Shown here: positions 1 to 64,000 of the stretch, piece after piece | How positions within the stretch are numbered: position 1 is the first letter of the stretch | How the letters are laid out: each line of letters opens with the position of its first letter | From: Planctomycetota bacterium | GTDB taxonomy: Bacteria; Planctomycetota; GCA-2746535 | Reading direction: 5' to 3' | Length of the DNA stretch: 64,000 nt | Assembly: GCA_002746535.1 (NCBI GenBank) | Contig: NVWA01000006.1 | Location: 81,411 to 145,410, forward strand | Translations under genes and position numbers: made by a program | Notes under the pieces: model-generated | Told to the model about the DNA's origin: nothing | Databases searched by the model: none | What the model saw: only the letters and a program-made list of their open reading frames with translations

Positions 1-1
1 C

Positions 2-1882
2 TACATTAATAATTTATCTAAAAATGAAGTAGATCCGATTAGAACTAAAATGAAAAAAGGGGACCCTAAAACAGACTCAGATGCCGCAAAAGTCAAGACG
101 ATTCGAAGTCAAGCCTATGGTACTTTTAAAGATCATCAAAAAATGGGAGTTTTATATTTAGAACGAATTTTACGTAAACTATATGACTGGAGAGATTTGC
201 AAGATACTTCCATTAAAACTCACAGCATTCAAACAAGACAAAGTGATGTTTTTGAAAAAACAAAAATACTAGCACCCAAATTGATCGGTAAAGATAGATT
301 AGATTTATCTGATGAAGAAGAAACTGAATTAATTGCTTTAGGTAAAATTCAAAAATCAATTCTTGATGCTGAATCTAGTCTGGAAAAAATGTTGGTTTAT
401 ACCATGTTTAAGGCAAAGAAGGCAAATAGAAAATCGATTCAAAAACCAATCGATACTGCCCATAAAATTTTAAGAAGAAAACAAGTTAATAATGGGTTGA
501 AAAGAATTACCAGATTAATTGAAAATAATCAAAGTTCCATGGTCACAAAAGAGCAAGAAGGAATTGTGAAGTTAATGAGTATGGTGAAAGATGGCTTGAT
601 AGCAGCCGGTCAAAAGTTGGACCCAGACGGGCCTTTAAATCTTAACATGAATGTATCAGTAGTAGATCTAGAAAAAGTAGAAGAAGATCCTGAAGTAAAA
701 AAGAATAAGAAAAAAGTGGAAGTTATATCCAATGATGATACGAGTACTGACGGCGATAATATTGGTGAATCATTTGAAGATAAAATGGCAGGCATTAAAG
801 ATGGTGATGATCCATTATCTTTATCTATACAATTTGCCATTGATACAGAGGATAAAGTATTAGCTAGAATTCGTTATATGAATAAATTAAAAAGTCAAAA
901 AGGAATTATGCCGCGATTTTTAAAATTAAAAAATAATAGAGTCGAAGAAATTCAGGTAAACACTCATCAGGTTATCGATAAAGCTGTAGGTTTTGCAGAC
1001 AAAGAAAAAAGAGTGTTTGTTTCTACTGAATTAAAAAGAGTTAAAGGGTTTTTTAAAGACACAGAAAAATTAATCAAAGCAAAAGATACATCTGAAACTC
1101 ATGCCAGATTTATTGAAAGCGGTACTTCTCACTTGTCGAGTTTAATTAAATTAATTGCTCATGAAAAAGATATTGGTGAAATGGCAAAAGGTCATATAGA
1201 CTCTAAAGGTAAAGATGCTTTTGGTCGTATGTTTTTAGCTCAAGTAGCGGGTCAAGTTATGTTGAGAGATCATTCATATTCGCTTTTTCGTTCTTATGTC
1301 TATCAAAAATTAATTGATAGCACTCTTAGTCGCTTTTCAAGTAGTCCTGCAAAAGGCGCCGTCTTAAAAGTGATGGAGGGTAAGAACAGAACTATGATTG
1401 CTACCTTAGAAGGGAATGTAAAAACCAATATTGAAGCTGAAAAAGCAAATGTTGAAAAATTAGCTGAACCTGTAAAAGAATTTTATAAAGCTTCAGATGG
1501 ATTTGATGCATATAGTGCTGATATTGCAAAAATTAAGTCTGATATAGAAGGTGGAAAAGACGACAAAGCAACTTCTTTGGCTTCGAAAGATTTTATGAAT
1601 AGTCTCGCTACCGTCATTAGTAGTGTTAGAGATATTTTGGAAGAAAGAGTTAAAGAAAAAGAAAAGATAATAGAATTAGCTTCTGAAGTGATTTCTGAAG
1701 AAGATTGGGCCAAGAAAAATGATCCGGCAGAAATTGCCAAGCAAGTTTTAAATTCTAATTTACCTCAAGAACAAAAAGATATTTTGTTGAGATCGTTAAA
1801 AGAAAAATTCCCATCCAAGTATAAAGATTTATTAGCATCATATTTTAGAACAATTCTAGAGCAAGATCAGAAAGGTCAATAA
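2..1882 (+). CDS. 5'-partial helical protein of unknown function
   Basis: The reading frame is open to the left edge of the window with no stop, so the gene almost certainly begins upstream; the first in-window ATG at 50 need not be the start. About 626 residues are visible. They are rich in Lys, Glu, Ser and Ile, look almost wholly alpha-helical, and show no signal peptide or membrane segment in the visible part. An acidic/basic patch lies near residues 220-250, around 'KKNKKKVEV'. I recognise no family. The stop codon abuts the start of the next gene at 1883 without a gap, so the two are probably translationally coupled and belong to the same operon as the MoxR/DUF58 genes. A scaffold or regulator of that system is possible but is only inference. 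Confidence 0.8.
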   Translation, partial: YINNLSKNEVDPIRTKMKKGDPKTDSDAAKVKTIRSQAYGTFKDHQKMGVLYLERILRKLYDWRDLQDTSIKTHSIQTRQSDVFEKTKILAPKLIGKDRLDLSDEEETELIALGKIQKSILDAESSLEKMLVYTMFKAKKANRKSIQKPIDTAHKILRRKQVNNGLKRITRLIENNQSSMVTKEQEGIVKLMSMVKDGLIAAGQKLDPDGPLNLNMNVSVVDLEKVEEDPEVKKNKKKVEVISNDDTSTDGDNIGESFEDKMAGIKDGDDPLSLSIQFAIDTEDKVLARIRYMNKLKSQKGIMPRFLKLKNNRVEEIQVNTHQVIDKAVGFADKEKRVFVSTELKRVKGFFKDTEKLIKAKDTSETHARFIESGTSHLSSLIKLIAHEKDIGEMAKGHIDSKGKDAFGRMFLAQVAGQVMLRDHSYSLFRSYVYQKLIDSTLSRFSSSPAKGAVLKVMEGKNRTMIATLEGNVKTNIEAEKANVEKLAEPVKEFYKASDGFDAYSADIAKIKSDIEGGKDDKATSLASKDFMNSLATVISSVRDILEERVKEKEKIIELASEVISEEDWAKKNDPAEIAKQVLNSNLPQEQKDILLRSLKEKFPSKYKDLLASYFRTILEQDQKGQ

Positions 1883-3091
1883 ATGAGGGTATTACTAACA
1901 ATAGTTATCTGTTTATTTGCGTATATAAGTACTAAGAGTGAAGAGATTCGATTACATACCAATAAGTATATATATGGATCTATTGCATCTATAAAAAATG
2001 GTATTGTTGAAGTGAAATTGGCTAGTGGTGATTCTCAATCTGTTCCTTTGGTAGATATTATTGTAGTTCGATTTTTAGGACGCGTACCATTATCAATTCA
2101 ATCTGGTTCTCAAGAATTTCGTTTTATTGATGGTAGTCGTATTATTGGCTTAATAGATAAAAATGTTGGTGATGAAATGTTTATAAGAACATCAACAGCT
2201 GGTAGTATAGATTTTGATATCAATAAATTGAATGGGTTTGTGGCATTACCTATGGCTGGTTATGTAGGAAGTAAAGCTGATGATTTGGTGGATAGAGTAA
2301 CTTATAAAGAAGGTAAAAACTTAGATTATGTTTTAACTCAAAATACATCATTGTATCCTGGTTTAATAAGTAAACTTGCCAGAGATAAAATGATTTTTGA
2401 TCATGAAGAGTTACTGCAGACAATTTCTTTAAAAGTTACTTTTTTAGCTGCCGTTCGACTTGCTAATTCTGCCCGTAAAATTAATGCGCCATGGAATGGA
2501 TCACCTCAAATTCGATTGACGACGAGAGATGGAAGCATCATCATTGGTAAGTTGCAAAGCATTGAATTTGGTAAATGGAAATTTAAACCAAACTGGTCAG
2601 AAAAACTTGTTCTTGAAATCCCAATTGATGAAATTGTTCAAGCAGAAATCATGGGAGGAAAAGTTCAGTACTTATCACAATTAAAACCTGAAGTTTCAAA
2701 AGAGTCGAGTATTTTAGCTCCGTTTCAACCTTATAAAATGGATAAAAACTGTCAGGGAGGACGGTTATCAATTGGCAAAAGAAGATTTCCGTGGGGCATT
2801 GGAGTGCACTCAGATTCAGCGTTAACATTTTCTTTACGAAAGAAATTCAAAGAATTTAAAGCAGAAATAGGTATCGATGCAGTCGTAGGTAAAAGGGGTA
2901 GCGTTATTTTTGAAGTTTTTGGTGATGGCAAATCACTTTATAAAAGTGGTGTGATAAAAGGTGGTCAATCACCAAAATCGATTAAAGCTGTTGTAGCCGG
3001 TGTGGATAAATTAATATTAAAAGTAACAAATGCCGGAGATCTTGATATTGGTGATGTGGCCAATTGGGTTTCAGCAAGAGTGATTCAATAG
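1883..3091 (+). CDS. Secreted protein with C-terminal NPCBM domain
   Basis: This 402-residue protein starts with a signal peptide (hydrophobic residues 3-15, then Ser-Glu). Residues of about 20-250 contain two stretches resembling small beta-barrel, Sm-like folds ('IRLHTNKYIYGSIASIKNG' and 'IRLTTRDGSIIIGKLQSI'). The C-terminal ~125 residues match the NPCBM family: 'GGRLSIGKRRFPWGIGVHSD', then 'FKAEIGIDA' and 'VIFEVFGDGKSLYKS'. NPCBM is a carbohydrate-binding beta-sandwich usually joined to glycosidases; here no catalytic domain is present, so a structural or substrate-sensing role outside the cytoplasm is inferred. The start ATG directly follows the upstream stop codon. The family is common in Planctomycetota and Lentisphaerota. 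Confidence 0.85.
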   Translation: MRVLLTIVICLFAYISTKSEEIRLHTNKYIYGSIASIKNGIVEVKLASGDSQSVPLVDIIVVRFLGRVPLSIQSGSQEFRFIDGSRIIGLIDKNVGDEMFIRTSTAGSIDFDINKLNGFVALPMAGYVGSKADDLVDRVTYKEGKNLDYVLTQNTSLYPGLISKLARDKMIFDHEELLQTISLKVTFLAAVRLANSARKINAPWNGSPQIRLTTRDGSIIIGKLQSIEFGKWKFKPNWSEKLVLEIPIDEIVQAEIMGGKVQYLSQLKPEVSKESSILAPFQPYKMDKNCQGGRLSIGKRRFPWGIGVHSDSALTFSLRKKFKEFKAEIGIDAVVGKRGSVIFEVFGDGKSLYKSGVIKGGQSPKSIKAVVAGVDKLILKVTNAGDLDIGDVANWVSARVIQ

Positions 3092-3126
3092 AGAAACAGT
3101 TAAAATTAATTTTTGGAAAAAATAAA

Positions 3127-4221
3127 ATGAAAAGTTTATCTCATAAATTTTTAGCGTTAATATTAATAGGGTTATGTATCTCTTTTACTGGTTGTATAGA
3201 AATTAATACAAGATATGCCTACCAAAAAGACGGATCAGTTATCATCAAAGAAGAAGTTGTACTCACTCGTCGATTGCTTGATTTCAAAGATAAAGCGGGA
3301 AAGTCTCTTTTGTTAAAACATATAGAGAAAGCTGCATGTGAAGAAAGAGCAAAATTATATGGACCAGGAACTACCGTTATTAGCCATAAAATAAAAAAAA
3401 TCCCTGGTGGAGCAACTGTATTAAATGCTGAATATAAAAATGCAGATATGGCGAAAGTTTTTTTAGTTAGTCCCTTTGTTTCCTTCACAAATTACAAAGA
3501 TACTCGCATGGCAAAATTCAGAGTTAAGCCTATGTACAAATCTGATGCCTATGGTGCTAAGGCAGGTCAAATAGAATTAAGAATTATGAGTTTAAAAAAA
3601 GGTATTGGAATGAAAAGACCTGTGAAGGATGGCCCACCCATATTACCGCCTGATCCTGCATTCCTCCAAAATTATAGAGATTTACAGCCTATATTTAAAG
3701 ACTTGTTAAAAGATTTTAAAGTAAGTGTGATTTTTGAAAGTTATGCTTCTGTTTATACTGGTTATGGATACAGAGGTCGTGGTTCTCAACCAAAAAAATG
3801 TGAGATATTATCATTTTCAGGTAAGGATTATGATAAGTTTGGTGTTTCTATTTTAGACAATGATGAAATTATGCATGAGTTATTAAGACACGAGTTTGGT
3901 GAAAAAAATATCATTGGAACTGTTGCTCAGTTTTCTAGAAATAAAACAGTACCTGTTATGATCATGAATGGTTCGAGGCATGCTCGTTGGGGTGTTAGAC
4001 CTTACATAGCCTTGCATCCATCCCGAATATTATTTGATAAATATTTTAAAGGTAAAAGTTTGAATTATAATGCCTGGGGAGTCAGGAAGACGGATAAGCT
4101 TATTCCTGCTAAATATGAAAATATTGGTTTTGATAGAGGTAGAAAAAAGAAAGAAACAAAAAAAGAAGTTCCACCAGAAAAGAAACCTGAAAAAACCCCA
4201 GCAAAGAAACCAAAGAAATAA
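3127..4221 (+). CDS. Predicted lipoprotein of unknown function
   Basis: The frame is open from an ATG at 3064, but that start lies inside the previous gene. The ATG at 3127 gives a classic lipoprotein signal (basic n-region, hydrophobic core, lipobox ending Phe-Thr-Gly-Cys at residue 23), so I chose it; the product is 364 residues. The mature part has no domain I can name. It contains a glycine/arginine stretch 'TGYGYRGRGSQ' and ends in a Lys/Pro/Glu-rich tail that could be disordered or reach across the periplasm. It sits 35 bases after the NPCBM gene and directly before the MoxR genes, in the same operon. Confidence 0.8.
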   Translation: MKSLSHKFLALILIGLCISFTGCIEINTRYAYQKDGSVIIKEEVVLTRRLLDFKDKAGKSLLLKHIEKAACEERAKLYGPGTTVISHKIKKIPGGATVLNAEYKNADMAKVFLVSPFVSFTNYKDTRMAKFRVKPMYKSDAYGAKAGQIELRIMSLKKGIGMKRPVKDGPPILPPDPAFLQNYRDLQPIFKDLLKDFKVSVIFESYASVYTGYGYRGRGSQPKKCEILSFSGKDYDKFGVSILDNDEIMHELLRHEFGEKNIIGTVAQFSRNKTVPVMIMNGSRHARWGVRPYIALHPSRILFDKYFKGKSLNYNAWGVRKTDKLIPAKYENIGFDRGRKKKETKKEVPPEKKPEKTPAKKPKK

Positions 4222-4233
4222 AGGAGAGTAAAA

Positions 4234-4272
4234 ATGAAGATTAAATATGAAAGGAGGCAGAAACTTGGCTGA
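4234..4272 (+). CDS. Possible 12-residue leader peptide overlapping the moxR start
   Basis: An ATG at 4234 is preceded by AAGGAG (4221-4226) at ideal spacing and opens a 12-codon frame (MKIKYERRQKLG) that stops with TGA at 4270-4272. It overlaps the Shine-Dalgarno and TTG start of the following MoxR gene. Translating ribosomes would cross that Shine-Dalgarno and terminate just past the TTG, which suggests translational coupling. It may equally be a chance open frame. Confidence 0.3.
   Translation: MKIKYERRQKLG
4251..4257 (+). promoter_or_regulatory. Shine-Dalgarno deciding a TTG start
   Basis: AAGGAGG lies 7 bases before TTG at 4265, the start I chose for the first MoxR gene. The in-frame ATG at 4247 lies just before this motif and has no comparable site at proper distance. 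Confidence 0.75.
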
Positions 4273-5296
4273 TACAACTATTACAAGTGAACAATTCAAA
4301 GAAAAATTTGATGAAGTCAAAGCTGAATTATCGAAGGTCTTTATAGGTCATGATGTCGCAGTGACTAATATGCTTATTTCTATTTATTCTAGAGGTCATG
4401 TGCTATTGTCTGGAATGCCTGGATTAGGTAGATCTTTATTAGTTCAGACGATTGCCAAGATTCTTGGACTAGATTTTAACAGATTACAATTCACACCGGA
4501 TCTGTTGCCAACCGATATAACGGGTGCAGAATTATTAGTGGGCGACGGTAAAAATGAAGAGCGCCGTTTTGAGTTTTTCAAAGGCCCAGTGTTTGCAAAC
4601 ATTGTACTTGCTGATGAAATTAATCGTAGCCCAGCAAGAACACAAAGTGCATTGTTGGAAGTAATGCAAGAGAAGCAAGTTACCATGGGTGGACAAAGAT
4701 ATAAATTGCCAAATCCCTTTTTATTAATCGCCACTCAGAATTCACTTGATACAGAAGGTGTCTGGCCATTAGGCGAGGCTCAGGCAGATCGATTTATGTT
4801 TTCTATTGAACAGGGTTACCCTCATTACGAGGAAGAAAGAAAAATAATTTTAGCAACAACCGGAACATTAAACCCATCAGTTTCGGCTATTTCTAATCCG
4901 GCAGAAGTTATTGCTATGCAAGACATTGCTTCTAATGTACCCATCGTTCCATCAGTCAAAGAATTTGCTTTGCGGTTGGTACGTGCTAGTAGACCTGGTG
5001 AAGAAGGAGTATCAGATGAAATTAATAAAATAATTAAACTGGGTGCCGGGCCAAGAGCTTCACAAGCTCTATTAACAACCTCTAAAGTTAAAGCATTATC
5101 CTGTGGTAGATCATATGTATGCAAACAAGATATTATAGATGTAGCAGAGCCTGTTATGGCACATAGATTACAATTGGATTTCCGTGCAAAAGCGGATGGT
5201 AAAGATTATAAATATGTATTGGGTGAATTATTTAAATCAGCACAAGAAAAAGATCGTCCTCAAGTTAATATGTGGGCCAAAGAACTATTAAAATAA
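4265..5296 (+). CDS. MoxR-family AAA+ ATPase with altered Walker A (Lys to Arg)
   Basis: This 343-residue protein is a MoxR-type AAA+ ATPase. It has Walker B 'LADEINR', sensor 1 'IATQN', the arginine-finger region 'EAQADRF' and the conserved 'GAGPRAS' sensor 2 segment. MoxR proteins act as chaperones that load or activate von Willebrand A-domain partners, usually encoded beside them. The Walker A loop reads GMPGLGRS: the invariant Lys that contacts ATP phosphates is Arg (AGA at 4430-4432). The 'TQNSLDTEGVWPL' loop also departs from the usual TQNP...EGTYPLPEAQ. This copy may therefore be ATPase-deficient and serve as a structural or regulatory partner of the intact MoxR encoded 18 bases downstream. 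The start is a TTG with a strong Shine-Dalgarno. Confidence 0.92.
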   Translation: MADTTITSEQFKEKFDEVKAELSKVFIGHDVAVTNMLISIYSRGHVLLSGMPGLGRSLLVQTIAKILGLDFNRLQFTPDLLPTDITGAELLVGDGKNEERRFEFFKGPVFANIVLADEINRSPARTQSALLEVMQEKQVTMGGQRYKLPNPFLLIATQNSLDTEGVWPLGEAQADRFMFSIEQGYPHYEEERKIILATTGTLNPSVSAISNPAEVIAMQDIASNVPIVPSVKEFALRLVRASRPGEEGVSDEINKIIKLGAGPRASQALLTTSKVKALSCGRSYVCKQDIIDVAEPVMAHRLQLDFRAKADGKDYKYVLGELFKSAQEKDRPQVNMWAKELLK

Positions 5297-5314
5297 TTGG
5301 AAAGGTAGGTAATA

Positions 5315-6478
5315 ATGTCAGAAGAAGAGCCAAAAAAAGTAGTCAAAAAAGTAATCAAAAAGATAGTTAAAAAGGTAGTTAAAAAAGTTGTGGCACCAGC
5401 GGGGGCAGCTCCTTCAGCAGGAGGTTTGAAAGCAAATATAGGTGGTGGTGGACCAGTAATTGATTTTTCCCGTGCAAATATTGAATGGTCGGCCGAAGAT
5501 AAGTCTCAAATAAAGCACCTGAACGCTTCCATTGATGGTATCATGGCCGAAATTAGTAAAGGAGTTGTTGGTCAGTTAAAAACAGTTCGATTAACAATTG
5601 TTAGTTTGTTATCTCAAGGCCACTGTTTGCTAATGGGGGTGCCAGGTTTAGGTAAAACGTTACTCGTTAGTTCTATTGCCAAAGGATTATCTTTAGATTT
5701 TAAACGGGTCCAGTTTACGCCAGATTTGATGCCTTCAGATATTACAGGTACAGAAGTTATTCAAGAAAATAAAACAACGGGTGCACGTGAATTTAGGTTT
5801 CTTGAAGGTCCCATCTTTACGAATTTAATGTTGGCCGATGAAATAAATCGTACACCACCAAAAACACAAGCTTCATTATTGGAAGCGATGCAGGAAAAAC
5901 AAGTTACTGTAGGAGGTGTGCGTAGAACTCTTGATAAGCCATTTTTTGTGTTAGCAACTCAAAATCCAGTTGAACAAGAAGGTACATATCCATTACCCGA
6001 AGCTCAATTAGACCGTTTTATGTTTCAGTTAAATGTTGGTTATCCAACACTTGAAGAAGAACGAACAATTTTGGCTATGACAACTACAGGTTATAGAGCT
6101 GATATTCAATCAGTGTTAGATAAAAAAGAAATCCTTGAATATCAAAGATTAGTGAGAATGGTTCATATCTATGAACCTGAACAAGATTTTATTCTCAATA
6201 TTGTCAGAAGTACTAGATCTTCAGAAGAGGGTGTTCCTGATTTTATTAAAAACTATGTCTCATGGGGTGCTGGACCACGAGCTTGTCAATACTTAGTTAT
6301 TGGTGCTAAAGCTGTCGCCATTTTGGGTGGTAGAAGTGAAGTGATCTTGGAGGATGTTATCGAAGTTTGTCATGCTGTATTATGTCACCGAGTTGCTGTT
6401 AACTTTGCTGCGGAATCAGAAGGTTTAACTAGTGAAAAAATTGTAGATCAATTGATAGACTATGTAAAAGGACTTTAA
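5315..6478 (+). CDS. MoxR-family AAA+ ATPase, canonical, with Lys/Val repeat tail
   Basis: This 387-residue MoxR ATPase has an intact Walker A (GVPGLGKT, Lys at about residue 114), Walker B 'LADEINR', sensor 1 'LATQNP', 'EGTYPLPEAQLDRFM' and 'GAGPRACQYL'. Before the ATPase core it carries about 85 extra residues. These begin with five successive KKVV-like tetrapeptides (residues 7-26) and continue with an Ala/Gly/Pro linker. The basic amphipathic tail could bind membrane, nucleic acid or an acidic partner; that is inference. The gene lies between the divergent MoxR paralogue and a DUF58 gene 3 bases downstream, the usual MoxR partner, so the three probably form one complex. Confidence 0.95.
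   Translation: MSEEEPKKVVKKVIKKIVKKVVKKVVAPAGAAPSAGGLKANIGGGGPVIDFSRANIEWSAEDKSQIKHLNASIDGIMAEISKGVVGQLKTVRLTIVSLLSQGHCLLMGVPGLGKTLLVSSIAKGLSLDFKRVQFTPDLMPSDITGTEVIQENKTTGAREFRFLEGPIFTNLMLADEINRTPPKTQASLLEAMQEKQVTVGGVRRTLDKPFFVLATQNPVEQEGTYPLPEAQLDRFMFQLNVGYPTLEEERTILAMTTTGYRADIQSVLDKKEILEYQRLVRMVHIYEPEQDFILNIVRSTRSSEEGVPDFIKNYVSWGAGPRACQYLVIGAKAVAILGGRSEVILEDVIEVCHAVLCHRVAVNFAAESEGLTSEKIVDQLIDYVKGL
5333..5392 (+). repeat. Five imperfect 12-bp tandem repeats encoding KKVV
   Basis: Five consecutive 12-base units near the 5' end of the second MoxR gene each encode Lys-Lys-(Val/Ile)-(Val/Ile). The units differ at third positions (AAA/AAG, GTA/GTT/ATA), so the repeat is old or selected at protein level rather than freshly expanded. 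Gain or loss of a unit would keep the frame. Confidence 0.8.
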
Positions 6479-6481
6479 TTT

Positions 6482-7381
6482 ATGACAAATTATTTTGACC
6501 CTAAAATTATTGGCCGTATTAAAAATTTAGATTTGCGGTCGATGCGTTTAGTGCAAAGTTTTAGTTCAGGTATGCATAAAAGTAAGATTATTGGTATCAG
6601 TACTGAATTCGCTCAGCACAGACAATATGTTCCAGGTGATGAAATCAAACATATTGACTGGAAAGTTTATGCGAAAACGGATAAGTATTATATTAAACAA
6701 TACGAAGCTGAAACAAGTATGGTCACTTACTTTCTAATTGATACCAGCGCATCGATGTTTTTTCAAAGTGAAGATGCCGGTATGAGCAAATTTGATTATG
6801 CGGCAACCGCTGCTTCTTCAGTTATGTTCATGATTCAAGATCAGAAAGATACTTTTGGCTGTGCCTTGTTTGATGATACTGTGCATACAAGATTGCCTGC
6901 TAAAGGTAGTAAGGGGCATTATCATAATTGTAACGAATTGCTTTCAAATGCTAAACCAGTAAAAGCAACAAATTTGACAGATTCGCTCATGAATATTGCT
7001 CCTCAAATTGGCCCACCAGGGATGTTGATTGTTATCAGCGATTTTATTGATGTTGATGATCGACTTGGATTAGCTTTAGGGCAACTAAATTTTATGGGTC
7101 ATGACGTCATGATGTTTAGAATTGAAGATCCGTTAGAAAGAGATTTTTCTTCATCAGGTCAGACAATTTTTATAGGTCCTGAAAATGAAGGTAAATTATT
7201 ATGTGATCCGAGAGATTTACGTAGTGCTTACTTAAAAGTTAGAGAAGAGCATATTGAGGACCTTAGAGGTGTTTGTAGAAGAAATGGTTTTGGCATTGAA
7301 GATATGTATACAGACACCCCATTAGATGCAACACTATCAAGTATATTAGCGGCTCGTTTGGCTCGAAGATCTTCTCGATAG
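6482..7381 (+). CDS. DUF58 / von Willebrand A-like protein
   Basis: This 299-residue DUF58 protein shows the family's signature block 'HRQYVPGDEIKHIDWKVYAK' followed by 'YEAE'. It also has a vWA-like metal site: Asp-x-Ser-x-Ser in 'DTSASM' near residue 90, Thr in 'KATNLTDS', and Asp in 'ISDFID'. No signal peptide or membrane segment is present, so it is cytoplasmic. DUF58 proteins are typical partners of MoxR ATPases in stress-tolerance and envelope-assembly systems, and this gene follows the second MoxR with a 3-base gap. The usual BatA/BatB membrane vWA genes are absent; instead two giant PQQ/TPR genes follow. Confidence 0.93.
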   Translation: MTNYFDPKIIGRIKNLDLRSMRLVQSFSSGMHKSKIIGISTEFAQHRQYVPGDEIKHIDWKVYAKTDKYYIKQYEAETSMVTYFLIDTSASMFFQSEDAGMSKFDYAATAASSVMFMIQDQKDTFGCALFDDTVHTRLPAKGSKGHYHNCNELLSNAKPVKATNLTDSLMNIAPQIGPPGMLIVISDFIDVDDRLGLALGQLNFMGHDVMMFRIEDPLERDFSSSGQTIFIGPENEGKLLCDPRDLRSAYLKVREEHIEDLRGVCRRNGFGIEDMYTDTPLDATLSSILAARLARRSSR

Positions 7382-7406
7382 ATAACTTATGAATTTTCAT
7401 AATCTT

Positions 7407-7411
7407 AGGAG
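7407..7411 (+). promoter_or_regulatory. Shine-Dalgarno deciding a TTG start
   Basis: AGGAG lies 6 bases before TTG at 7418. No ATG in frame lies before the signal peptide of the large PQQ/TPR protein, so the TTG start is needed to give it a complete export signal. Confidence 0.7.
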
Positions 7412-7417
7412 TTCCCA

Positions 7418-10400
7418 TTGAAAGTAATTTTTTCCGTTTTATCTATTTTGTTTTGTTTTTCTTATAGCTACTCTCAATCAAAAAAGCCGGATCCTTTCAA
7501 GTCTGATTATGTTGGTTATGTGCCGGATTTTGTTAAAAAAGTTCAAGGCAGAAACAAACGCGATTATTGGTTTAAAAGTAAAAAGGAAATGGAGCGATCT
7601 TCTGAAAAAAAATATTATACGTTAAGTGAAATTGAAGAAGTAAGTCGTGCTGATGCTTTAGTAAAAGCTGCCATTAATAGTGAAACAAAAAGTGATTATC
7701 GAAAAGCTATGGCAATGTATCAAAGCATTATTTTAAAGTTTAATAAGTCCCAAGGTTATAAAGAAATATTATATCGAGTATCTGACTATGGTGTATTTGT
7801 ACCTGTCGCACAATATTGTCAAAGAAGAATTTTAAACTTCCCTCCTGAGCATTTAAATTTTTACAGAACTCTACATGATGCTGAAGCTAAAGAGCTATAC
7901 ATTGAAGCTGTTAGAAAATATTCATTGGAATTATTTTCTGAAATTATTGATAAATATTTAGCGACTTCTTATGGTGGTAAGGCCCTTCAATTTCTTGGTG
8001 ATGCTGCTCTTGATAGAGGAAATTTTCTTGAAGCTTTAGAGTATTATCAAACTATCCTGAAAAATATTCCTGATAAAAAACTTCGAACTCCTGAATTAAA
8101 TTTAAAAATTCAGTTGTGTCAAAAATCGATTGGTGCAAAAGCTAAAACACGTGCCGCCAGCGGAAAATCATTATTGAAAAGCAGTGATTTTAATATCTTA
8201 AAAAGAATTTCAAATAATGTCAAGTATGTTAAACCAAAAGTTTTAACACAAAGTAATAGTAAAGGATTCTTAAGCTCAGATGATTATACACAACATAAAA
8301 AATCTAAAGATCCACTCGGTCTAAAAATACCTGAATGGAGTCAAACACTTGCTAACTCTCGAAATGATTTTTTCGTTTATACCCAACCTGTTATCAGTGA
8401 TACCAGCGTTATTTATCGTTATAAAAATGTGATATATTCTTATTCGTTAATTAGCGGAGAATTAAGATGGAAGAGTGAAATTGGTGGCAGAGCTGTTTGG
8501 CAAAGTTGGAGGGAAAGACAATTTCCAATGGAAGATATTGTAGTCCATGATGGGGTTGTGGTGACACCTATTCTCAAGGGTGGTTCTTCACTAGTTGCTT
8601 TAGATGAGATTACAGGTCAAATTAAATGGGCCCATGGCCCAATGGCTGTTTCTGAAGGCTATGAGTCAATGATGAGGTTTGAATGTGCACCTACAGCTGG
8701 CCCTGGTACAATTTATGCAACCTATGTGCTCGATAATATTAAGGGTAGTACTCATATTGATACTGAATATGGCATTGTTGCCTATGATTCTTCAACAGGA
8801 CGAATGAAATGGCGAAGACAAATTAGCCGGTTGCAACCTGGTAAGTTTGATGGAGGTTTTGGAGTAACAAGAAGGAATAGAATCAGAAGTTTTTTTTCTC
8901 CACCACTATATCACCAGGGTACATTATATGTTAACACAAATGCAGGAGTTATGGCGGCCTTAAATAGTATCTCTGGAAGAGTTAAATGGTTAATTAGATA
9001 TCCTTATTTTAGAACGGTCCATGATTTAACAAGAAAATTTGGATCACATGGTTATGGTAGCAGAGGTAATATTCATGGTGGTATGTTACCGGTGAGACCT
9101 CAGAGCCCTAGTTTTTGGTTAAATCAAAGACCACTTGTTGTTGCTGATAAATTGTATGTTACACCTGTTGATACTCCTTATTTATTTTCTATTGATAGAA
9201 AAACAGGAAAAATAAATTGGACATTTAGAAAACCTACTTCAGGCTTTGAATATTTTTTAGGAGCGATCTCAACAGGAGAATTAGTTATTGCTGCCAATGG
9301 AAGAAATGTTGTTCCAGCAGGAGGAAGAATTAAATATCATCCCATCTATTTAGTAGATCCTAAAACCGGAAAAATCACTTGGAAAAGTCCTGATTATGTG
9401 ATTCATGATAGCCAACCTGTAATGGATCTCTATATTTATGGTATAGGTGGTCTTAGAATTAATCACAGATATATGGGTTTGGCTGCTAGACCATTTTTAA
9501 CAAATGATGATAAAGTGATTTTGACAAGTTGGACTGACAATAGCCCTTATTATAGATTGGGGTGCCAAGTATTTGCTTTAGGAGAAATTGATTTAAAAAA
9601 TAGAAAAGTATTAAAGCGTCGTAGGTATTATTCAAGTCCATTGTTGGCAGGAATAGATCATTTCTTGTTTGGTAAAGGGAGTGCAAAACGACCATCAGCG
9701 CCGGAATATTTAAAATCATTATTAGAAATCCCAAGACCAAGCAAAAGAGTTAAGCAAAATATAAAAATTGCAAAAGCATTTGTTGGTGATTCGGTTCCTG
9801 TTAATAAACATCCCGCTTTTATGCCCTTTTTAAGAATGACTGTCACGCGATATGGCATTCCATTTGAATTGAGAGTTTCCCCAAGAAAAATGTCGATGGT
9901 ATATGATCGTAAAAAGTTTGAGGAATTCAATAAACCTAAGACAGATCTTAATTCTACTTTTGGTAAAGCAGAGTTAGCTAAAAAAGATGGTGATTTTGTT
10001 AATGCTGCTAAGTATCTAGGTGTGTGTTTATCAATGGTGTCTCCTGAAGATGTGAATTTTCGAGCATTATTAAAACAGCAGTTTTATAAGGTGTATGTTG
10101 AGTTAGTAAGATCATCTATTCGAGGAAATTTTCCCAAAGATCAGCTGAAGAATACAACTGGAATGAGTAATACAGCTAGTGTATTGGCGGAAGAAGTTGA
10201 AACGTTGTTTGCGTTGGCTGAAGCCTATGAAAAAAATGGCAAGTACAAAAATGCCGCTAATTGTTTAAGAAATTTGATTGAAATTTATGGTGAGCATGAA
10301 TTCCCCATATCTGATTATGCGAAAAAATCTATGTTTGAAAAAACTAGAATGGCAGAAATAATGAAAACAACGAAAGATGTTTTTGAAAAATCACAGAAAT

Positions 10401-12115
10401 CATCAAATCAAATTTATAATAAATCTTTGACCGAAGCACTGTCTTTAAATCTTAAAAGTATTAATTTATATTCAAGTGCGGTCAGTCCATTACCTAAAGA
10501 TTTATCTTTACGAACAGGAGACTTGGCCATCAACAAGCTGATTACTTTGTTAGCATCATCGGGAGATTTTAAAAATCAATATGCTGCTTATGCCAAAGTT
10601 GACTTAAAGAGTGAAGATATTGATCAGCTGATTTATCATATATGGAAATATCCAGGAACCGAAATTGGCCAAAACAATTTCAATAAACTATATAGTCTTA
10701 GCAAAAAACTATCTGCAGAAGACCAACGATACCTAAAATTAAAATTGAAACATATTTCGAATGTTTGTAAGTTTAAAATACCTTCATCTGAATTAGGTTT
10801 TTATAAAATCCCTGCTTACAATAATTTTAAATCAATCAATGGTAGCACAGGTGATAAAGAATATGAAGTCGGCAAATTTAAAGATGGCATCATGATGTTG
10901 ATGGAACGTAGTGGTGACCGTAGCATCAAACCAAACTTTATGTTTTTAAGTGTCCGATTACCAAAAAGAGTGGGCAATAAATTTAGTATTGTTTGTTTTG
11001 ATTTATCTGCGGGTAAAGAAGCTTGGAGAATAAATGAATTTAGATTAAAAGGTCTCGGAAAAGAACCAGGTTTCTATAAAGCGTTTGTTCATGAGAATAT
11101 TGTTGTTGTCCATGGGGTTTCTGATGTTTTAGGATTTGAATTGAATACAGGCAAAAAAGTTTGGCACTATAAATCACCCGATAGTTTTGAAATTCAAAAA
11201 GCTTTAATTAGCGGAAACTTATTTTATATTTGCAGTACAAACGAGACTATTGCTTTGCAAATAAAAACAAAAAGCCCCGTTGGTGAAGTTGCATGGCAGC
11301 AAAAAGAAGAAGGGCAGATCTATCACACCCCTTATTTTGTAGGTGAAAAATTTATCTCCATTCGAAAGTATCCTTTTAATATAACCTCTAGGTTTCGAAC
11401 CACTGGTAGTTTGATTTCAAGGATGGCTATCCCTGATTTAATGCTGTTGACCGATCATCCCTTTGTTAAAACAGCAGAAAAAAAATTATCCCTCGCAACA
11501 TACAACAACTTATTAGTTGTTACTGATGGTTGGTACATCTTAGTGTATGATGTTGTTGATATGAAAATGTTGTGGAAGACTTTGATACTAAATAAAGATT
11601 GGAGTAATGAAACTGCCATCAGATTTGTGATCAATGATCAGTTTTTAGTTGTTACTAAAATGGATTACGACCAAAAGGTTATGTCTTGTTTTGATGTAAA
11701 AACTGGTCGTGAAATTTGGAAGACCGATTATAAAAATAGTGCTACCCCACGACCACTGTATTCATTTTCATTAGAAGGAACAACACTTTATGGAATAGGC
11801 GAATATTCAGGCCAGGGATTCAATGTTATGGCCTATGAATGCACCAAAGGAAAGAGATTTTATAAAAAACTATATAAGGATTATACCGAAAAGCCAAAAG
11901 TAGTAATGGATTCTCAATTATACGGTAACCAGTTTGTTATTAAAATTCAGGATAGAAAAAGCTTTCAACTTTTGGTAATAGATAAAAAAACAGGCAAGCC
12001 ATTTAAATCAATTAAATCAAAAGGCGATGGCCCAATTGGAGCTCCAGGTAGGGTTTCAATGACAGTACAAAATGGTCACCCAGTTTTATTTAGTAAAATT
12101 AAATTTAAATATTAG
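7418..12115 (+). CDS. Giant secreted TPR / PQQ-like beta-propeller protein (copy 1)
   Basis: This 1565-residue protein starts at TTG with an N-terminal signal peptide (hydrophobic residues 3-16, then Ser-Gln). A TPR-like helical region covers about residues 60-245. A first PQQ/BamB-type propeller covers about 300-740, with repeats such as 'SLISGELRWKSEIGGR' and 'DEITGQIKWAHGP'. A second TPR-like block ('GKAELAKKDGDFVNAAKYL', 'FALAEAYEKNGKYKNAANCL') lies near 848-970. A second propeller covers about 1157-1565. Propellers of this type are protein-interaction scaffolds or bind redox cofactors; I see no diagnostic quinoprotein catalytic residues, so scaffold is preferred. It is 36 bases after the DUF58 gene and is followed by a close paralogue. 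The role is inferred to be extracytoplasmic and linked to the MoxR/DUF58 machinery. Confidence 0.92.
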   Translation: MKVIFSVLSILFCFSYSYSQSKKPDPFKSDYVGYVPDFVKKVQGRNKRDYWFKSKKEMERSSEKKYYTLSEIEEVSRADALVKAAINSETKSDYRKAMAMYQSIILKFNKSQGYKEILYRVSDYGVFVPVAQYCQRRILNFPPEHLNFYRTLHDAEAKELYIEAVRKYSLELFSEIIDKYLATSYGGKALQFLGDAALDRGNFLEALEYYQTILKNIPDKKLRTPELNLKIQLCQKSIGAKAKTRAASGKSLLKSSDFNILKRISNNVKYVKPKVLTQSNSKGFLSSDDYTQHKKSKDPLGLKIPEWSQTLANSRNDFFVYTQPVISDTSVIYRYKNVIYSYSLISGELRWKSEIGGRAVWQSWRERQFPMEDIVVHDGVVVTPILKGGSSLVALDEITGQIKWAHGPMAVSEGYESMMRFECAPTAGPGTIYATYVLDNIKGSTHIDTEYGIVAYDSSTGRMKWRRQISRLQPGKFDGGFGVTRRNRIRSFFSPPLYHQGTLYVNTNAGVMAALNSISGRVKWLIRYPYFRTVHDLTRKFGSHGYGSRGNIHGGMLPVRPQSPSFWLNQRPLVVADKLYVTPVDTPYLFSIDRKTGKINWTFRKPTSGFEYFLGAISTGELVIAANGRNVVPAGGRIKYHPIYLVDPKTGKITWKSPDYVIHDSQPVMDLYIYGIGGLRINHRYMGLAARPFLTNDDKVILTSWTDNSPYYRLGCQVFALGEIDLKNRKVLKRRRYYSSPLLAGIDHFLFGKGSAKRPSAPEYLKSLLEIPRPSKRVKQNIKIAKAFVGDSVPVNKHPAFMPFLRMTVTRYGIPFELRVSPRKMSMVYDRKKFEEFNKPKTDLNSTFGKAELAKKDGDFVNAAKYLGVCLSMVSPEDVNFRALLKQQFYKVYVELVRSSIRGNFPKDQLKNTTGMSNTASVLAEEVETLFALAEAYEKNGKYKNAANCLRNLIEIYGEHEFPISDYAKKSMFEKTRMAEIMKTTKDVFEKSQKSSNQIYNKSLTEALSLNLKSINLYSSAVSPLPKDLSLRTGDLAINKLITLLASSGDFKNQYAAYAKVDLKSEDIDQLIYHIWKYPGTEIGQNNFNKLYSLSKKLSAEDQRYLKLKLKHISNVCKFKIPSSELGFYKIPAYNNFKSINGSTGDKEYEVGKFKDGIMMLMERSGDRSIKPNFMFLSVRLPKRVGNKFSIVCFDLSAGKEAWRINEFRLKGLGKEPGFYKAFVHENIVVVHGVSDVLGFELNTGKKVWHYKSPDSFEIQKALISGNLFYICSTNETIALQIKTKSPVGEVAWQQKEEGQIYHTPYFVGEKFISIRKYPFNITSRFRTTGSLISRMAIPDLMLLTDHPFVKTAEKKLSLATYNNLLVVTDGWYILVYDVVDMKMLWKTLILNKDWSNETAIRFVINDQFLVVTKMDYDQKVMSCFDVKTGREIWKTDYKNSATPRPLYSFSLEGTTLYGIGEYSGQGFNVMAYECTKGKRFYKKLYKDYTEKPKVVMDSQLYGNQFVIKIQDRKSFQLLVIDKKTGKPFKSIKSKGDGPIGAPGRVSMTVQNGHPVLFSKIKFKY

Positions 12116-12126
12116 AGGCATTATGG

Positions 12127-15100
12127 ATGAAAGAAATTAATTTAAAAAAATATCTTTTATCTATAATACTTTTGATTTCCTTCCCTTGCATTCTTTTTTC
12201 ACAAAGCAAAGCGCCAGATCCATTTAAATCTGATTATGTGAAATATGTGCCTGATTTCATCAAAAAAGTAGATCCAGCCAGAGCTCGAGGTTGGAAGAGA
12301 AGCAAAAAGGAGATGGAGCGTTCTTCTGAGAAAACTTTTTATACCTTGAGCGAAATTGAAGAGGTTAACCGCGCTGATGCCTTAGTAAAAGCAGCTATCA
12401 ATAGTGAATCAAAAGGCGACTATCGCAAAGCCATGACAATGTATCAGAATATCATTTTAAAATTTAATAAATCCCAAGGGTACAAAGAAATTTTAACACG
12501 CGTTTCTAAATATGCTGTTTTTGTTCCGGTTGCTCAATATTGCCAAAGAAGAATATTAAATTTCCCTCCCGAACATTTAAACTTTTATCGTACATTACAT
12601 GATGCTGAAGCAAAAGAACTCTACATTGAAGCTGTCAGAAAATATTCACTTGAATTATTTTCTGAAATTATTGATAAGTATTTAGCGACATCCTATGGTG
12701 GCAAAGCTTTGCAATTTTTAGGTGATGCAGCTTTAGATAGGGGTAATTTTTTAGAGGCTCTAGAGTATTATCAAACAATAATGAGTAATATTCCAGATAA
12801 AAAATTAAGAACGCCTGAATTGAATTTAAAAATTCAATTATGCCTAAAATCTATTGGTGCAAAAAGTAAATTGAATAAAGCAACGGGTAAATCTCAACTT
12901 AAAGCTCTTGATTTCAATATTCTTAAAAGGATTTCTGCTAGTGCCAATTATAAAAAACAAAAAGTTTTGACGCAGAGAAATAGCAAAGGGCTTGTAGGTG
13001 CTGATGATTATACTCAAAATAAAAAAACAAATGACCCCCTTGGACTAAAAATCCCAGAGTGGGAAATTAGTATGCCTAATTCTCGTAACGATTATTTTGT
13101 CTATACGCAACCTGTGATTAGTGATACAAGTGTTATTTATCGCTATAAAAATGTCATATATTCCCACTCATTAATTAGTGGTGAATTAAGATGGAAATGC
13201 GACATCGGGGGTAGATCCGTGTGGCAGAGTTGGAGAGAAAGACAATTTCCTTTAGAAGATATTGTTGTGCATGATGGAGTCGTTGTGACACCAATAATAA
13301 AAGGTGGTTCTTCTTTAGTTGCACTGGATGAAATAACTGGGCAAATCAAATGGGCCCATGGGCCTATGGCCGTATCTGAAGGTGATGAATCTATGATGCG
13401 TTTTGAATGTGCACCGACTACGGGGCCAGGTACAATCTATGCTACATACGTTCTTGATAACATTAAAGGTAGTACGCACATTGATAGTGAATACGGCATT
13501 ATAGCTTACGATTCCGCCACAGGTAGAATGAAATGGCGTAGACAAATCAGTCGATTGCAACCAGGTAAATTTGATGGAGGATTTGGAGTCACTAGAAGAA
13601 ATAGAATTCGGAGTTTTTTTTCTCCACCTTTGTATCATCAAGGAACAATTTATGTGAATACTAATTCAGGCGTTATTGCGGCTTTGAATAGTATTTCTGG
13701 AAGAATTAAATGGTTGTTTCGATATCCTTATTTTCAGTCAGTACATGATTTAACGCGAACTTTTGGAAGGCACGGCTATGGTCGTGGTGGTGCTATTCAC
13801 GGAGGATTGTTACCTGTCCGTCCGCAAAGTCCAAGTTTTTGGTTAAATCAACGTCCATTGGTTGTTGGAGATAGTGTTTATATTACTCCAGTTGATTGTC
13901 CTTTTTTAATTTCAATTGATAGAAAAACAGGAAAGATTAATTGGACAAGAAGAAAGCCAACTTCAGGTTTTGTTTATTTCCTAGGGCCTATTTCTACTGG
14001 TGAATTAGTTCTAGCGGCAAATGGTCGAAGTGATGGAAAATTATATGATAGACATAGAAGGTTAAAAGAATGTCCTGTCTATTTATTAAACCCTAAAGAT
14101 GGTTCTTATACTTGGGGAAGTCCTGATTATGTAATGCATGATGATCATCCTGTTATGAGCTTGTATGTGTATTCATCACCGGCATCATTTAAAATTAATA
14201 GTCGTTATTTTGGTTTGGCCGCCAGACCATTTTTGGCAGATAATGATAAAATTGTTATGACAAGTTGGACAGATAATAGTGTTTACTATCGACCTGGAAT
14301 GCAAATATTTGCCTTGGGAGAAATTGATTTAAAAAACAGAAAGGTCTTGGGTAAGAGAAGATTTTATGCTAGTCCAACTCTTGCTCATGCTGATGTCATC
14401 ATCAATAGTGAAATAACAGGTCAACATGGCGGAGCGAAACCATGGTTGAAAGCATTAAAAGAAATCCCTCGACCAAATAAAAAGATTAAAGATCAAATTA
14501 AAGTATTTGACCAAATTGTAAAAGATACAGTTCCAGAAAACAAACACCCCGCATTCATGCCCTTTGTTAGAATGACCGCTACTCGATATGGTGTGCCCTT
14601 TGAATTAAGAATATCTCCTAGAAAAATGTCCATGGTCTATGATCGTAAAAAATTTGAAGCCATAAATAATCCCAAAAAAGATTTAAATTCAATTTTTGGA
14701 AAAGCTGAATTGGCAAAAAAAGATGGAGATTTCGGTAATGCCGCTAAATATCTTGGACAATGTTTAAAAATGGTATCCCCAGAAGACGTGAACTTTAGGG
14801 CATTATTAAAACAACAGTTTTATAAAGTTTATATCGAATTGGTTAGGTCCTCAATTCGTGGTAAATTTCCAAAAGCACAATTGAAGAATACTACAGGTAT
14901 GAGCAATACTGCTAGTGTTCTAGCTGAAGAAGTTGAAACGTTGTTCGCCTTGGCTGAAGCTTATGAAAATAATGGTATGTTTAAAAATGCCGCGAACTGT
15001 TTAAGAAATTTAATTGAAATATATGGTGAGCACGAATTTCCAATTTCAGATATTGCTAAAAAATCTGCCTTTGAAAAAGCTAGAATGGTTGAATTGACAA

Positions 15101-16851
15101 AAACAGCACAAAAGATTTTTGATGATTCAAAAAAGGTTTCAAACCCTATCTATCATACTTCATTAATTGATGCTATATCACTTAATCAAAAAAGCTTCGA
15201 ACTATATTCGAGTGCAGTTAGTCCTCTACCTAAAGATTTATCTTTAAGGACAGGAGATCTTGCAATCAATAAATTAAGAACGATGCTTTCAAATTCAGGA
15301 AATTTCAAAGATGAATATGCCAATTATGCTAAAGCTGAATTAAAAGGTGATGACATTAATCAACTTATTTATCATATATGGAAATTCCCAGGTACTGTTG
15401 TTGGTCAAAGTAACTTTAATAAGTTATTTAGTCTAAGTAAAAAACTTCCTGATGAAGACAAACGCTTATTACATTTGAAATTAAAGCATATTGGAAATGT
15501 ATGTAATTTTAAATTGCCTGTTGAAAATGAATCTTTTTTTAATGTTCCGGAATACAATCATTATAAACCAGCTTCGGGTAATTTTGGTGATAAGGAATAT
15601 GAGGTCACTAAGTTTAAAGATGGCATCATGATGTTGATGGAACGAAGTGGCAATAGAAGTATCAAGCCTAATTATATGTTTTTAAGTATTCGTTTACCAA
15701 AAAGAGTTGGAAACAAATTTAGTATCGTTTGTTTTGACTTATCTTCTGGCAAAGAAACTTGGAGGATAAATGAATTTAGACTGAAAGGTTTAGGCAAAGA
15801 GCCTGGCTTCTATAAAGCTTTTGTTCATGATGATATTGTAGTCGTGCATGGGGTTTCTGATGTGCTTGGTTTTGAGTTGAATACAGGCAAGCAAGTCTGG
15901 CATTATAAATCTCCGGATAGCTTTGAAGTTCAAAGAGCATTAATAAGCGGAAATTTATTTTTTATTTGTAGCACAAATGAAACGATAGCTTTACAAATAA
16001 AAACGAAGAGCCCTGTAGGTGAAGTTGCTTGGCAACAAAAAGAAGATGGGCAAATTTATCAAACACCCTACTTTGTAGGTGAGAAGTTTATCACCATTAG
16101 AAAATATCCTTTTAATATTACATCTAGATTTCGAACAACAGGAAGCTTAGTATCTCGTATGGCTATTCCAGACTTAATGCTAATGACTGATCATCCCTTT
16201 GTTAAGACAGCTGCGAAAAAATTATCTTTAGCGACTCACAAAAATCTTTTAGTTGTTACTGATGGTTATTATATATTGGTTTATGATGTCAATAATATGA
16301 GAATGCTTTGGAAAACTCTAATCCTCAGTAAAGATTGGAGTAATGAAACCAGTATACGTTTTGTTCTCAATGATCAGTTTTTGGTATTGTCAAAAATGGA
16401 TTACGATCAGAAGATCATGTATTGCTATGATGTCAAAACGGGAAAAAAAATATGGAATACAGATTATAAAAACAGTAAAACCCCAAGACCATTATATTCT
16501 TTTTCTTTAGATGGCACAACGTTGTATGGTGTCGAAGAATATTCGGGACAAGGCTTCTACGTTACCGCTTATGAATGTACGAAAGGCAAAAGATTGTTCA
16601 AGAAGCTATATAAAGATTATTCTGAAAAACCAAAGCTTGTAATGGATTCACAAGTATACGGAGACCAGTTTGTTATTAAAATTCAAGACCGTAAAAACTT
16701 TGAATTATTAATCATAAATAAAAAGACGGGCGTATCTTTTAAATCAGTCAAATCAAAAGGTGATGGACCAATAGGTGCACCTGGTCGCGTTTCAATGACT
16801 GTTCAAAATGGCCATCCCGTTTTATTCAGCAAAGTAAAATTTAAATATTAG
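12127..16851 (+). CDS. Giant secreted TPR / PQQ-like beta-propeller protein (copy 2)
   Basis: This 1574-residue protein is a tandem paralogue of the gene just upstream, with the same order: signal peptide, TPR, propeller, TPR, propeller. Long stretches are identical, for example the region around 'AQYCQRRILNFPPEHLNFYR' and the last 60 residues. The copies differ most at residues ~635-690 and ~740-790, where loops of the first propeller and the linker vary. Third codon positions have diverged widely while the protein is conserved, so the duplication is old and both copies appear to be under purifying selection. The ATG is preceded by AGAGG at 8-base spacing, and the gap to copy 1 is 11 bases. 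The two may form a heterodimer or have divided ligand specificity; that is inference. Confidence 0.92.
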   Translation: MKEINLKKYLLSIILLISFPCILFSQSKAPDPFKSDYVKYVPDFIKKVDPARARGWKRSKKEMERSSEKTFYTLSEIEEVNRADALVKAAINSESKGDYRKAMTMYQNIILKFNKSQGYKEILTRVSKYAVFVPVAQYCQRRILNFPPEHLNFYRTLHDAEAKELYIEAVRKYSLELFSEIIDKYLATSYGGKALQFLGDAALDRGNFLEALEYYQTIMSNIPDKKLRTPELNLKIQLCLKSIGAKSKLNKATGKSQLKALDFNILKRISASANYKKQKVLTQRNSKGLVGADDYTQNKKTNDPLGLKIPEWEISMPNSRNDYFVYTQPVISDTSVIYRYKNVIYSHSLISGELRWKCDIGGRSVWQSWRERQFPLEDIVVHDGVVVTPIIKGGSSLVALDEITGQIKWAHGPMAVSEGDESMMRFECAPTTGPGTIYATYVLDNIKGSTHIDSEYGIIAYDSATGRMKWRRQISRLQPGKFDGGFGVTRRNRIRSFFSPPLYHQGTIYVNTNSGVIAALNSISGRIKWLFRYPYFQSVHDLTRTFGRHGYGRGGAIHGGLLPVRPQSPSFWLNQRPLVVGDSVYITPVDCPFLISIDRKTGKINWTRRKPTSGFVYFLGPISTGELVLAANGRSDGKLYDRHRRLKECPVYLLNPKDGSYTWGSPDYVMHDDHPVMSLYVYSSPASFKINSRYFGLAARPFLADNDKIVMTSWTDNSVYYRPGMQIFALGEIDLKNRKVLGKRRFYASPTLAHADVIINSEITGQHGGAKPWLKALKEIPRPNKKIKDQIKVFDQIVKDTVPENKHPAFMPFVRMTATRYGVPFELRISPRKMSMVYDRKKFEAINNPKKDLNSIFGKAELAKKDGDFGNAAKYLGQCLKMVSPEDVNFRALLKQQFYKVYIELVRSSIRGKFPKAQLKNTTGMSNTASVLAEEVETLFALAEAYENNGMFKNAANCLRNLIEIYGEHEFPISDIAKKSAFEKARMVELTKTAQKIFDDSKKVSNPIYHTSLIDAISLNQKSFELYSSAVSPLPKDLSLRTGDLAINKLRTMLSNSGNFKDEYANYAKAELKGDDINQLIYHIWKFPGTVVGQSNFNKLFSLSKKLPDEDKRLLHLKLKHIGNVCNFKLPVENESFFNVPEYNHYKPASGNFGDKEYEVTKFKDGIMMLMERSGNRSIKPNYMFLSIRLPKRVGNKFSIVCFDLSSGKETWRINEFRLKGLGKEPGFYKAFVHDDIVVVHGVSDVLGFELNTGKQVWHYKSPDSFEVQRALISGNLFFICSTNETIALQIKTKSPVGEVAWQQKEDGQIYQTPYFVGEKFITIRKYPFNITSRFRTTGSLVSRMAIPDLMLMTDHPFVKTAAKKLSLATHKNLLVVTDGYYILVYDVNNMRMLWKTLILSKDWSNETSIRFVLNDQFLVLSKMDYDQKIMYCYDVKTGKKIWNTDYKNSKTPRPLYSFSLDGTTLYGVEEYSGQGFYVTAYECTKGKRLFKKLYKDYSEKPKLVMDSQVYGDQFVIKIQDRKNFELLIINKKTGVSFKSVKSKGDGPIGAPGRVSMTVQNGHPVLFSKVKFKY

Positions 16852-16905
16852 GTTTATAGAACCACCTCACTAATACCAAATGATGAAAAATTTTAGTATA
16901 AACCT
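16850..16905 (+). terminator. Weak candidate hairpin after the PQQ operon
   Basis: AGGTTTATA (16850-16858) and TATAAACCT (16897-16905) form a perfect 9-bp inverted repeat with a 38-base loop. It lies in the gap between convergent genes, but the loop is long and no T-run follows directly, so terminator function is doubtful. Confidence 0.25.
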
Positions 16906-17055
16906 AGAACACCCTAAAAATTTTATGGTCTCCTAGAATCCACTATGTTCTGATATATTGAATAATGTTAGAATAACATTTGATATAGATGAGGTCAAAT
17001 ATGTCATAAGCATCTTGCGGATTAATAAGGGAATCTCCTTAGAGATGAACTCGAG

Positions 17056-20000
17056 TTATTTTTTACTGATTAAATGGTTTGATAATCCGAAAATTTTAAA
17101 TGCAGGTATTTTAAGATTCAATTGTTCACCATCACGAATAATTTTGATATCAACTTCGTTGCCTATAACTTCGTTATGTAACAATTTGAATTGTCCTTTG
17201 TTTAATATTGGTTTATGGTTGTATGTTAAAATAATGTCATTTGATTTTAGTTTCTTTATGATCTTGGAATGTTCATGATTTCCTGCAATAAAAATAACAC
17301 AATTTGATTTTTTGAGATTCAATTGACAAGTGAATTCTTCTACCTTTGGTATAAAAATAAAATCATTGAAAGTAATATATTCCGGATGATTTAACCTAAC
17401 TTTGATAATTGAGCCTTGGTTCACCTTTTTAGAGTTTAGAAGATTGTGTTGCCCAAGATTATATTCAATGGAAAGCTCTTTTTCATATTGGATAGTGACT
17501 TGATAGTTAAGAGAGAAATTAATGTCTTTAAGTCGCTTGGTTCCATCAGGTGCTTTGAAAACTACTAAGCATGTCTTGTGGCTTTTCATGTTGTTTATAT
17601 CAACTTCAAAAGTATGTATTTTTTTTATTTCATCAAGTTGTAAAATCGGAGACGATATGCTATTGGCTGCATATTCATATAAATACTTACCTGGTTCGAA
17701 TAAATAAAAGAAGTGATTCTTTAATAATTTTAAATTTTTTGGGTATTTTCTTAAACTTATATTTTCCTTTTTTAATGAGATACCACCCATTGTTTCGAGT
17801 TTTGACTTATTCTTATTAGTAGGTTTTATGATTAGTTTTTGATTAAAATTAAGGACTAGCTTATTTTGAATTAAATCTCTATAGGAGATTATATATGTAT
17901 TGTCTTGTCGTACGTTATCTTCCCCCTTGAATGAAAACTTGAGCTGGTATTTTGCACTTTTGAAGCCTTCGAATTTATAATATCCTTTGGTACTAGGTGT
18001 AATTGTTTTTTTTTGCCTTTTGTATATGGATCCACTGGCACTTTTGACCTGGACTTTCATGCCTTTAATTGGTTTATCTTTCAATAGAATTTGAATCTTA
18101 AATTGGTGACGATTATCCTGCATGAGAAGATCGCTGATATTATAATTCCCTCCAGGGTGAACGGTAACATGGGAAGTAAATAGTAATTTAGAAAAATTAG
18201 CATTCCAGATTTTAAATTTTGAAAAATCGGACTTTATATAGGTGTCTTCAATATAACCAAATTTATCTGAACGTATGATCGCATTGTAATTATCGGTTGT
18301 TAAATGACAATTTGAGTAGGTGTTCCCGTTACTATCGATAAGTCTTCCAGATATTTTGGCTTTTTCTTTAAAATAATAGACGGGCTTTGAGTTACGAAAT
18401 TGACCACCGAAAAAGCTGCTCTGATACTTTGAGTTTACCAAAACGAATGGAAATGAAGTGTTGAAGCTTCCAACATCACTCATTTTCACTAGTATGCTAT
18501 TGAATATATAAGTGTTGATTTGGCCAAGGGAATTAAAAGGTTTTATTTCATTTTTTCTGCTATTTTTGTATCTGATATTGATAAATCCCTGTTCGATATT
18601 TTTACCTGAATATAGATCTTTGATCGTTAGTTTAATATCTATTGGTTTCGAGAATGAAATTGTGTTCATTGGATCATTTGGAAAAGCATATTTACTTACC
18701 CAGTCCGAAGAATAACCATTGAATACAAATCGAAAACCAAAAGAGCTATTTTTGGTGGATATGTGATTAAAATTTACACGACCTTCGACAATGTTACCAA
18801 CTTTCTGAACTTTTAAATAAGAAGGTAGCATTAGGTATATATCTTGCATGTTTGAATATTGTATTTTTGTTAATTTTGCATTGCCATATGTTGCGCCAAC
18901 AGGTCTATATAATTCGTGGGGTTGATAGGCCACTAATTCGCCATTTTGGTAAAGATGCCCATCTTCATCTATAATAGAATAACTTATATTTTCACCTTCT
19001 GTAAGCGTAACTTTGGTAATAGACTTTTTGTTAAAGTCTTGAAAAATAAATTTCATGGCATAACGGTCTTTAGTAAATTTCACATAATACAAAAAAGGCT
19101 TATCAGCTAACTCTTTTGAAAAATACTTTCCTTCTTTATTGGTTGTAAGCATCATTTTTTCATAAGTGATTAGATCATAAACTTCCACTGCGACGCCTTC
19201 TATAGGCAGATTTGTTTTTTCATCAGTTATAATGCCAAAATATTTCTTGTTTATTTTTTCTGATTTTAACTGTTGGATTGCATTAGTTTTGATTTCTTCT
19301 TTTGGTAGATCTTTTTTATCAGGTGCATAATTTTTAATCTCATCCTGTTTTGTGGCAATAGGTTCTGTAATATTAGCTATTTCTGATTTGATTGGAATCG
19401 TGTTATCAGATAAAGATTCCTTAGGTTGTTGTGGGGAGTTCTCAATCGGATTTTCAGTAAAAGGATCAATAAAATATATAAAAGCGAGTGTTAAGAGCCC
19501 TATTGGAATTAGTAGTAGTGATGGCAATAAACATTTTTGTAATAGTGGTGATTTTGATAATACATTAGTAATAGTCGTATCTGATTGAATATTTGTTGTT
19601 AATGATTCGAAATGCAAGTCTTGAGTTAGGTCTTTGGTTAAATCTGCCGCAGATACATTTTCTAAGAGTGGTATAAAAGATAATGCTAATGATGCAAAGC
19701 CACTTTTTTTGAGTGATGCTTTTAATAGGTCTAGTGCTTTTTGAATATGTTCATGAATGGTTGAGGTTGGGGTTAATGTTAATGCGGAGATTTCTTTAAG
19801 GCTCATTTTATTTATATATCGATTTAGAATTAAATCTTTTTCATTGTCTTTCAGCTGATTGATATGTTCATAAATAATATTTTGATCAAAGGTATCACTT
19901 GAAGAGATTTCACTAGAGGTATGTTCTATCATATTGCTTGATTTATTTTTAATATTTTTTCGATGATAATCGATGGCCTGATTTAAGCTTACTCTACTAA

Positions 20001-20226
20001 TCCATGCAGTAAGTTTTGAGTTTTTATCAAAGGTGTGTATGTTTTTGATGATTTTAATTAAAACATCCTGTGTAGCATCTTCGGCATCATGTTGATTTTT
20101 TAAAACGTTGTAGCAAATTTTATAGCTGTAAAATTGGCATTGCTTTAAAATTTCCATCAATATTTTTTCAGATGGTGATGAGCAATATTTGATGTAAAGG
20201 CTATTGATGTCGTCAAGGGGTTGCAA
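17056..20226 (-). CDS. Membrane-anchored ECF sigma factor with large extracytoplasmic region
   Basis: This 1056-residue fusion starts at TTG. Residues 11-90 match sigma-70 region 2 ('DAEDATQDV' at 47-55, 'LTAWISRVSLNQAIDYHRKN'). Residues 117-180 match region 4, with the helix-turn-helix 'MSLKEISALTLTPTSTIHEH'. A single strong membrane segment follows at about 231-252. The remaining ~800 residues would lie outside the cytoplasm. A carboxypeptidase regulatory-like beta-sandwich is seen near 328-400 ('YFGIITDEKTNLPIEGVAVE'), further beta-rich segments such as 'AKISGRLIDSNGNTYSNCH' follow, and the end resembles a PDZ domain. No separate anti-sigma gene is adjacent. The architecture suggests a sigma factor tethered to the membrane and controlled by an extracellular signal, perhaps by proteolysis; that mechanism is inference. 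Confidence 0.88.
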   Translation of the reverse strand: MQPLDDINSLYIKYCSSPSEKILMEILKQCQFYSYKICYNVLKNQHDAEDATQDVLIKIIKNIHTFDKNSKLTAWISRVSLNQAIDYHRKNIKNKSSNMIEHTSSEISSSDTFDQNIIYEHINQLKDNEKDLILNRYINKMSLKEISALTLTPTSTIHEHIQKALDLLKASLKKSGFASLALSFIPLLENVSAADLTKDLTQDLHFESLTTNIQSDTTITNVLSKSPLLQKCLLPSLLLIPIGLLTLAFIYFIDPFTENPIENSPQQPKESLSDNTIPIKSEIANITEPIATKQDEIKNYAPDKKDLPKEEIKTNAIQQLKSEKINKKYFGIITDEKTNLPIEGVAVEVYDLITYEKMMLTTNKEGKYFSKELADKPFLYYVKFTKDRYAMKFIFQDFNKKSITKVTLTEGENISYSIIDEDGHLYQNGELVAYQPHELYRPVGATYGNAKLTKIQYSNMQDIYLMLPSYLKVQKVGNIVEGRVNFNHISTKNSSFGFRFVFNGYSSDWVSKYAFPNDPMNTISFSKPIDIKLTIKDLYSGKNIEQGFINIRYKNSRKNEIKPFNSLGQINTYIFNSILVKMSDVGSFNTSFPFVLVNSKYQSSFFGGQFRNSKPVYYFKEKAKISGRLIDSNGNTYSNCHLTTDNYNAIIRSDKFGYIEDTYIKSDFSKFKIWNANFSKLLFTSHVTVHPGGNYNISDLLMQDNRHQFKIQILLKDKPIKGMKVQVKSASGSIYKRQKKTITPSTKGYYKFEGFKSAKYQLKFSFKGEDNVRQDNTYIISYRDLIQNKLVLNFNQKLIIKPTNKNKSKLETMGGISLKKENISLRKYPKNLKLLKNHFFYLFEPGKYLYEYAANSISSPILQLDEIKKIHTFEVDINNMKSHKTCLVVFKAPDGTKRLKDINFSLNYQVTIQYEKELSIEYNLGQHNLLNSKKVNQGSIIKVRLNHPEYITFNDFIFIPKVEEFTCQLNLKKSNCVIFIAGNHEHSKIIKKLKSNDIILTYNHKPILNKGQFKLLHNEVIGNEVDIKIIRDGEQLNLKIPAFKIFGLSNHLISKK

Positions 20227-20234
20227 GGTAGAAT

Positions 20235-20239
20235 CTCCT
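20235..20239 (-). promoter_or_regulatory. Shine-Dalgarno for the TTG start of the sigma-factor fusion
   Basis: On the minus strand AGGAG is followed after 8 bases by TTG at 20226. No ATG precedes region 2 in the frame, so the TTG start is needed for a complete sigma domain. Confidence 0.7.
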
Positions 20240-20542
20240 GAGAATGTTTTATTTTATTCTAAGAAAACGCCTAGTAAGATAGTTTTCCGGATTATTTTAA
20301 ATTTAATTTAAGAATCATCGATCTGCAAAGATTAGGTTAGAAGTCGTTTGAGTTTTGATTTAATTATGTCTTGGAGGGGGGATACAAGAAATACTAGGAC
20401 ACCCCGTTAGATCAAAAACAGAATCTGATGTTTATTAAGCGAGAAACCATTTTTTTTACAAAGGTTTTCTAAGGATTAATTAAAAATAAGCTCTAACACT
20501 TGCCAAATACTGGAATATGTGATATCTTCTGTGTTAGATGGT
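20240..20542. other. Intergenic region before the sigma-factor gene
   Basis: About 300 bases without a gene separate the orphan small gene from the sigma-factor fusion. The region is AT-rich and holds an imperfect inverted repeat near 20440-20472 (AGAAACC and GGTTTTCT around an A/T-rich loop). It should contain the sigma-gene promoter, but I cannot pick a convincing -35/-10 pair. Confidence 0.5.
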
Positions 20543-20896
20543 TTATTTGACTTTTCGGGGTTGAAAATAAATATAATGACTGTCTACATCAATTTCATGA
20601 AATAGTGGTAAGTCACCATAATGATTTAATACTATTTTTTCAGAAATTTGATTTAAATCTGAACTGTTAATCAACAGATCTGATAACCACAAACAATTTG
20701 TAATACTTAAATGATCTTTCCAATTATCGTCTAATAATTCTTGGGCTGAAAAATAGTTACCTGCTGAAGCATGGCCAAGACCTTCTGACATACTAAAGGG
20801 CTTTTTGACATTGGCAGGAATATAATGTACCCAGTAAGGCCATTCTATTGACTCTTCACTTGAACCTAATAAATAACTTTTACATTTTCTTATCAT
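20543..20896 (-). CDS. Hypothetical protein, 117 residues
   Basis: This is a small frame with ATG start and ordinary amino acid composition: no low-complexity run, several Trp and Tyr, and an acidic C-terminal half. It has no signal peptide or membrane segment and resembles no family I know. It is isolated, with more than 240 bases on each side, and lies on the same strand as the sigma-factor fusion and the heparinase-type gene. It could be a standalone accessory protein; the alternative is a chance frame, which the composition makes less likely. Confidence 0.5.
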   Translation of the reverse strand: MIRKCKSYLLGSSEESIEWPYWVHYIPANVKKPFSMSEGLGHASAGNYFSAQELLDDNWKDHLSITNCLWLSDLLINSSDLNQISEKIVLNHYGDLPLFHEIDVDSHYIYFQPRKVK

Positions 20897-21141
20897 TGTG
20901 TTTTATTAGTGTACCTATTAAGCTAATGGTTAAGACTGGCGAAAATATTTACGAGTACGTTCCTGCATATAAGTTGATTCTATAGGCCTTGAATTATAGT
21001 ATAAATAATACAAAGGACATGCGAAGTATATTTTATTTTTGAAATTTATTGTTTGGAGCATTAATTATCTGAACATTGTTAGTGAACTGGAATGGAATTG
21101 TCTCTTCGATTAATGAAAATTTACAGAGCTGGCCTTGTTTT

Positions 21142-23100
21142 CTAGTAAGAGTATCCCGTTTTATATTCTTTGTCATTCAGGGTTATTTTGAGCTTCATTT
21201 CAGACGAGCCAATTTTGGGCTTGCCTAATACTTGAATGGAAACCTTAGGAACAGATTTGACATAAGGCACTAAGACTGTAATAAAACGTAAGTTACTTTT
21301 CTTTTTCTGTGTCTCAATGCGGAAGGCAGGGCGCTTTACTTTTTTCGTATATTTATAAGAGACCCAGCCTTTTTCTTCAACAATAGATAAACCTTTTTGT
21401 GAAAGGCTTTGTATTAGGAGATTTGATTTTCCTTTTTTCCCTGTGTTGAAGCTTAAGTTCTCCTTATCATATATTGCCTCGCCTGGGGCTAGTTGAAAAT
21501 GAATAGCTGTTTTTCCTGTGGTAGTGCCAATGGCTTCGTCAACAAGGACAAAAAACTTTTTATCAACAAAGATAATGGCCCGCCTATGTTTTAAACCTTT
21601 ATAACTATTATTTTCAACGATGACGATATCCTGTTTTTTACCTGGTTTCCAAAGAATTAATTTGTGCTTTTCTTGAGAGGCATTTTTTAAATTTAGAGTA
21701 AGGGTCTGATGCACAGCAGTCTGCTTAAACCAGGTTCTAGCCTTATCGTTACCACTGTATATATAGGAACCTGAATCAGGGGTAAGACGTTTGCCGTTGG
21801 CAAAGAGTTCAAAGGTGCCGTTGTGTGGCTGGTCATGCCAGCCACCGTGCGGGCCGCAATTTAAAACAAGACAAGTTGCTTTTTCACTCCAATCGCTTCG
21901 CATGCTATAGAAGCCACTATCTTTTAGGGCGAAGGTCGTTTGCTTCGCTGCTTTTCCCTGTTTGCCTCCAGTAGCTGAATAAAGGAAGTCTTCTCGATTA
22001 AAGTAATGACCCCATTTATCTAATCTAGAACGATATTTTACCGGTGAATGCGTATCCCCAAATTGAGCCGTCTCGCCATTTGGGAGTCCTAATTGCATTA
22101 ATACCGCTACCATCGCTTCCAGGCGCTTCCAGAATTTATCAGAAAAGACATCCCCTTTATTATTAATCTTCGCTAGCTCAGCTGTTCGAGCAAACCAGTT
22201 AATGCAGCCAACATGATAATTTATGCACTGCTCTACCTGGTGTCCGTCAGCTCTTACCTGGATGTCAACTTCCTTGCTGATATGTTTCGTGCATTTCTTG
22301 ATCCACTGTTCTGATTTTTTAAATTCAGGAAAAGTAAAAGCAATAAAAGCTGCGCCTTCTGCTTCCATTAATCCCCAGTTATTGTGTTTGAAATGTCTAT
22401 TGGTCAAGCCTTCAGCGTGATCGTAGGCAGAATTTAGAAAGGCAACTAAGAGCTCAGGTGTAAAAGAGGGGGAGTCTATAAAATGTAGAAAGTGAGATGT
22501 CCAGGAACGACCACGTATCCCCATTTCAATTGTCCGCCAGGCTTTAGGTAATTTTTTAGGTGTGCTACAGTTTTCTAGCCAGTCTGCTAGCTGGCGTGCA
22601 TAGGCTTTGGCATATTTCTCTTTACCTGTCTGAACGTAAATCCTTGCCAGGGCTCCCCAGGAACTATGTCTATGCAATTGCCAAAGCCATTCATTATCTG
22701 CTTTTGATTTTGACCAATCAATCTTTTTCCCAAAGTCATGGCGAGGATAAGAGGGTGAGGCAATAAGAATATTTTTAACGGCATCATCAGCAATTTCTAA
22801 ATGTTTTTTAGAGACAGTTTTTTCTGATTTAAATCCCTTGATTTTACTTATGACTGGATGCTTAACTGTTTTACGCTTTTTAAAGTACTTCAGAAGGGCC
22901 TTTGCGCATTCATCAGGTTTATCACTTTTGGCTTTAACTTTTTCCAGTCCTTTGAAGTTCAGATTAAGTCTATTTAAAAGAATTTTCATTTCTTTGCCCT
23001 TTTTTATTTTATTTTCCACGCTTTTTTTATTTTCTGCACAGGCAAGACCTGAGATAATTGAAAATATCATTAAGAGTAACAAAAGTTTTTTAATGGTCAT
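21142..23100 (-). CDS. Heparinase II/III family polysaccharide lyase, exported
   Basis: This 652-residue protein has an N-terminal export signal, residues 1-22, ending Gly-Leu-Ala-Cys, so it may be a lipoprotein. The middle (about 130-390) fits the alpha/alpha-toroid of heparinase II/III-type lyases ('HRHSSWGALARIYVQTGKEK', 'HFKHNNWGLMEAEGAAF', 'DGHQVEQCINYHVGCINWF'). The C-terminal beta-sandwich carries the hallmark 'HGGWHDQPHNGTFELFANGK' and 'TPDSGSYIYSG'. Such enzymes cleave uronic-acid-containing polysaccharides such as alginate or glycosaminoglycans by beta-elimination; the exact substrate cannot be told. A 60-base sample at 22021 is about 43% G+C, against about 28% in a sample at 17761, which suggests recent transfer. 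No sulfatase or transporter is adjacent. Confidence 0.9.
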   Translation of the reverse strand: MTIKKLLLLLMIFSIISGLACAENKKSVENKIKKGKEMKILLNRLNLNFKGLEKVKAKSDKPDECAKALLKYFKKRKTVKHPVISKIKGFKSEKTVSKKHLEIADDAVKNILIASPSYPRHDFGKKIDWSKSKADNEWLWQLHRHSSWGALARIYVQTGKEKYAKAYARQLADWLENCSTPKKLPKAWRTIEMGIRGRSWTSHFLHFIDSPSFTPELLVAFLNSAYDHAEGLTNRHFKHNNWGLMEAEGAAFIAFTFPEFKKSEQWIKKCTKHISKEVDIQVRADGHQVEQCINYHVGCINWFARTAELAKINNKGDVFSDKFWKRLEAMVAVLMQLGLPNGETAQFGDTHSPVKYRSRLDKWGHYFNREDFLYSATGGKQGKAAKQTTFALKDSGFYSMRSDWSEKATCLVLNCGPHGGWHDQPHNGTFELFANGKRLTPDSGSYIYSGNDKARTWFKQTAVHQTLTLNLKNASQEKHKLILWKPGKKQDIVIVENNSYKGLKHRRAIIFVDKKFFVLVDEAIGTTTGKTAIHFQLAPGEAIYDKENLSFNTGKKGKSNLLIQSLSQKGLSIVEEKGWVSYKYTKKVKRPAFRIETQKKKSNLRFITVLVPYVKSVPKVSIQVLGKPKIGSSEMKLKITLNDKEYKTGYSY

Positions 23101-23423
23101 GTTTTCCCTTTTTAATGTTGCGAGTCTACCCTAAAAATCGGTAGGATCTATTAGCTATTAATTTTTTATAGAGTTTAGGTTATTTATCAACGACTCCTAA
23201 TAAATTCTTGGCCGTAAGTTCAGTTAACTGATCTCTGCTCATTATTAAAGGAGTCAGTGCAAAGCTGTCTCCTATCCACCTAATAAATCCATAGCAACAA
23301 TAAGCTGGCCAATATAAAACTCAGACTCAGGTGCGATGTTTGCGAGGGTGAGTAATACCTTTTGACGGTGTTTGGCAATTAATATATAAATATATTCCTT
23401 TAATGGTTGATTTTATTATTTAG
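23101..23423. other. Gene-free, apparently decayed stretch
   Basis: No intact frame exists here. On the minus strand 23180-23320 holds a 46-codon fragment ending in TAA, with protein-like composition ('LTPLIMSRDQLTELTAKNLL'). An overlapping fragment in another frame ends at 23272. They look like pieces of a frameshifted gene, but I cannot name its family. Confidence 0.35.
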
Positions 23424-23680
23424 CCCGAGGGATCAAACAATACAAGTGCTTATGAACTTACTCGTGCAATGCAATCTAAAGAGAACATAAAATTATCTCG
23501 TTCAATTAAGAATGAGCAGGGGAGTTTACTCAAAAAAAATATGTTGAGTTATTCGATTGGTCAGGTCGAGAAATAAAGAAAAGTAAATCAGGTGCAATTC
23601 CTTCTCAGCTAAAACCAATCGTTGATCGGCTAGAAATAGACAGAGACTTATGGGTTGATGCTGAAAAGCTTGGGTTTTAA
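23424..23680 (+). pseudogene. Transposase C-terminal remnant (REP-associated/Y1 type)
   Basis: Two plus-strand frames, joined by one frameshift near 23533, encode the tail of a transposase. The first gives a stretch containing 'TSAYELTRAMQSK'. The second contains 'YVELFDWSGREIKKSKSGAI' followed by 'LKPIVDRLEIDRDLW', ending at TAA 23678-23680. From memory this matches the C-terminal region of REP-associated/IS200-like Y1 transposases, which read like YLELLDWTGR..R.DKRGAI..L.PIL.RL. The catalytic N-terminal domain is missing, no start codon fits, and the frame is broken, so this is a dead fragment. No flanking inverted repeats were found. Confidence 0.6.
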
Positions 23681-23848
23681 TTTCTGGAATCGCGAACCAT
23701 CACTTTAAAGGTGGAAAAGAAAACCGCCAATTATTTAATTAATTATTGAAGAGATATCTTTTACACCAAGCGAAATAAATCATCAGATTCGAATTAAAAT
23801 CTGTCCAATTTTTGCATTCTTGTTATTTAGCTTTGTATCAATATTCCA
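23681..23848. other. Rest of the decayed stretch
   Basis: This AT-rich stretch follows the transposase remnant. It holds no frame of useful length and no clear hairpin; it may be further decayed sequence. Confidence 0.4.
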
Positions 23849-24214
23849 TTAAGACTGTTTTGATAAAATAATATTATTAGTACGAATTTTATAAATTTCT
23901 TGGTTAAAGATAATTTGTAATTCTTCTAAGTTTGTTAATGATTTTTCATCGATATTTTTTTTGAGTGATTGAATAAAGTCTTTAGATTTTATGTAAGTAT
24001 TTTCTAATCCAAGGTTTCCAGAGAGACCCTTTATTGAAAGTATGCATTCTAATGATTTGATTTGATTTAAATCATCAATTGACTTTTTAGCTAAAATAAT
24101 AATTTCATTGAAGTTTTCTTCAAAGTCTTCTAGCAATTCCAGATATTTCTTTGGTTTTAAGCCAAAGCCATCTAGTATGTTTCGTATTCGCAGCTTAACA
24201 TTTTCATTGTTCAT
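23849..24214 (-). CDS. Pseudo-Hpt protein lacking the phospho-acceptor histidine
   Basis: This 121-residue helical protein is a paralogue of the Hpt protein encoded at 42221-42565. Both share 'LE(D/E)(F/L)EENFN' near residue 30 and an 'IKG..G..GLE' loop at the same position. In the intact paralogue that loop reads HTIKGDGG, the phosphorylated His being residue 59. Here it reads LSIKGLSG, with Leu (CTT, minus strand 24040-24038) at residue 59. The protein therefore cannot accept a phosphoryl group at the usual site. It may compete for or inhibit a kinase or receiver partner, or be a relic. No histidine kinase or response regulator gene is nearby. Confidence 0.75.
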   Translation of the reverse strand: MNNENVKLRIRNILDGFGLKPKKYLELLEDFEENFNEIIILAKKSIDDLNQIKSLECILSIKGLSGNLGLENTYIKSKDFIQSLKKNIDEKSLTNLEELQIIFNQEIYKIRTNNIILSKQS

Positions 24215-24436
24215 TGTAGGAATCTTTCAAGCACTTTATGATTTACATATTAATTATCCTTCACGAATAAGTGAAAAAAAAGTAAATTAAGTAGTTTTAA
24301 TTAATCAGGAATTTAGGACATCTAATAGGATGAATTGGAAGGAGTATAGATTATTGAGCTTTTCTGAAATTATACGCGCGGGTGATGGTTGGTGAGGTGA
24401 TTTTAAACGGTATTTGACAAATGAATTTGTCTGTGA

Positions 24437-25234
24437 TTATTTTCCAAAAACTTCTATTTCCGTAAAGCCTAACCCAATTTTGTTTGTTGTGCCTTCAATT
24501 ATTTTAATTTTTATAGAGTTAACTTTGATGTTCTTTTTTAAATCAACGGAAACTTCTTCAGCACCTTCAGGGAAACTATCTACTCTAATTTTTGTTTTAT
24601 TATTAAATATTATGTCTGCTTTATTTATTTTTGATCCTTTTTTCAAATAAGAAGAAAGTATTATTTTTGATATATCTCTAGGTTTTTTCCATTTGAATTC
24701 TATCCAAGCTCCATTTGATTCTTTTCTTGTAACCCATGCGTTTCTCCACTTATTTTTTTTAATACCATCCGCGACATTTTTTGGGTTTGTTCTTTTGGAT
24801 TGACTAGATGCTGTGATTGTAGCTTCAGCTGCAATGTTAGTTGTATACTCTTTTTTTTTCTTCAACTTAGATTCTACATTTTTGACTTTGATGTTTTCAT
24901 TGATTTTGACATCGAAATTAAACTCATTGCCCAGCTCACCTAATTCATTAGTGACACCATATTCTTTTTTCTCCAGAGCGGTAATTTTTTTTTGAATTTT
25001 ATTTGCACCTTCAAGATCACCGCTTTTCATTATTTGTTTTTGGCGTAGTTTATAATCTCTAATTAATTGACTTCTTAATAACTCCATACCTTTGCGATAT
25101 TCACTTTTCATTCTAATTATTCGTCCCTGATACTTTTTTAATACTACATCAGGCTTATCTTTTTTATCTTGTGAAAAAGCTATGGTGAAAATTAATAATA
25201 AAATAGTAATAAATATTAGATTTTTCATCTTCAT
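24437..25234 (-). CDS. Exported protein: helical domain plus discoidin-like (F5/8C) domain
   Basis: The ATG at 25234 gives a 265-residue product with a signal peptide (hydrophobic residues 4-20, then Ser-Gln). The frame is also open from TTG 25243, but no ribosome site favours it. Residues ~27-75 form a charged helical segment with 'MKSGDLEGANKI', a motif often seen in Planctomycetota and Lentisphaerota proteins before carbohydrate-binding domains. The C-terminal ~145 residues resemble a discoidin/F5-8C beta-sandwich: 'ITASSQSKRTNPKNVADGIK', 'WVTRKESNGAWIEFKWKKPR', and an end 'GFTEIEVFGK'. It probably binds a glycan or protein ligand outside the cytoplasm; there is no catalytic domain. Confidence 0.8.
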   Translation of the reverse strand: MKMKNLIFITILLLIFTIAFSQDKKDKPDVVLKKYQGRIIRMKSEYRKGMELLRSQLIRDYKLRQKQIMKSGDLEGANKIQKKITALEKKEYGVTNELGELGNEFNFDVKINENIKVKNVESKLKKKKEYTTNIAAEATITASSQSKRTNPKNVADGIKKNKWRNAWVTRKESNGAWIEFKWKKPRDISKIILSSYLKKGSKINKADIIFNNKTKIRVDSFPEGAEEVSVDLKKNIKVNSIKIKIIEGTTNKIGLGFTEIEVFGK

Positions 25235-25243
25235 AACTTTCAA

Positions 25244-25570
25244 AAGGGCAGTTGAAATATTCAGCTAAAGGAGAAAGAATTATATTAATTAAAGAATTTA
25301 TAGATATAATTTATTTAGAATTACCTCCTAATATGTATCCCAGTCCTAATATAAGCTTATTTCCTATTCCTCTATCAACAGATGCTTTTTATGCATATAG
25401 TTGCCATGTCGTATGGCTAAAATATTTATCTGGATTCATATCCACGTTAAATCGTATTAGAAGAAATTGTATTTCCAAGAAATCAGAAAGGAGTTCTGAA
25501 ATCCTGATGGTTTGCAAAAAGAAGAATAGGAGTAATTCTTTAAATTCATTTATTTTAATTTTATTGGGCT
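25244..25570. other. Gene-free stretch between discoidin-like and NHL genes
   Basis: The only frame (plus strand, TTG at 25252 to 25572) has poor ribosome-site support, an odd composition and no recognisable motif, so I do not call it. The stretch is AT-rich and must hold the promoter for the discoidin-like gene. It ends at a GC-rich hairpin. Confidence 0.4.
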
Positions 25571-25597
25571 GAAACGCGGACGAGATGTCCGCGTTTC
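25571..25597 (-). terminator. GC-rich 11-bp hairpin after the NHL gene
   Basis: GAAACGCGGAC (25571-25581), a 5-base loop, and GTCCGCGTTTC (25587-25597) form a perfect inverted repeat. It lies 18 bases beyond the stop of the NHL gene on the minus strand, so transcription termination is the simplest reading, although no strong T-run follows. It is much more GC-rich than its surroundings and could also be a REP-like palindrome; only one copy was seen. Confidence 0.55.
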
Positions 25598-25615
25598 TAG
25601 GGGAAAAGATATGTG

Positions 25616-28438
25616 TTATTCTTCTTTTAATGAAAGGTTAAAATCTAGATGATAATCTAATTTTACACTTACTATTCTGGCATTCCCGATATCTGCAATG
25701 AATAATCGTCGGTCTGTATCCGTAGCTAGGTAAGCACCATAAAATAGTGCGACTTCGTCTCCGCCAATGGATTTAGGATTTGAAAGACTTGGATGTGGAA
25801 CAAGCGGGATGCCATCATTTTCATTGCCATATTGTCCGATGCGTAATATTAGATTTCCGTTGGTATCTAAAACAGCTACGCTGTGGTGTCCAACTTCTGG
25901 AGCAAAAGATCTATCAAAAAGATCTAAAGTAAATCTTGTACGACAACAGTCGCATTTTGTTGGTGCGGGGAAATTTTGTCCCATAAAACCAACACCACCG
26001 TATATCCATTCGCCATTTTCTATCCATGAACCTTTCATATCTTTAGTCCGCTTGGGTTTCGCATTGTCTTCCATTTTTATTTCAGTACCTTCTGTATAAA
26101 TTTTTGCTTTTTTTGGTACTACTTTTAGAAGTGTTCCCGTGATAGGGTTGAAGTAGCCAGTACGATTTTTTGATGCCATTGCATATAAATTATCATTTTT
26201 ATCAATAGCTAATCCTTCATGTATATTCAGACCAGGTAAGGCGTCTTTAAAAAGTATTTTCCCACGTTTATCCCAAACGTGAATTTCATTCCATCTTGCA
26301 CGTCCAGCATAAATTTGTGGTATATATTTATCGTTGTGTCCACCTGGTATTTTTGTTAATCCAGTCACTTTTCTTTTTTTACGTTTAATTCTATAGTTGG
26401 TACAGGAAACGGATAAGTGACGTTTCGGATTGATCCACATGCCATTTTGATGAAATGTTACTGGTTTTGTGGCTGGTAATATTAATATGGAAGGCGAGTC
26501 TACCTTGGTACCTGCTAGATATTTTCTTTCTTCACCGTAATCCCAAGGGATATCCTTCCAGTTCTTTGGATTATAACGAGCGACTTCTTTATGGGTGCGT
26601 AGGTAAATTAATCCTTCTAAATCAAAACATAAATCTTCGGCCGGAAAAGGCAGTTTTATTTTTTTAACTTTGTTCGTTTCGACAATTATTTCTAATAATT
26701 CTCTAGTTGACTTATTTGTATCTGTATCACCTTCTGCAATATAGAGATGATGGTTTTTAGGATTTACATATAACTTTTGTGTCAGGTAAGCAGGAGGGGT
26801 CGCTCTTACAATTGACTTAACGGTATCTTCACCGAAGTCTGAGATCTTCTCGAGTTTATCTTTATTCAATTTAAATAATTTTATACCATGACCTGCATAG
26901 CCCATTGTTGCTCCACCATTTCCTTTTGATACTCCAAAGACTTGGTTGTTAACCGCTTCTTTCCCCAACCAGATTACAGTAGGAGTTGCCCAAGAATCTA
27001 TTTCTGCTGTAAAAGCGACGGGAAATTTTCCAGCACCATGCCCAAGAACATAACGTATATGATCAGGTAACGGTAATGAGATTTCTTTCCTTTTTTTTGG
27101 TTCAGCAAATGTTCCGAATATAGTTAGTGTTGGTTTTATTTTTTTGGAGCTGTAGCGGCCACGAGGGGTTGAAATATGATTCATCATTGCCCAGGAAAAA
27201 CAATAAATCTCTCCAGACTTTTTGTGAATTCGTACAAGAGCGGGTCTTGTGGTGGCAATGATTTTAAGTAGTTTTCCAGCTGGAGAAAAAATTTGAATAC
27301 GATCATTTAAAAAATCGGTTATATAAACACGGCCTTCTTTGTCACAGTCAACAGAGGTCGCACAATTAAATTGACCCTCTTTTGAACTTCCTTTTTTAAT
27401 ATCCATGACTCCTGCAAAAAGTTCTGGTGATTTTTCATCATTATATTTCATCCGCATTACGCCCGAATGGCATCCAACGCCGCCCCAGGCATAACCAGTT
27501 AAATAGAGCCATTTGGAATCAGGTGAAAAGGCTATGCTTGTTGGTGGAACCCATGCATTATCGTCAATTTTGAATTTCATGCCTGGTTTTTTAAAAGAAT
27601 ATACAGTTGGTCCATAAATATTTTTATCGCCACTACTACCGTCTGTTGCTAAACGATTGAGTCGTAAGCCCGCTAAAGCAATTTGTCCATTTCGTACATC
27701 CATGGAATAGGCTCCTTCGCTTTTGCCAAGTTTATAACCATGAAAAACGATACCCGTTGTTCCTGAAGTTAGTAAGGTTAATTCTTGTGTTCCTTTTTTA
27801 ACAGGCAATTTTTTTCCATCTTGTGGATAAACTTTCCAGCCAAGACCTTTGACGGATTTTATTTTCGAAGAAGGGAATGGATAAATGGTTCTAATATATT
27901 TTCCCTCGTGACTGAATAATCGGCAATGATCAGATCCACTACTATCGAAAACATAGACGCCTTCTTTCGTTGCCCGGATTTGAGGAATTAATTGTGATAC
28001 TCTTTTTTTTGGCTCCCAAAAAAGGGGTTTTTCATATCGAGCTTTAAGACCTAATGAAACACGTATTATCAAATTTGTTTTATCATCAATGTAAGTTCCG
28101 TCGTCACGTTTACCATTCCAAGTAATTTTTTGAATTTTTGAATTAATTTTAAATGGTTTTGGCGCATTAGGGCCAAGAACACCATTAGCGAGATGGCAAA
28201 CTATATTGCCTGTAGTATTTTCAATAGCGATAGTGACGTCACAAAAGCTTTTGGTTTCAAAATCAATAGTAATTTTATCTCCGTTACGAGTTATTTTTGG
28301 TTTTTGATTGAATTCATATACCGACTCTCTTTTGATTTCAAATTCTTTTAAGGACCTTTTATCTTTGGCAGACAATTGTCCTGAAAATACTACTAGAAAA
28401 AGAATTACTATAATGAGCCTATTTTTTTGAAAAACCAA
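25616..28438 (-). CDS. Exported FlgD-like / NHL-type beta-propeller protein
   Basis: This 940-residue protein begins at TTG, with an export signal (hydrophobic residues 8-21, then Leu-Ser-Ala-Lys). Residues ~55-115 resemble a FlgD Ig-like fold ('KITWNGKRDDGTYIDDKTNL'). The rest carries NHL/SMP-30-like propeller motifs: 'DCDKEGRVYITDFLNDRIQI', 'IAFSPDSKWLYLTGYAW', 'LAIDKNDNLYAMASKN', 'TDTDRRLFIADIGNARIVSV'. A Cys-rich 'CDCCRTRF' segment near residue 830 could bind metal or form disulphides. Related proteins are frequent in Lentisphaerota and Planctomycetota near polysaccharide or sulfatase genes; function is unproven and an extracellular binding or sensor role is inferred. The gene looks richer in G+C than its neighbours. 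Confidence 0.85.
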   Translation of the reverse strand: MVFQKNRLIIVILFLVVFSGQLSAKDKRSLKEFEIKRESVYEFNQKPKITRNGDKITIDFETKSFCDVTIAIENTTGNIVCHLANGVLGPNAPKPFKINSKIQKITWNGKRDDGTYIDDKTNLIIRVSLGLKARYEKPLFWEPKKRVSQLIPQIRATKEGVYVFDSSGSDHCRLFSHEGKYIRTIYPFPSSKIKSVKGLGWKVYPQDGKKLPVKKGTQELTLLTSGTTGIVFHGYKLGKSEGAYSMDVRNGQIALAGLRLNRLATDGSSGDKNIYGPTVYSFKKPGMKFKIDDNAWVPPTSIAFSPDSKWLYLTGYAWGGVGCHSGVMRMKYNDEKSPELFAGVMDIKKGSSKEGQFNCATSVDCDKEGRVYITDFLNDRIQIFSPAGKLLKIIATTRPALVRIHKKSGEIYCFSWAMMNHISTPRGRYSSKKIKPTLTIFGTFAEPKKRKEISLPLPDHIRYVLGHGAGKFPVAFTAEIDSWATPTVIWLGKEAVNNQVFGVSKGNGGATMGYAGHGIKLFKLNKDKLEKISDFGEDTVKSIVRATPPAYLTQKLYVNPKNHHLYIAEGDTDTNKSTRELLEIIVETNKVKKIKLPFPAEDLCFDLEGLIYLRTHKEVARYNPKNWKDIPWDYGEERKYLAGTKVDSPSILILPATKPVTFHQNGMWINPKRHLSVSCTNYRIKRKKRKVTGLTKIPGGHNDKYIPQIYAGRARWNEIHVWDKRGKILFKDALPGLNIHEGLAIDKNDNLYAMASKNRTGYFNPITGTLLKVVPKKAKIYTEGTEIKMEDNAKPKRTKDMKGSWIENGEWIYGGVGFMGQNFPAPTKCDCCRTRFTLDLFDRSFAPEVGHHSVAVLDTNGNLILRIGQYGNENDGIPLVPHPSLSNPKSIGGDEVALFYGAYLATDTDRRLFIADIGNARIVSVKLDYHLDFNLSLKEE

Positions 28439-28444
28439 TGGAGT

Positions 28445-28449
28445 TCCTT
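28445..28449 (-). promoter_or_regulatory. Shine-Dalgarno for the TTG start of the NHL protein
   Basis: On the minus strand AAGGA lies 6 bases before TTG at 28438. The signal peptide frame contains no ATG, so the TTG is the only reasonable start. Confidence 0.65.
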
Positions 28450-28635
28450 CATATAAATTATGGATGAATCGTGGAAGTGAGGCAGGGGAATCTGAATACC
28501 TTTTGGTATCTATCTGGTATCCTATTATTAATTATTTTTTAATATTTTCAAGTACTATTATAGGAATATTATCAATAATTATTTTCTAATGGTTCTTTTA
28601 GAAGAAAAAAATTGAATTTACCTTTAATCTTTAAT

Positions 28636-28674
28636 CCCTCCCTTAAGGCCTATAAAATTGACCTAACATTAGGT
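28636..28674. repeat. Short motif pair, copy A (inverted to copy B at 32695)
   Basis: CCCTCCCTTAA (28636-28646) is followed after 14 bases by the palindrome ACCTAACATTAGGT (28661-28674). The reverse complement of the first motif, and a palindrome of the same ACCTA-N4-TAGGT form, occur together at 32695-32720 in inverted orientation, so the pair brackets the phosphoesterase and PQQ genes. The palindrome also lies 20 bases after the phosphoesterase stop and may act in termination. Confidence 0.4.
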
Positions 28675-28694
28675 ATGAGATACAGTCGAAAATT

Positions 28695-29894
28695 TCATCT
28701 GATTACCGGTTTTGGTAGAGTAGGCAAATCATTCCTTGGTGTTTTCCTTAAGGTGTTTTGACTAAAAATATCATTGGCATTTTCATCACGACAAGTCAGA
28801 AAACCATTTGGTCCGCGTCCTTTTAAATCAAAATGTTTTTTTAAACTTGCTGGAATTGAGGAATGTTCATATACCGTATGATCAATATTATGATCGTGCC
28901 AAGCAGAAATTAAAAGTCCTGGTACACGAACCCCTAAAACAGAGAAATCAAATGCTCTGTTTTCACTTGGTGGCCAATTATCTTCATTAACAAATGGGGG
29001 GCATGTAACGTTTAATTCAGGGGAGACACTATCATAATATCCACCCGCTTCATCGTAGTTGATCACAAGAAGTGTCTTTTCCCAGACCGTTTGATTTGAT
29101 CTAATGGCTTCATAAACATTTGCAATCAAAAGATCTCCTCGTGCCATAGACCCTAAGAACTTTTCACCAGGGTGTTGAGATTCCGCATATAAATCAGGCC
29201 CTAAGAAAGAATAATCTGGTAAGTTGTCCAATTTTGCATCACTATAAAAATCGGCCATTTTAAAGTGATTTTGCGGCCTAGCTTTTACAAAAGGAAATGC
29301 ATGAGAAGTATTTAAATTTTCATGTATATAGGTTCTCCAGCTACGTCCATTATTTTCTAGGCTTTCAAAAATACTTTCGCAACTATCAGGCAATGGTAAA
29401 TCACTTGCTTTATAACTACTTCCTGCATAGCCGTATGAGCTAGCACCATGTACAAATAGTCGATTTGGACCCGTTGGTCCTGGCATAGATGAAAACCAAC
29501 GATCACACACGACAAAATTTTTAGCCAAGGTTGTAATTGCTGGTAAATGATTGTCTTCTTCTGCAAAAAATTGCATATATTTTTTTTCGCCTTCTTCATC
29601 ATGCTCAGGGTAGGCAATATTAATTGAATCCTCATTTTTTAATTTTGAAACTTTATCAACAAAATCTTCACCATATAATGATTTATAGGTTGCTTGATAT
29701 GAATGGGGTGGGTCAAAAGAATGATTTTTATAAGGGTCTGCACCTTTAGTAATATATACTTTTTCACCTTTACTGTTTAAATTATATTCTTGGCCGGTTA
29801 ATTTTCCGAGACCTTTAGTAAAACCAAAAATTCGATCGAACGATTGGTTCTCCATCATCAAGACAACAATATGTTTAAAGGGTGAATTTTCCAT
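28695..29894 (-). CDS. Phospholipase C / acid phosphatase-type phosphoesterase
   Basis: The product is 399 residues from the ATG at 29894, which has GGAG at 6-base spacing; an in-frame ATG at 29906 lacks a ribosome site. It belongs to the alkaline-phosphatase-like 'phosphoesterase family' that includes non-haemolytic phospholipases C and AcpA. Evidence is the N-terminal 'IVVLMMENQSFDRIFG', 'MPGPTGPNRLFVHGASS', 'INYDEAGGYYDSVSP', 'GVRVPGLLISAWHDHNID' and 'YEHSSIPASLKKHF'. It would hydrolyse phosphate esters such as phospholipid head groups. Unlike most relatives it has no Sec or Tat signal peptide; it may be cytoplasmic or exported by another route. Confidence 0.92.
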   Translation of the reverse strand: MENSPFKHIVVLMMENQSFDRIFGFTKGLGKLTGQEYNLNSKGEKVYITKGADPYKNHSFDPPHSYQATYKSLYGEDFVDKVSKLKNEDSINIAYPEHDEEGEKKYMQFFAEEDNHLPAITTLAKNFVVCDRWFSSMPGPTGPNRLFVHGASSYGYAGSSYKASDLPLPDSCESIFESLENNGRSWRTYIHENLNTSHAFPFVKARPQNHFKMADFYSDAKLDNLPDYSFLGPDLYAESQHPGEKFLGSMARGDLLIANVYEAIRSNQTVWEKTLLVINYDEAGGYYDSVSPELNVTCPPFVNEDNWPPSENRAFDFSVLGVRVPGLLISAWHDHNIDHTVYEHSSIPASLKKHFDLKGRGPNGFLTCRDENANDIFSQNTLRKTPRNDLPTLPKPVIR

Positions 29895-30203
29895 GATCTT
29901 CTCCATCGATAAAATTTTTGATTTTAAATTTACTGGGAATAGATGACATTATTAATTATAAGCTTTAGGCATGTCTCAAAACTGAAAATAAAGAAAACAA
30001 TGATTCCTTTATTTAATTGTTATATTGATAAATGGCTAACATCTTTCTATAAATGTTTCGGAGACACAAAGTACTATTATCAATTTGTAATTCAAAGGAA
30101 ATGTTAGAACTCCCTACATTTAATTCATTTTTCTTTCTTTAATTCTTTTTTAAATTAAAAAGTATGTGCATTTTCGATGACCCTGGAAAAGTATATTTTT
30201 GAA
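29895..30203. other. Gene-free stretch before the phosphoesterase gene
   Basis: About 300 AT-rich bases carry no frame or hairpin that I can support. The phosphoesterase promoter should lie here. Confidence 0.45.
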
Positions 30204-32651
30204 TTACTTTTTTTCTATAGGCTCCCAGCAAAAAATAACACCACTTGCTGCGCTTGGCCAAAAAACACGCCCGTTTGATATTGAAGGATTCACACAACCC
30301 CGAGGAGCAAATCCCGGGCTTTGCCATAATAATTTTCCTGTACCAATTTCTCGAACAATTAGCCCGCCGACAGTAATCGCAAATGAATATTTGGGAGTAA
30401 GCGAGACAGGTCCACATGAATGTGTTGCTCCTCCCAGTTGTGCACCGCCAGTAGCTTTTCCATCTAATATCTTGAAATTAATTGCTCTTCCTCCATAGCC
30501 TCTGGTTACTATAAAATCAGAGCCAAGGCTAAAGTGCTTAACATGAGTGCTACCACCTTTCCATATTGGTTTAAATGTTTTGGCATTGATGCAGTGTAAT
30601 CCTTTTGCATGTTCCTGTAGGTATAAATTGTTTCCTCGGATAAAAGTATTGCCAGTTCCAAATAAATCGACACTACTCATCAAGACTTTACCTGATTTTG
30701 CATCTATTGACATGACTTCACCACGCTTCATATCACCTTTTGGCTTCCATCCCCATTTTTCACGACCAGAACTATAATAGAAAACTTTTCCGTCGGTACT
30801 ACCACCTGGTGCATCAGAATTAACGTTGAATTTTACCTGCCATAATTGCTTTCCCGTTTTTGCATCCCAGCCTTCGACTCTTGGAATCCTACCTAAAGGG
30901 ATATGACTAAATGTAACAACACCTTCAGCTATGACGGGTGACGCACGGTTCCAGATGCCTTTACTCCCTATGGCGACAGACCAAACTTCACTACCATCTT
31001 TCATATCAAGGCAGAAGAACTTCCCCCCATTTTTTGCTGGGCAAGGTACATAAAGAAGGTTGTTCGCAACCAGTAGGCCAGATGAGTTAGTTAATTGAGG
31101 AGTTCCAATAGGTAATCTTCGTCGCCAACGAATTCGCCCAGATTCCTGCTCTCGACAGGTGACAGTACGTTGTAGAGTAATAGATATTAGATCTCCTTCT
31201 TTTGTAGCTATACAGGGCGTTTTGAAATGACCAAAGCCACGAACTGCCCAACGTAGTTTCAGCTTTGGTTCTACGGTAGAATCATCGATGAAGCAGGTGT
31301 TGCCTGGATTTGCCAGAGCAGATGTCCAACCATATTTTTTAGTAGTTGAAGTACCTGCACTTTTTCTATTTGAAATTGTGAGTTTATGATCTTTGACGGG
31401 AGTCTGTTTTCCATTTGGTCCTAATATATACAGATAACCATCGTCACATCCAAAAAGCACTTGGCCATTGGAAATAATTGGAGAAGAACTAATACCTTTT
31501 CCATTAGGTGTCAGGAACCGAAAGGGCTTTTCTTTTGACTTTGTGCCGATTCCTGCCGCAATAAATTCTCCGTTTAGTGTTGTTAGTAATATATGTTCTT
31601 TTGCTAATGTGTGTGAGCTGGCTATGGGGGTGGCCATGGTCTTATGCTTCCAGCCACCTAAATATTTTTTTGTTTCGCAGTCGTAGAGGCCAATACCGTC
31701 TTTTAAGTAAGAAAGACTTCTTGTCGTCACTGCTGTGCCACGAACAGCTGGTGTAACCCAGGGATAAGGCACACACTTGACACCTTTTTTTGATCTGACT
31801 CCATCAATGAGAGAGAAACGCATTTGTTGTAATCGTCCATCTGCACCCATACCAGCTGTATAGACCCAATCCCCTGATATTGATGATGACATAGGAGCTG
31901 CACCATCTCTACCTTGTGGTGCCCTACGACACCAAATGAGTTTAGGCTCTTTACTTGTCTCTTCCAAACAGAAAATATCCCAACCCATACTGGTTATTAT
32001 TCGTTTTCCAGCAACAGAAACTTCACCACCGCCATAGTGAGGAAGATCATAGCTGCCGGGGTGCCCTCGGCCTCGTGCGTTTTTCTTGGTGGTTTCAGCA
32101 GGTTCTTTGTAGCTCTTATAGTGATCCCATTGCCATTTTTCATTGCCGTTTAAATCGAAACATCGCAGTTTAGAATCCATAGCTTGAAAATAAATAGCAC
32201 CATTAGCATGAGTAATAGCACTGATGATGGGGGATCCGATTTTGACAGTTTTAATTAGGGAGCCATCTTTCGTATTGAGAATTTGAAGGTTGCCAGCAGT
32301 TGTACCATAGTAGATCCTTTCTTTGAATACGCAGGGAGATGATGTGTTTGAACCCATGGCTTTATCTTTATCAGGCGATTTTTTCCAAGTGATTTTAAAT
32401 GTCTTGGCATTAATACAGTAGGCTGTACCCATCTGGTCTACAACATAAATATTTCCTGAAACAATGACAGGAGATGTTAAAACAGCATCGTCTAATTTAA
32501 TTTGAGACACGAGTCCTAAAGGTAACTGTAATGATTCATCTTCAGCATTACCTGTATGGGATGAATCACGCATGAACTGTGACCAGTCTTGCGCAAAAGT
32601 AGCAGGAATGAAGAGTATTTCCAGAATAAATATTAGCGTGATTAATTTCAT
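30204..32651 (-). CDS. Exported PQQ/BamB-like beta-propeller protein
   Basis: This 815-residue protein has a clear signal peptide (residues 1-20, ending Thr-Phe-Ala-Gln) followed by 'DWSQFMRDSSHTGNAE', the typical opening of secreted PQQ-like propellers. Repeats such as 'YCINAKTFKITWKKSP', 'LDMKDGSEVWSVAIGS', 'DAKTGKQLWQVKF' and 'GTGKLLWQSPG' span the whole length, enough for two propellers or one large one. No haem or quinoprotein catalytic motif is visible, so a binding or scaffold role is more likely than dehydrogenase activity. It appears richer in G+C than the long PQQ/TPR genes at 7418-16851 and is not closely similar to them, which suggests a separate origin. Confidence 0.87.
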   Translation of the reverse strand: MKLITLIFILEILFIPATFAQDWSQFMRDSSHTGNAEDESLQLPLGLVSQIKLDDAVLTSPVIVSGNIYVVDQMGTAYCINAKTFKITWKKSPDKDKAMGSNTSSPCVFKERIYYGTTAGNLQILNTKDGSLIKTVKIGSPIISAITHANGAIYFQAMDSKLRCFDLNGNEKWQWDHYKSYKEPAETTKKNARGRGHPGSYDLPHYGGGEVSVAGKRIITSMGWDIFCLEETSKEPKLIWCRRAPQGRDGAAPMSSSISGDWVYTAGMGADGRLQQMRFSLIDGVRSKKGVKCVPYPWVTPAVRGTAVTTRSLSYLKDGIGLYDCETKKYLGGWKHKTMATPIASSHTLAKEHILLTTLNGEFIAAGIGTKSKEKPFRFLTPNGKGISSSPIISNGQVLFGCDDGYLYILGPNGKQTPVKDHKLTISNRKSAGTSTTKKYGWTSALANPGNTCFIDDSTVEPKLKLRWAVRGFGHFKTPCIATKEGDLISITLQRTVTCREQESGRIRWRRRLPIGTPQLTNSSGLLVANNLLYVPCPAKNGGKFFCLDMKDGSEVWSVAIGSKGIWNRASPVIAEGVVTFSHIPLGRIPRVEGWDAKTGKQLWQVKFNVNSDAPGGSTDGKVFYYSSGREKWGWKPKGDMKRGEVMSIDAKSGKVLMSSVDLFGTGNTFIRGNNLYLQEHAKGLHCINAKTFKPIWKGGSTHVKHFSLGSDFIVTRGYGGRAINFKILDGKATGGAQLGGATHSCGPVSLTPKYSFAITVGGLIVREIGTGKLLWQSPGFAPRGCVNPSISNGRVFWPSAASGVIFCWEPIEKK

Positions 32652-32694
32652 AGAATTTTACTTTCTTAGACAAGTTTAAATTAAAGATTGATTC

Positions 32695-32720
32695 ACCTAT
32701 AACTAGGTATTAAGGGAGGG
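32695..32720. repeat. Short motif pair, copy B (inverted to copy A at 28636)
   Basis: ACCTATAACTAGGT (32695-32708) is followed by TTAAGGGAGGG (32710-32720). Both elements recur in inverted orientation at 28636-28674, with wider spacing there. This copy lies 44-70 bases upstream of the PQQ gene start. Confidence 0.4.
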
Positions 32721-32778
32721 TTATGCTCACAACATTGAAAGCCGATGTAACTCAGTATATTGGCCAGTTGCAAACAGG

Positions 32779-32810
32779 ACATATCTATTATATTGTTATA
32801 ATAGATATGT
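32779..32810. promoter_or_regulatory. Perfect 14-bp inverted repeat with 4-base loop
   Basis: ACATATCTATTATA (32779-32792), TTGT, and TATAATAGATATGT (32797-32810) form a perfect palindromic hairpin. It lies about 130 bases upstream of the PQQ gene and about 190 beyond the recQ stop. It could be an operator or a structural element; neither gene shows a matching regulator nearby. Confidence 0.45.
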
Positions 32811-32996
32811 AGTACAATAAAATCCTATGACTGTCCTTTAAATGACATAATTGAACGTATCATTACGTTGTTTTACTTCTTTGTTTCTCTTCATTTAAAA
32901 AATGTCATGGTTTGAATTAATTAAAATTTGAGTATGGTTTTATGTGTCCTGGAATTTCTTATATATATTCAGTAAATTCGAGAATTTATTCTAAGT

Positions 32997-34943
32997 TTAG
33001 GAGTTAGATTCAACCCATGCTTTTACATCTTTAAAAGGTAACTCTTCAAATATAGCACTGCCACTAAATTTTCTGGTTCGCATTTTGGATAAGGTAGGTG
33101 AGCTGATGCCACATAAGAATTTTGTAATCGTAGCCGGAGATAATTTCTCTTTTGCTTTTTGTATGAGTTCGTTGGTTAAGCTTTTATAATTTTCATTTGC
33201 AAGCAAATCATTTCTTTCTGTACAAGGAAGTTTACTAGTCTTCCCATGGCAAACCGAGCAATGACCACATCTTTTAGGTGCGTTGCCATCTCCAAAATAA
33301 TTTGCTAACTCGTGATTAATACAATTCTTATGTTCAAAGAAGCTGATTACAGTTTCAATTCTTTGAATCTCTTCTTTTTCTTTTTGTAAAAAATCACATG
33401 AAAGATCATCTGATAGCTTTTCTAAAATTTCATCGGTAAATTGATCTTTAGTTAGAAGCACCTGATAAACTTCTGTTGTCTTTTTACTTTCCAATTGAAT
33501 CATTTCATTTTCATGTAAATAATCTAAGGCTTTAACAACCCGCTTGCGTTCATTACGATAGACCGGTGGCAAAGTATCTAAATTTAAAGTCCGCCAGGTC
33601 TTTGCTAAATGACTGGCTTGTAAAACTTGTTTTAAAAACTCTTTTCTTTCACCTTCAAAGTCACTTAAAATTTCTGCATCTGTTTTTAAATTCATAAAAC
33701 GATATTCGGCATAATAAGAATACAATGATTTAATAACCCCTTTTAGCTCCAAATAAACAAGTAAAGTTTTCAAAGGCAAAGAGCGTATATTGCATTTAGA
33801 TGAAAGTGATAAAGGAAGTATTTCCCACTGATCATTGCCCTTTAATAATTCTTCCTGAATCAATTTTAAAACGATTAAAATTCCATTTTTTTCAGGAGTA
33901 TCACCATAAATAAAATTTTCTAGAATGACCTGGTTTTCACGATTGGCCAATAAAATACATTTTGAAGGTTTACCATCACGACCAGCACGTCCGATTTCCT
34001 GACAATATGATTCTATTGATTTCGGTAAATTATAATGAATCACATTTCGGATATTGCTTTTATCGATACCCATACCAAAAGCAATGGTAGCGACAACCGA
34101 ATCTACTTTGCCAGACATAAAGTTTTCTTGAATTTCTTGACGTTCGTCTGTTTTTAGTCCAGCATGATAATGACAAATACTTAACCCTTTTTCTAATGCA
34201 AATTTAGAAATGACTTCGGCTGTTTTTTGTAATGTTACATAAATAATTGATGATTCATCTTTAGACTCTTCTAAGATAGAAAGAAGCCTCTTACCAATAT
34301 TTTTTTTCTCTTGTGAATCAATTAAGATTTCAAGATTTTTTCGATAGGAACCTGTAATAACAAAATTACTTTTTGGAATATTAAATTTACGACTCATGTC
34401 TTCCACCACATTTGGAGTCGCTGTTGCAGTCAATAGCATCACCAATGGAATCTTATATTCATTTTTATAATCAGGTAATTTCAAATAATCGGGTCTAAAG
34501 TTATGGCCCCATTCAGAAATACAATGTGCTTCATCAATAACTAGCATGGAGATCTTCACATCATTTAAAAAATTTCTAAACCTTTCATTTTTAAATCGTT
34601 CAACTGATATCATTAGTATTTTGATTTCGTTGTTGCGTAAGGCCTGCATGGTTGCACGAGATTCTTCAATGGTCAGTGTTGAATCTATTCTTGCGGCTGC
34701 GATACCTTTACCTTTTAAAAATCTCATTTGATCTTGAATCAAAGCCAGCAAAGGAGAAACGACTAACGTCAAATAAGGAAGTTTTATGGCCGTAAACTGA
34801 TAACATAATGACTTACCACTACCAGTAGGAAATATCGCAGCAGAACTTTCATTTTTCAATATATTATTAATAACTTTTTCTTGCCCTGTCTGAAAGTTAT
34901 CAAATCCAAAAAGTTCTTTTAAATCACTTCTAATTTCAACCAT
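32997..34943 (-). CDS. recQ: RecQ-family ATP-dependent DNA helicase
   Basis: The product is 648 residues from ATG 34943, which has AAAGG 7 bases upstream; the frame extends back to TTG 34958. It unwinds DNA 3'-5' in recombination and repair. Motifs are: motif 0 'FGFDNFQTGQ', Walker A 'FPTGSGKSLCYQ', DEAH box 'IDEAHCISEWGHNFRPDY', motif III 'LTATATPNV', and motif VI 'QEIGRAGRDG'. The RecQ zinc-binding cysteines appear in 'CINHELANYFGDG' and 'RCGHCSVCHG'. The end ('LCGISSPTLSKMRTRKFSGS') resembles the winged-helix tail of many short RecQ proteins; no HRDC domain is seen. It is a lone gene, separated by 219 bases from the dioxygenase gene. Confidence 0.95.
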   Translation of the reverse strand: MVEIRSDLKELFGFDNFQTGQEKVINNILKNESSAAIFPTGSGKSLCYQFTAIKLPYLTLVVSPLLALIQDQMRFLKGKGIAAARIDSTLTIEESRATMQALRNNEIKILMISVERFKNERFRNFLNDVKISMLVIDEAHCISEWGHNFRPDYLKLPDYKNEYKIPLVMLLTATATPNVVEDMSRKFNIPKSNFVITGSYRKNLEILIDSQEKKNIGKRLLSILEESKDESSIIYVTLQKTAEVISKFALEKGLSICHYHAGLKTDERQEIQENFMSGKVDSVVATIAFGMGIDKSNIRNVIHYNLPKSIESYCQEIGRAGRDGKPSKCILLANRENQVILENFIYGDTPEKNGILIVLKLIQEELLKGNDQWEILPLSLSSKCNIRSLPLKTLLVYLELKGVIKSLYSYYAEYRFMNLKTDAEILSDFEGERKEFLKQVLQASHLAKTWRTLNLDTLPPVYRNERKRVVKALDYLHENEMIQLESKKTTEVYQVLLTKDQFTDEILEKLSDDLSCDFLQKEKEEIQRIETVISFFEHKNCINHELANYFGDGNAPKRCGHCSVCHGKTSKLPCTERNDLLANENYKSLTNELIQKAKEKLSPATITKFLCGISSPTLSKMRTRKFSGSAIFEELPFKDVKAWVESNS

Positions 34944-35162
34944 AACCTCACCTTTCAATGGTAATCTTCAGTTTATAATGCTAATCTGTAATATTTTAAC
35001 AATATACTATATATTTATATAAATCAATCTGTTACTTTTAAATTATTAAATTTTATCATTTTATTTTAATATCTAGATTAAAGATAAATGAAATTTGGAT
35101 GAATAATAATTAGCAAGAATGAACTTTGGGATCGAATCCCTTTTGTTATTGAAATATTAAAA

Positions 35163-35906
35163 TTATTGGCCTACGTAAAAAATAGAATAGGCACGCCTTC
35201 TATTAGGACTAAAGTTTTTGGAAGATGAATGTAACATGTTGTGGTGGTGGAAAATACAACTGCCGGCTTTAATTTCTTGGGCAGTGGCATACTCTTCGAT
35301 AAATTCTTTTAACTGGTCATCATCAGCTTGATCAATATCAAAGTTGATTGTTACTTTATTTTTTTTGCTAATTTCTTTTGCTAGTGAGGGTAGGGTTGCT
35401 TTTGTACCAAAAATATCATCAATATGTTCTAATTCATCCCATTTGTGACTACCCTGTATAAACTTCAAGCAACCGTTAGATACAGTAGCATCATCTAAAG
35501 CGATCCAGCAAGAAATGACTTTATTGCCTAGACCATTTATATCTTGATGCCAAGGTTTTTCGGCACCATTAAAGCCAGGTTTATTGAATAAAATATCAGC
35601 TAGGAGCTTAGCTTCACTACCAAGTAGCATAGATGCTATATCAGTAATCCTATTACTATTGATTAATTCTCCAAACTCTTTATCTGTTTTTGAAAGATTA
35701 TTAAAAGAACGAACATCTGTAGCCATTGATTTTTTTTTATCACTCGTTTTTTCAATCTTAGCAAATTCTATCTCTTCACCAGCAGCTATTTTATTTATTT
35801 TATCATCAACGATTTTATTTAATTTAGTTTTTTCATCTTCTGAAAGTAGATCTTCAAATACAACCCAACCATTCTTATCAAAAAGATCTTTTTTCTTTAG
35901 ATTCAT
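35163..35906 (-). CDS. Phytanoyl-CoA dioxygenase (PhyH) family oxygenase
   Basis: The product is about 247 residues from ATG 35906, which has AAAGG at 8-base spacing; the ATG at 35927 gives seven more residues but lacks a ribosome site. It fits the Fe(II)/2-oxoglutarate-dependent PhyH fold. The metal-binding His-x-Asp is in 'PWHQDINGLGNKVISCWIAL' and is followed by 'GCLKFIQGSHKWDE'. The second His is probably in 'FHHHNMLHSSSKN', with the 2-oxoglutarate-binding Arg in 'NRRRAYSIFYV'. Such enzymes hydroxylate small metabolites; the substrate cannot be told. No biosynthetic cluster surrounds it. Confidence 0.85.
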   Translation of the reverse strand: MNLKKKDLFDKNGWVVFEDLLSEDEKTKLNKIVDDKINKIAAGEEIEFAKIEKTSDKKKSMATDVRSFNNLSKTDKEFGELINSNRITDIASMLLGSEAKLLADILFNKPGFNGAEKPWHQDINGLGNKVISCWIALDDATVSNGCLKFIQGSHKWDELEHIDDIFGTKATLPSLAKEISKKNKVTINFDIDQADDDQLKEFIEEYATAQEIKAGSCIFHHHNMLHSSSKNFSPNRRRAYSIFYVGQ

Positions 35907-35927
35907 TGAATTTACCTTTTCTGACAT

Positions 35928-36473
35928 TAAATTAAAAATTGTTCTTTTGATTAAATATACCTTTAAAATTAAGGACTGTCCCTTTAAATAAAAGTAGAAT
36001 TATAGGGCACCTTAATTTTGAAAGATTATTGAATAAATCATTACTAAAAAACTCAATAAATCATGATTTAAAATCAATCCAAGGATGAAACTAGTATATT
36101 AAATTGAGGTTCTGTAAATATCTATTCATGCCTATTTGTCCTATGTTATGCAAAATACAATAGAATCTAGCACTATGCGCTTGACTTTACCTGTCAAAAC
36201 AATAAAAACTATACAGTCAATTTTGATTGTATTCAAGCTATTGAATTTGGCATCCCCCCTTTAATAATCACCATCCGTTGGACTTTTAGTCACGTTTAGA
36301 TACGGTAAAAACTTTACCAAATTTAATCGAAAACTTACTGGAAAATTAAACCTTTATTTTTGCCTTTAGTAGCTCAAATTAGTACAATCGTATATTTTAC
36401 AATTAATAGAGTTGGTGTTTTAAATGCGTGTCAGCATCAATTGTAAATCAATTAATTAAGAGGAGAAGTATTT
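35928..36473. other. Gene-free stretch before the exbB-like gene
   Basis: About 545 bases separate divergent genes. No frame of note is present. A TTGAC-N7-GTCAA inverted repeat lies near 36181-36198, and a good Shine-Dalgarno, AGGAG (36461-36465), precedes the ExbB start. Promoters for both flanking genes are expected here but not identified. Confidence 0.45.
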
Positions 36474-37115
36474 ATGTGGAGCAGTATTTATTCAACAGAG
36501 TGGACAAACCTTGTCGCTATGATTCCATTATTTTTATGTTCAGTTATCATCATTGCTATCATACTAGAAAGAGCCGTTAATTTCAGACCTTCGGCATTAT
36601 ATAGCGAAGACTTATCGAAATCAGTGTTAAGTAAAATTGAATCTGGCAACTGGACCGAAGCACTAACAGAAGTTGAGAATAAAGATGACTTACAATCGAT
36701 ACTTTACAAGCAAGGGTTGGAAGATCGCTTTAAGAAAAATGTAATGCCTGAAGTTGCTTTTCTTGATCATGGTCTTTCTAAATTAGATATTTTGGCCAAA
36801 TGGGTCACCTCTCTTATATTTATAGCCAAAATCGCACCATTAATTGGTTTGCTAGGTACAGTACTTGGGATGATTGAATCATTCAGTGTTATCTCATCCT
36901 CAGCAGAATCAGGTGGCGTCAAACCAGAAGAAGTTGCTGTTGGCATTGGTACAGCTTTGATTACAACGGCTTCAGGCTTAATGGTTTCGATACCCGCATT
37001 AGTTGCTGCTTCCATTTTAAAAAGTATGGGTGAAAAAGTATATTTTCAATTCGAAGATTCTTTCAGGATGATCACAATCGCATGTGGCGGTTTAAGAAGA
37101 TCGGAAAAAGATTAA
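36474..37115 (+). CDS. MotA/TolQ/ExbB-type proton channel protein
   Basis: This 213-residue inner-membrane protein has three membrane segments at about residues 12-31, 108-130 and 152-178. It carries the family signature 'APLIGLLGTVLGMIESF' and 'ALITTASGLMVSIPALVAA'. ExbB/TolQ proteins form a pentameric channel that, with ExbD/TolR, turns proton flow into mechanical work on TonB or TolA. The gene starts a three-gene operon: exbD-like 24 bases downstream, then a giant TonB/TolA-like gene. The Shine-Dalgarno AGGAG lies 8 bases before the ATG. It could be called TolQ-like equally well; the partner's long helix favours a TolQRA-like reading. Confidence 0.93.
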   Translation: MWSSIYSTEWTNLVAMIPLFLCSVIIIAIILERAVNFRPSALYSEDLSKSVLSKIESGNWTEALTEVENKDDLQSILYKQGLEDRFKKNVMPEVAFLDHGLSKLDILAKWVTSLIFIAKIAPLIGLLGTVLGMIESFSVISSSAESGGVKPEEVAVGIGTALITTASGLMVSIPALVAASILKSMGEKVYFQFEDSFRMITIACGGLRRSEKD

Positions 37116-37139
37116 ATTAAAATTAATTAGGAAGAATTG

Positions 37140-37553
37140 ATGAAAAGAAAAAACCCATTTGAAGTTGATGATGAAATAGACTTAACGCCATTAATTGATG
37201 TCGTATTTCTGATCTTAATCTTTTTTATGATTACCTCTACGTTTGTAAAAGAAAAGGATCTTTTTAAGATTATATTGCCAAAAGCAACTAGTGCTGAAAG
37301 TCAAAAGCTTGAGAAAGATGCTGTCATCTTCACGATCACAGCAGAAGGCGAATATGTGCTAGAAAGCATAGATGAGCAAATTGTCTCTAAAAAAGATTTA
37401 GGAGACAAGATAAAAAATTATGACAAAGAATCAATCATAGTTATCAAAGCAGATGAAAAAGCACCTATGGGATCATATACATACCTTACTGGTGTATTGA
37501 ATGAATTAGGTTTCTTTAAATACTCTATTCTAGTTAACAAAGGAGATAAATAA
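37140..37553 (+). CDS. ExbD/TolR-type protein
   Basis: The product is 137 residues from ATG 37140; a TTG directly before it is in frame. It has one N-terminal membrane segment (about residues 19-38) containing the essential aspartate of the family in 'TPLIDVVFLILIFFMITS', preceded by an acidic 'EVDDEID' stretch. The periplasmic part is short, as in ExbD and TolR, and ends with 'MGSYTYLTGVLNELGFFKYS', typical of the family's last helix and strand. It is the ion-coupling partner of the upstream channel protein. Its stop codon overlaps the next start (TAATG), so the three proteins are probably made in step. Confidence 0.93.
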   Translation: MKRKNPFEVDDEIDLTPLIDVVFLILIFFMITSTFVKEKDLFKIILPKATSAESQKLEKDAVIFTITAEGEYVLESIDEQIVSKKDLGDKIKNYDKESIIVIKADEKAPMGSYTYLTGVLNELGFFKYSILVNKGDK

Positions 37554-40500
37554 TGTCCCGTTCTGGTTTCAATAATCTCGATATTTCAGGCAAAAACATC
37601 AAATCTTACAGTATTGCTTCTGCTGTAATCCATATTGGCATGTTGCTTCTTTTTGTATTCATTACAAAACAAGCGATTGCTTATTATGATGATTTAAAAG
37701 ATAAAAAGGACCTAGAAGCTGCTCAAGAAAAACAAGAAATTATTGATACGGCACTTGCAGAAGAAGTGCTCGAAAATGATATTGCAGAAATTTTAGAAGA
37801 AATGCTTGATGAATTCGATGAAGATTTAGTAGATGATTTAGTAGATGAAATCATGACTGAAGAATTGAAAGAAGAAATCATTGCGAGTTTAGATAAAAAA
37901 GAATTGGATGATGAAGAGTATTTAGCTAAGTTAATCGAAAAAGTTCAGGAAAAATTAGAAGAATCTCTTAATAAGCAAAAAGATGATGAACTTGAGCAAG
38001 AGCTCTTAGACAAACTTGTCTTTGAAGACATGCCTACTATAGATAACAAGCTCGATAATGCCTTAAAGAAAGACACGCTAGAAACGTTAACGGCCGAGGC
38101 TATCGCTCAAAAAGCTAGAGAGGTTGCTAAAAACACCAAAGAAGATTTAAGAAAACAAAAAATGGAAGCCCGTATTACAAAAAAGCGTAAAGAAGCAGAG
38201 CAGTATGAAAAGACTAAAAATCAAGAAATCAACAATGCTTTGACCAAACTAGAAACAGCAAAAAATGATGAAGATATCAATGAAGTAGCCATACAAGCTG
38301 AGGTGATTTCAAGTATTGCCAAAGAAGTTGCTAATAAATTAAAATTAACGAACCCTTTTGAGGAATCAAAAACAAAAGAGAACAAGTCCTTCAAAGAAGA
38401 ACTGGCAAATCTGAAAAAAGATATTCAAGAGAGAAGCGAAGAGATTACCGCATTAGAAAAAAAATCTGATGAAGTCAGTAAAAAGACCGAAGAGCTTGCT
38501 AAGAAAAATGATAAGAGCACTGATGAACGTCAACAGAAACTTAATGAAGAGTTAAAGAAAGCTGCTAAAGAAAATAAAAAATCGACACTAGCTAAAAATG
38601 AAAAATCTATCGCCAAAGTAACTAAAAAAGCTGCTGACGTGGATACAATGCTTAGCAAAAGTGAAAATTTGTCTAATGCTAACACCGATGATATTAAAAT
38701 GGATCGTAAAGAGCTAGAGGCATTAGCTAACAATGCAGTCAAATCACAAAAGAAAGTAGAAGAAGATTTTAATAAGATAAAAGAAGCCGTTAAAAAGCAA
38801 GCACAGAATGAATTGAAATCTTTAGCGACTCTAAAAAGTTCTCTCTCAAAAAATGATAAATCCAAACTACCTGAACTTAAACAGCTTGAATCAAAATTAA
38901 ATCAACTTGCAAAAAATGTTCGTGAATTAGACAAAAATGCGAGTGAACAAAACCTCAGAAAATTCGAGAATGCAGATCAACTTTTTGATAAAACAGAAAG
39001 TGTTAAAAATAAAATAAGTGCTCTGCTTAATAATAAAAAGAAATCAACTGAAGAGAAGCTCAACGACCTACTTGAAAAAGCAAAGAAATCTCAAGAGAAT
39101 GAAACCGTAGCTAAAAAGACTACTGAAGTGTCTAAAGAAAATCTAAAAACAGTATCTGAAAACAAAAAGTCTACTCCAGAAGAAAAGAATAAAGCTAAGG
39201 TTGATGTGAAAGCCAAGCAAGATGCTGAGAAGAAATCAACAAAAACTGCTAAAAATGATGAGACCCAATTAAACAAAGAGCTTAGCAATAAAACAAAACA
39301 ACTTTCAGCTCGAGTTCAAAATGACGTTTACCGTATGACCGCTGAAGAGAAATTAAACAATGCTGAAAAGACAAAGGAAATCCTGGATCTCGTTAAGCAA
39401 GCAAGTGATACCACAAAATCACTTGACGAGAAAAAAGACTCTATCAAAAAGCTATCTAAAGCTCAAGACAAGCAAACTAGCCTGATGAAAAAAATATCGA
39501 AAGATCGCAAAAATGCTCCAGAGGAAAGTGACTTAAGTAAAAAGTTAGAAACGGCTAAAAAAGCTACTGAAGAATCAAATAAACTTAAAAGTGAATTAAA
39601 GAAATCATCGCAAGAGATGCTTGCTAATGCAAAGAAGGTTTTAAGCGACACAAAGAAAACGGCGAAGAATAAAAATGTTCTCAATCATGCAAATCAAAAA
39701 CTAAACCAAGCTCTAGCTGCATTAAAAAATAAACATAAATCTGAAGCACAAAAGAACGCAGAAGTTAAACGGGCACTTGATGCTGTAAAGAACGCTAAAC
39801 CTGAAAACAAAGACTTCAGCAAAAAAACGGAAGAGTTTAAAGCTAAAGGTGAAGTTGCTGCTCGTAAAACTCAAAATGCCAATGAAAAAACAAAAGATCT
39901 CTCCACAAGCCTTACCAAGGAAATTAGGAAAGAAATTAACGAGAATCGTAAATTACAATCAAACATGACGAAGAAAGAACAAGTTAAAAATAAGACAAAG
40001 GAAGATCAGAATCAACTAAACAAAGCTTACAAAGAATCAACTAGCAAGGATTTAAAGACATTAGAAAAAAGTCTTAAAAAACTTGAACAAGTAAAAGCAC
40101 ACCAAGAGCAAGTGGCTAAAAACTTAGACGAAAAAAGGGAAAATACAATTGAGCAACATGATAGAAAAATAGAAGCTCTTGAAAGTTTAGCAAAAGACAT
40201 TCAATCATTAGCAAAAGACTTCTTAACAGATAATAAAGAAAAAATTCTTAATAAACTAAAAGAAGATGCGATTAACGCTAAAATTGAAGAGAAATCTGAA
40301 ACTTTAGAAAAAAATCTAGCGAGTGGGTCTAAAAAAGACAAGAAAGAAAGAGCCAAATCGTTTAAACTAATGGCTAAAGATACCGTCAAAGCTACGCTTG
40401 AATCTGAAGCTGCTGATAATGAAGAAGCAGAATCAGAAAATGATGAAGAAAGTGAAGCCACCGCTGATGAAGAAAGTGAAGGACTTGATTCTGAAGATCA

Positions 40501-42064
40501 AGAGTCAGAAGGCGAAGGTGAAAGCGATCAAGAAAATAAAAGTAAAAAAGCCTTAGCTTCTCTTCAAGAGTCTCTAAGTGAATCTCTTGGTCTCGAAGAA
40601 GGTGAAGGCAAGGGCCAAGGTGAAAAAGATGAAGAAAAGAAAAAGAAAGATGGCGGTAAAGGTCAAAGAGGCGCTGTAGAGTCTAATAGTAAACTGACGA
40701 CGAAGCTAGTCGATATCATCAGAAATAAACGGAAAATTTATAAAAGAACGATACTATCGGATAAAACAAAACGCGAAATTTTAACGCAAAATAAAAATTA
40801 TAATTTACCAAAAGAACCGCCAATATTGAGATTTGCAAAACCAACGGCAAATGGCAAAGTTGAAAACCCTCCAACTCCTTCAGCGCAAGTTTATGTAGGT
40901 AAAATCACAAAAAGAGAAGGACCAAAATTAAATCCTGAACGAAAAAGAAAAGCTCACCCTAAATTCATCAAAGGTGACTTTCATGCGATACCACATTTAA
41001 ACAAATCACCCGTAATTGATGCCATCCCTTCTGAATGGAATTTAAAAAAATCAAAAGTAGGCTCAGCACAAAAAGTACATTTCGCATGGCGACCAGAAGG
41101 CTTATATATTTATGCCAGTGTTCGCGATAAATCATCTCATTTTGAAAGAGGCAGTGCTCAAGCAATGTTATCTAGTTTCTGGGAATATGATGTTATCGAA
41201 TTATGGCTCGATATGAAAAATGCTAAATCAGGGAATACAGCTAAAAATGATTGCCAGCAATTCTTTTTAGCTCCTAGTTTGCCTGGTGGAAGGCGAAAAG
41301 CTGAACTAAGAGAAGTCATATGGTCTACAAGAGGTGTCAGGGCTAAAAAAGATCGAAGTCTTTCTGAAGGTAAAAGAATTATTGCCTCTAAAATTCATAG
41401 CGACAGAAAAGGTTATGACCTAGAGTGCTTTATTTCACGCGCTAACATTCGTAACTTAGAATTTTTTAAAGCGGGACAAGTTTTAGGCTTTTTATATGTA
41501 ATTGATCATGGACCAAATCACAATTTAGAAGATGGATCGCTAAAAAACTACAAACATGGATATCCCTATTCTGAAAATCCAAAAGCATGGGGTAATTTAC
41601 AATTATTAGGTACTGATGCAAAAATTACTACTTTAGCTGCCAACGGCAAACCAACAGACTACCCTTCAGTAGAAATTTCACAGCCTCTTGGCATTATGGT
41701 AACGGATCAAGATTCTAATACTGATACCGCCTCAGTAAATTATGTTGTTGTTAGAGTTAAAAATCGCTACGGCTTTAATGGCAAGAAAATGGATAATAGA
41801 GGAAATGATCTAGGTGATTGGGAAGATATCAGGCTAAGAGAAACAGGCAAAAGTACTGGTATATTCAAAGGTTGGATATCAACAACTCTAATGCCTTCGA
41901 CAGTCGGTGATAATAAATTAGGCGTGCAGCCAGGTGATATATTAGATGTTAAATATAATGACTACGTCAAGATGGCTGGTGAATATAACAAAAAACTCAA
42001 TGTTGAAGTGCATGTAACATCACCCGTATTAATTGTGAATGGTGCCAATACCTTTTCAGAGTAA
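37553..42064 (+). CDS. Giant TonB/TolA-like protein with CBM9-like C-terminus
   Basis: This 1503-residue protein has a short cytoplasmic N-terminus and one membrane segment (about 20-42). That segment contains Ser23-x3-His27, the same SxxxH pattern by which TonB and TolA engage ExbB/ExbD or TolQ/TolR. About 900 residues of Lys/Glu/Ala/Asn-rich helix follow, like an enlarged TolA domain II. Next come an acidic Ser/Glu stretch (about 948-1000) and a Gly/Lys-rich linker. Residues ~1146-1352 resemble a CBM9/DOMON-type sugar-binding domain ('PVIDAIPSEWNLKKSKV', 'HFAWRPEGLYIYASVRDKS', 'DVIELWLDMKNAK'). The last ~140 resemble an extracellular module with 'LRETGKSTGIFKGWI' and 'GDILDVKYND'. No TonB-C domain is seen. 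A force-transmitting protein that contacts glycans or outer-membrane partners is inferred. Confidence 0.85.
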   Translation: MSRSGFNNLDISGKNIKSYSIASAVIHIGMLLLFVFITKQAIAYYDDLKDKKDLEAAQEKQEIIDTALAEEVLENDIAEILEEMLDEFDEDLVDDLVDEIMTEELKEEIIASLDKKELDDEEYLAKLIEKVQEKLEESLNKQKDDELEQELLDKLVFEDMPTIDNKLDNALKKDTLETLTAEAIAQKAREVAKNTKEDLRKQKMEARITKKRKEAEQYEKTKNQEINNALTKLETAKNDEDINEVAIQAEVISSIAKEVANKLKLTNPFEESKTKENKSFKEELANLKKDIQERSEEITALEKKSDEVSKKTEELAKKNDKSTDERQQKLNEELKKAAKENKKSTLAKNEKSIAKVTKKAADVDTMLSKSENLSNANTDDIKMDRKELEALANNAVKSQKKVEEDFNKIKEAVKKQAQNELKSLATLKSSLSKNDKSKLPELKQLESKLNQLAKNVRELDKNASEQNLRKFENADQLFDKTESVKNKISALLNNKKKSTEEKLNDLLEKAKKSQENETVAKKTTEVSKENLKTVSENKKSTPEEKNKAKVDVKAKQDAEKKSTKTAKNDETQLNKELSNKTKQLSARVQNDVYRMTAEEKLNNAEKTKEILDLVKQASDTTKSLDEKKDSIKKLSKAQDKQTSLMKKISKDRKNAPEESDLSKKLETAKKATEESNKLKSELKKSSQEMLANAKKVLSDTKKTAKNKNVLNHANQKLNQALAALKNKHKSEAQKNAEVKRALDAVKNAKPENKDFSKKTEEFKAKGEVAARKTQNANEKTKDLSTSLTKEIRKEINENRKLQSNMTKKEQVKNKTKEDQNQLNKAYKESTSKDLKTLEKSLKKLEQVKAHQEQVAKNLDEKRENTIEQHDRKIEALESLAKDIQSLAKDFLTDNKEKILNKLKEDAINAKIEEKSETLEKNLASGSKKDKKERAKSFKLMAKDTVKATLESEAADNEEAESENDEESEATADEESEGLDSEDQESEGEGESDQENKSKKALASLQESLSESLGLEEGEGKGQGEKDEEKKKKDGGKGQRGAVESNSKLTTKLVDIIRNKRKIYKRTILSDKTKREILTQNKNYNLPKEPPILRFAKPTANGKVENPPTPSAQVYVGKITKREGPKLNPERKRKAHPKFIKGDFHAIPHLNKSPVIDAIPSEWNLKKSKVGSAQKVHFAWRPEGLYIYASVRDKSSHFERGSAQAMLSSFWEYDVIELWLDMKNAKSGNTAKNDCQQFFLAPSLPGGRRKAELREVIWSTRGVRAKKDRSLSEGKRIIASKIHSDRKGYDLECFISRANIRNLEFFKAGQVLGFLYVIDHGPNHNLEDGSLKNYKHGYPYSENPKAWGNLQLLGTDAKITTLAANGKPTDYPSVEISQPLGIMVTDQDSNTDTASVNYVVVRVKNRYGFNGKKMDNRGNDLGDWEDIRLRETGKSTGIFKGWISTTLMPSTVGDNKLGVQPGDILDVKYNDYVKMAGEYNKKLNVEVHVTSPVLIVNGANTFSE

Positions 42065-42220
42065 GAGTTATTATAAGGCTTATAAATAATGGGTCTAATA
42101 ATATGTTGAGTTCATTTTAAACACCCATAGACACTCATGGGTCAACACGGTTATCGATTTTATACCACATCGGTTCGATTAATTATTATTAATTTTATAT
42201 AAATATTTTGTTGATTTGTT

Positions 42221-42565
42221 TTATAAGTTATTGCGAATTTCTTTGAGTTCGTTTTGGTATATTACATTTAATTCATTTAAATCACTCAACAATACTTCTG
42301 TTGATTTATTTTGGTAGGATTGTTCTAGCTCCATGCTTTTTTGGCTTGTAACTTCTAGTCCGAAAGATCCACCATCGCCTTTAATTGTATGAAGCATGTA
42401 AGGATATGATTCATTTTCATCTGAATTATTTAGAGTTATTCTAGCAGAAGAAATTAAGCTATTAAAATTTTCTTCGAGTTCTTCTAAACATAATTTATAT
42501 TCTTCTGCATCTAAACCTAGATTATTCAATGTGTTCGTAATGATTTGTTTTACGGAATTGACCAT
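42221..42565 (-). CDS. Hpt-domain phosphotransfer protein
   Basis: This 114-residue single-domain protein carries the histidine phosphotransfer motif: 'LHTIKGDGGSFGLE' with His59 as phospho-acceptor, Lys62-Gly63, and a later Gly, set in a predicted four-helix bundle. Hpt proteins shuttle phosphoryl groups between a hybrid kinase's receiver domain and a final response regulator. No two-component genes lie nearby, so it is an orphan. A degenerate paralogue lacking the histidine is encoded at 23849-24214. The gene converges on the giant TonB/TolA-like gene. Confidence 0.85.
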   Translation of the reverse strand: MVNSVKQIITNTLNNLGLDAEEYKLCLEELEENFNSLISSARITLNNSDENESYPYMLHTIKGDGGSFGLEVTSQKSMELEQSYQNKSTEVLLSDLNELNVIYQNELKEIRNNL

Positions 42566-42958
42566 TTAAATCCTTAGTACAGTTACAATTGCCAGAATAC
42601 TAATAACTAATGACAACTGTTTTAAATTTAAGGCTTATCAGTATACCATAAAATAACTTTTGCTCTATTAACCAAATGTTGTGTTTAGCCTTATAAATAG
42701 CATTTAATTTGGCAATTTTGTCTATCAGTTTTAATTATTTTATGTGCATAATTTTAGCGCAATACTTATTCAATTGAATGCTTTTGCTTTTCTTTGATTT
42801 ATTAAGGAAATAAATTTCTCATTGCAAATGAAAAGGGTGGTTAATGTTATGAAATGCTAAAAGAAATAAGTTTATTTAGATTGAGATAAAATTGTGAGCT
42901 AAACTGCTATCAACATTAACTTTATGAGTTTTCTTAATTAATTCGAAAGGAAGACGTG
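42566..42958. other. Gene-free stretch between divergent genes
   Basis: About 390 AT-rich bases must contain promoters for both the Hpt gene and the following secreted protein. I see no frame, no convincing hairpin and no clear promoter pair. AAAGGAAG at 42946-42953 is the ribosome site of the next gene. Confidence 0.45.
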
Positions 42959-44242
42959 ATGTCAGGTTTGTCATATTTATTTAAAAGCGGTTTGTTTCTA
43001 TTTTTATTTTTAATTTTGACATCTAATTTTTTACATAGTGAGACTAGACTTTTATATCCTCAAGAGCAAGCTCTGAAAAAGATCTCTAATAAACTTTCTA
43101 AGGTAGTAACCACTTATAAAAGGTACTTGTCAGAGCACAAGAACAAAACATATCGATTAAAACCTGAGCCCTTTAAAGGACTTCTTGCATCTGCCAAGGT
43201 AATTGAAAAAGAATTTATTGCAGAAAAATTTCCTGATGATATCAAAAAGGTTAAAAATATAAAAACATGGATTACATCAATAAAGAAAAATCATCCTAAA
43301 CTCTTAGAACTTTATAACAAAGGGTATGCCGCTTCACAAATAGAAGCCGCTAAAGCAGACATATCAAATTTTCCAAATTATAAGGCAGATTGTGATCGAT
43401 TGAAAAAAATGTACCATGCTTATAAAAATCCTAGAAGTGTTTTCCAAAGTTCTAAAAAAGCCTTAGCTGTTGTCCCGACTTTTACTGATGAATATGCCTT
43501 CTTTCAAAATTTGCCAACGAAATATGCCTTATTGATAAAAGCCAAGAAAGCTGGTAAATTAGAAACGTGGATAAGAACAAATAAAAAATATTTAGATCCA
43601 TTTAAAAAACATATGGAGGAATATTCTCAGAAACTTCCAAGTGAAATAAACAGCTCCATTGATTCAGCGGCAAGTATGGCAAAACAAGCCAAAGCAAATA
43701 AAAAACCTAACTTTTTTAAAGGTGGTGTTAGGCAACATTTAGGAGTCGCAAGAGATAAATTGAAGATTTTAACGGCTATAAAAGGTGATGAAGATCGAAC
43801 TGTTTTAGCTGCCATAAAGTATCTCAATGAAAAACAAAAAGTTATAGATGATGCTGAAGAATCTTTAGCGGTAGATTTATTAGCCAGTGTTGAAACTCCT
43901 CAGGATGTTTATAGTGGTGGCGATAAATCTAAGTTATTGGGTTTGGTCAAATCAACTTGGAAAAAGAAATATCCCTCAGATAATATTTTGGGCATTAGGT
44001 TTCATCATGCTAATTTTGTCAGAAAAACATCACGGAAATGGAATAATAGTGGATGGTATACGATAGATTCTTCTTTCATGGCTGTAACTGTAATTGTTAA
44101 AAAGAATGATATTATCGCGATGTTATACCCATGTTTTATCAATAAAAATCATATGAAAAGTGATCTGCTAACCATTGGTGCTGACACTAAAAAAGGATCT
44201 TATGTGATCAAGAAAATGTTGATGAAGAATTTGAAATTATAG
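42959..44242 (+). CDS. Hypothetical exported protein
   Basis: The product is 427 residues from ATG 42959, 5 bases after AGGAAG; a GTG just before is in frame. The N-terminus (hydrophobic residues 8-23, then 'HSET') is a signal peptide or membrane anchor. The middle is Lys-rich and helical. The last ~110 residues look like a compact alpha/beta domain with several aromatics ('FRHHANFV'-like and 'NNSGWYTIDSSFMAVTVIVK'). I recognise no family. It stands alone between an intergenic stretch and a convergent minus-strand operon. Confidence 0.7.
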   Translation: MSGLSYLFKSGLFLFLFLILTSNFLHSETRLLYPQEQALKKISNKLSKVVTTYKRYLSEHKNKTYRLKPEPFKGLLASAKVIEKEFIAEKFPDDIKKVKNIKTWITSIKKNHPKLLELYNKGYAASQIEAAKADISNFPNYKADCDRLKKMYHAYKNPRSVFQSSKKALAVVPTFTDEYAFFQNLPTKYALLIKAKKAGKLETWIRTNKKYLDPFKKHMEEYSQKLPSEINSSIDSAASMAKQAKANKKPNFFKGGVRQHLGVARDKLKILTAIKGDEDRTVLAAIKYLNEKQKVIDDAEESLAVDLLASVETPQDVYSGGDKSKLLGLVKSTWKKKYPSDNILGIRFHHANFVRKTSRKWNNSGWYTIDSSFMAVTVIVKKNDIIAMLYPCFINKNHMKSDLLTIGADTKKGSYVIKKMLMKNLKL

Positions 44243-44294
44243 TTTTTGAAATTTTAAAAGTTAACATTAAAAACGTTTAGGAATTTTAAGGATC

Positions 44295-45404
44295 TCAAGC
44301 ATTTTCCATAATGTAGTCGTAGTCGACGTATTCATCAAAGAGAGTTCTGGAGAGTTCAATTTTTTGCTTGTCATTTGATTGGATTTTGACTTTTGAATCA
44401 TGAACTAAGCTCGCGCAATTAAATGTATCGTATTTACATATTATGATAGGAATTTGTGAGTGTTGTATAATTTTTAATACTTCAGGTGTTGGGCAAATAT
44501 TACCTGTGATTACAATACCAGCAACATTATTTATTTGTTCTTCAATATTTGTTAATCCGTGACTTAGCGCTGCTAAAATAATATCTTCGCGATCTCCTGG
44601 CGTAATAATTAATGTGTCTTTTTTAATAATAGTTAGTAAGTGAGAAACTGACATCGCACCCACAATAATATTTTGAATTGGATTTGTTTTATTTTCTTTT
44701 CCCGAAATGAATTCGCCTTTTAATATATGACTTAATTGACCCATATGAGGGCTTTCTAAACTTTTTTTATAAGGAACAACTCCGAGTAATTTCAAACCCT
44801 TGTGCTTTAACCCAACTTCAATGACACGCTTGATCTTGTCATATTTCTCTTCGAGGACTTTGTTGATTATGACGCCTAAAATTTCTACTCCAGCTTGATC
44901 AAATAAACTTTTATTAAGGATTAATTGGTCAATTGAATTTCCAATACCACCATTGGTGACAAGGACTACTTTGGACTGTAATGCCTTGGCAACAACTGGA
45001 TTTGAAGAATCAAAAACAGATCCTACTCCGGCGTGACCTGTTCCTTCAATTACAACGAAATCAGAAGAATCTTGTATTCTTTGATAGGATTCAATGATCT
45101 CTTTTAATATTTTTTCAGGATTTGGATTTTCAATATAGTCTTCTGTAAAACCCCTAGGCACGGCGATAGGGTTCATGTCTTTTAACTCAAATTCCAAATT
45201 AAAAACTTTATTAACGAGATATGAATCTTCATCAATTTTGATTTTATTAACTTTTACATAGCGTTGTCCAACGGGCTTTATGAACCCTGCATTTACATTA
45301 TTTTTAATTAATTTAGAAAATAATCCGACAGAGTTTGTGGTCTTCCCAACATTTTGTCCCGTAGCAGCAATAAATATATTTTTCTTTGTTTTATTTATTT
45401 TCAT
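44295..45404 (-). CDS. BioD-like P-loop / DRTGG-domain protein
   Basis: This 369-residue cytoplasmic protein has an N-terminal BioD/CobB-like P-loop ('IFIAATGQNVGKTTNSVGLF') with a downstream 'DFVVIEGTGHAGVGSVFDSS'. A DRTGG domain follows in the second half ('IIVGAMSVSHLLTIIKKDTL', 'LIITPGDREDIILAAL'). This matches the N-terminal part of long phosphotransacetylases, but the phosphate acetyltransferase catalytic domain is absent, as in standalone members of the family. It may act as an ATP/GTP- or nucleotide-sensing regulator of acetate metabolism; that is inference. It follows rimP by 39 bases with AAGG at 7-base spacing, at the end of an asnS operon. Confidence 0.85.
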   Translation of the reverse strand: MKINKTKKNIFIAATGQNVGKTTNSVGLFSKLIKNNVNAGFIKPVGQRYVKVNKIKIDEDSYLVNKVFNLEFELKDMNPIAVPRGFTEDYIENPNPEKILKEIIESYQRIQDSSDFVVIEGTGHAGVGSVFDSSNPVVAKALQSKVVLVTNGGIGNSIDQLILNKSLFDQAGVEILGVIINKVLEEKYDKIKRVIEVGLKHKGLKLLGVVPYKKSLESPHMGQLSHILKGEFISGKENKTNPIQNIIVGAMSVSHLLTIIKKDTLIITPGDREDIILAALSHGLTNIEEQINNVAGIVITGNICPTPEVLKIIQHSQIPIIICKYDTFNCASLVHDSKVKIQSNDKQKIELSRTLFDEYVDYDYIMENA

Positions 45405-45443
45405 GTCTAGACCTTTTTGAATTTAATAACCATTTTAGCTTTA

Positions 45444-45890
45444 TTAAAAAATGATATTGGCTTGTTTAATTTCTATGTAGGTAAAATTAATTTCTTTGCC
45501 AGATTGTTCGATAGTAAATGTGTTTTCACTAAAATTAATTAATCGTCCTTTGGCTTCTTTTATTGTTTTGTCATTGAATTTTATCTTGATAGTTTCTCCC
45601 ATTGCTCTTCTAAAATCTTCGGCCTCTTTTAATTTCCTAGTTAAGCTTAAGGACGATACTTCTAATGTGTATTGGAATTCAAAAGGATCATCAGAGTCTA
45701 GCATCTCATTTACATTATTGCTAACTTGTTCACACATGTTTAGATCTACACTATCAGGATGCCAAATAGTAATATTGCCGATTAAGTTTTTTTGGGGCCC
45801 AAGGAAAGATGCTGAAACGATTTCAATTAAATCATTTTCGTTAATTGCCTTTTTGGCATACTCCATTAATAATAGTTCAAATTCTTCCAT
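45444..45890 (-). CDS. rimP: RimP-like ribosome maturation factor
   Basis: This 148-residue protein resembles RimP/YlxS, which assists 30S subunit assembly. The N-terminal alpha/beta domain contains 'DLNMCEQVSNNVNEMLDSDD' and the hallmark 'YTLEVSSLSLTRKLKEAEDF', where most family members read LEVSSPGLDRPL. A C-terminal small beta-barrel follows ('IKIKFNDKTIKEAKGRLINF'). The Pro-Gly of the hallmark loop is replaced by Leu-Ser, so it is a divergent member. Usually rimP precedes nusA and infB; here it is 8 bases after asnS, so the common cluster is broken. Confidence 0.75.
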   Translation of the reverse strand: MEEFELLLMEYAKKAINENDLIEIVSASFLGPQKNLIGNITIWHPDSVDLNMCEQVSNNVNEMLDSDDPFEFQYTLEVSSLSLTRKLKEAEDFRRAMGETIKIKFNDKTIKEAKGRLINFSENTFTIEQSGKEINFTYIEIKQANIIF

Positions 45891-45898
45891 TTTAATTC

Positions 45899-47293
45899 CT
45901 AAAAATCAGCATTTCTGGGGGTTCTTGGGAAGGGGATGACGTCTCTGATATTGGCCATGCCAGTGCAAAATTGAACAGCTCGTTCAAAACCTAAACCAAA
46001 ACCTGCGTGAGGTACGCTACCAAATTTTCTTAGATCTAAGTACCACCAGTATTCATCAATATCGATTTCCATTTCTTTGATTCGCTTTGAAAGTTTATCA
46101 AAATCATCTTCTCTTTGACTACCGCCAATAATTTCACCTATTTCAGGAACAAGAACATCCATGGCCGCCACAGTTTTCTCATCATCATTAGCTTTCATAT
46201 AAAAAGCTTTAATATTCTTAGGGTAATCAATAATAATGACCGGCTTTTTGAACTTTTCTTCTGTTAAATATCTTTCGTGTTCTGTTTGAAGATCGATACC
46301 CCATTCAGGTTTAAATTCAAATTTTTTATTTGACTCAACTAAAATTTTCACGGCGTCAGTATAGGAAATTCGTTCAAAACTATTTTCAGTTATATTTTGA
46401 AGCTTTTCAATTATGGTTTTGCTGATTCTTTTTTGAAAGAATTCCATATCTTCAGCACAATTATTCAACACGCTTGAACATAAATGTTTTAAATAATCTT
46501 CAGCGAGATCCATATCATCTTGTATATCGGCAAATGCCATTTCAGGTTCGACCATCCAGAACTCTGATAAATGTCTTGTTGTATTTGAATTTTCTGCTCT
46601 AAATGTTGGCCCAAAAGTATATACATTACCAAGAGCACAAGCATACGTTTCAGCTTCTAATTGGCCACTTACAGTTAAATGTGTTTTTTTACCAAAAAAA
46701 TCATCTGCATAATCAACGGTTTCATTTTCTTTGAGTTTTCTATTCATATCTAAAGTTGTTACTTGAAACATTTGTCCCGCGCCTTCGCAATCATTACCTG
46801 TAATAATTGGTGTGTGAATATTTAAAAAGCCTTTGGATTGATAGAACTCGTGTGTAGCTTTTATTAATTCATTTCGAACTCTTGTTACGGCTCCAAAGGT
46901 ATTTGTGCGGGGCCTAATGTGGGCGATTTCTCTGAGTTTTTCAGGAGATAAACGTTGTTTTTGTATGGGATAAGTGTTTACATCGCAGAAGCCATAAACT
47001 TTTATTTCTTTGGCCTGAATTTCGGCATTTTGACCTTTCCCCGGAGATTCAACGATGATGCCTTTGATGCTGACTGAACTGCCGGGGAATAATTTTAATA
47101 TTTCAGATTCATAATTTTCAAGTTCTTTATCAGCGACAATTTGAATATTGCCAAAGCATGAGCCATCATTTATTTCTAAAAATGAAAACCCACCTTTGGA
47201 ATCTCTTTTAGTCCTTATCCAACCTTTTAGTAGAATTTCTGTATTGAATTCTTGGTCCCAGTTTCGGGCTTCATTAACCATTGTTCTTTTCAT
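45899..47293 (-). CDS. asnS: Asparaginyl-tRNA synthetase
   Basis: This 464-residue class II aminoacyl-tRNA synthetase charges tRNA-Asn. The N-terminal OB-fold anticodon-binding domain (about 15-125) contains '[20 protein letters not shown]'. The catalytic core has motif 1 near '[19 protein letters not shown]', the AsnS-type '[16 protein letters not shown]', motif 2 '[20 protein letters not shown]' and motif 3 '[20 protein letters not shown]', ending '[11 protein letters not shown]'. Length and the final motif are typical of bacterial AsnS rather than AspS. It is in an operon with a histidine phosphatase gene upstream and rimP downstream. Confidence 0.97.
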
Positions 47294-47311
47294 TTATTTT
47301 GCCTTAAAAAA

Positions 47312-47935
47312 TTATTCTCTATGTGCTACTGAGTTTGGGTCTAAATAGTAAATTGATTCGAGCTGATGTTTGATTCCTAATTTTTCAAATTGTGTTTTAA
47401 ATATTTCACAATTTCGTGTTAGGGATGTATTGTAAATAGGTAGTGTGTTTTCTAATGCACCTTTAATAAGTCTTAAAGTAACACCGTGAGTGATAATTAA
47501 AATATTTTGTTCTTTAGGTAAATGTTCCAAACCTTTTAAAAATTTCAGCACTCTATCAGCTATCATTGAATAGGATTCACCGCTTTCAGGTATTTTCCAG
47601 TTCCATCGATTGTTGGTATCATTTTCAAAATATTTTGAGTTGTGTGCATTTTCATAAGTTTGTCCAGCAAAAACCCCCATGTCTTGTTCTACGATTAATT
47701 CAGCTGGATCCATTGGGATATTGTATTCATCAACGAAATAGAAGGCTGTTTGTAAGGCTCTTTGCAAAGTGGAACTTAATATTGCGTGAATGGTCACATC
47801 TTTTTTTAACATTTTTGCTGTTCTTTCGGCTTCTTTATGCCCAGCTGTTGAGAGGGGGATAGGTAATTGGCCAGCGTATTCATGCTTGGCATTTGCTTCG
47901 CTTTCTGCATGACGTAAAAAGAACAATTGGGGCAT
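47312..47935 (-). CDS. Histidine phosphatase family protein
   Basis: The product is 207 residues from ATG 47935, placed so that the fold begins at once with 'LFFLRHAESEANAKHEYAGQ'. The frame is open 18 codons further but that extension is hydrophobic and unlike the family. The RHAE(S) motif supplies the phosphorylated His. 'STLQRALQTA', 'EQDMGVFAGQTYE' and 'LIITHGVTLRLIKG' supply the remaining catalytic residues. Substrates in this family range from phosphoglycerate to nucleotides and phosphosugars, so specificity is not assignable. It is first in the asnS-rimP operon, 18 bases upstream of asnS. Confidence 0.88.
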   Translation of the reverse strand: MPQLFFLRHAESEANAKHEYAGQLPIPLSTAGHKEAERTAKMLKKDVTIHAILSSTLQRALQTAFYFVDEYNIPMDPAELIVEQDMGVFAGQTYENAHNSKYFENDTNNRWNWKIPESGESYSMIADRVLKFLKGLEHLPKEQNILIITHGVTLRLIKGALENTLPIYNTSLTRNCEIFKTQFEKLGIKHQLESIYYLDPNSVAHRE

Positions 47936-48089
47936 TGAAAATCCGAAAAAAAATATAGAGAATGATAGAAAATTCGTTGTCGATATCAATCCTCTTTTTC
48001 TTAGTGTTGCCTTTTAATTGATCTTATATATGATTTGCCGTTTAATTAAATACTAAACAAAATATTTTTAATTTAATAGGGATAAATTC

Positions 48090-49298
48090 ATGATTAAAGG
48101 GAATGCTATCATTGGACAATCAGGGGGTCCAACATCAGCAATTAATGCTAGTTTGGCGGGTGTAATAACTGAATGTATGAAAAAGAAATCTATCAATAAA
48201 ATTTATGGAATGCAATATGCCATTGAAGGTTTTATGAAAAAGCAACTTGTCGATTTAAGTAAAGAAAGCCCTAGTACGATTAAAAAATTAGTTGGTACAC
48301 CAGGTTCTGCATTGGGATCTTGTCGTTATAAAGTTCAGGACGAAGATTTCCCGAAAATTTTGAAAATTTTTAAATTATATGATATAAGATATTTCTTTTT
48401 AATTGGTGGTAACGACACTATGGATACGGTTCATAGAGTTGAGAAATATTGTCGAGATAAAGGTTATGAGCTTTATGGTGTCGGTATTCCAAAAACTGTT
48501 GATAATGATTTATACGGAACTGATCATACTCCTGGTTATGCTTCTGCAGCAAGGTTTACTGCTTTGTCAGTAAGGCATGCAGGTATATTAGCAAGAGATA
48601 TGAAAAAGGTAGATCAATTTGTTGTCTATCAATCAATTGGGCGGGATGCGGGTTGGTTGACAGCATCAGCAGCTTTGGCGAAAACAAAAGACCCAGAAAG
48701 TGCTCCGCATATATTATTGCTTCCTGAGATTCGTTTTGAAAAGAAAAAGTTTTTGGCCAAAGTGAAAAGTGTTTATAAAAAATATGGGTGGGTCAGCATC
48801 GCTTGTGGTGAAGGAGTCTTGTATAAAGACGGAACCCCTTTAAGTGCATCTAAAAAGAAAGATAAATTTGGAAATACTGAATTAGGGGCTATGGGTGGAG
48901 GCAGTGTTGCTTTAACAGTTCATAGTATAATTACAGAAGCATTTGATGGGTGGAGAGGGGAGTTTCAAATTACAGAAAGTTTGCCTATGTCTGCTGCGGA
49001 TAGGGCGGTTGATTCAGATTTGAAAATGGCTTTTAAGTTGGGCGTGGAGGCTGTTAAGGCGGCTTTGAATGGGGTCACTGGGAAAATGGTATCTATCAAG
49101 CGTAAAAAAGATAAATTTGATATTGGATTAGTTGATTTGAGTGATGTTGCTGTAAAGGCAAAACCCATGCCCAAAAACTATATTACGAAAGATGGATTTT
49201 TTGTGACGAAGGCGTTTCTCAATTATTTAAAGCCTTTAGTTGGTGAATTGCCTGAATATGTCAGGTTGAAAAATACGATGGCGCCTGTAAAAAAGTGA
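48090..49298 (+). CDS. pfp: Pyrophosphate-dependent 6-phosphofructokinase
   Basis: This 402-residue glycolytic enzyme phosphorylates fructose 6-phosphate. The N-terminus 'AIIGQSGGPTSAINASLAGV' is the phosphofructokinase nucleotide loop. 'LIGGNDTMDT' has Asp where ATP-dependent enzymes have Gly (GGDG), and 'GIPKTVDNDLYGTDHTPGY' has Lys where they have Gly (PGTIDND). Both are the known determinants for pyrophosphate in place of ATP. Further motifs are 'MGGGSVALTVHSI' and the fructose-6-phosphate-binding 'GRDAGWLTASAAL'. It would also run in reverse for gluconeogenesis. It stands alone on the plus strand, divergent from the asnS operon. Confidence 0.93.
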   Translation: MIKGNAIIGQSGGPTSAINASLAGVITECMKKKSINKIYGMQYAIEGFMKKQLVDLSKESPSTIKKLVGTPGSALGSCRYKVQDEDFPKILKIFKLYDIRYFFLIGGNDTMDTVHRVEKYCRDKGYELYGVGIPKTVDNDLYGTDHTPGYASAARFTALSVRHAGILARDMKKVDQFVVYQSIGRDAGWLTASAALAKTKDPESAPHILLLPEIRFEKKKFLAKVKSVYKKYGWVSIACGEGVLYKDGTPLSASKKKDKFGNTELGAMGGGSVALTVHSIITEAFDGWRGEFQITESLPMSAADRAVDSDLKMAFKLGVEAVKAALNGVTGKMVSIKRKKDKFDIGLVDLSDVAVKAKPMPKNYITKDGFFVTKAFLNYLKPLVGELPEYVRLKNTMAPVKK

Positions 49299-49329
49299 TC
49301 AGTTTTAGGTAGAGGAGATAAGGGGCGAA

Positions 49330-50739
49330 TTAATCGCGAGGTTGTTTGATTACATTTGTTTTTATTGCCGCTTTAATTACTTCTTCGGCGACCTTCTCAG
49401 CAATTTCTGGGTGAAAGACACTAGGAATAATATAATCTGGATGTAAGTGACTTTCAGAAATTGTATTGGCAATTGCTACAGCAGCGGCTAATTTCATTTC
49501 TTCGTTAATTGTGGTTGCTTTACATTCTAAAGCTCCTTTAAATATTCCTGGAAAACATAGAACATTATTTATTTGATTTGGATAATCGCTTCTTCCAGTA
49601 CCGACTATTGCAGCATGCTTGTAGGCAATTTCTGGATCGATTTCCGGAGTTGGGTTTGACATTGGAAACACTATAGAATCTTTATTCATATTTTTTAAAT
49701 CATCTTCATCAATAATATTTGGACCACTAACTCCAACAAAAACATCCGCTTTATGCATTATTTCTTTGAGAGATCCTTTTTCTGAATTTGGGTTTGTGAT
49801 AGATGCATATTCCTTTTTAGATTCGTTCATGTTGTCGCGTCCCTTGAACAATGCACCAGTTCTATCGCAACCTATAATATTTTTTATGCCCATATTTAAA
49901 AGCATTTTTGTACATGCTGTACCCGCAGCTCCTACACCAGCAATGACAACTTTAATATCTTTAGGGTCTTTTTTTACAACTTTTAATGAATTAATTAAAG
50001 CTGCGGTTAGGACAACAGCTGTTCCGTGTTGATCATCATGAAATACAGGAATATCTAATTCGTCTTTTAGCCTTTTTTCGATTTCAAAACATCTTGGTGC
50101 TGATATATCCTCAAGATTAATGCCGCCAAATCCAGGTGCAATAATTTTGATCGTTTTTATGATCTCTTCAACATCTTTTGTGTCTAAGCATATTGGAAAT
50201 GCATTGATCCCACCAAAATCTTTGAATAACATGGCTTTGCCTTCCATTACTGGCATGGCAGCATACGGTCCAATATCTCCTAATCCTAATACGGCGGTAC
50301 CATCAGATATGACGGCGATGGTATTACTTTTAATTGTTAGCTTATGGGCATCATCAGGGTTTTTATGTATTGATTGGCATACTCTTGCTACACCGGGGGT
50401 GTAGGCCATTGATAAATCATCTCTAGTTTTAATTGGTATTTTGCTGACGGTTTCAATTTTACCACCTAAGTGGATTAAAAAGGTGCGGTCAGAATAATTG
50501 ATTACTTCAGCGTCGTCAATTTGTTTTAATGCATTTATAATTTCATCACCATGTTTTGGACTACTAGCAAAAATGGTAATATCTCTGACGATATAATCAT
50601 CGCCAGAGTGTGCAATATCAATTGCACCAATATTTCCACCATTTTCACCTATGGTGTGAGTTACTTTTGCAAGTACGCCTGGTTTGTGATTTAATTTAAT
50701 TCTTACAGTTAAACTATTGCTAGCATTGTTATTTTCCAT
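49330..50739 (-). CDS. NAD(P)-dependent malic enzyme with N-terminal ACT domain
   Basis: This 469-residue enzyme oxidatively decarboxylates malate to pyruvate. Residues ~8-85 form an ACT ligand-binding domain ('VRIKLNHKPGVLAKVTHTIG'), suggesting allosteric control by a small metabolite. The malic-enzyme part has the catalytic Tyr in 'MAYTPGVARVCQSI', Lys in 'GKAMLFKDFGGINAFPICLD', metal ligands in 'LEDISAPRCFEIEKRL' and 'FHDDQHGTA', and the dinucleotide loop 'VIAGVGAAGTACTKML'. The start ATG has GAGG at 9-base spacing. It is the last gene of a same-strand run from the potassium channel gene. Confidence 0.94.
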   Translation of the reverse strand: MENNNASNSLTVRIKLNHKPGVLAKVTHTIGENGGNIGAIDIAHSGDDYIVRDITIFASSPKHGDEIINALKQIDDAEVINYSDRTFLIHLGGKIETVSKIPIKTRDDLSMAYTPGVARVCQSIHKNPDDAHKLTIKSNTIAVISDGTAVLGLGDIGPYAAMPVMEGKAMLFKDFGGINAFPICLDTKDVEEIIKTIKIIAPGFGGINLEDISAPRCFEIEKRLKDELDIPVFHDDQHGTAVVLTAALINSLKVVKKDPKDIKVVIAGVGAAGTACTKMLLNMGIKNIIGCDRTGALFKGRDNMNESKKEYASITNPNSEKGSLKEIMHKADVFVGVSGPNIIDEDDLKNMNKDSIVFPMSNPTPEIDPEIAYKHAAIVGTGRSDYPNQINNVLCFPGIFKGALECKATTINEEMKLAAAVAIANTISESHLHPDYIIPSVFHPEIAEKVAEEVIKAAIKTNVIKQPRD

Positions 50740-50775
50740 GAATCACCTCAATATTTGAAATTAGCTACGGTATTA

Positions 50776-51498
50776 CTATTCCTTTGGTTTTTCAAATATA
50801 GTATCATCCACTTTTTGGTCAAATTCAATATTTGTGACATTCATTTCCATTTTTACAACTTTTGCATCAACAATTACTTTTGAGGCATATTTGTAGCCAT
50901 TTTTTGATGTTTTATATTCTTTGAAATAACTTATGGATGGGATATCACCTGCCGGAGATTTTGATTTTGTTTCTAGAACAATGGGTAGATTAGTGGCTTC
51001 GTCAATAAAGTAAACTTTATCATATGTGCCTTCTTTTTTATAGATTAATTTAATGCATTTAATTTTGCCAATTGTTTTACCTTCACCAACATCAATACTA
51101 TCAAAATATTTTTCTGGATTCATTAGTGCATCAATGGATTGAATTTTAATATCTAAAGCTTCTTGACCTTTTAAGTCTCTAATCCCCATCATCATATCTT
51201 TTGCCCAGGCTGATTTGCCATTATAAGCACTAACCATTTTCATCGGACCTAATGCAATGGCTGCTAAAACCTTATTTTTTGTTATTACAGTTTTGCCATT
51301 GCCCTTTAAATTTTGAGTTGGCATATCGATGGTGAATGTCAATTTTATTGAAGTTACTTTTTTTAATTTACTTAATCCAAGTGCAATATTTATTTTTGCT
51401 AATATTGGTTTGGCTTTTTCTGAAACTGTTCCGCCAAATAAATGCGAATTAAATATTAATACTGATATAAATATTGCGCTTACTAATTTTGTTTTCAT
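50776..51498 (-). CDS. Exported LolA-like protein
   Basis: This 240-residue protein has a signal peptide (residues 1-22, ending Phe-Gly-Gly). Its beta-rich pattern resembles outer-membrane-lipoprotein-sorting (LolA/LolB-like) proteins: 'KLTFTIDMPTQNLKGNGKTV', 'MVSAYNGKSAWAKD', 'KVYFIDEATNLPIVLETKSK', 'KVVKMEMNVTNIEFDQKVD'. Such proteins often occur beside proteases or transporters and bind lipid or act as chaperones; sequence alone does not prove lipoprotein transport. The ATG has AAGGA 8 bases upstream. It lies 14 bases after the S41 peptidase gene and 36 before the malic enzyme gene. Confidence 0.75.
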   Translation of the reverse strand: MKTKLVSAIFISVLIFNSHLFGGTVSEKAKPILAKINIALGLSKLKKVTSIKLTFTIDMPTQNLKGNGKTVITKNKVLAAIALGPMKMVSAYNGKSAWAKDMMMGIRDLKGQEALDIKIQSIDALMNPEKYFDSIDVGEGKTIGKIKCIKLIYKKEGTYDKVYFIDEATNLPIVLETKSKSPAGDIPSISYFKEYKTSKNGYKYASKVIVDAKVVKMEMNVTNIEFDQKVDDTIFEKPKE

Positions 51499-51512
51499 GT
51501 GTTTTCCTTAAA

Positions 51513-52772
51513 TTATTTAATGTTATTTATAATTGTGATTGCCTTTTGTATTTGTGAATCAATATTTTTGGTTGCTAATAATTTTGGATCCAATGGTACT
51601 TCATAGTCTGGAATAACGCCATTGCCCTCTAGGGTTTTACCTAAAAAAGATTTTAAATCGCCTACAGGATATTGAAAAATACTTCCATCGTCTAGTTTTA
51701 ATATGACTGAAGGTAATGCCTGACCCAAGCTTTTTTCACCTACAATTATGGCAGATTTATTTTCTTGCATACCCATGGCCATTAATTCTGAAGTGGAGGC
51801 AGAGCTTCGGTTGATTAAAATGACAATTATGCTTTTAATTGGTCTTTGTTGCGGTAGAACTGGAAATTTCATTTCAGACATATCATTTTTTGCTGTAGTA
51901 TTTTGAGTTCCCAAGCTATATTTTTCGGCACAGAATTCTTTGGCGATAGCGCATGCTAACATACCTATGCCACCAGGGTTATTTCTAAGATCTATGATAA
52001 TTCCTTTATGATTCCTAAATGATTTTATAGCTTTGATGACTTTGAATACAGGAGCGAATAAAAAAATATTAAATTTTACATAGCCAATATCATCAGTGAT
52101 ATTTTTAGAGTTAAACGAAAGTGGGTAGCCTTTTATGTTTCCAAAATCAGAGAGTTGGCCTTTATACGCATTAAGGTTGAATTTTATGTGGAAAAGGTTT
52201 GATTGGTAATCTATTCCCTGTAGAGACATTTTTTCATTAGGAAAGCGATTTAGATATGGCATGAAATCACCATATTGTTTTCTTTTGCTAATTAAATCTT
52301 CTACATTTACTTTGCCAATTTTACTAATCGACATGCCTAGTCTTAATCCTTGAGCATAAGCATCACTTTTTTTATCAATACTAATAATTAATAACTTGTC
52401 ATCGTGAATTGCATAGTCGAAAGGTAATTGTTTTTGTGAGCCATAATCAAGGATTACTTTTTCTTTTTTCATTTCCCTATATTTGGCTGGAGGGTTAAAC
52501 GCTAAATGGCTATGTTTAAGTTTCTTTAATAAATCTTTAATATGTTTATAGGCGGTACTACCATCTTTTTCTTTTGAAATCTTATCGGATGTTTCTTTAA
52601 CTGCTTTTTTCCAATCAATCCCGCCATAGGTTTGATCGAAATAGTTTTGTAACATGATTTCATTAATTTTTTTTAGCGTAATTAAGGCTTTGTTGGTTTC
52701 TTGGGAAGATAAAATATTAAATGATAATAAGAAGATTGATATCGTAAGTGATAAAATAGTTTTGTATTTCAT
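51513..52772 (-). CDS. S41-family (C-terminal processing type) peptidase, exported
   Basis: The product is 419 residues from ATG 52772, which gives a clean signal peptide (hydrophobic to residue 20, then 'SSQET'). The frame extends back to 52901, but that would overlap the upstream symporter gene by 71 bases. A PDZ-like part (about 130-180) includes 'SDAYAQGLRLGMSISKIGKV'. The S41 core has 'GYVKFNIF', 'GIIIDLRNNPGGIGMLACAI', the nucleophile Ser in 'ILINRSSASTSELMAMGM' and the Lys in 'IIVGEKSLGQALPS'. These serine peptidases trim or degrade periplasmic proteins. It is in a run with a symporter and a LolA-like gene. Confidence 0.9.
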   Translation of the reverse strand: MKYKTILSLTISIFLLSFNILSSQETNKALITLKKINEIMLQNYFDQTYGGIDWKKAVKETSDKISKEKDGSTAYKHIKDLLKKLKHSHLAFNPPAKYREMKKEKVILDYGSQKQLPFDYAIHDDKLLIISIDKKSDAYAQGLRLGMSISKIGKVNVEDLISKRKQYGDFMPYLNRFPNEKMSLQGIDYQSNLFHIKFNLNAYKGQLSDFGNIKGYPLSFNSKNITDDIGYVKFNIFLFAPVFKVIKAIKSFRNHKGIIIDLRNNPGGIGMLACAIAKEFCAEKYSLGTQNTTAKNDMSEMKFPVLPQQRPIKSIIVILINRSSASTSELMAMGMQENKSAIIVGEKSLGQALPSVILKLDDGSIFQYPVGDLKSFLGKTLEGNGVIPDYEVPLDPKLLATKNIDSQIQKAITIINNIK

Positions 52773-52830
52773 TCTATGCTTTAAAAAGTAATTTGATGGA
52801 AATCCTATTTCACTAATTTGATACAGGATT

Positions 52831-54303
52831 TCAAGATATTTCTCTGATTTCATTGTCTTTCGAGAAGAGCGAAAACCCAATTGAAATGAATAAGTTGACA
52901 ATTAATCCATATATGCCAGCATGTATATTAAATGGTTTGTTATGGCCTATTAAACTTAACCCAATGGCTATGATTAATCCTATTAAAATACCAAAAAAGA
53001 CGGGATATGGTCTAAGTCTTTTCCAGTGAATCCCAATAAAAAAAGCAGGAACTAGCTGGATTAACATGTCAAATTTTTTATCCAGTAGTTTTACGATAGG
53101 TTCATTTCGAAGTAAAATTGCTAGACCAATTAATATGATTACGACAAAAATAGATATTTTTTTTCCTAATTTTGTTAACGTTTCTTCACTTGCAGTTTTA
53201 TTTATAATTCCAGAATAGATATCTTTTGTAAGCATAGATGATATGGCTAATAATGCCGAATCGGCTGTTGACATGATGGCTGCTAATACTGCCGCAAATA
53301 GTATGACTACTAACCAATAACCTACAGTAGTATCGTTTTGTATATCGGACAGCATGACCGATAGGACTTGGTCGCTATTTTCTAAAGTAGAAAAATGGAT
53401 AATTCCAAAGATGCCAACAACTAAAGCTATAAGAGTTGTGGTCAAAGGGAAAAAGGCCATGACCTGCAAACTTCTTCTGAGTGTTTTAGCAGATTTCGCG
53501 GCATAGATTCTTTGGATGGCTTGAGGGTATAATGCGGCTCCCATACCTACAATTAATATATAACTGAACCAACCTCTGATTACAACAGGTGCAGGGGGCA
53601 TTGCTTTTTTTGAAATTTCTGGATTGTTAAAAATTTGTTGAGTGATTTCTCCCATTGATCCATATTTATTCAGTACGAGTGCAATTAATACCCCAAAGCC
53701 AATAAATAAAATGAAACCTTGAATAACGTCGGTCCATGCAACGGCCCTTAGGCCACCTAATGATTCATAAATGAGCATAACAATTGCAAGGCCAACCACC
53801 GCTATGACAAATGCTTTAAAAGGGTCTATATCTGTTAGGCCTTCAACAAGTCTTCCCATAGCAATGAATTGACTTAATAAATAATTGATTAAGCCTAAAA
53901 CCATGATGATGGTTGCGATTATGTTGATTCCTTTGTTGGAAAATCTTTGATTTAAATAATCTGTCGGTGTGATGAAGGAATATTTTTTTGAAAGTGTATA
54001 AAGTTTTGGTGCAAATATTAGATAAAAGACAACGATAGCTGTCATGAAATGTAAACTCATTACCCATGAAAACCCGACTTTGTGTGCTCTGCCGGTAAAT
54101 CCTAATAATGTATTCCCGCTATATTGTGTGGCGTATAATGTTAAGACCAGAACAATAAATCCAAATCCATTGCCAGCTAAATAGAATTCTTTTAGGCTTT
54201 CTTTTTTGCGAGCTTTTTTGCCAAACCAACCAATAACCAAAAGAACGAATATATAAAGTACAATAATGCTCCATGCGCCTGGTGAAAATATAAATTGATT
54301 CAT
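52831..54303 (-). CDS. Sodium:solute symporter (SSS) family transporter
   Basis: This 490-residue integral membrane protein has about 13 hydrophobic segments. The family signature is visible as 'KESLKEFYLAGNGFGFIVLV', 'ATQYSGNTLLGFTGRAHKVG', 'GLRAVAWTDVIQGFILFIG' and 'AAVLAAIMSTADSALLAISS'. SSS transporters use the sodium gradient to import sugars, amino acids, pantothenate or carboxylates; specificity is not readable here. Its start overlaps the stop of a small two-helix gene by 4 bases (ATGA), a frequent companion of this transporter subgroup. Confidence 0.93.
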   Translation of the reverse strand: MNQFIFSPGAWSIIVLYIFVLLVIGWFGKKARKKESLKEFYLAGNGFGFIVLVLTLYATQYSGNTLLGFTGRAHKVGFSWVMSLHFMTAIVVFYLIFAPKLYTLSKKYSFITPTDYLNQRFSNKGINIIATIIMVLGLINYLLSQFIAMGRLVEGLTDIDPFKAFVIAVVGLAIVMLIYESLGGLRAVAWTDVIQGFILFIGFGVLIALVLNKYGSMGEITQQIFNNPEISKKAMPPAPVVIRGWFSYILIVGMGAALYPQAIQRIYAAKSAKTLRRSLQVMAFFPLTTTLIALVVGIFGIIHFSTLENSDQVLSVMLSDIQNDTTVGYWLVVILFAAVLAAIMSTADSALLAISSMLTKDIYSGIINKTASEETLTKLGKKISIFVVIILIGLAILLRNEPIVKLLDKKFDMLIQLVPAFFIGIHWKRLRPYPVFFGILIGLIIAIGLSLIGHNKPFNIHAGIYGLIVNLFISIGFSLFSKDNEIREIS

Positions 54304-54527
54304 TTTATATTATTATTTTCTTCTTCTTCTGTTTCTTCAATATCCCACGGCTTTCTCAGGGCATATGCAGTGAGACATGATAAAAGAAAAGAAGAAAAAA
54401 TAGATGCTGTGACCCAAGTAGGGAAACCGTAAGTGATCGATTTATCTAAGGAATCCCAATACCACGGAACCCCAAATACAAATGTGAGTATAAATAGAAT
54501 GCTTAAAATTATATTTCTAGTTTTCAT
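54300..54527 (-). CDS. Small two-helix membrane protein (DUF3311/DUF485-like)
   Basis: This 75-residue protein has two membrane segments at about residues 7-25 and 38-58 and an acidic C-terminal tail ('EETEEEE'). 'VFGVPWYWDSLDKSI' fits the small proteins often encoded next to sodium:solute symporters, where they are thought to be accessory subunits. It overlaps the symporter start by 4 bases and lies 17 bases after the potassium channel gene. Confidence 0.8.
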   Translation of the reverse strand: MKTRNIILSILFILTFVFGVPWYWDSLDKSITYGFPTWVTASIFSSFLLSCLTAYALRKPWDIEETEEEENNNIK

Positions 54528-54544
54528 TTCAATTAATTATAATT

Positions 54545-55591
54545 TTAAATGTCTTTGGGGCGTTCACTTCCTATAAGAATTATTTGATCGTTTTCAAAAA
54601 CCTCATAGTCATCATCAGGATTTAAATGAACAGATTTTCCTTGTTTAACACCAATAAAGATATAACCATTACTTGAGAAATACTCTCTGAGTTCTTTGAT
54701 CGATTTTGCATGAATTAAATTAATGACGTATATTTGCTGTCCAAAAGTATTAGTTGTTAAATCATAAATAACCTCTTTGGTTCCAGGGTCCATAAGTTCT
54801 TGGATCATAACATTCGTTGTGAATTCAGTTATGCATATAACGCTATTTGCTCCTGCAGCTTCTAGTAAATTGATTTTTTGAGAATCAATGCATTCGCAAA
54901 TAATTGGTAGGTTTGAGCTTATCGTTCTGATCATTAAAGTGATACCTAAATTTTTATCATCGGAGGAAGAACTATTGGGATCATAGGCTAATATTAAAAT
55001 ATGTTTTGAATTAATGATATTGGCTCTTTGTAAAACATCTTTATGGCTTGGATTCCCTTTGATAAAAAAGATATCTACGTCATCCAATTCCTTGGGGAGT
55101 TCTGGTAAATCTTCATCTATCAAAACTATTGATAAATCTTTTGTTTTTAAATCTGTTTGAAGTTCATCAATAATTTGTTGTACTCGATTTAAATCATTGT
55201 AATTTATAATCACAATATGATCATTGTATTTTGTAGTAAGCATACCTCTGGCTCTCCTTGATTTTGATTCTAAAAGTTTAGCTGCGACTTCAGACAAGAT
55301 ATATCCTAAAATGCTTATGCCTACAACCATAGTTGGTAAACCAATTAAAAATCTTCCGGCAAGTGTTTTGGGATATAAATCGCCATACCCCACGGTTGTC
55401 ATGCTCACGAGGGACCACCATAAAGAATCCAAAAAGGTTATAGGTTTTTTAGCATATTCGTCATATTCTACTGCATAAAAACCAACAGAAGAATATATCA
55501 AAATAAGCCCCATCAATAGAAGTAATTTAACACTTACAAATGACATATATTTTTTAGCAGAATAGATATATTTTAAATAGAGTGAAAGCAT
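54545..55591 (-). CDS. Two-helix potassium channel with RCK (TrkA) domain
   Basis: This 348-residue channel subunit has two membrane helices (about 20-42 and 80-105) flanking a pore loop with the selectivity filter in 'WWSLVSMTTVGYGDLYP'. The cytoplasmic part has a TrkA-N/RCK Rossmann domain ('DHIVIINYNDLNRVQQIIDE', with 'INYN' where many have GxGxxG) and a TrkA-C-like domain ('YIFIGVKQGKSVHLNPDDDY'). The layout is that of MthK-type ligand-gated potassium channels. The RCK glycine motif is degenerate, so the classical NAD-binding mode is doubtful. It begins the run that continues with the symporter. Confidence 0.92.
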   Translation of the reverse strand: MLSLYLKYIYSAKKYMSFVSVKLLLLMGLILIYSSVGFYAVEYDEYAKKPITFLDSLWWSLVSMTTVGYGDLYPKTLAGRFLIGLPTMVVGISILGYILSEVAAKLLESKSRRARGMLTTKYNDHIVIINYNDLNRVQQIIDELQTDLKTKDLSIVLIDEDLPELPKELDDVDIFFIKGNPSHKDVLQRANIINSKHILILAYDPNSSSSDDKNLGITLMIRTISSNLPIICECIDSQKINLLEAAGANSVICITEFTTNVMIQELMDPGTKEVIYDLTTNTFGQQIYVINLIHAKSIKELREYFSSNGYIFIGVKQGKSVHLNPDDDYEVFENDQIILIGSERPKDI

Positions 55592-55779
55592 TCAAGCCTA
55601 GAAATATTATTTTAAAATTATTGATAGGCGAATTCTAAGAGAAAAAGTATATTTGGCAATTTTGAAATTAAAGAAACACCCTCAATTGAAGGGATAAATC
55701 AATAAAAATTTCATTGAATTATCCTTTTAGAGTTTAATTGAAAAGTGGAAATTACTCTTGCTTAGCTTCTTTTTTTTGA

Positions 55780-57810
55780 TCATTTGGTCAATAAATCACT
55801 TACTTTGTATCTAGTTGTCCATGTTTTTATGGGGGGGCTATAGCCAACTCGCATTAGCATGATTTGTCCATTTGTATTAATATCAAGATCAGGAAAAAAT
55901 TTTGAAAAATCATTCGCTCCTTTTTTAATCATTTCATGGTGCTTTTTATCAAAATTAATTAACCCTTCAGTTGCATAACGATAAAGGAAAAAGTTGACGG
56001 TAGTCATCGGTTGCATTGAGATTCCAAGGTCCGTTAGCTTTAACCAAACTCTCTCAAGTGCTCTGCCTCCATCAATATAAGATTTATCTGAGAAATCTGG
56101 TATTGATAATAAAAAACATGCAGAAGATTTACTGATACCTTCTTCTGTTTTTTTGGCAATGACCTTACTAAAACCAAATTTGTTTAAAAACTTTTGCGTT
56201 GACCATTTTCTTGTAAATTTAAGCATCATGTTTCCAGCTAAACCAGCTTCTAAATTATCTAATGGGAATCCACTTTTTTTCTTTTTAGCTTCTTCATAAG
56301 TGTAATGAATATTATGATGTAATGTTTCATGAACTGTTTTTGTTTCAGTTCTGACTTCACCAAATACTTCTAAGATTTTTCTTAACTGTTTTAAATTTTG
56401 TTGTCCTTCAACTTTATGAAATTTTACATTAGGGAATAGATTTAATTCAGATTCAATTTCTTCGCAGACATAATTTTCAAGGGGCTTTTTCAAATATGGT
56501 TTTCTGTTTACACATCTATCCCATATGTATCTGTGCATGTAGTCTGGTTCAATAGTATCTAATGGTCTGAAAGTAATTTTGGCTGCTAGATCGTTTGTTT
56601 CTATTGAAAAGGTCTCTATGACCGTTTCTAACCTAAATTGGGTGGCAGCAATTTTCATGTTTTCAATTAAAGCGCCTATGGATATTAGTCCAGCTTTGCA
56701 TTTTAAGTTAAAAAAGGAATTATCAGCTTCTTTATTGATGAATATCCTTACGCAGTTTGCATCTATTTTAAAATTCCAGGGTTGAATATTTTCCCCTGAA
56801 GGTGCTTGTATACCAGCTTGGATAAGATAGTTTATTAGAGTTTCTGGGATTGAATTGTTTTCTAATGTAACTTCTGGAATTTCTGGTTCCGGTTCTTTTT
56901 CTAACGAAACACTTCTAATGAATTTTTTTGTAAGTTTAATTTTTATCTTTTGAATAGGGTTTTTGTTTCCAAACCATAATCTTCCTTTTTTTGTTTTACC
57001 AAGATAAGGATCAATGGTAAGAAAATGAGGCGCATACTTTACATCTTTTCTTTTAAGTAGAATTTTAGTCGCCATAGTTGATGCTACAGAAGCAGCCATG
57101 AGACAACCAATTCCAAGAGAGGGAACTTTTTTTATTTTTGGTTGAATGGCAATAGGTGATATGTATTCTGCATGCAAAGATTTTGGGGCAATGGATAATA
57201 CCAAATGAATGAATTTATTTTCATCATCCATGTCTTCGGTAATACATGAATATTCATGGAAGCTCATGCCTTTAATTGGTGAGAAGGCAATAATAGATGT
57301 GCCGAAACCTAAAGGTGCCGCAGTTATTACAGGTATTCCTTTTTCATATGCTTTCTTAAAAAGTTTTAGTCTTACATCAATTACGAACACATCTAAGCTA
57401 TCAATTAGTAAGTCAACCCCTTCGAGAAACTGATCGATATTATCATCTGTGACTCCATCAGGAAAGGTCGTGAAATTTAAAAATGGGTTTATCTCATAGG
57501 CTTCATTCATCATGGAATCTAGCTTTGGATTCCCAAAATTAGAAATTTTTGCGCCATATTGTCTGTTAACGTTTACGGGATCAAAAATGTCGAAATCAGC
57601 AATATTGAAATTGGTAAAGCCAGTCCGGACTAAAGTTACTAAATGTAAACCACCAACACCACCTAGACCGGGAATGGCAATTCTTTTGTGTCTTAAGTCT
57701 GCCATTTCTGATTTACTTAAGAATCCAACATTTCGTGAAAATGCTAATGAATGATAGTCTTCTAGGCTAGTAAATCCTAATTTTCTTGCTTTAATCTGTT
57801 GTTCATTCAT
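55780..57810 (-). CDS. ThiF/E1-like - nitroreductase fusion (MoeY / Rv1355c-like)
   Basis: The product is 676 residues from ATG 57810; the frame extends to TTG 57825, and neither start has a good Shine-Dalgarno. Residues ~25-285 form a ThiF/E1 ATP-binding domain: 'GLGGVGGLHL' (loop at 48-54), 'DFDIFDPVNVNRQYGA', 'DLLIDSLDVFVIDVRL'. Residues ~325-670 form a nitroreductase-like flavin domain ('AGIQAPSGENIQPWNFKI' near its start). The same fusion is known as MoeY/Rv1355c in Mycobacterium, annotated for molybdopterin synthesis on weak evidence. Activity might be adenylation of an acid followed by flavin-linked redox. It is divergent from a TetR gene with a shared palindrome. Confidence 0.88.
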   Translation of the reverse strand: MNEQQIKARKLGFTSLEDYHSLAFSRNVGFLSKSEMADLRHKRIAIPGLGGVGGLHLVTLVRTGFTNFNIADFDIFDPVNVNRQYGAKISNFGNPKLDSMMNEAYEINPFLNFTTFPDGVTDDNIDQFLEGVDLLIDSLDVFVIDVRLKLFKKAYEKGIPVITAAPLGFGTSIIAFSPIKGMSFHEYSCITEDMDDENKFIHLVLSIAPKSLHAEYISPIAIQPKIKKVPSLGIGCLMAASVASTMATKILLKRKDVKYAPHFLTIDPYLGKTKKGRLWFGNKNPIQKIKIKLTKKFIRSVSLEKEPEPEIPEVTLENNSIPETLINYLIQAGIQAPSGENIQPWNFKIDANCVRIFINKEADNSFFNLKCKAGLISIGALIENMKIAATQFRLETVIETFSIETNDLAAKITFRPLDTIEPDYMHRYIWDRCVNRKPYLKKPLENYVCEEIESELNLFPNVKFHKVEGQQNLKQLRKILEVFGEVRTETKTVHETLHHNIHYTYEEAKKKKSGFPLDNLEAGLAGNMMLKFTRKWSTQKFLNKFGFSKVIAKKTEEGISKSSACFLLSIPDFSDKSYIDGGRALERVWLKLTDLGISMQPMTTVNFFLYRYATEGLINFDKKHHEMIKKGANDFSKFFPDLDINTNGQIMLMRVGYSPPIKTWTTRYKVSDLLTK

Positions 57811-57829
57811 TTGAATATATATCAAAAGG

Positions 57830-57859
57830 ATTACTTTACCGACCGGTCGGTAAAGTAAT
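57830..57859. promoter_or_regulatory. Perfect 30-bp palindrome, probable TetR-family operator
   Basis: The half-site ATTACTTTACCGACC is followed directly by its exact reverse complement. The core ACCGACCGGTCGGT is a typical TetR-family operator form. It lies in the gap between the divergent tetR gene (start 57892) and the ThiF/nitroreductase gene (start 57810), 19 bases from the latter and 32 from the former, and would overlap both promoters. Confidence 0.88.
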
Positions 57860-57891
57860 ATAAGTTTTAATAGTAGAGTGTCAATACAATT

Positions 57892-58491
57892 ATGAACGCA
57901 GTTAACCTTGAAAAGAACATTAAAAAGCGTGAAAGGTTTTTAAATATAGCGGCAGCTTTATTTGCGAAAAAGGGATATCAGGCTTGTACTGTACAAGAAG
58001 TCGCCGATGAAATGTCATTAAGCAAAGGTGGCTTTTATTGGCATTTCAAAAGTAAGGAAGAGCTGTACATAGAAGTTTGCGAATCATATTGTACTTCGAG
58101 TATTACTATTATTGCCGATATCTTGTCTGAAGAGAAATTAACGTATGATTTATTTTTATCGGGTCAGAATAAATTAATTGATTCTTATTTAAAAGATCCT
58201 TTGCAAATAGATTTAGTTTTAGAATTCTATTCAGAGGCGAAGAGATCAGATGCCATTCATAAAGAATTAGTAAGTTTGTCACATGAACGTGATAAAGCGC
58301 TTGTTGTTTTATTTACTAGATTAATTGATGAAAAAGTAATTAATATAAAAAATGCTGAAACGACTTCTAAATCTTTAGTATCGCTCGTACTAGGCTTATT
58401 ATTAAAATTCTCATTGTTAAAAGATGTAGATTCGCTTCGGAGTGAATTTAATTCATCTTTACTTATTCTTTGTCCCAAATATTCAGAATAA
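57892..58491 (+). CDS. TetR-family transcriptional regulator
   Basis: This 199-residue regulator has the TetR N-terminal DNA-binding domain: 'RFLNIAAALFAKKGYQACTV', then helix-turn-helix 'QEVADEMSLSKGGFYWHFKS', then 'KEELYIEV'. The C-terminal ~140 residues are helical and divergent, as usual for the ligand-binding half. The perfect palindrome 32 bases upstream is its likely operator, so it probably represses itself and the divergent ThiF/nitroreductase gene and releases on binding a small ligand. It is followed 17 bases later by a lipoprotein hydrolase gene, perhaps in the same transcript. Confidence 0.95.
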   Translation: MNAVNLEKNIKKRERFLNIAAALFAKKGYQACTVQEVADEMSLSKGGFYWHFKSKEELYIEVCESYCTSSITIIADILSEEKLTYDLFLSGQNKLIDSYLKDPLQIDLVLEFYSEAKRSDAIHKELVSLSHERDKALVVLFTRLIDEKVINIKNAETTSKSLVSLVLGLLLKFSLLKDVDSLRSEFNSSLLILCPKYSE

Positions 58492-58508
58492 TTTAATTTT
58501 AATCATTC

Positions 58509-59459
58509 ATGAATCGAATAATATTTCTACTTCTGCAATGTCTTCTGTTTCAATTTATATTAATTGGATGTAAAAGTAAATTTGATTTCAAAAATAAAAC
58601 CGTATATCTTGTAACGAATAGAGAAAAAAGTTCCTTTAAAAATCAATTCAGAGATCACGTAGGTGATCAAAATGTATGGTTACATGTTCATACCAATACA
58701 GGAAAATATAAATACGAAGAACAAAGCAAAGAAAATTACTTTAATTCATTTTTCAAAAAATTAAATGGTAATGATTTAATTGTCTATATTCATGGTTCTG
58801 GAAAATCAATTAAAACAGTTACCAAAAGATCTATTCGGATTTCATCAATTTATAAGAAACCTGTAGTAGCCTTTGATTGGGCAACTCACAAAACGCCTGG
58901 ACCATTGATTTACCGCAAGTCACGAGCGATGGCGAAAAAATCAGCCACCTATTTAAACGATTTTTTAAAAGAATTATTTGAATATAAAAATTTAAATTAT
59001 AAACACGTTAAAATTCATTTATTCTTGCATAGTCTTGGAAACCATGTGTTTGAATCTCTTGTAGCCTTAGAAGGGTATAATCCGAAAGAGCATCCTTTTG
59101 AAAATATTATTTTTAGTGCAGCTGATATTATTGAGGATGATCAAAAAGTTCTATTCGAAAAGCTTAAGAAATTCAAATCAAATGTATTTATTTTTTTTAA
59201 TAAAGGTGATTTTGTTTTATGGTGGGCAGAATTATTTATTTGGAAAAGTCGCTTAGGTAAGAATGTGGCTAGATCAATTGATGACAAACACATTCATTTT
59301 ATTGATTTGAGTAATGCTGATAAAGTTGGGCATCGGCATGAGTATTTGTTTCATCCATCTAAGAACCTTTTGCAATTTATAAATAATATTTTAAATGATT
59401 CAGTATTAGATAAAAATGTGTTTGTCAATAAAAACGAGAATATTTGGACTTTGAAGTAA
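58509..59459 (+). CDS. Lipoprotein with alpha/beta-hydrolase fold (DUF900-like)
   Basis: This 316-residue protein has a lipoprotein signal (hydrophobic residues 4-19, lipobox Ile-Leu-Ile-Gly-Cys at about 17-21). The body resembles DUF900-type alpha/beta hydrolases: 'DLIVYIHGSGKSIKTVTKRS' (oxyanion-loop region), 'PVVAFDWATHKTPGPLIYR', nucleophile Ser in 'IHLFLHSLGNHVFESL', and a late His in 'HRHEYLFHPSKN'. The usual G-x-S-x-G is H-S-L-G-N here, as often in this family. It is probably a periplasmic esterase or lipase of unknown substrate. It follows the TetR gene closely. Confidence 0.82.
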   Translation: MNRIIFLLLQCLLFQFILIGCKSKFDFKNKTVYLVTNREKSSFKNQFRDHVGDQNVWLHVHTNTGKYKYEEQSKENYFNSFFKKLNGNDLIVYIHGSGKSIKTVTKRSIRISSIYKKPVVAFDWATHKTPGPLIYRKSRAMAKKSATYLNDFLKELFEYKNLNYKHVKIHLFLHSLGNHVFESLVALEGYNPKEHPFENIIFSAADIIEDDQKVLFEKLKKFKSNVFIFFNKGDFVLWWAELFIWKSRLGKNVARSIDDKHIHFIDLSNADKVGHRHEYLFHPSKNLLQFINNILNDSVLDKNVFVNKNENIWTLK

Positions 59460-59471
59460 TTGATCATTATC

Positions 59472-59510
59472 ATAATAAAACGGGAGTCAAAGATGACCCC
59501 GTTTTATTAT
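59472..59510. terminator. Strong bidirectional terminator
   Basis: ATAATAAAACGGG (59472-59484) pairs with CCCGTTTTATTAT (59498-59510), and an inner GTCA/TGAC pair closes an AAGA loop, with one bulged A. A-rich and T-rich arms flank the GC core, so it can stop transcription from both the hydrolase gene and the convergent folE gene. Confidence 0.9.
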
Positions 59511-60199
59511 TATAGTGCTGAGGATTTGTTTTTGAGTTGATCTAGAAATTCTCTTTTTGTATTATCTTCTTTAAATTTCCCGGAGTAAAATGACGTAATT
59601 GTTGAGCTAGTTACGTCTTGAACACCTCGTGAAGATACACATAGATGTGCTGCATCTATTAACACGGCAACATGTTCTGTTTTTAAAGAGATTTGTAGCT
59701 CTTTGCCAATTTGTTGAGTAAGCCTTTCTTGAACTTGAGGCCTCTTTGCAAAATAATTTACAATACGATTTAATTTTGAAAGCCCAACGACTCTTCCACT
59801 TGAAATGTATGCCACATGTGCTCTACCAACAATTGGTAAAAAATGGTGCTCGCAAGTTGAATGTACTGTAATATCTTTTTCTATCAACATTTCGTTGTAA
59901 TTGTAGCTGTTTTCAAATGTTTTCATTTCAGGTTTATTTTTAGGATCTAAACCTTGAAATATTTCTTTGACAAACATTTTTGCCACTCGACTAGGGGTTC
60001 CTGAGAGACTATCGTCTGTCAGATCTAATCCGAGGGTTTCCATAATTTCGGTGAAATTCTCTTTAATTTTTTTGATCTTTTGTTCATCTGAAAGGGCAAA
60101 AGCATCCGGTTTAATCGGAGTATCTGCTGAAGTCCCTACATGGTTTTCACCAATTGACTCGATGAAATCAAGGTCTTGTAACCTTTCTTTGATAGTCAT
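59510..60199 (-). CDS. folE: GTP cyclohydrolase I
   Basis: The product is 229 residues from ATG 60199, which has AAGGA at 8-base spacing; the frame runs on to 60283 without a ribosome site. The enzyme converts GTP to dihydroneopterin triphosphate, the first step to folate and pterins. Motifs are 'SRVAKMFVKEIFQGLDP', the zinc/active-site 'HSTCEHHFLPIVGRAHVAYI', 'VVGLSKLNRIVNYFAKRPQV' with 'QERLTQQI', and the second zinc Cys in 'AHLCVSSRGVQDVTSSTIT'. About 40 N-terminal residues are extra and probably flexible. No other folate gene is adjacent. Confidence 0.96.
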   Translation of the reverse strand: MTIKERLQDLDFIESIGENHVGTSADTPIKPDAFALSDEQKIKKIKENFTEIMETLGLDLTDDSLSGTPSRVAKMFVKEIFQGLDPKNKPEMKTFENSYNYNEMLIEKDITVHSTCEHHFLPIVGRAHVAYISSGRVVGLSKLNRIVNYFAKRPQVQERLTQQIGKELQISLKTEHVAVLIDAAHLCVSSRGVQDVTSSTITSFYSGKFKEDNTKREFLDQLKNKSSAL

Positions 60200-60392
60200 G
60201 TGTGATTTCCTTCTATTAGTTTTTTGAATTTGCCACTTTAGAACCATTCTAAAGTGAGCTGAATATTCTACTAGATTGGACAATATTAACTATAAAAAGT
60301 CGTTGATTTGTAATTTTAATTACAGTTTTATTTTAAATAATTGATGAAATTTTCATTAGTGGCACTTAATTATTCACCTTGATTGTTCTTAG

Positions 60393-61586
60393 TCAATCTA
60401 GAAGAATTCTCTTAGATTTTTTAAGAGCTGCCCATACTAAATCGCCAACTTCTAATTTACTTTCTTGTTCCTCAACTGCTTCCAGTTTGGCATCTGTAAC
60501 AGGGTGCGGATCTACAAATAAACTACAACAATCTTCGTAGGGTCTTATGCTGATATCATAAGTTTCAATTTTTATTGAAATGTCCACTATTTCATTTTTA
60601 TCAAAAGATATTAAAGGTCGATATATTGGAAGTTTTGTGGCTTCTTCAATGACAGCCATACTATCTAAAGTTTGACTGGCAACTTGTCCCAGATTTTCAC
60701 CTGTTACAATTCCTTTAGTTTTCTTTTTAAATGAATAAATTTGAGCGAGTCTCATCATAAATCTTCTTGTTAATATAACAGCGTATCTAGGATCACATTT
60801 GTCTCTAATTGCTTCTTGTATCTCCGTTAGATGTATCATATAAAGAGACAGCTCATCTTGATTTTTTCGTAAGTTAATTGCTAACTCTTTTACTTTATTC
60901 AATGCTTGATCACCAGTATATGGATGACTATGAAAATATAAGGCCACTAATCGTGCGCCTCTTTTTTGCATTAAATATCCTGCGACGGGGGAGTCGATCC
61001 CGCCACTTAATAGCAATGACAATTTCCCTGAAATCCCAACAGGTAAACCACAGGGTCCTTTTATTTTTTTTGTGGCTAGATATACCGAGTCACTATGTAT
61101 TTCAACTATGATTATAATTTCAGGATTATCTAAATCTACAGACCAAGATGGGGCTAACTCTAAAACTTCAGCTCCTAAAAGTTGACCCACTTGAACGCTA
61201 TTTTTATCGTAGTTTTTATTTGGTCTGATGCATTTAATAGCAAAGGTCTTCTGTAGCTCTTTTTGTGGATGTTCCTTTGTGAATTCAGTTACATTTTGGA
61301 CGATATCATCCCATTCTAGAGAAACTTGCTTGGCTGGATAAACAGCAACAACACCAAATACTTTTGAACATAATTGGGTGATAAGATCAACATCTGCTTG
61401 CGGGTGCAATGTGATTTTTATACGCCCTCTGATACTTCTGATATTTCCATAATGTTTGCCCCTTAATTTATTTTGGAGATTATTAATTAGCTTTTTTTCA
61501 AATAAATGACGTCGTCCTTTTTTTAAGGCGATTTCACCATAAGTAATAATAATTACTGCTTTGTTTTCTTCGGATTTTTCATTCAT
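60393..61586 (-). CDS. thiI: tRNA 4-thiouridine sulfurtransferase ThiI
   Basis: This 397-residue protein has an N-terminal ferredoxin-like plus THUMP tRNA-binding part (about 10-170, 'GRIKITLHPQADVDLITQLC') and an adenylating PP-loop domain beginning 'KLSLLLSGGIDSPVAGYLMQ'. 'IVTGENLGQVASQTLDSM' and 'IYRPLISFDKNEIVDISIKI' are typical of ThiI. It lacks the C-terminal rhodanese domain of the E. coli enzyme, like the Bacillus type, which takes sulfur directly from a dedicated cysteine desulfurase. That partner is encoded directly upstream with a 4-base overlap, supporting a role in s4U tRNA modification, with or without thiamine synthesis. Confidence 0.95.
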   Translation of the reverse strand: MNEKSEENKAVIIITYGEIALKKGRRHLFEKKLINNLQNKLRGKHYGNIRSIRGRIKITLHPQADVDLITQLCSKVFGVVAVYPAKQVSLEWDDIVQNVTEFTKEHPQKELQKTFAIKCIRPNKNYDKNSVQVGQLLGAEVLELAPSWSVDLDNPEIIIIVEIHSDSVYLATKKIKGPCGLPVGISGKLSLLLSGGIDSPVAGYLMQKRGARLVALYFHSHPYTGDQALNKVKELAINLRKNQDELSLYMIHLTEIQEAIRDKCDPRYAVILTRRFMMRLAQIYSFKKKTKGIVTGENLGQVASQTLDSMAVIEEATKLPIYRPLISFDKNEIVDISIKIETYDISIRPYEDCCSLFVDPHPVTDAKLEAVEEQESKLEVGDLVWAALKKSKRILLD

Positions 61587-62701
61587 AATATATTTATTAG
61601 TTCCTGTAAAAGCTGATCTACTTCTTCTTCGGTTGTATGGTAGCCAAATGAAATTCTTAGTATCCCATCATTAAAAGATTCGCCTAAGTCTAAGAAATCA
61701 TAATTTTGATTTCTTTTATTAGATTTTTCTGAACAGGCGCTTCCGGAAGATACAAAGATGTCTTTTTCTTCGAGTTGGTGAATTAAAATTTCACTTTTTT
61801 TATTTTTTATGGCGATTAAATTTATAAATGGGCTGCGGTCTTTTCCTGGTTCAGGGCCGATCCATTTAACATCATGATTATTTTTAAATGCGGTAAACAA
61901 TTTATGTTGCATAGTGGCAATTTTAGCGGTATTTAAATCTTGAATTTCTTCGATAGCTTTAGCCATACCTACAATAGCCGGTAGATTTTCGGTGCCACTT
62001 CTGAATTTATTTTCTTGTCCACCACCATCAATTAAAGGTGACAAAGAATTTGTGGGACCTTTTATGATTGCTCCAATTCCTCTTGGGCCATGAAATTTAT
62101 GGGCAGACAATGTAAAGTAATCAGGTAGATCATTTGATGCTGGTAAAGGAATTTTCCCGAACCACTGAACGCCATCGACGTGAAATAATGTTTTAGGATT
62201 TAGTTCTTTGATTATATTTTTTATTTCTTTGATGTCTTGGATTGCGCCGATTTCATTGTGGACGCCTATAATGCTAACTAGTTCAGTCGTATCCCTCATC
62301 TTAACGGCAACCGCTTTTGGTGTAATTATTCCTAAATTATTGGGCACAATAAATTCTATCTCATAACCCATGTCTTCTAAATAGCTTTTAGTACTTAATG
62401 TGGAAGGGTGTTCAAAGCTGGAGATTAAAATATGGTTTCTTCTTTTATTTGGTTTATGGACACCACATTTTAAAACGGTTTGATTGGCTTCAGTAGCACC
62501 ACTTGTAAAAATAATTGATTCAGGTGAAACATTAGCTTTGTCCGAAATGATCTTTCGAGAGTCCTGTAAAATATTAGCAGCACTTACACCTAATCGATGT
62601 AAAGAAGATGGATTTCCAAAATTTTCTTGCATGGTGGTTGCCATGCAACTGATAACACTTTGGAAAGGTTTTGTTGTAGCGGCGTTGTCTAAATATATCA
62701 T
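61583..62701 (-). CDS. Cysteine desulfurase (NifS/IscS family)
   Basis: This 372-residue PLP enzyme begins 'MIYLDNAATTKPFQSVISCM', contains 'FTSGATEANQTVLK', the PLP-binding Lys in 'YFTLSAHKFHGPRGIGAII', and the persulfide-forming Cys in 'FVSSGSACSEKSNKRN', a class I type loop. It releases sulfur from cysteine. Its stop overlaps the thiI start (ATGA), so it is most likely the sulfur donor for ThiI, as NifZ is in Bacillus, rather than a general Fe-S cluster enzyme; no iscU or suf gene is near. Confidence 0.94.
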   Translation of the reverse strand: MIYLDNAATTKPFQSVISCMATTMQENFGNPSSLHRLGVSAANILQDSRKIISDKANVSPESIIFTSGATEANQTVLKCGVHKPNKRRNHILISSFEHPSTLSTKSYLEDMGYEIEFIVPNNLGIITPKAVAVKMRDTTELVSIIGVHNEIGAIQDIKEIKNIIKELNPKTLFHVDGVQWFGKIPLPASNDLPDYFTLSAHKFHGPRGIGAIIKGPTNSLSPLIDGGGQENKFRSGTENLPAIVGMAKAIEEIQDLNTAKIATMQHKLFTAFKNNHDVKWIGPEPGKDRSPFINLIAIKNKKSEILIHQLEEKDIFVSSGSACSEKSNKRNQNYDFLDLGESFNDGILRISFGYHTTEEEVDQLLQELINIL

Positions 62702-62765
62702 ATTATTTTGGCAATTGAAAAAAGGCGCGTTATTTTAGCGAAGTTCTATTTCCAGTAAACTATAT

Positions 62766-63893
62766 TTAGGAAGATTCACCTAAAACGACACCTATAGGGC
62801 TACCTAAGCCATAGGAGACGTTAATGAATTTCTTTGATTTGATCAATAAATCAGTTTCATTAATGATTAAGTTCTTATTTAAATTTGAAAGAGGCGAGCG
62901 AGCCTGTAATTGTGGAATAAAATTATTTTTTGCGAATATAAGACATAAAGTGAATTCCAACAAGCCACTGGCTCCTAATAAATGGCCTGTATGCCTTTTC
63001 GTTGATGAAAATAGTAAATTTGGATTTTGTTTAGTTAATCGATCCATTAAAGACGATTCCATTATGTCATTTACTTTTGTGGCGGTACCGTGTAAATTTA
63101 GGTGATGAAAATCATTTATTGATAAATTTGCTGAATTCAATGCTTGATCAATTAATTTCATAATTGAGTCGGGGCCATGTTTGAATTTAGAAAAATGGGT
63201 AGCATCAGTTCCAGAAGCAATGGCATCAATAGTACCGATAGAATCATCTGATAAGTTTTCTTTTGAAATAATTAATGCGGCTGAGCCATCACCAATATGA
63301 AAACCTGAATGATTTTGATCAAAAGGCAGCATCCCTTTTGGATTTAATGTAAGTACTCCCAATTGGTGAAATGCAGAAATGATTTCATTTGTTATTGAGG
63401 CTTCTGCCATGCAAATAATTATTTGTTTGTATTCATTCTTTTTTATTAGATTCACAGCTTTATTTAATACTTGTGCACCAGTGGCACAGGCTGCATTTGG
63501 TATGTGAATATAGGGTATTTGATAATGTTTAGATAAATCAATGTTTAATTGATTTGTATTTGCGATAGCAATATCTGCAATGTCTTGTTCTTGTATATGT
63601 TTTGAAATGGATGAACTATATCCTTTTGTGCATCCTGCCATTATTGCTGTATCATTCAAATTTATTTTTGATTGAGACATTTTAATTGCGTCATCAATAC
63701 TATGTTTTGCTAATTCAAAGACCTTGTCAGCTTTTTTGGGTAGCCAATCTTCTGGTGTTAGGCAAACTGGAAATATTTTATTATCCACTTTGATTGAATC
63801 TATTTGGGGGACGATTTTAAAATTTTGAATTATTTCTTTAGGTGATTTTCCTACCCGACAAATAATGCCTAATCCATTGATAAATATTTTCAT
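62766..63893 (-). CDS. Beta-ketoacyl synthase (FabF-like condensing enzyme)
   Basis: This 375-residue thiolase-fold condensing enzyme has the active Cys in 'IHIPNAACATGAQVLNKAVN', the first His in 'HHLNLHGTATKVNDIME' and the second in 'SSTKRHTGHLLGASGLLEFT', so the Cys-His-His triad is intact. It is some 35 residues shorter than FabF. It overlaps the preceding short-chain dehydrogenase gene by 4 bases, so the two act together, perhaps in a polyene, polyketide or special fatty-acid pathway whose remaining genes would lie beyond the window; that is inference. Confidence 0.93.
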   Translation of the reverse strand: MKIFINGLGIICRVGKSPKEIIQNFKIVPQIDSIKVDNKIFPVCLTPEDWLPKKADKVFELAKHSIDDAIKMSQSKINLNDTAIMAGCTKGYSSSISKHIQEQDIADIAIANTNQLNIDLSKHYQIPYIHIPNAACATGAQVLNKAVNLIKKNEYKQIIICMAEASITNEIISAFHQLGVLTLNPKGMLPFDQNHSGFHIGDGSAALIISKENLSDDSIGTIDAIASGTDATHFSKFKHGPDSIMKLIDQALNSANLSINDFHHLNLHGTATKVNDIMESSLMDRLTKQNPNLLFSSTKRHTGHLLGASGLLEFTLCLIFAKNNFIPQLQARSPLSNLNKNLIINETDLLIKSKKFINVSYGLGSPIGVVLGESS

Positions 63894-64000
63894 GATGGTC
63901 GACTTTCAATGTTGAAAATTTGACCACTGATAGTTTTGCTTTGTAATAAAAACAGTACACAATTGAGTACGTCTTCAATTGATGTAAGTTGATTTAGGTA
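63890..64000 (-). CDS. 3' end of a short-chain dehydrogenase (FabG-like), cut by window edge
   Basis: The last 36 codons of a minus-strand gene enter at the right edge. The translation reads 'YLNQLTSIEDVLNCVLFLL' followed by 'QSKTISGQIFNIESRPS', the typical C-terminal pattern of short-chain dehydrogenases/ketoacyl reductases (S.EDV...V.FLL....TGQ...VD). Its TGA stop overlaps the ATG of the ketosynthase gene. The pairing of a reductase and condensing enzyme fits fatty-acid or polyketide chain building. Confidence 0.8.
   Translation of the reverse strand, partial: YLNQLTSIEDVLNCVLFLLQSKTISGQIFNIESRPS

Follow-up and report, generated by a model that had tools for sequence, protein, structure and literature searches.

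In the TonB-ExbBD complex of E. coli, TonB touches the first transmembrane helix (TM1) of ExbB through Ser16 and His20, which meet Ser34 and Trp38 (PMC12215075). The closest precedent for the locus described here is a group of ExbBD-driven force transducers carrying an SHLS motif and a vWA tip, whose existence in PVC bacteria and beyond was proposed by Williams-Jones et al. 2025 (PMC12204202). The locus lies in a 64,000-nucleotide stretch of a Planctomycetota genome, referred to below as the window, and encodes a protein of 1503 aa that we call the giant. The giant and the vWA transducers have in common the linkage to ExbBD/TolQR, a single TM helix with an SHLS-type Ser/His pair and a C-terminal domain unrelated to TonB_C (PMC12204202). 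They differ as follows: the tip of the giant consists of a CBM9 and an Ig-like domain instead of a vWA domain; the arms of the giants are helical, with about 450-1070 residues, in contrast to a disordered, proline-rich domain II of ~100 residues; and the window cassette has one ExbD and no TPR gene, whereas the vWA transducers come with two ExbD and a TPR gene (PMC12204202).

The cassette consists of three genes on the forward strand, arranged head to tail as an operon: an exbB/tolQ-like motor subunit of 213 aa (36474..37115), an exbD/tolR-like motor subunit of 138 aa (37137..37553, whose real start is probably the ATG at position 37140) and the giant, a probable ExbBD-coupled transducer to judge by its overlapping start and its homologues (37553..42064). 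Both motor subunits are ordinary members of their families and score over the cut-offs (PF01618, E=1.4e-22, 80.3 bits; PF02472, E=8.7e-24, 84.5 bits). The exbD stop and the giant's start form a TAATG overlap at 37551-37555, in which TAA and ATG share one base, and an AAGGAG-like ribosome site sits within exbD. When mapped on E. coli ExbB, the window ExbB keeps the equivalents of Ser34, Thr148, Thr181 and Pro190 and has Ile in place of Trp38; the two pore threonines are retained in all 20 operon ExbBs examined, and the window ExbD, by reading of its sequence, retains the TM aspartate in LTPLIDVVF. In the E. coli sequences used for this numbering, the residues named in PMC12215075 fall at the expected positions. 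A further gene at 42956-44242 was considered as an operon member and left out; it lies ~0.9 kb downstream, with an antisense Hpt gene intervening. Promoter and terminator scans returned nothing richer than shuffled sequences, and Rfam and tRNA searches gave no match. Elsewhere in the window, positions 4247-16851 encode a pair of MoxR-type AAA ATPases, a DUF58/vWA protein and, in tandem, two TPR and PQQ/beta-propeller proteins of ~1570 aa, a set that resembles a MoxR-vWA-beta-propeller ternary system. On the minus strand, 17056-20226 encodes a protein of 1056 aa with an unusual fusion, an N-terminal ECF-type sigma factor (Sigma70_r2 and r4) followed by carboxypeptidase-regulatory, SdrD_B-like and weak PDZ domains, and 21142-23100 encodes a Heparinase II/III-type polysaccharide lyase.

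Hydropathy places a single TM helix in the giant at about residues 18-38 (37604..37666), with its hydrophobic stretch near residues 20-38, and within it lies the putative motor-docking motif S23-A-V-I-H27 (37619..37633). The helix is followed by a charged helical arm at about residues 45-962 (37685..40438) and by a low-complexity linker, acidic then basic, at about residues 963-1136 (40439..40960), which is recognized by its composition and has pLDDT mostly below 50. Residues 51-1123 are 43% charged and contain 1.2% Pro, windows along the arm show an amphipathic-helix periodicity near 3.5 residues, and in an AlphaFold2 model of low confidence (mean pLDDT 57.5) residues 16-962 are almost wholly helical. 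In this low-confidence model residues 16-85 form one continuous helix, with no disordered motor-box stretch after the TM segment. The full SHLS motif is not kept: Leu at His+7 and Ser at His+11 are Phe and Thr in the window, and both positions are variable in the family, as they are less conserved in Ton too (PMC12215075). Since the mid-regions of the homologues span 451 to 1073 residues and the window's giant is the longest found, its length is not typical. Pfam searches found no TonB_C (PF03544) or TolA family match in the giant, and the full-length protein matched nothing in Pfam, NCBIfam or PDB sequences. An earlier note on this DNA had described an ExbB-ExbD operon with a 1503-residue partner that starts within the exbD stop codon and has one membrane segment with Ser23-x3-His27, ~900 residues of charged helix and no TonB-C domain. 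This description holds throughout: the Pfam matches, ORF coordinates and shared base agree with the operon, hydropathy and sequence with the segment, the Pfam searches with the missing domain, and composition, periodicity and the AlphaFold2 model with the long helix.

What that note overlooked is the C-terminal region of ~370 residues, which comprises a CBM9-like domain (residues 1169-1352, 41057..41608) and a C-terminal Ig-like beta domain with a LRETGKSTGIFKG motif (about residues 1370-1495, 41660..42037; pLDDT mostly 80-92). When the C-terminus was searched alone, CBM9_1 (PF06452) scored 26.7 bits against a curated cut-off of 23.4, and the same Pfam family was matched by 14 of 16 homologous C-termini at E<=0.01. 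A profile built from these 16 sequences matches the CBM9 of Thermotoga maritima xylanase 10A (1i82) with E=1.1e-13 and, over its last ~100 residues, the Ig-like domain of an archaeal S-layer protein, that of Nitrosopumilus (8c8k), with E=2.7e-16. Foldseek recovers the same two structures when queried with the tip as modelled by AlphaFold2 (mean pLDDT 72.8, pTM 0.72). The tip matches no family other than CBM9_1, a vWA domain being absent, and comparing its structure with viral proteins gave nothing informative. The tip resembles 1i82 by both profile and fold, but its CBM9 domain sits on a motor arm and not on a glycosidase. It likewise shares with the Nitrosopumilus maritimus S-layer protein (8c8k) an ETG-x2-TG-x-F-x-G beta domain, but in a single C-terminal Ig-like copy on a motor-coupled giant. 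In Xyn10A the sugar is sandwiched between W71 and W175, a numbering consistent with the alignment. All 16 aligned members have Trp or Tyr at the first of these positions, while the equivalent of W175 is Ser or Ala in 10/16. Unlike in 1i82, it is Ser in the window giant, as in the relatives with exbBD upstream; it is aromatic in the remaining 6/16 (L046, L048, L049, L059, L060 and L061), a feature of the giant-exbB-exbD members of the alignment. The sequence evidence for sugar binding by the tip is thus mixed.

The distribution of the family was assessed by a C-terminal profile search of 392 sampled Planctomycetota genomes, in which copies were counted at >250 bits. There are 22 copies in 15 of these genomes, five of them in a single genome (G078, the MAG Planctomycetota PL25a_bin.47), and since the next match scores 116 bits, the family is discrete. 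A scan of genomes from 84,980 species, which rested on one peptide pattern and is a weak test of absence elsewhere, extended the family to one Verrucomicrobia MAG, one Lentisphaeria MAG and a cultured strain, Cerasicoccus maritimus NBRC 105382; a scan of viral contigs found no relatives. By these searches, the family is a discrete one whose members come from Planctomycetota and from Verrucomicrobiota, Lentisphaeria among them. The three genes recur together in related bacteria, which speaks for a real kind of envelope machine. The exbB and exbD genes adjoin 17 of the 18 giants with a readable N-terminus, leaving aside the second cassette type described below; the exception is L049, and the pair is also found beside two giants whose N-terminus runs off the contig. 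The cassette, arranged either as exbB-exbD-giant or as giant-exbB-exbD, is seen in Planctomycetota, Verrucomicrobiota and Lentisphaeria. In the tree, the giant-exbB-exbD members form one side of a branch (93/89), and the exbBD-giant order requires two changes. No conserved fourth gene was found in the neighbourhoods beyond exbB and exbD, the largest cluster being antisense shadow ORFs of exbBD. In L059:2-2200 (minus strand; G112), ExbB and ExbD appear to share a single frame immediately downstream of the giant, by genuine fusion or through faulty assembly, and the giants at L050:6015-9489 and L054:4877-8379 (minus strand) are split into two overlapping frames in MAGs, probably by frameshifts.

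Several lines of evidence argue for coupling of the giant to the motor. The SxxxH motif occurs in the TM helix of 16/17 aligned homologues, compared with 1.6 of 17 expected from shuffled TM windows, and chance was rejected as its origin on this difference. An 18th homologue (L115) also has the motif, which brings the total to 17/18; the sole exception, the Lentisphaeria giant, has AxxxH, so that none of the 18 lacks the His. Across 11 aligned N-terminal regions (~1150 residues), otherwise 12-35% identical to that of the window giant, only M1, S23 and H27 are invariant. On the side of the motor, none of the 18 partner ExbBs examined lacks Ser34, and Leu or Phe takes its place in just two operons, those of the second cassette type (L003 and L044), whose giants lack the Ser and His. 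This correlation fits direct docking of the giant on ExbB, but its support is moderate because about two thirds of unrelated Planctomycetota ExbBs also have Ser34; Trp38 has given way to another residue in most members, among them the window's. Pairwise distances among the giants are correlated with the ExbB distances (r=0.83) and the ExbD distances (r=0.82; permutation p=0.0002). A common species history could contribute, but it is insufficient alone because the paralogous cassettes of G078 land in different clades. Taken together, the conservation of SxxxH, the exbBD cassette in two phyla, the co-varying distances and the ExbB Ser34 correlation make a proton-driven, TonB/TolA-like coupling of the giant to ExbBD well supported at the sequence level.

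These results bear on the remaining claims of the earlier note, which had suggested a search for the same gene order in related genomes and had named homologues lacking SxxxH and unlinked to exbBD as one case against its reading. What we found instead is the motif in 17/18 homologues and the cassette beside 17/18 giants. Its expectation that the SxxxH face would contact ExbD differs from the solved TonB and TolA complexes, which show that contact with TM1 of ExbB/TolQ (PMC12215075). Of its proposed new proton-driven machine, the proton-driven partner is well supported and the newness is only partial, the vWA transducers having already been proposed (PMC12204202).

A second type of cassette was seen on another contig of the same genome (C87), where a divergent operon encodes an exbB, two exbD, an 867-aa protein that looks LamG/deacetylase-like by eye, a CBM9-like protein of 1224 aa and a lipoprotein. 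Operons of this type, at L003:10794-18848 and L044:4142-11765, contain exbB, two exbD, a protein of 865-867 aa and a CBM9-like giant, followed by a lipoprotein. In the L003/L044 type, the TM helix of the giant has neither Ser nor His and ExbB has no Ser34, which suggests that this type couples differently; the corresponding giant of the window's own genome has a zinc-ribbon-like N-terminus by eye.

We consider it probable that the giant is an ExbBD-driven force transducer whose CBM9/Ig-like tip acts on a glycan or a glycosylated partner. One helix would hold it in the inner membrane, and the Ser-x3-His face of this helix would dock on TM1 of the giant's own ExbB, a step for which the sequence support is strong. 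The motor would be the ExbB5-ExbD2 complex from the same operon, and proton flow through it, to judge from the ExbBD family and from the conserved ExbD Asp and ExbB Thr, would move or tension the helix. The arm of about 450-1070 residues, depending on the species, may then carry the movement across the periplasm, which is partly supported, and the CBM9 and S-layer-type Ig-like tip would grip a glycan, or an envelope partner that is glycosylated or bears polymer, and pull on it or release it. The tip may act within the periplasm, at the outer membrane or beyond it. A glycan or glycosylated partner as the target is what we infer from the tip. That the motor pulls polysaccharide directly through a long CBM9-tipped arm, for polymer capture or import into an enlarged periplasm, as an undescribed class of PVC machine, is a bolder version that we think unlikely.

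Other explanations have to be weighed against this force transducer. The giant might be the organism's TonB or TolA proper, energising TonB-dependent receptors or Tol-Pal. It does have the Ser-His half of SHLS and the ExbBD linkage; like TonB, it has Ser-x3-His in a single TM helix, an exbB-exbD operon and presumed docking on ExbB Ser34, and like TolA, it combines the motif with a helical periplasmic arm. However, it has no TonB_C or TolA domain. Unlike TonB, it lacks the proline-rich linker, does not keep the Leu27 and Ser31 positions and is several times longer; unlike TolA, it lacks domain III, has no tolB or pal near it, and its arm reaches about 1000 residues compared with a few hundred. 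Furthermore, a separate TonB is encoded on another contig beside its own ExbB-ExbB-ExbD, with a TonB-dependent receptor elsewhere in the genome, so that the giant would be an additional machine. As to Tol-Pal, this genome, 89% complete, yielded no Pal, and the only OmpA-type domain found belongs to a flagellar motAB-type operon (C13:161910-163000, L080). We therefore regard this identity as highly improbable. It is also quite unlikely that the giant is a passive anchor, an undriven tether of an envelope or glycan layer to the inner membrane that is linked to exbBD by history only. A long helix with a CBM9/S-layer-like tip does resemble a tether, and the C87-type paralogues lack SxxxH, but a motor would be superfluous for a pure tether, the Ser and His are the only invariant internal residues in a region of 1150, and the exbBD link persists in two gene orders and two phyla with co-varying distances.

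More specific functions can be asked of the same tip. The giant could power polysaccharide uptake into the periplasm, its CBM9 tip drawing polymer through an outer-membrane complex. Planctomycetes show CCCP-sensitive dextran uptake into an enlarged periplasm by an outer-membrane route yet to be identified (PMC5394234), the tip is a carbohydrate-binding fold, and the paralogous operon encodes, besides a lipoprotein, a protein that by eye is LamG-like/deacetylase-like. Against this, no conserved outer-membrane or CAZyme partner is found among the neighbours, and the family occurs in 15/392 sampled Planctomycetota genomes, under 4%, and hence is not a general uptake system; this function appears somewhat unlikely. 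Alternatively, the giant could drive surface adhesion or gliding, with the Ig-like/CBM9 tip as a motor-linked adhesin. ExbBD-type motors power gliding in other bacteria. Such a role has been suggested for the vWA transducers (PMC12204202), and the last domain of the giant resembles an S-layer domain, but no gliding genes were recognised nearby and no outer-membrane partner was found, and we think this role unlikely.

The force-transducer reading would place the CBM9 and Ig-like pair as a third kind of tip on ExbBD motors, after TonB_C/TolA_III and vWA. The accessible part of PMC12204202 makes no mention of a CBM9 tip, and our search of the accessible literature found no paper combining CBM9, ExbB and TonB. 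The conserved docking motif makes the coupling testable by point mutation. Since the tip points to glycans, the family may bear on how planctomycetes use the PMF to handle polysaccharide at their outer membrane, where a motor-driven carbohydrate-binding arm would be an attractive candidate for dextran-type uptake.
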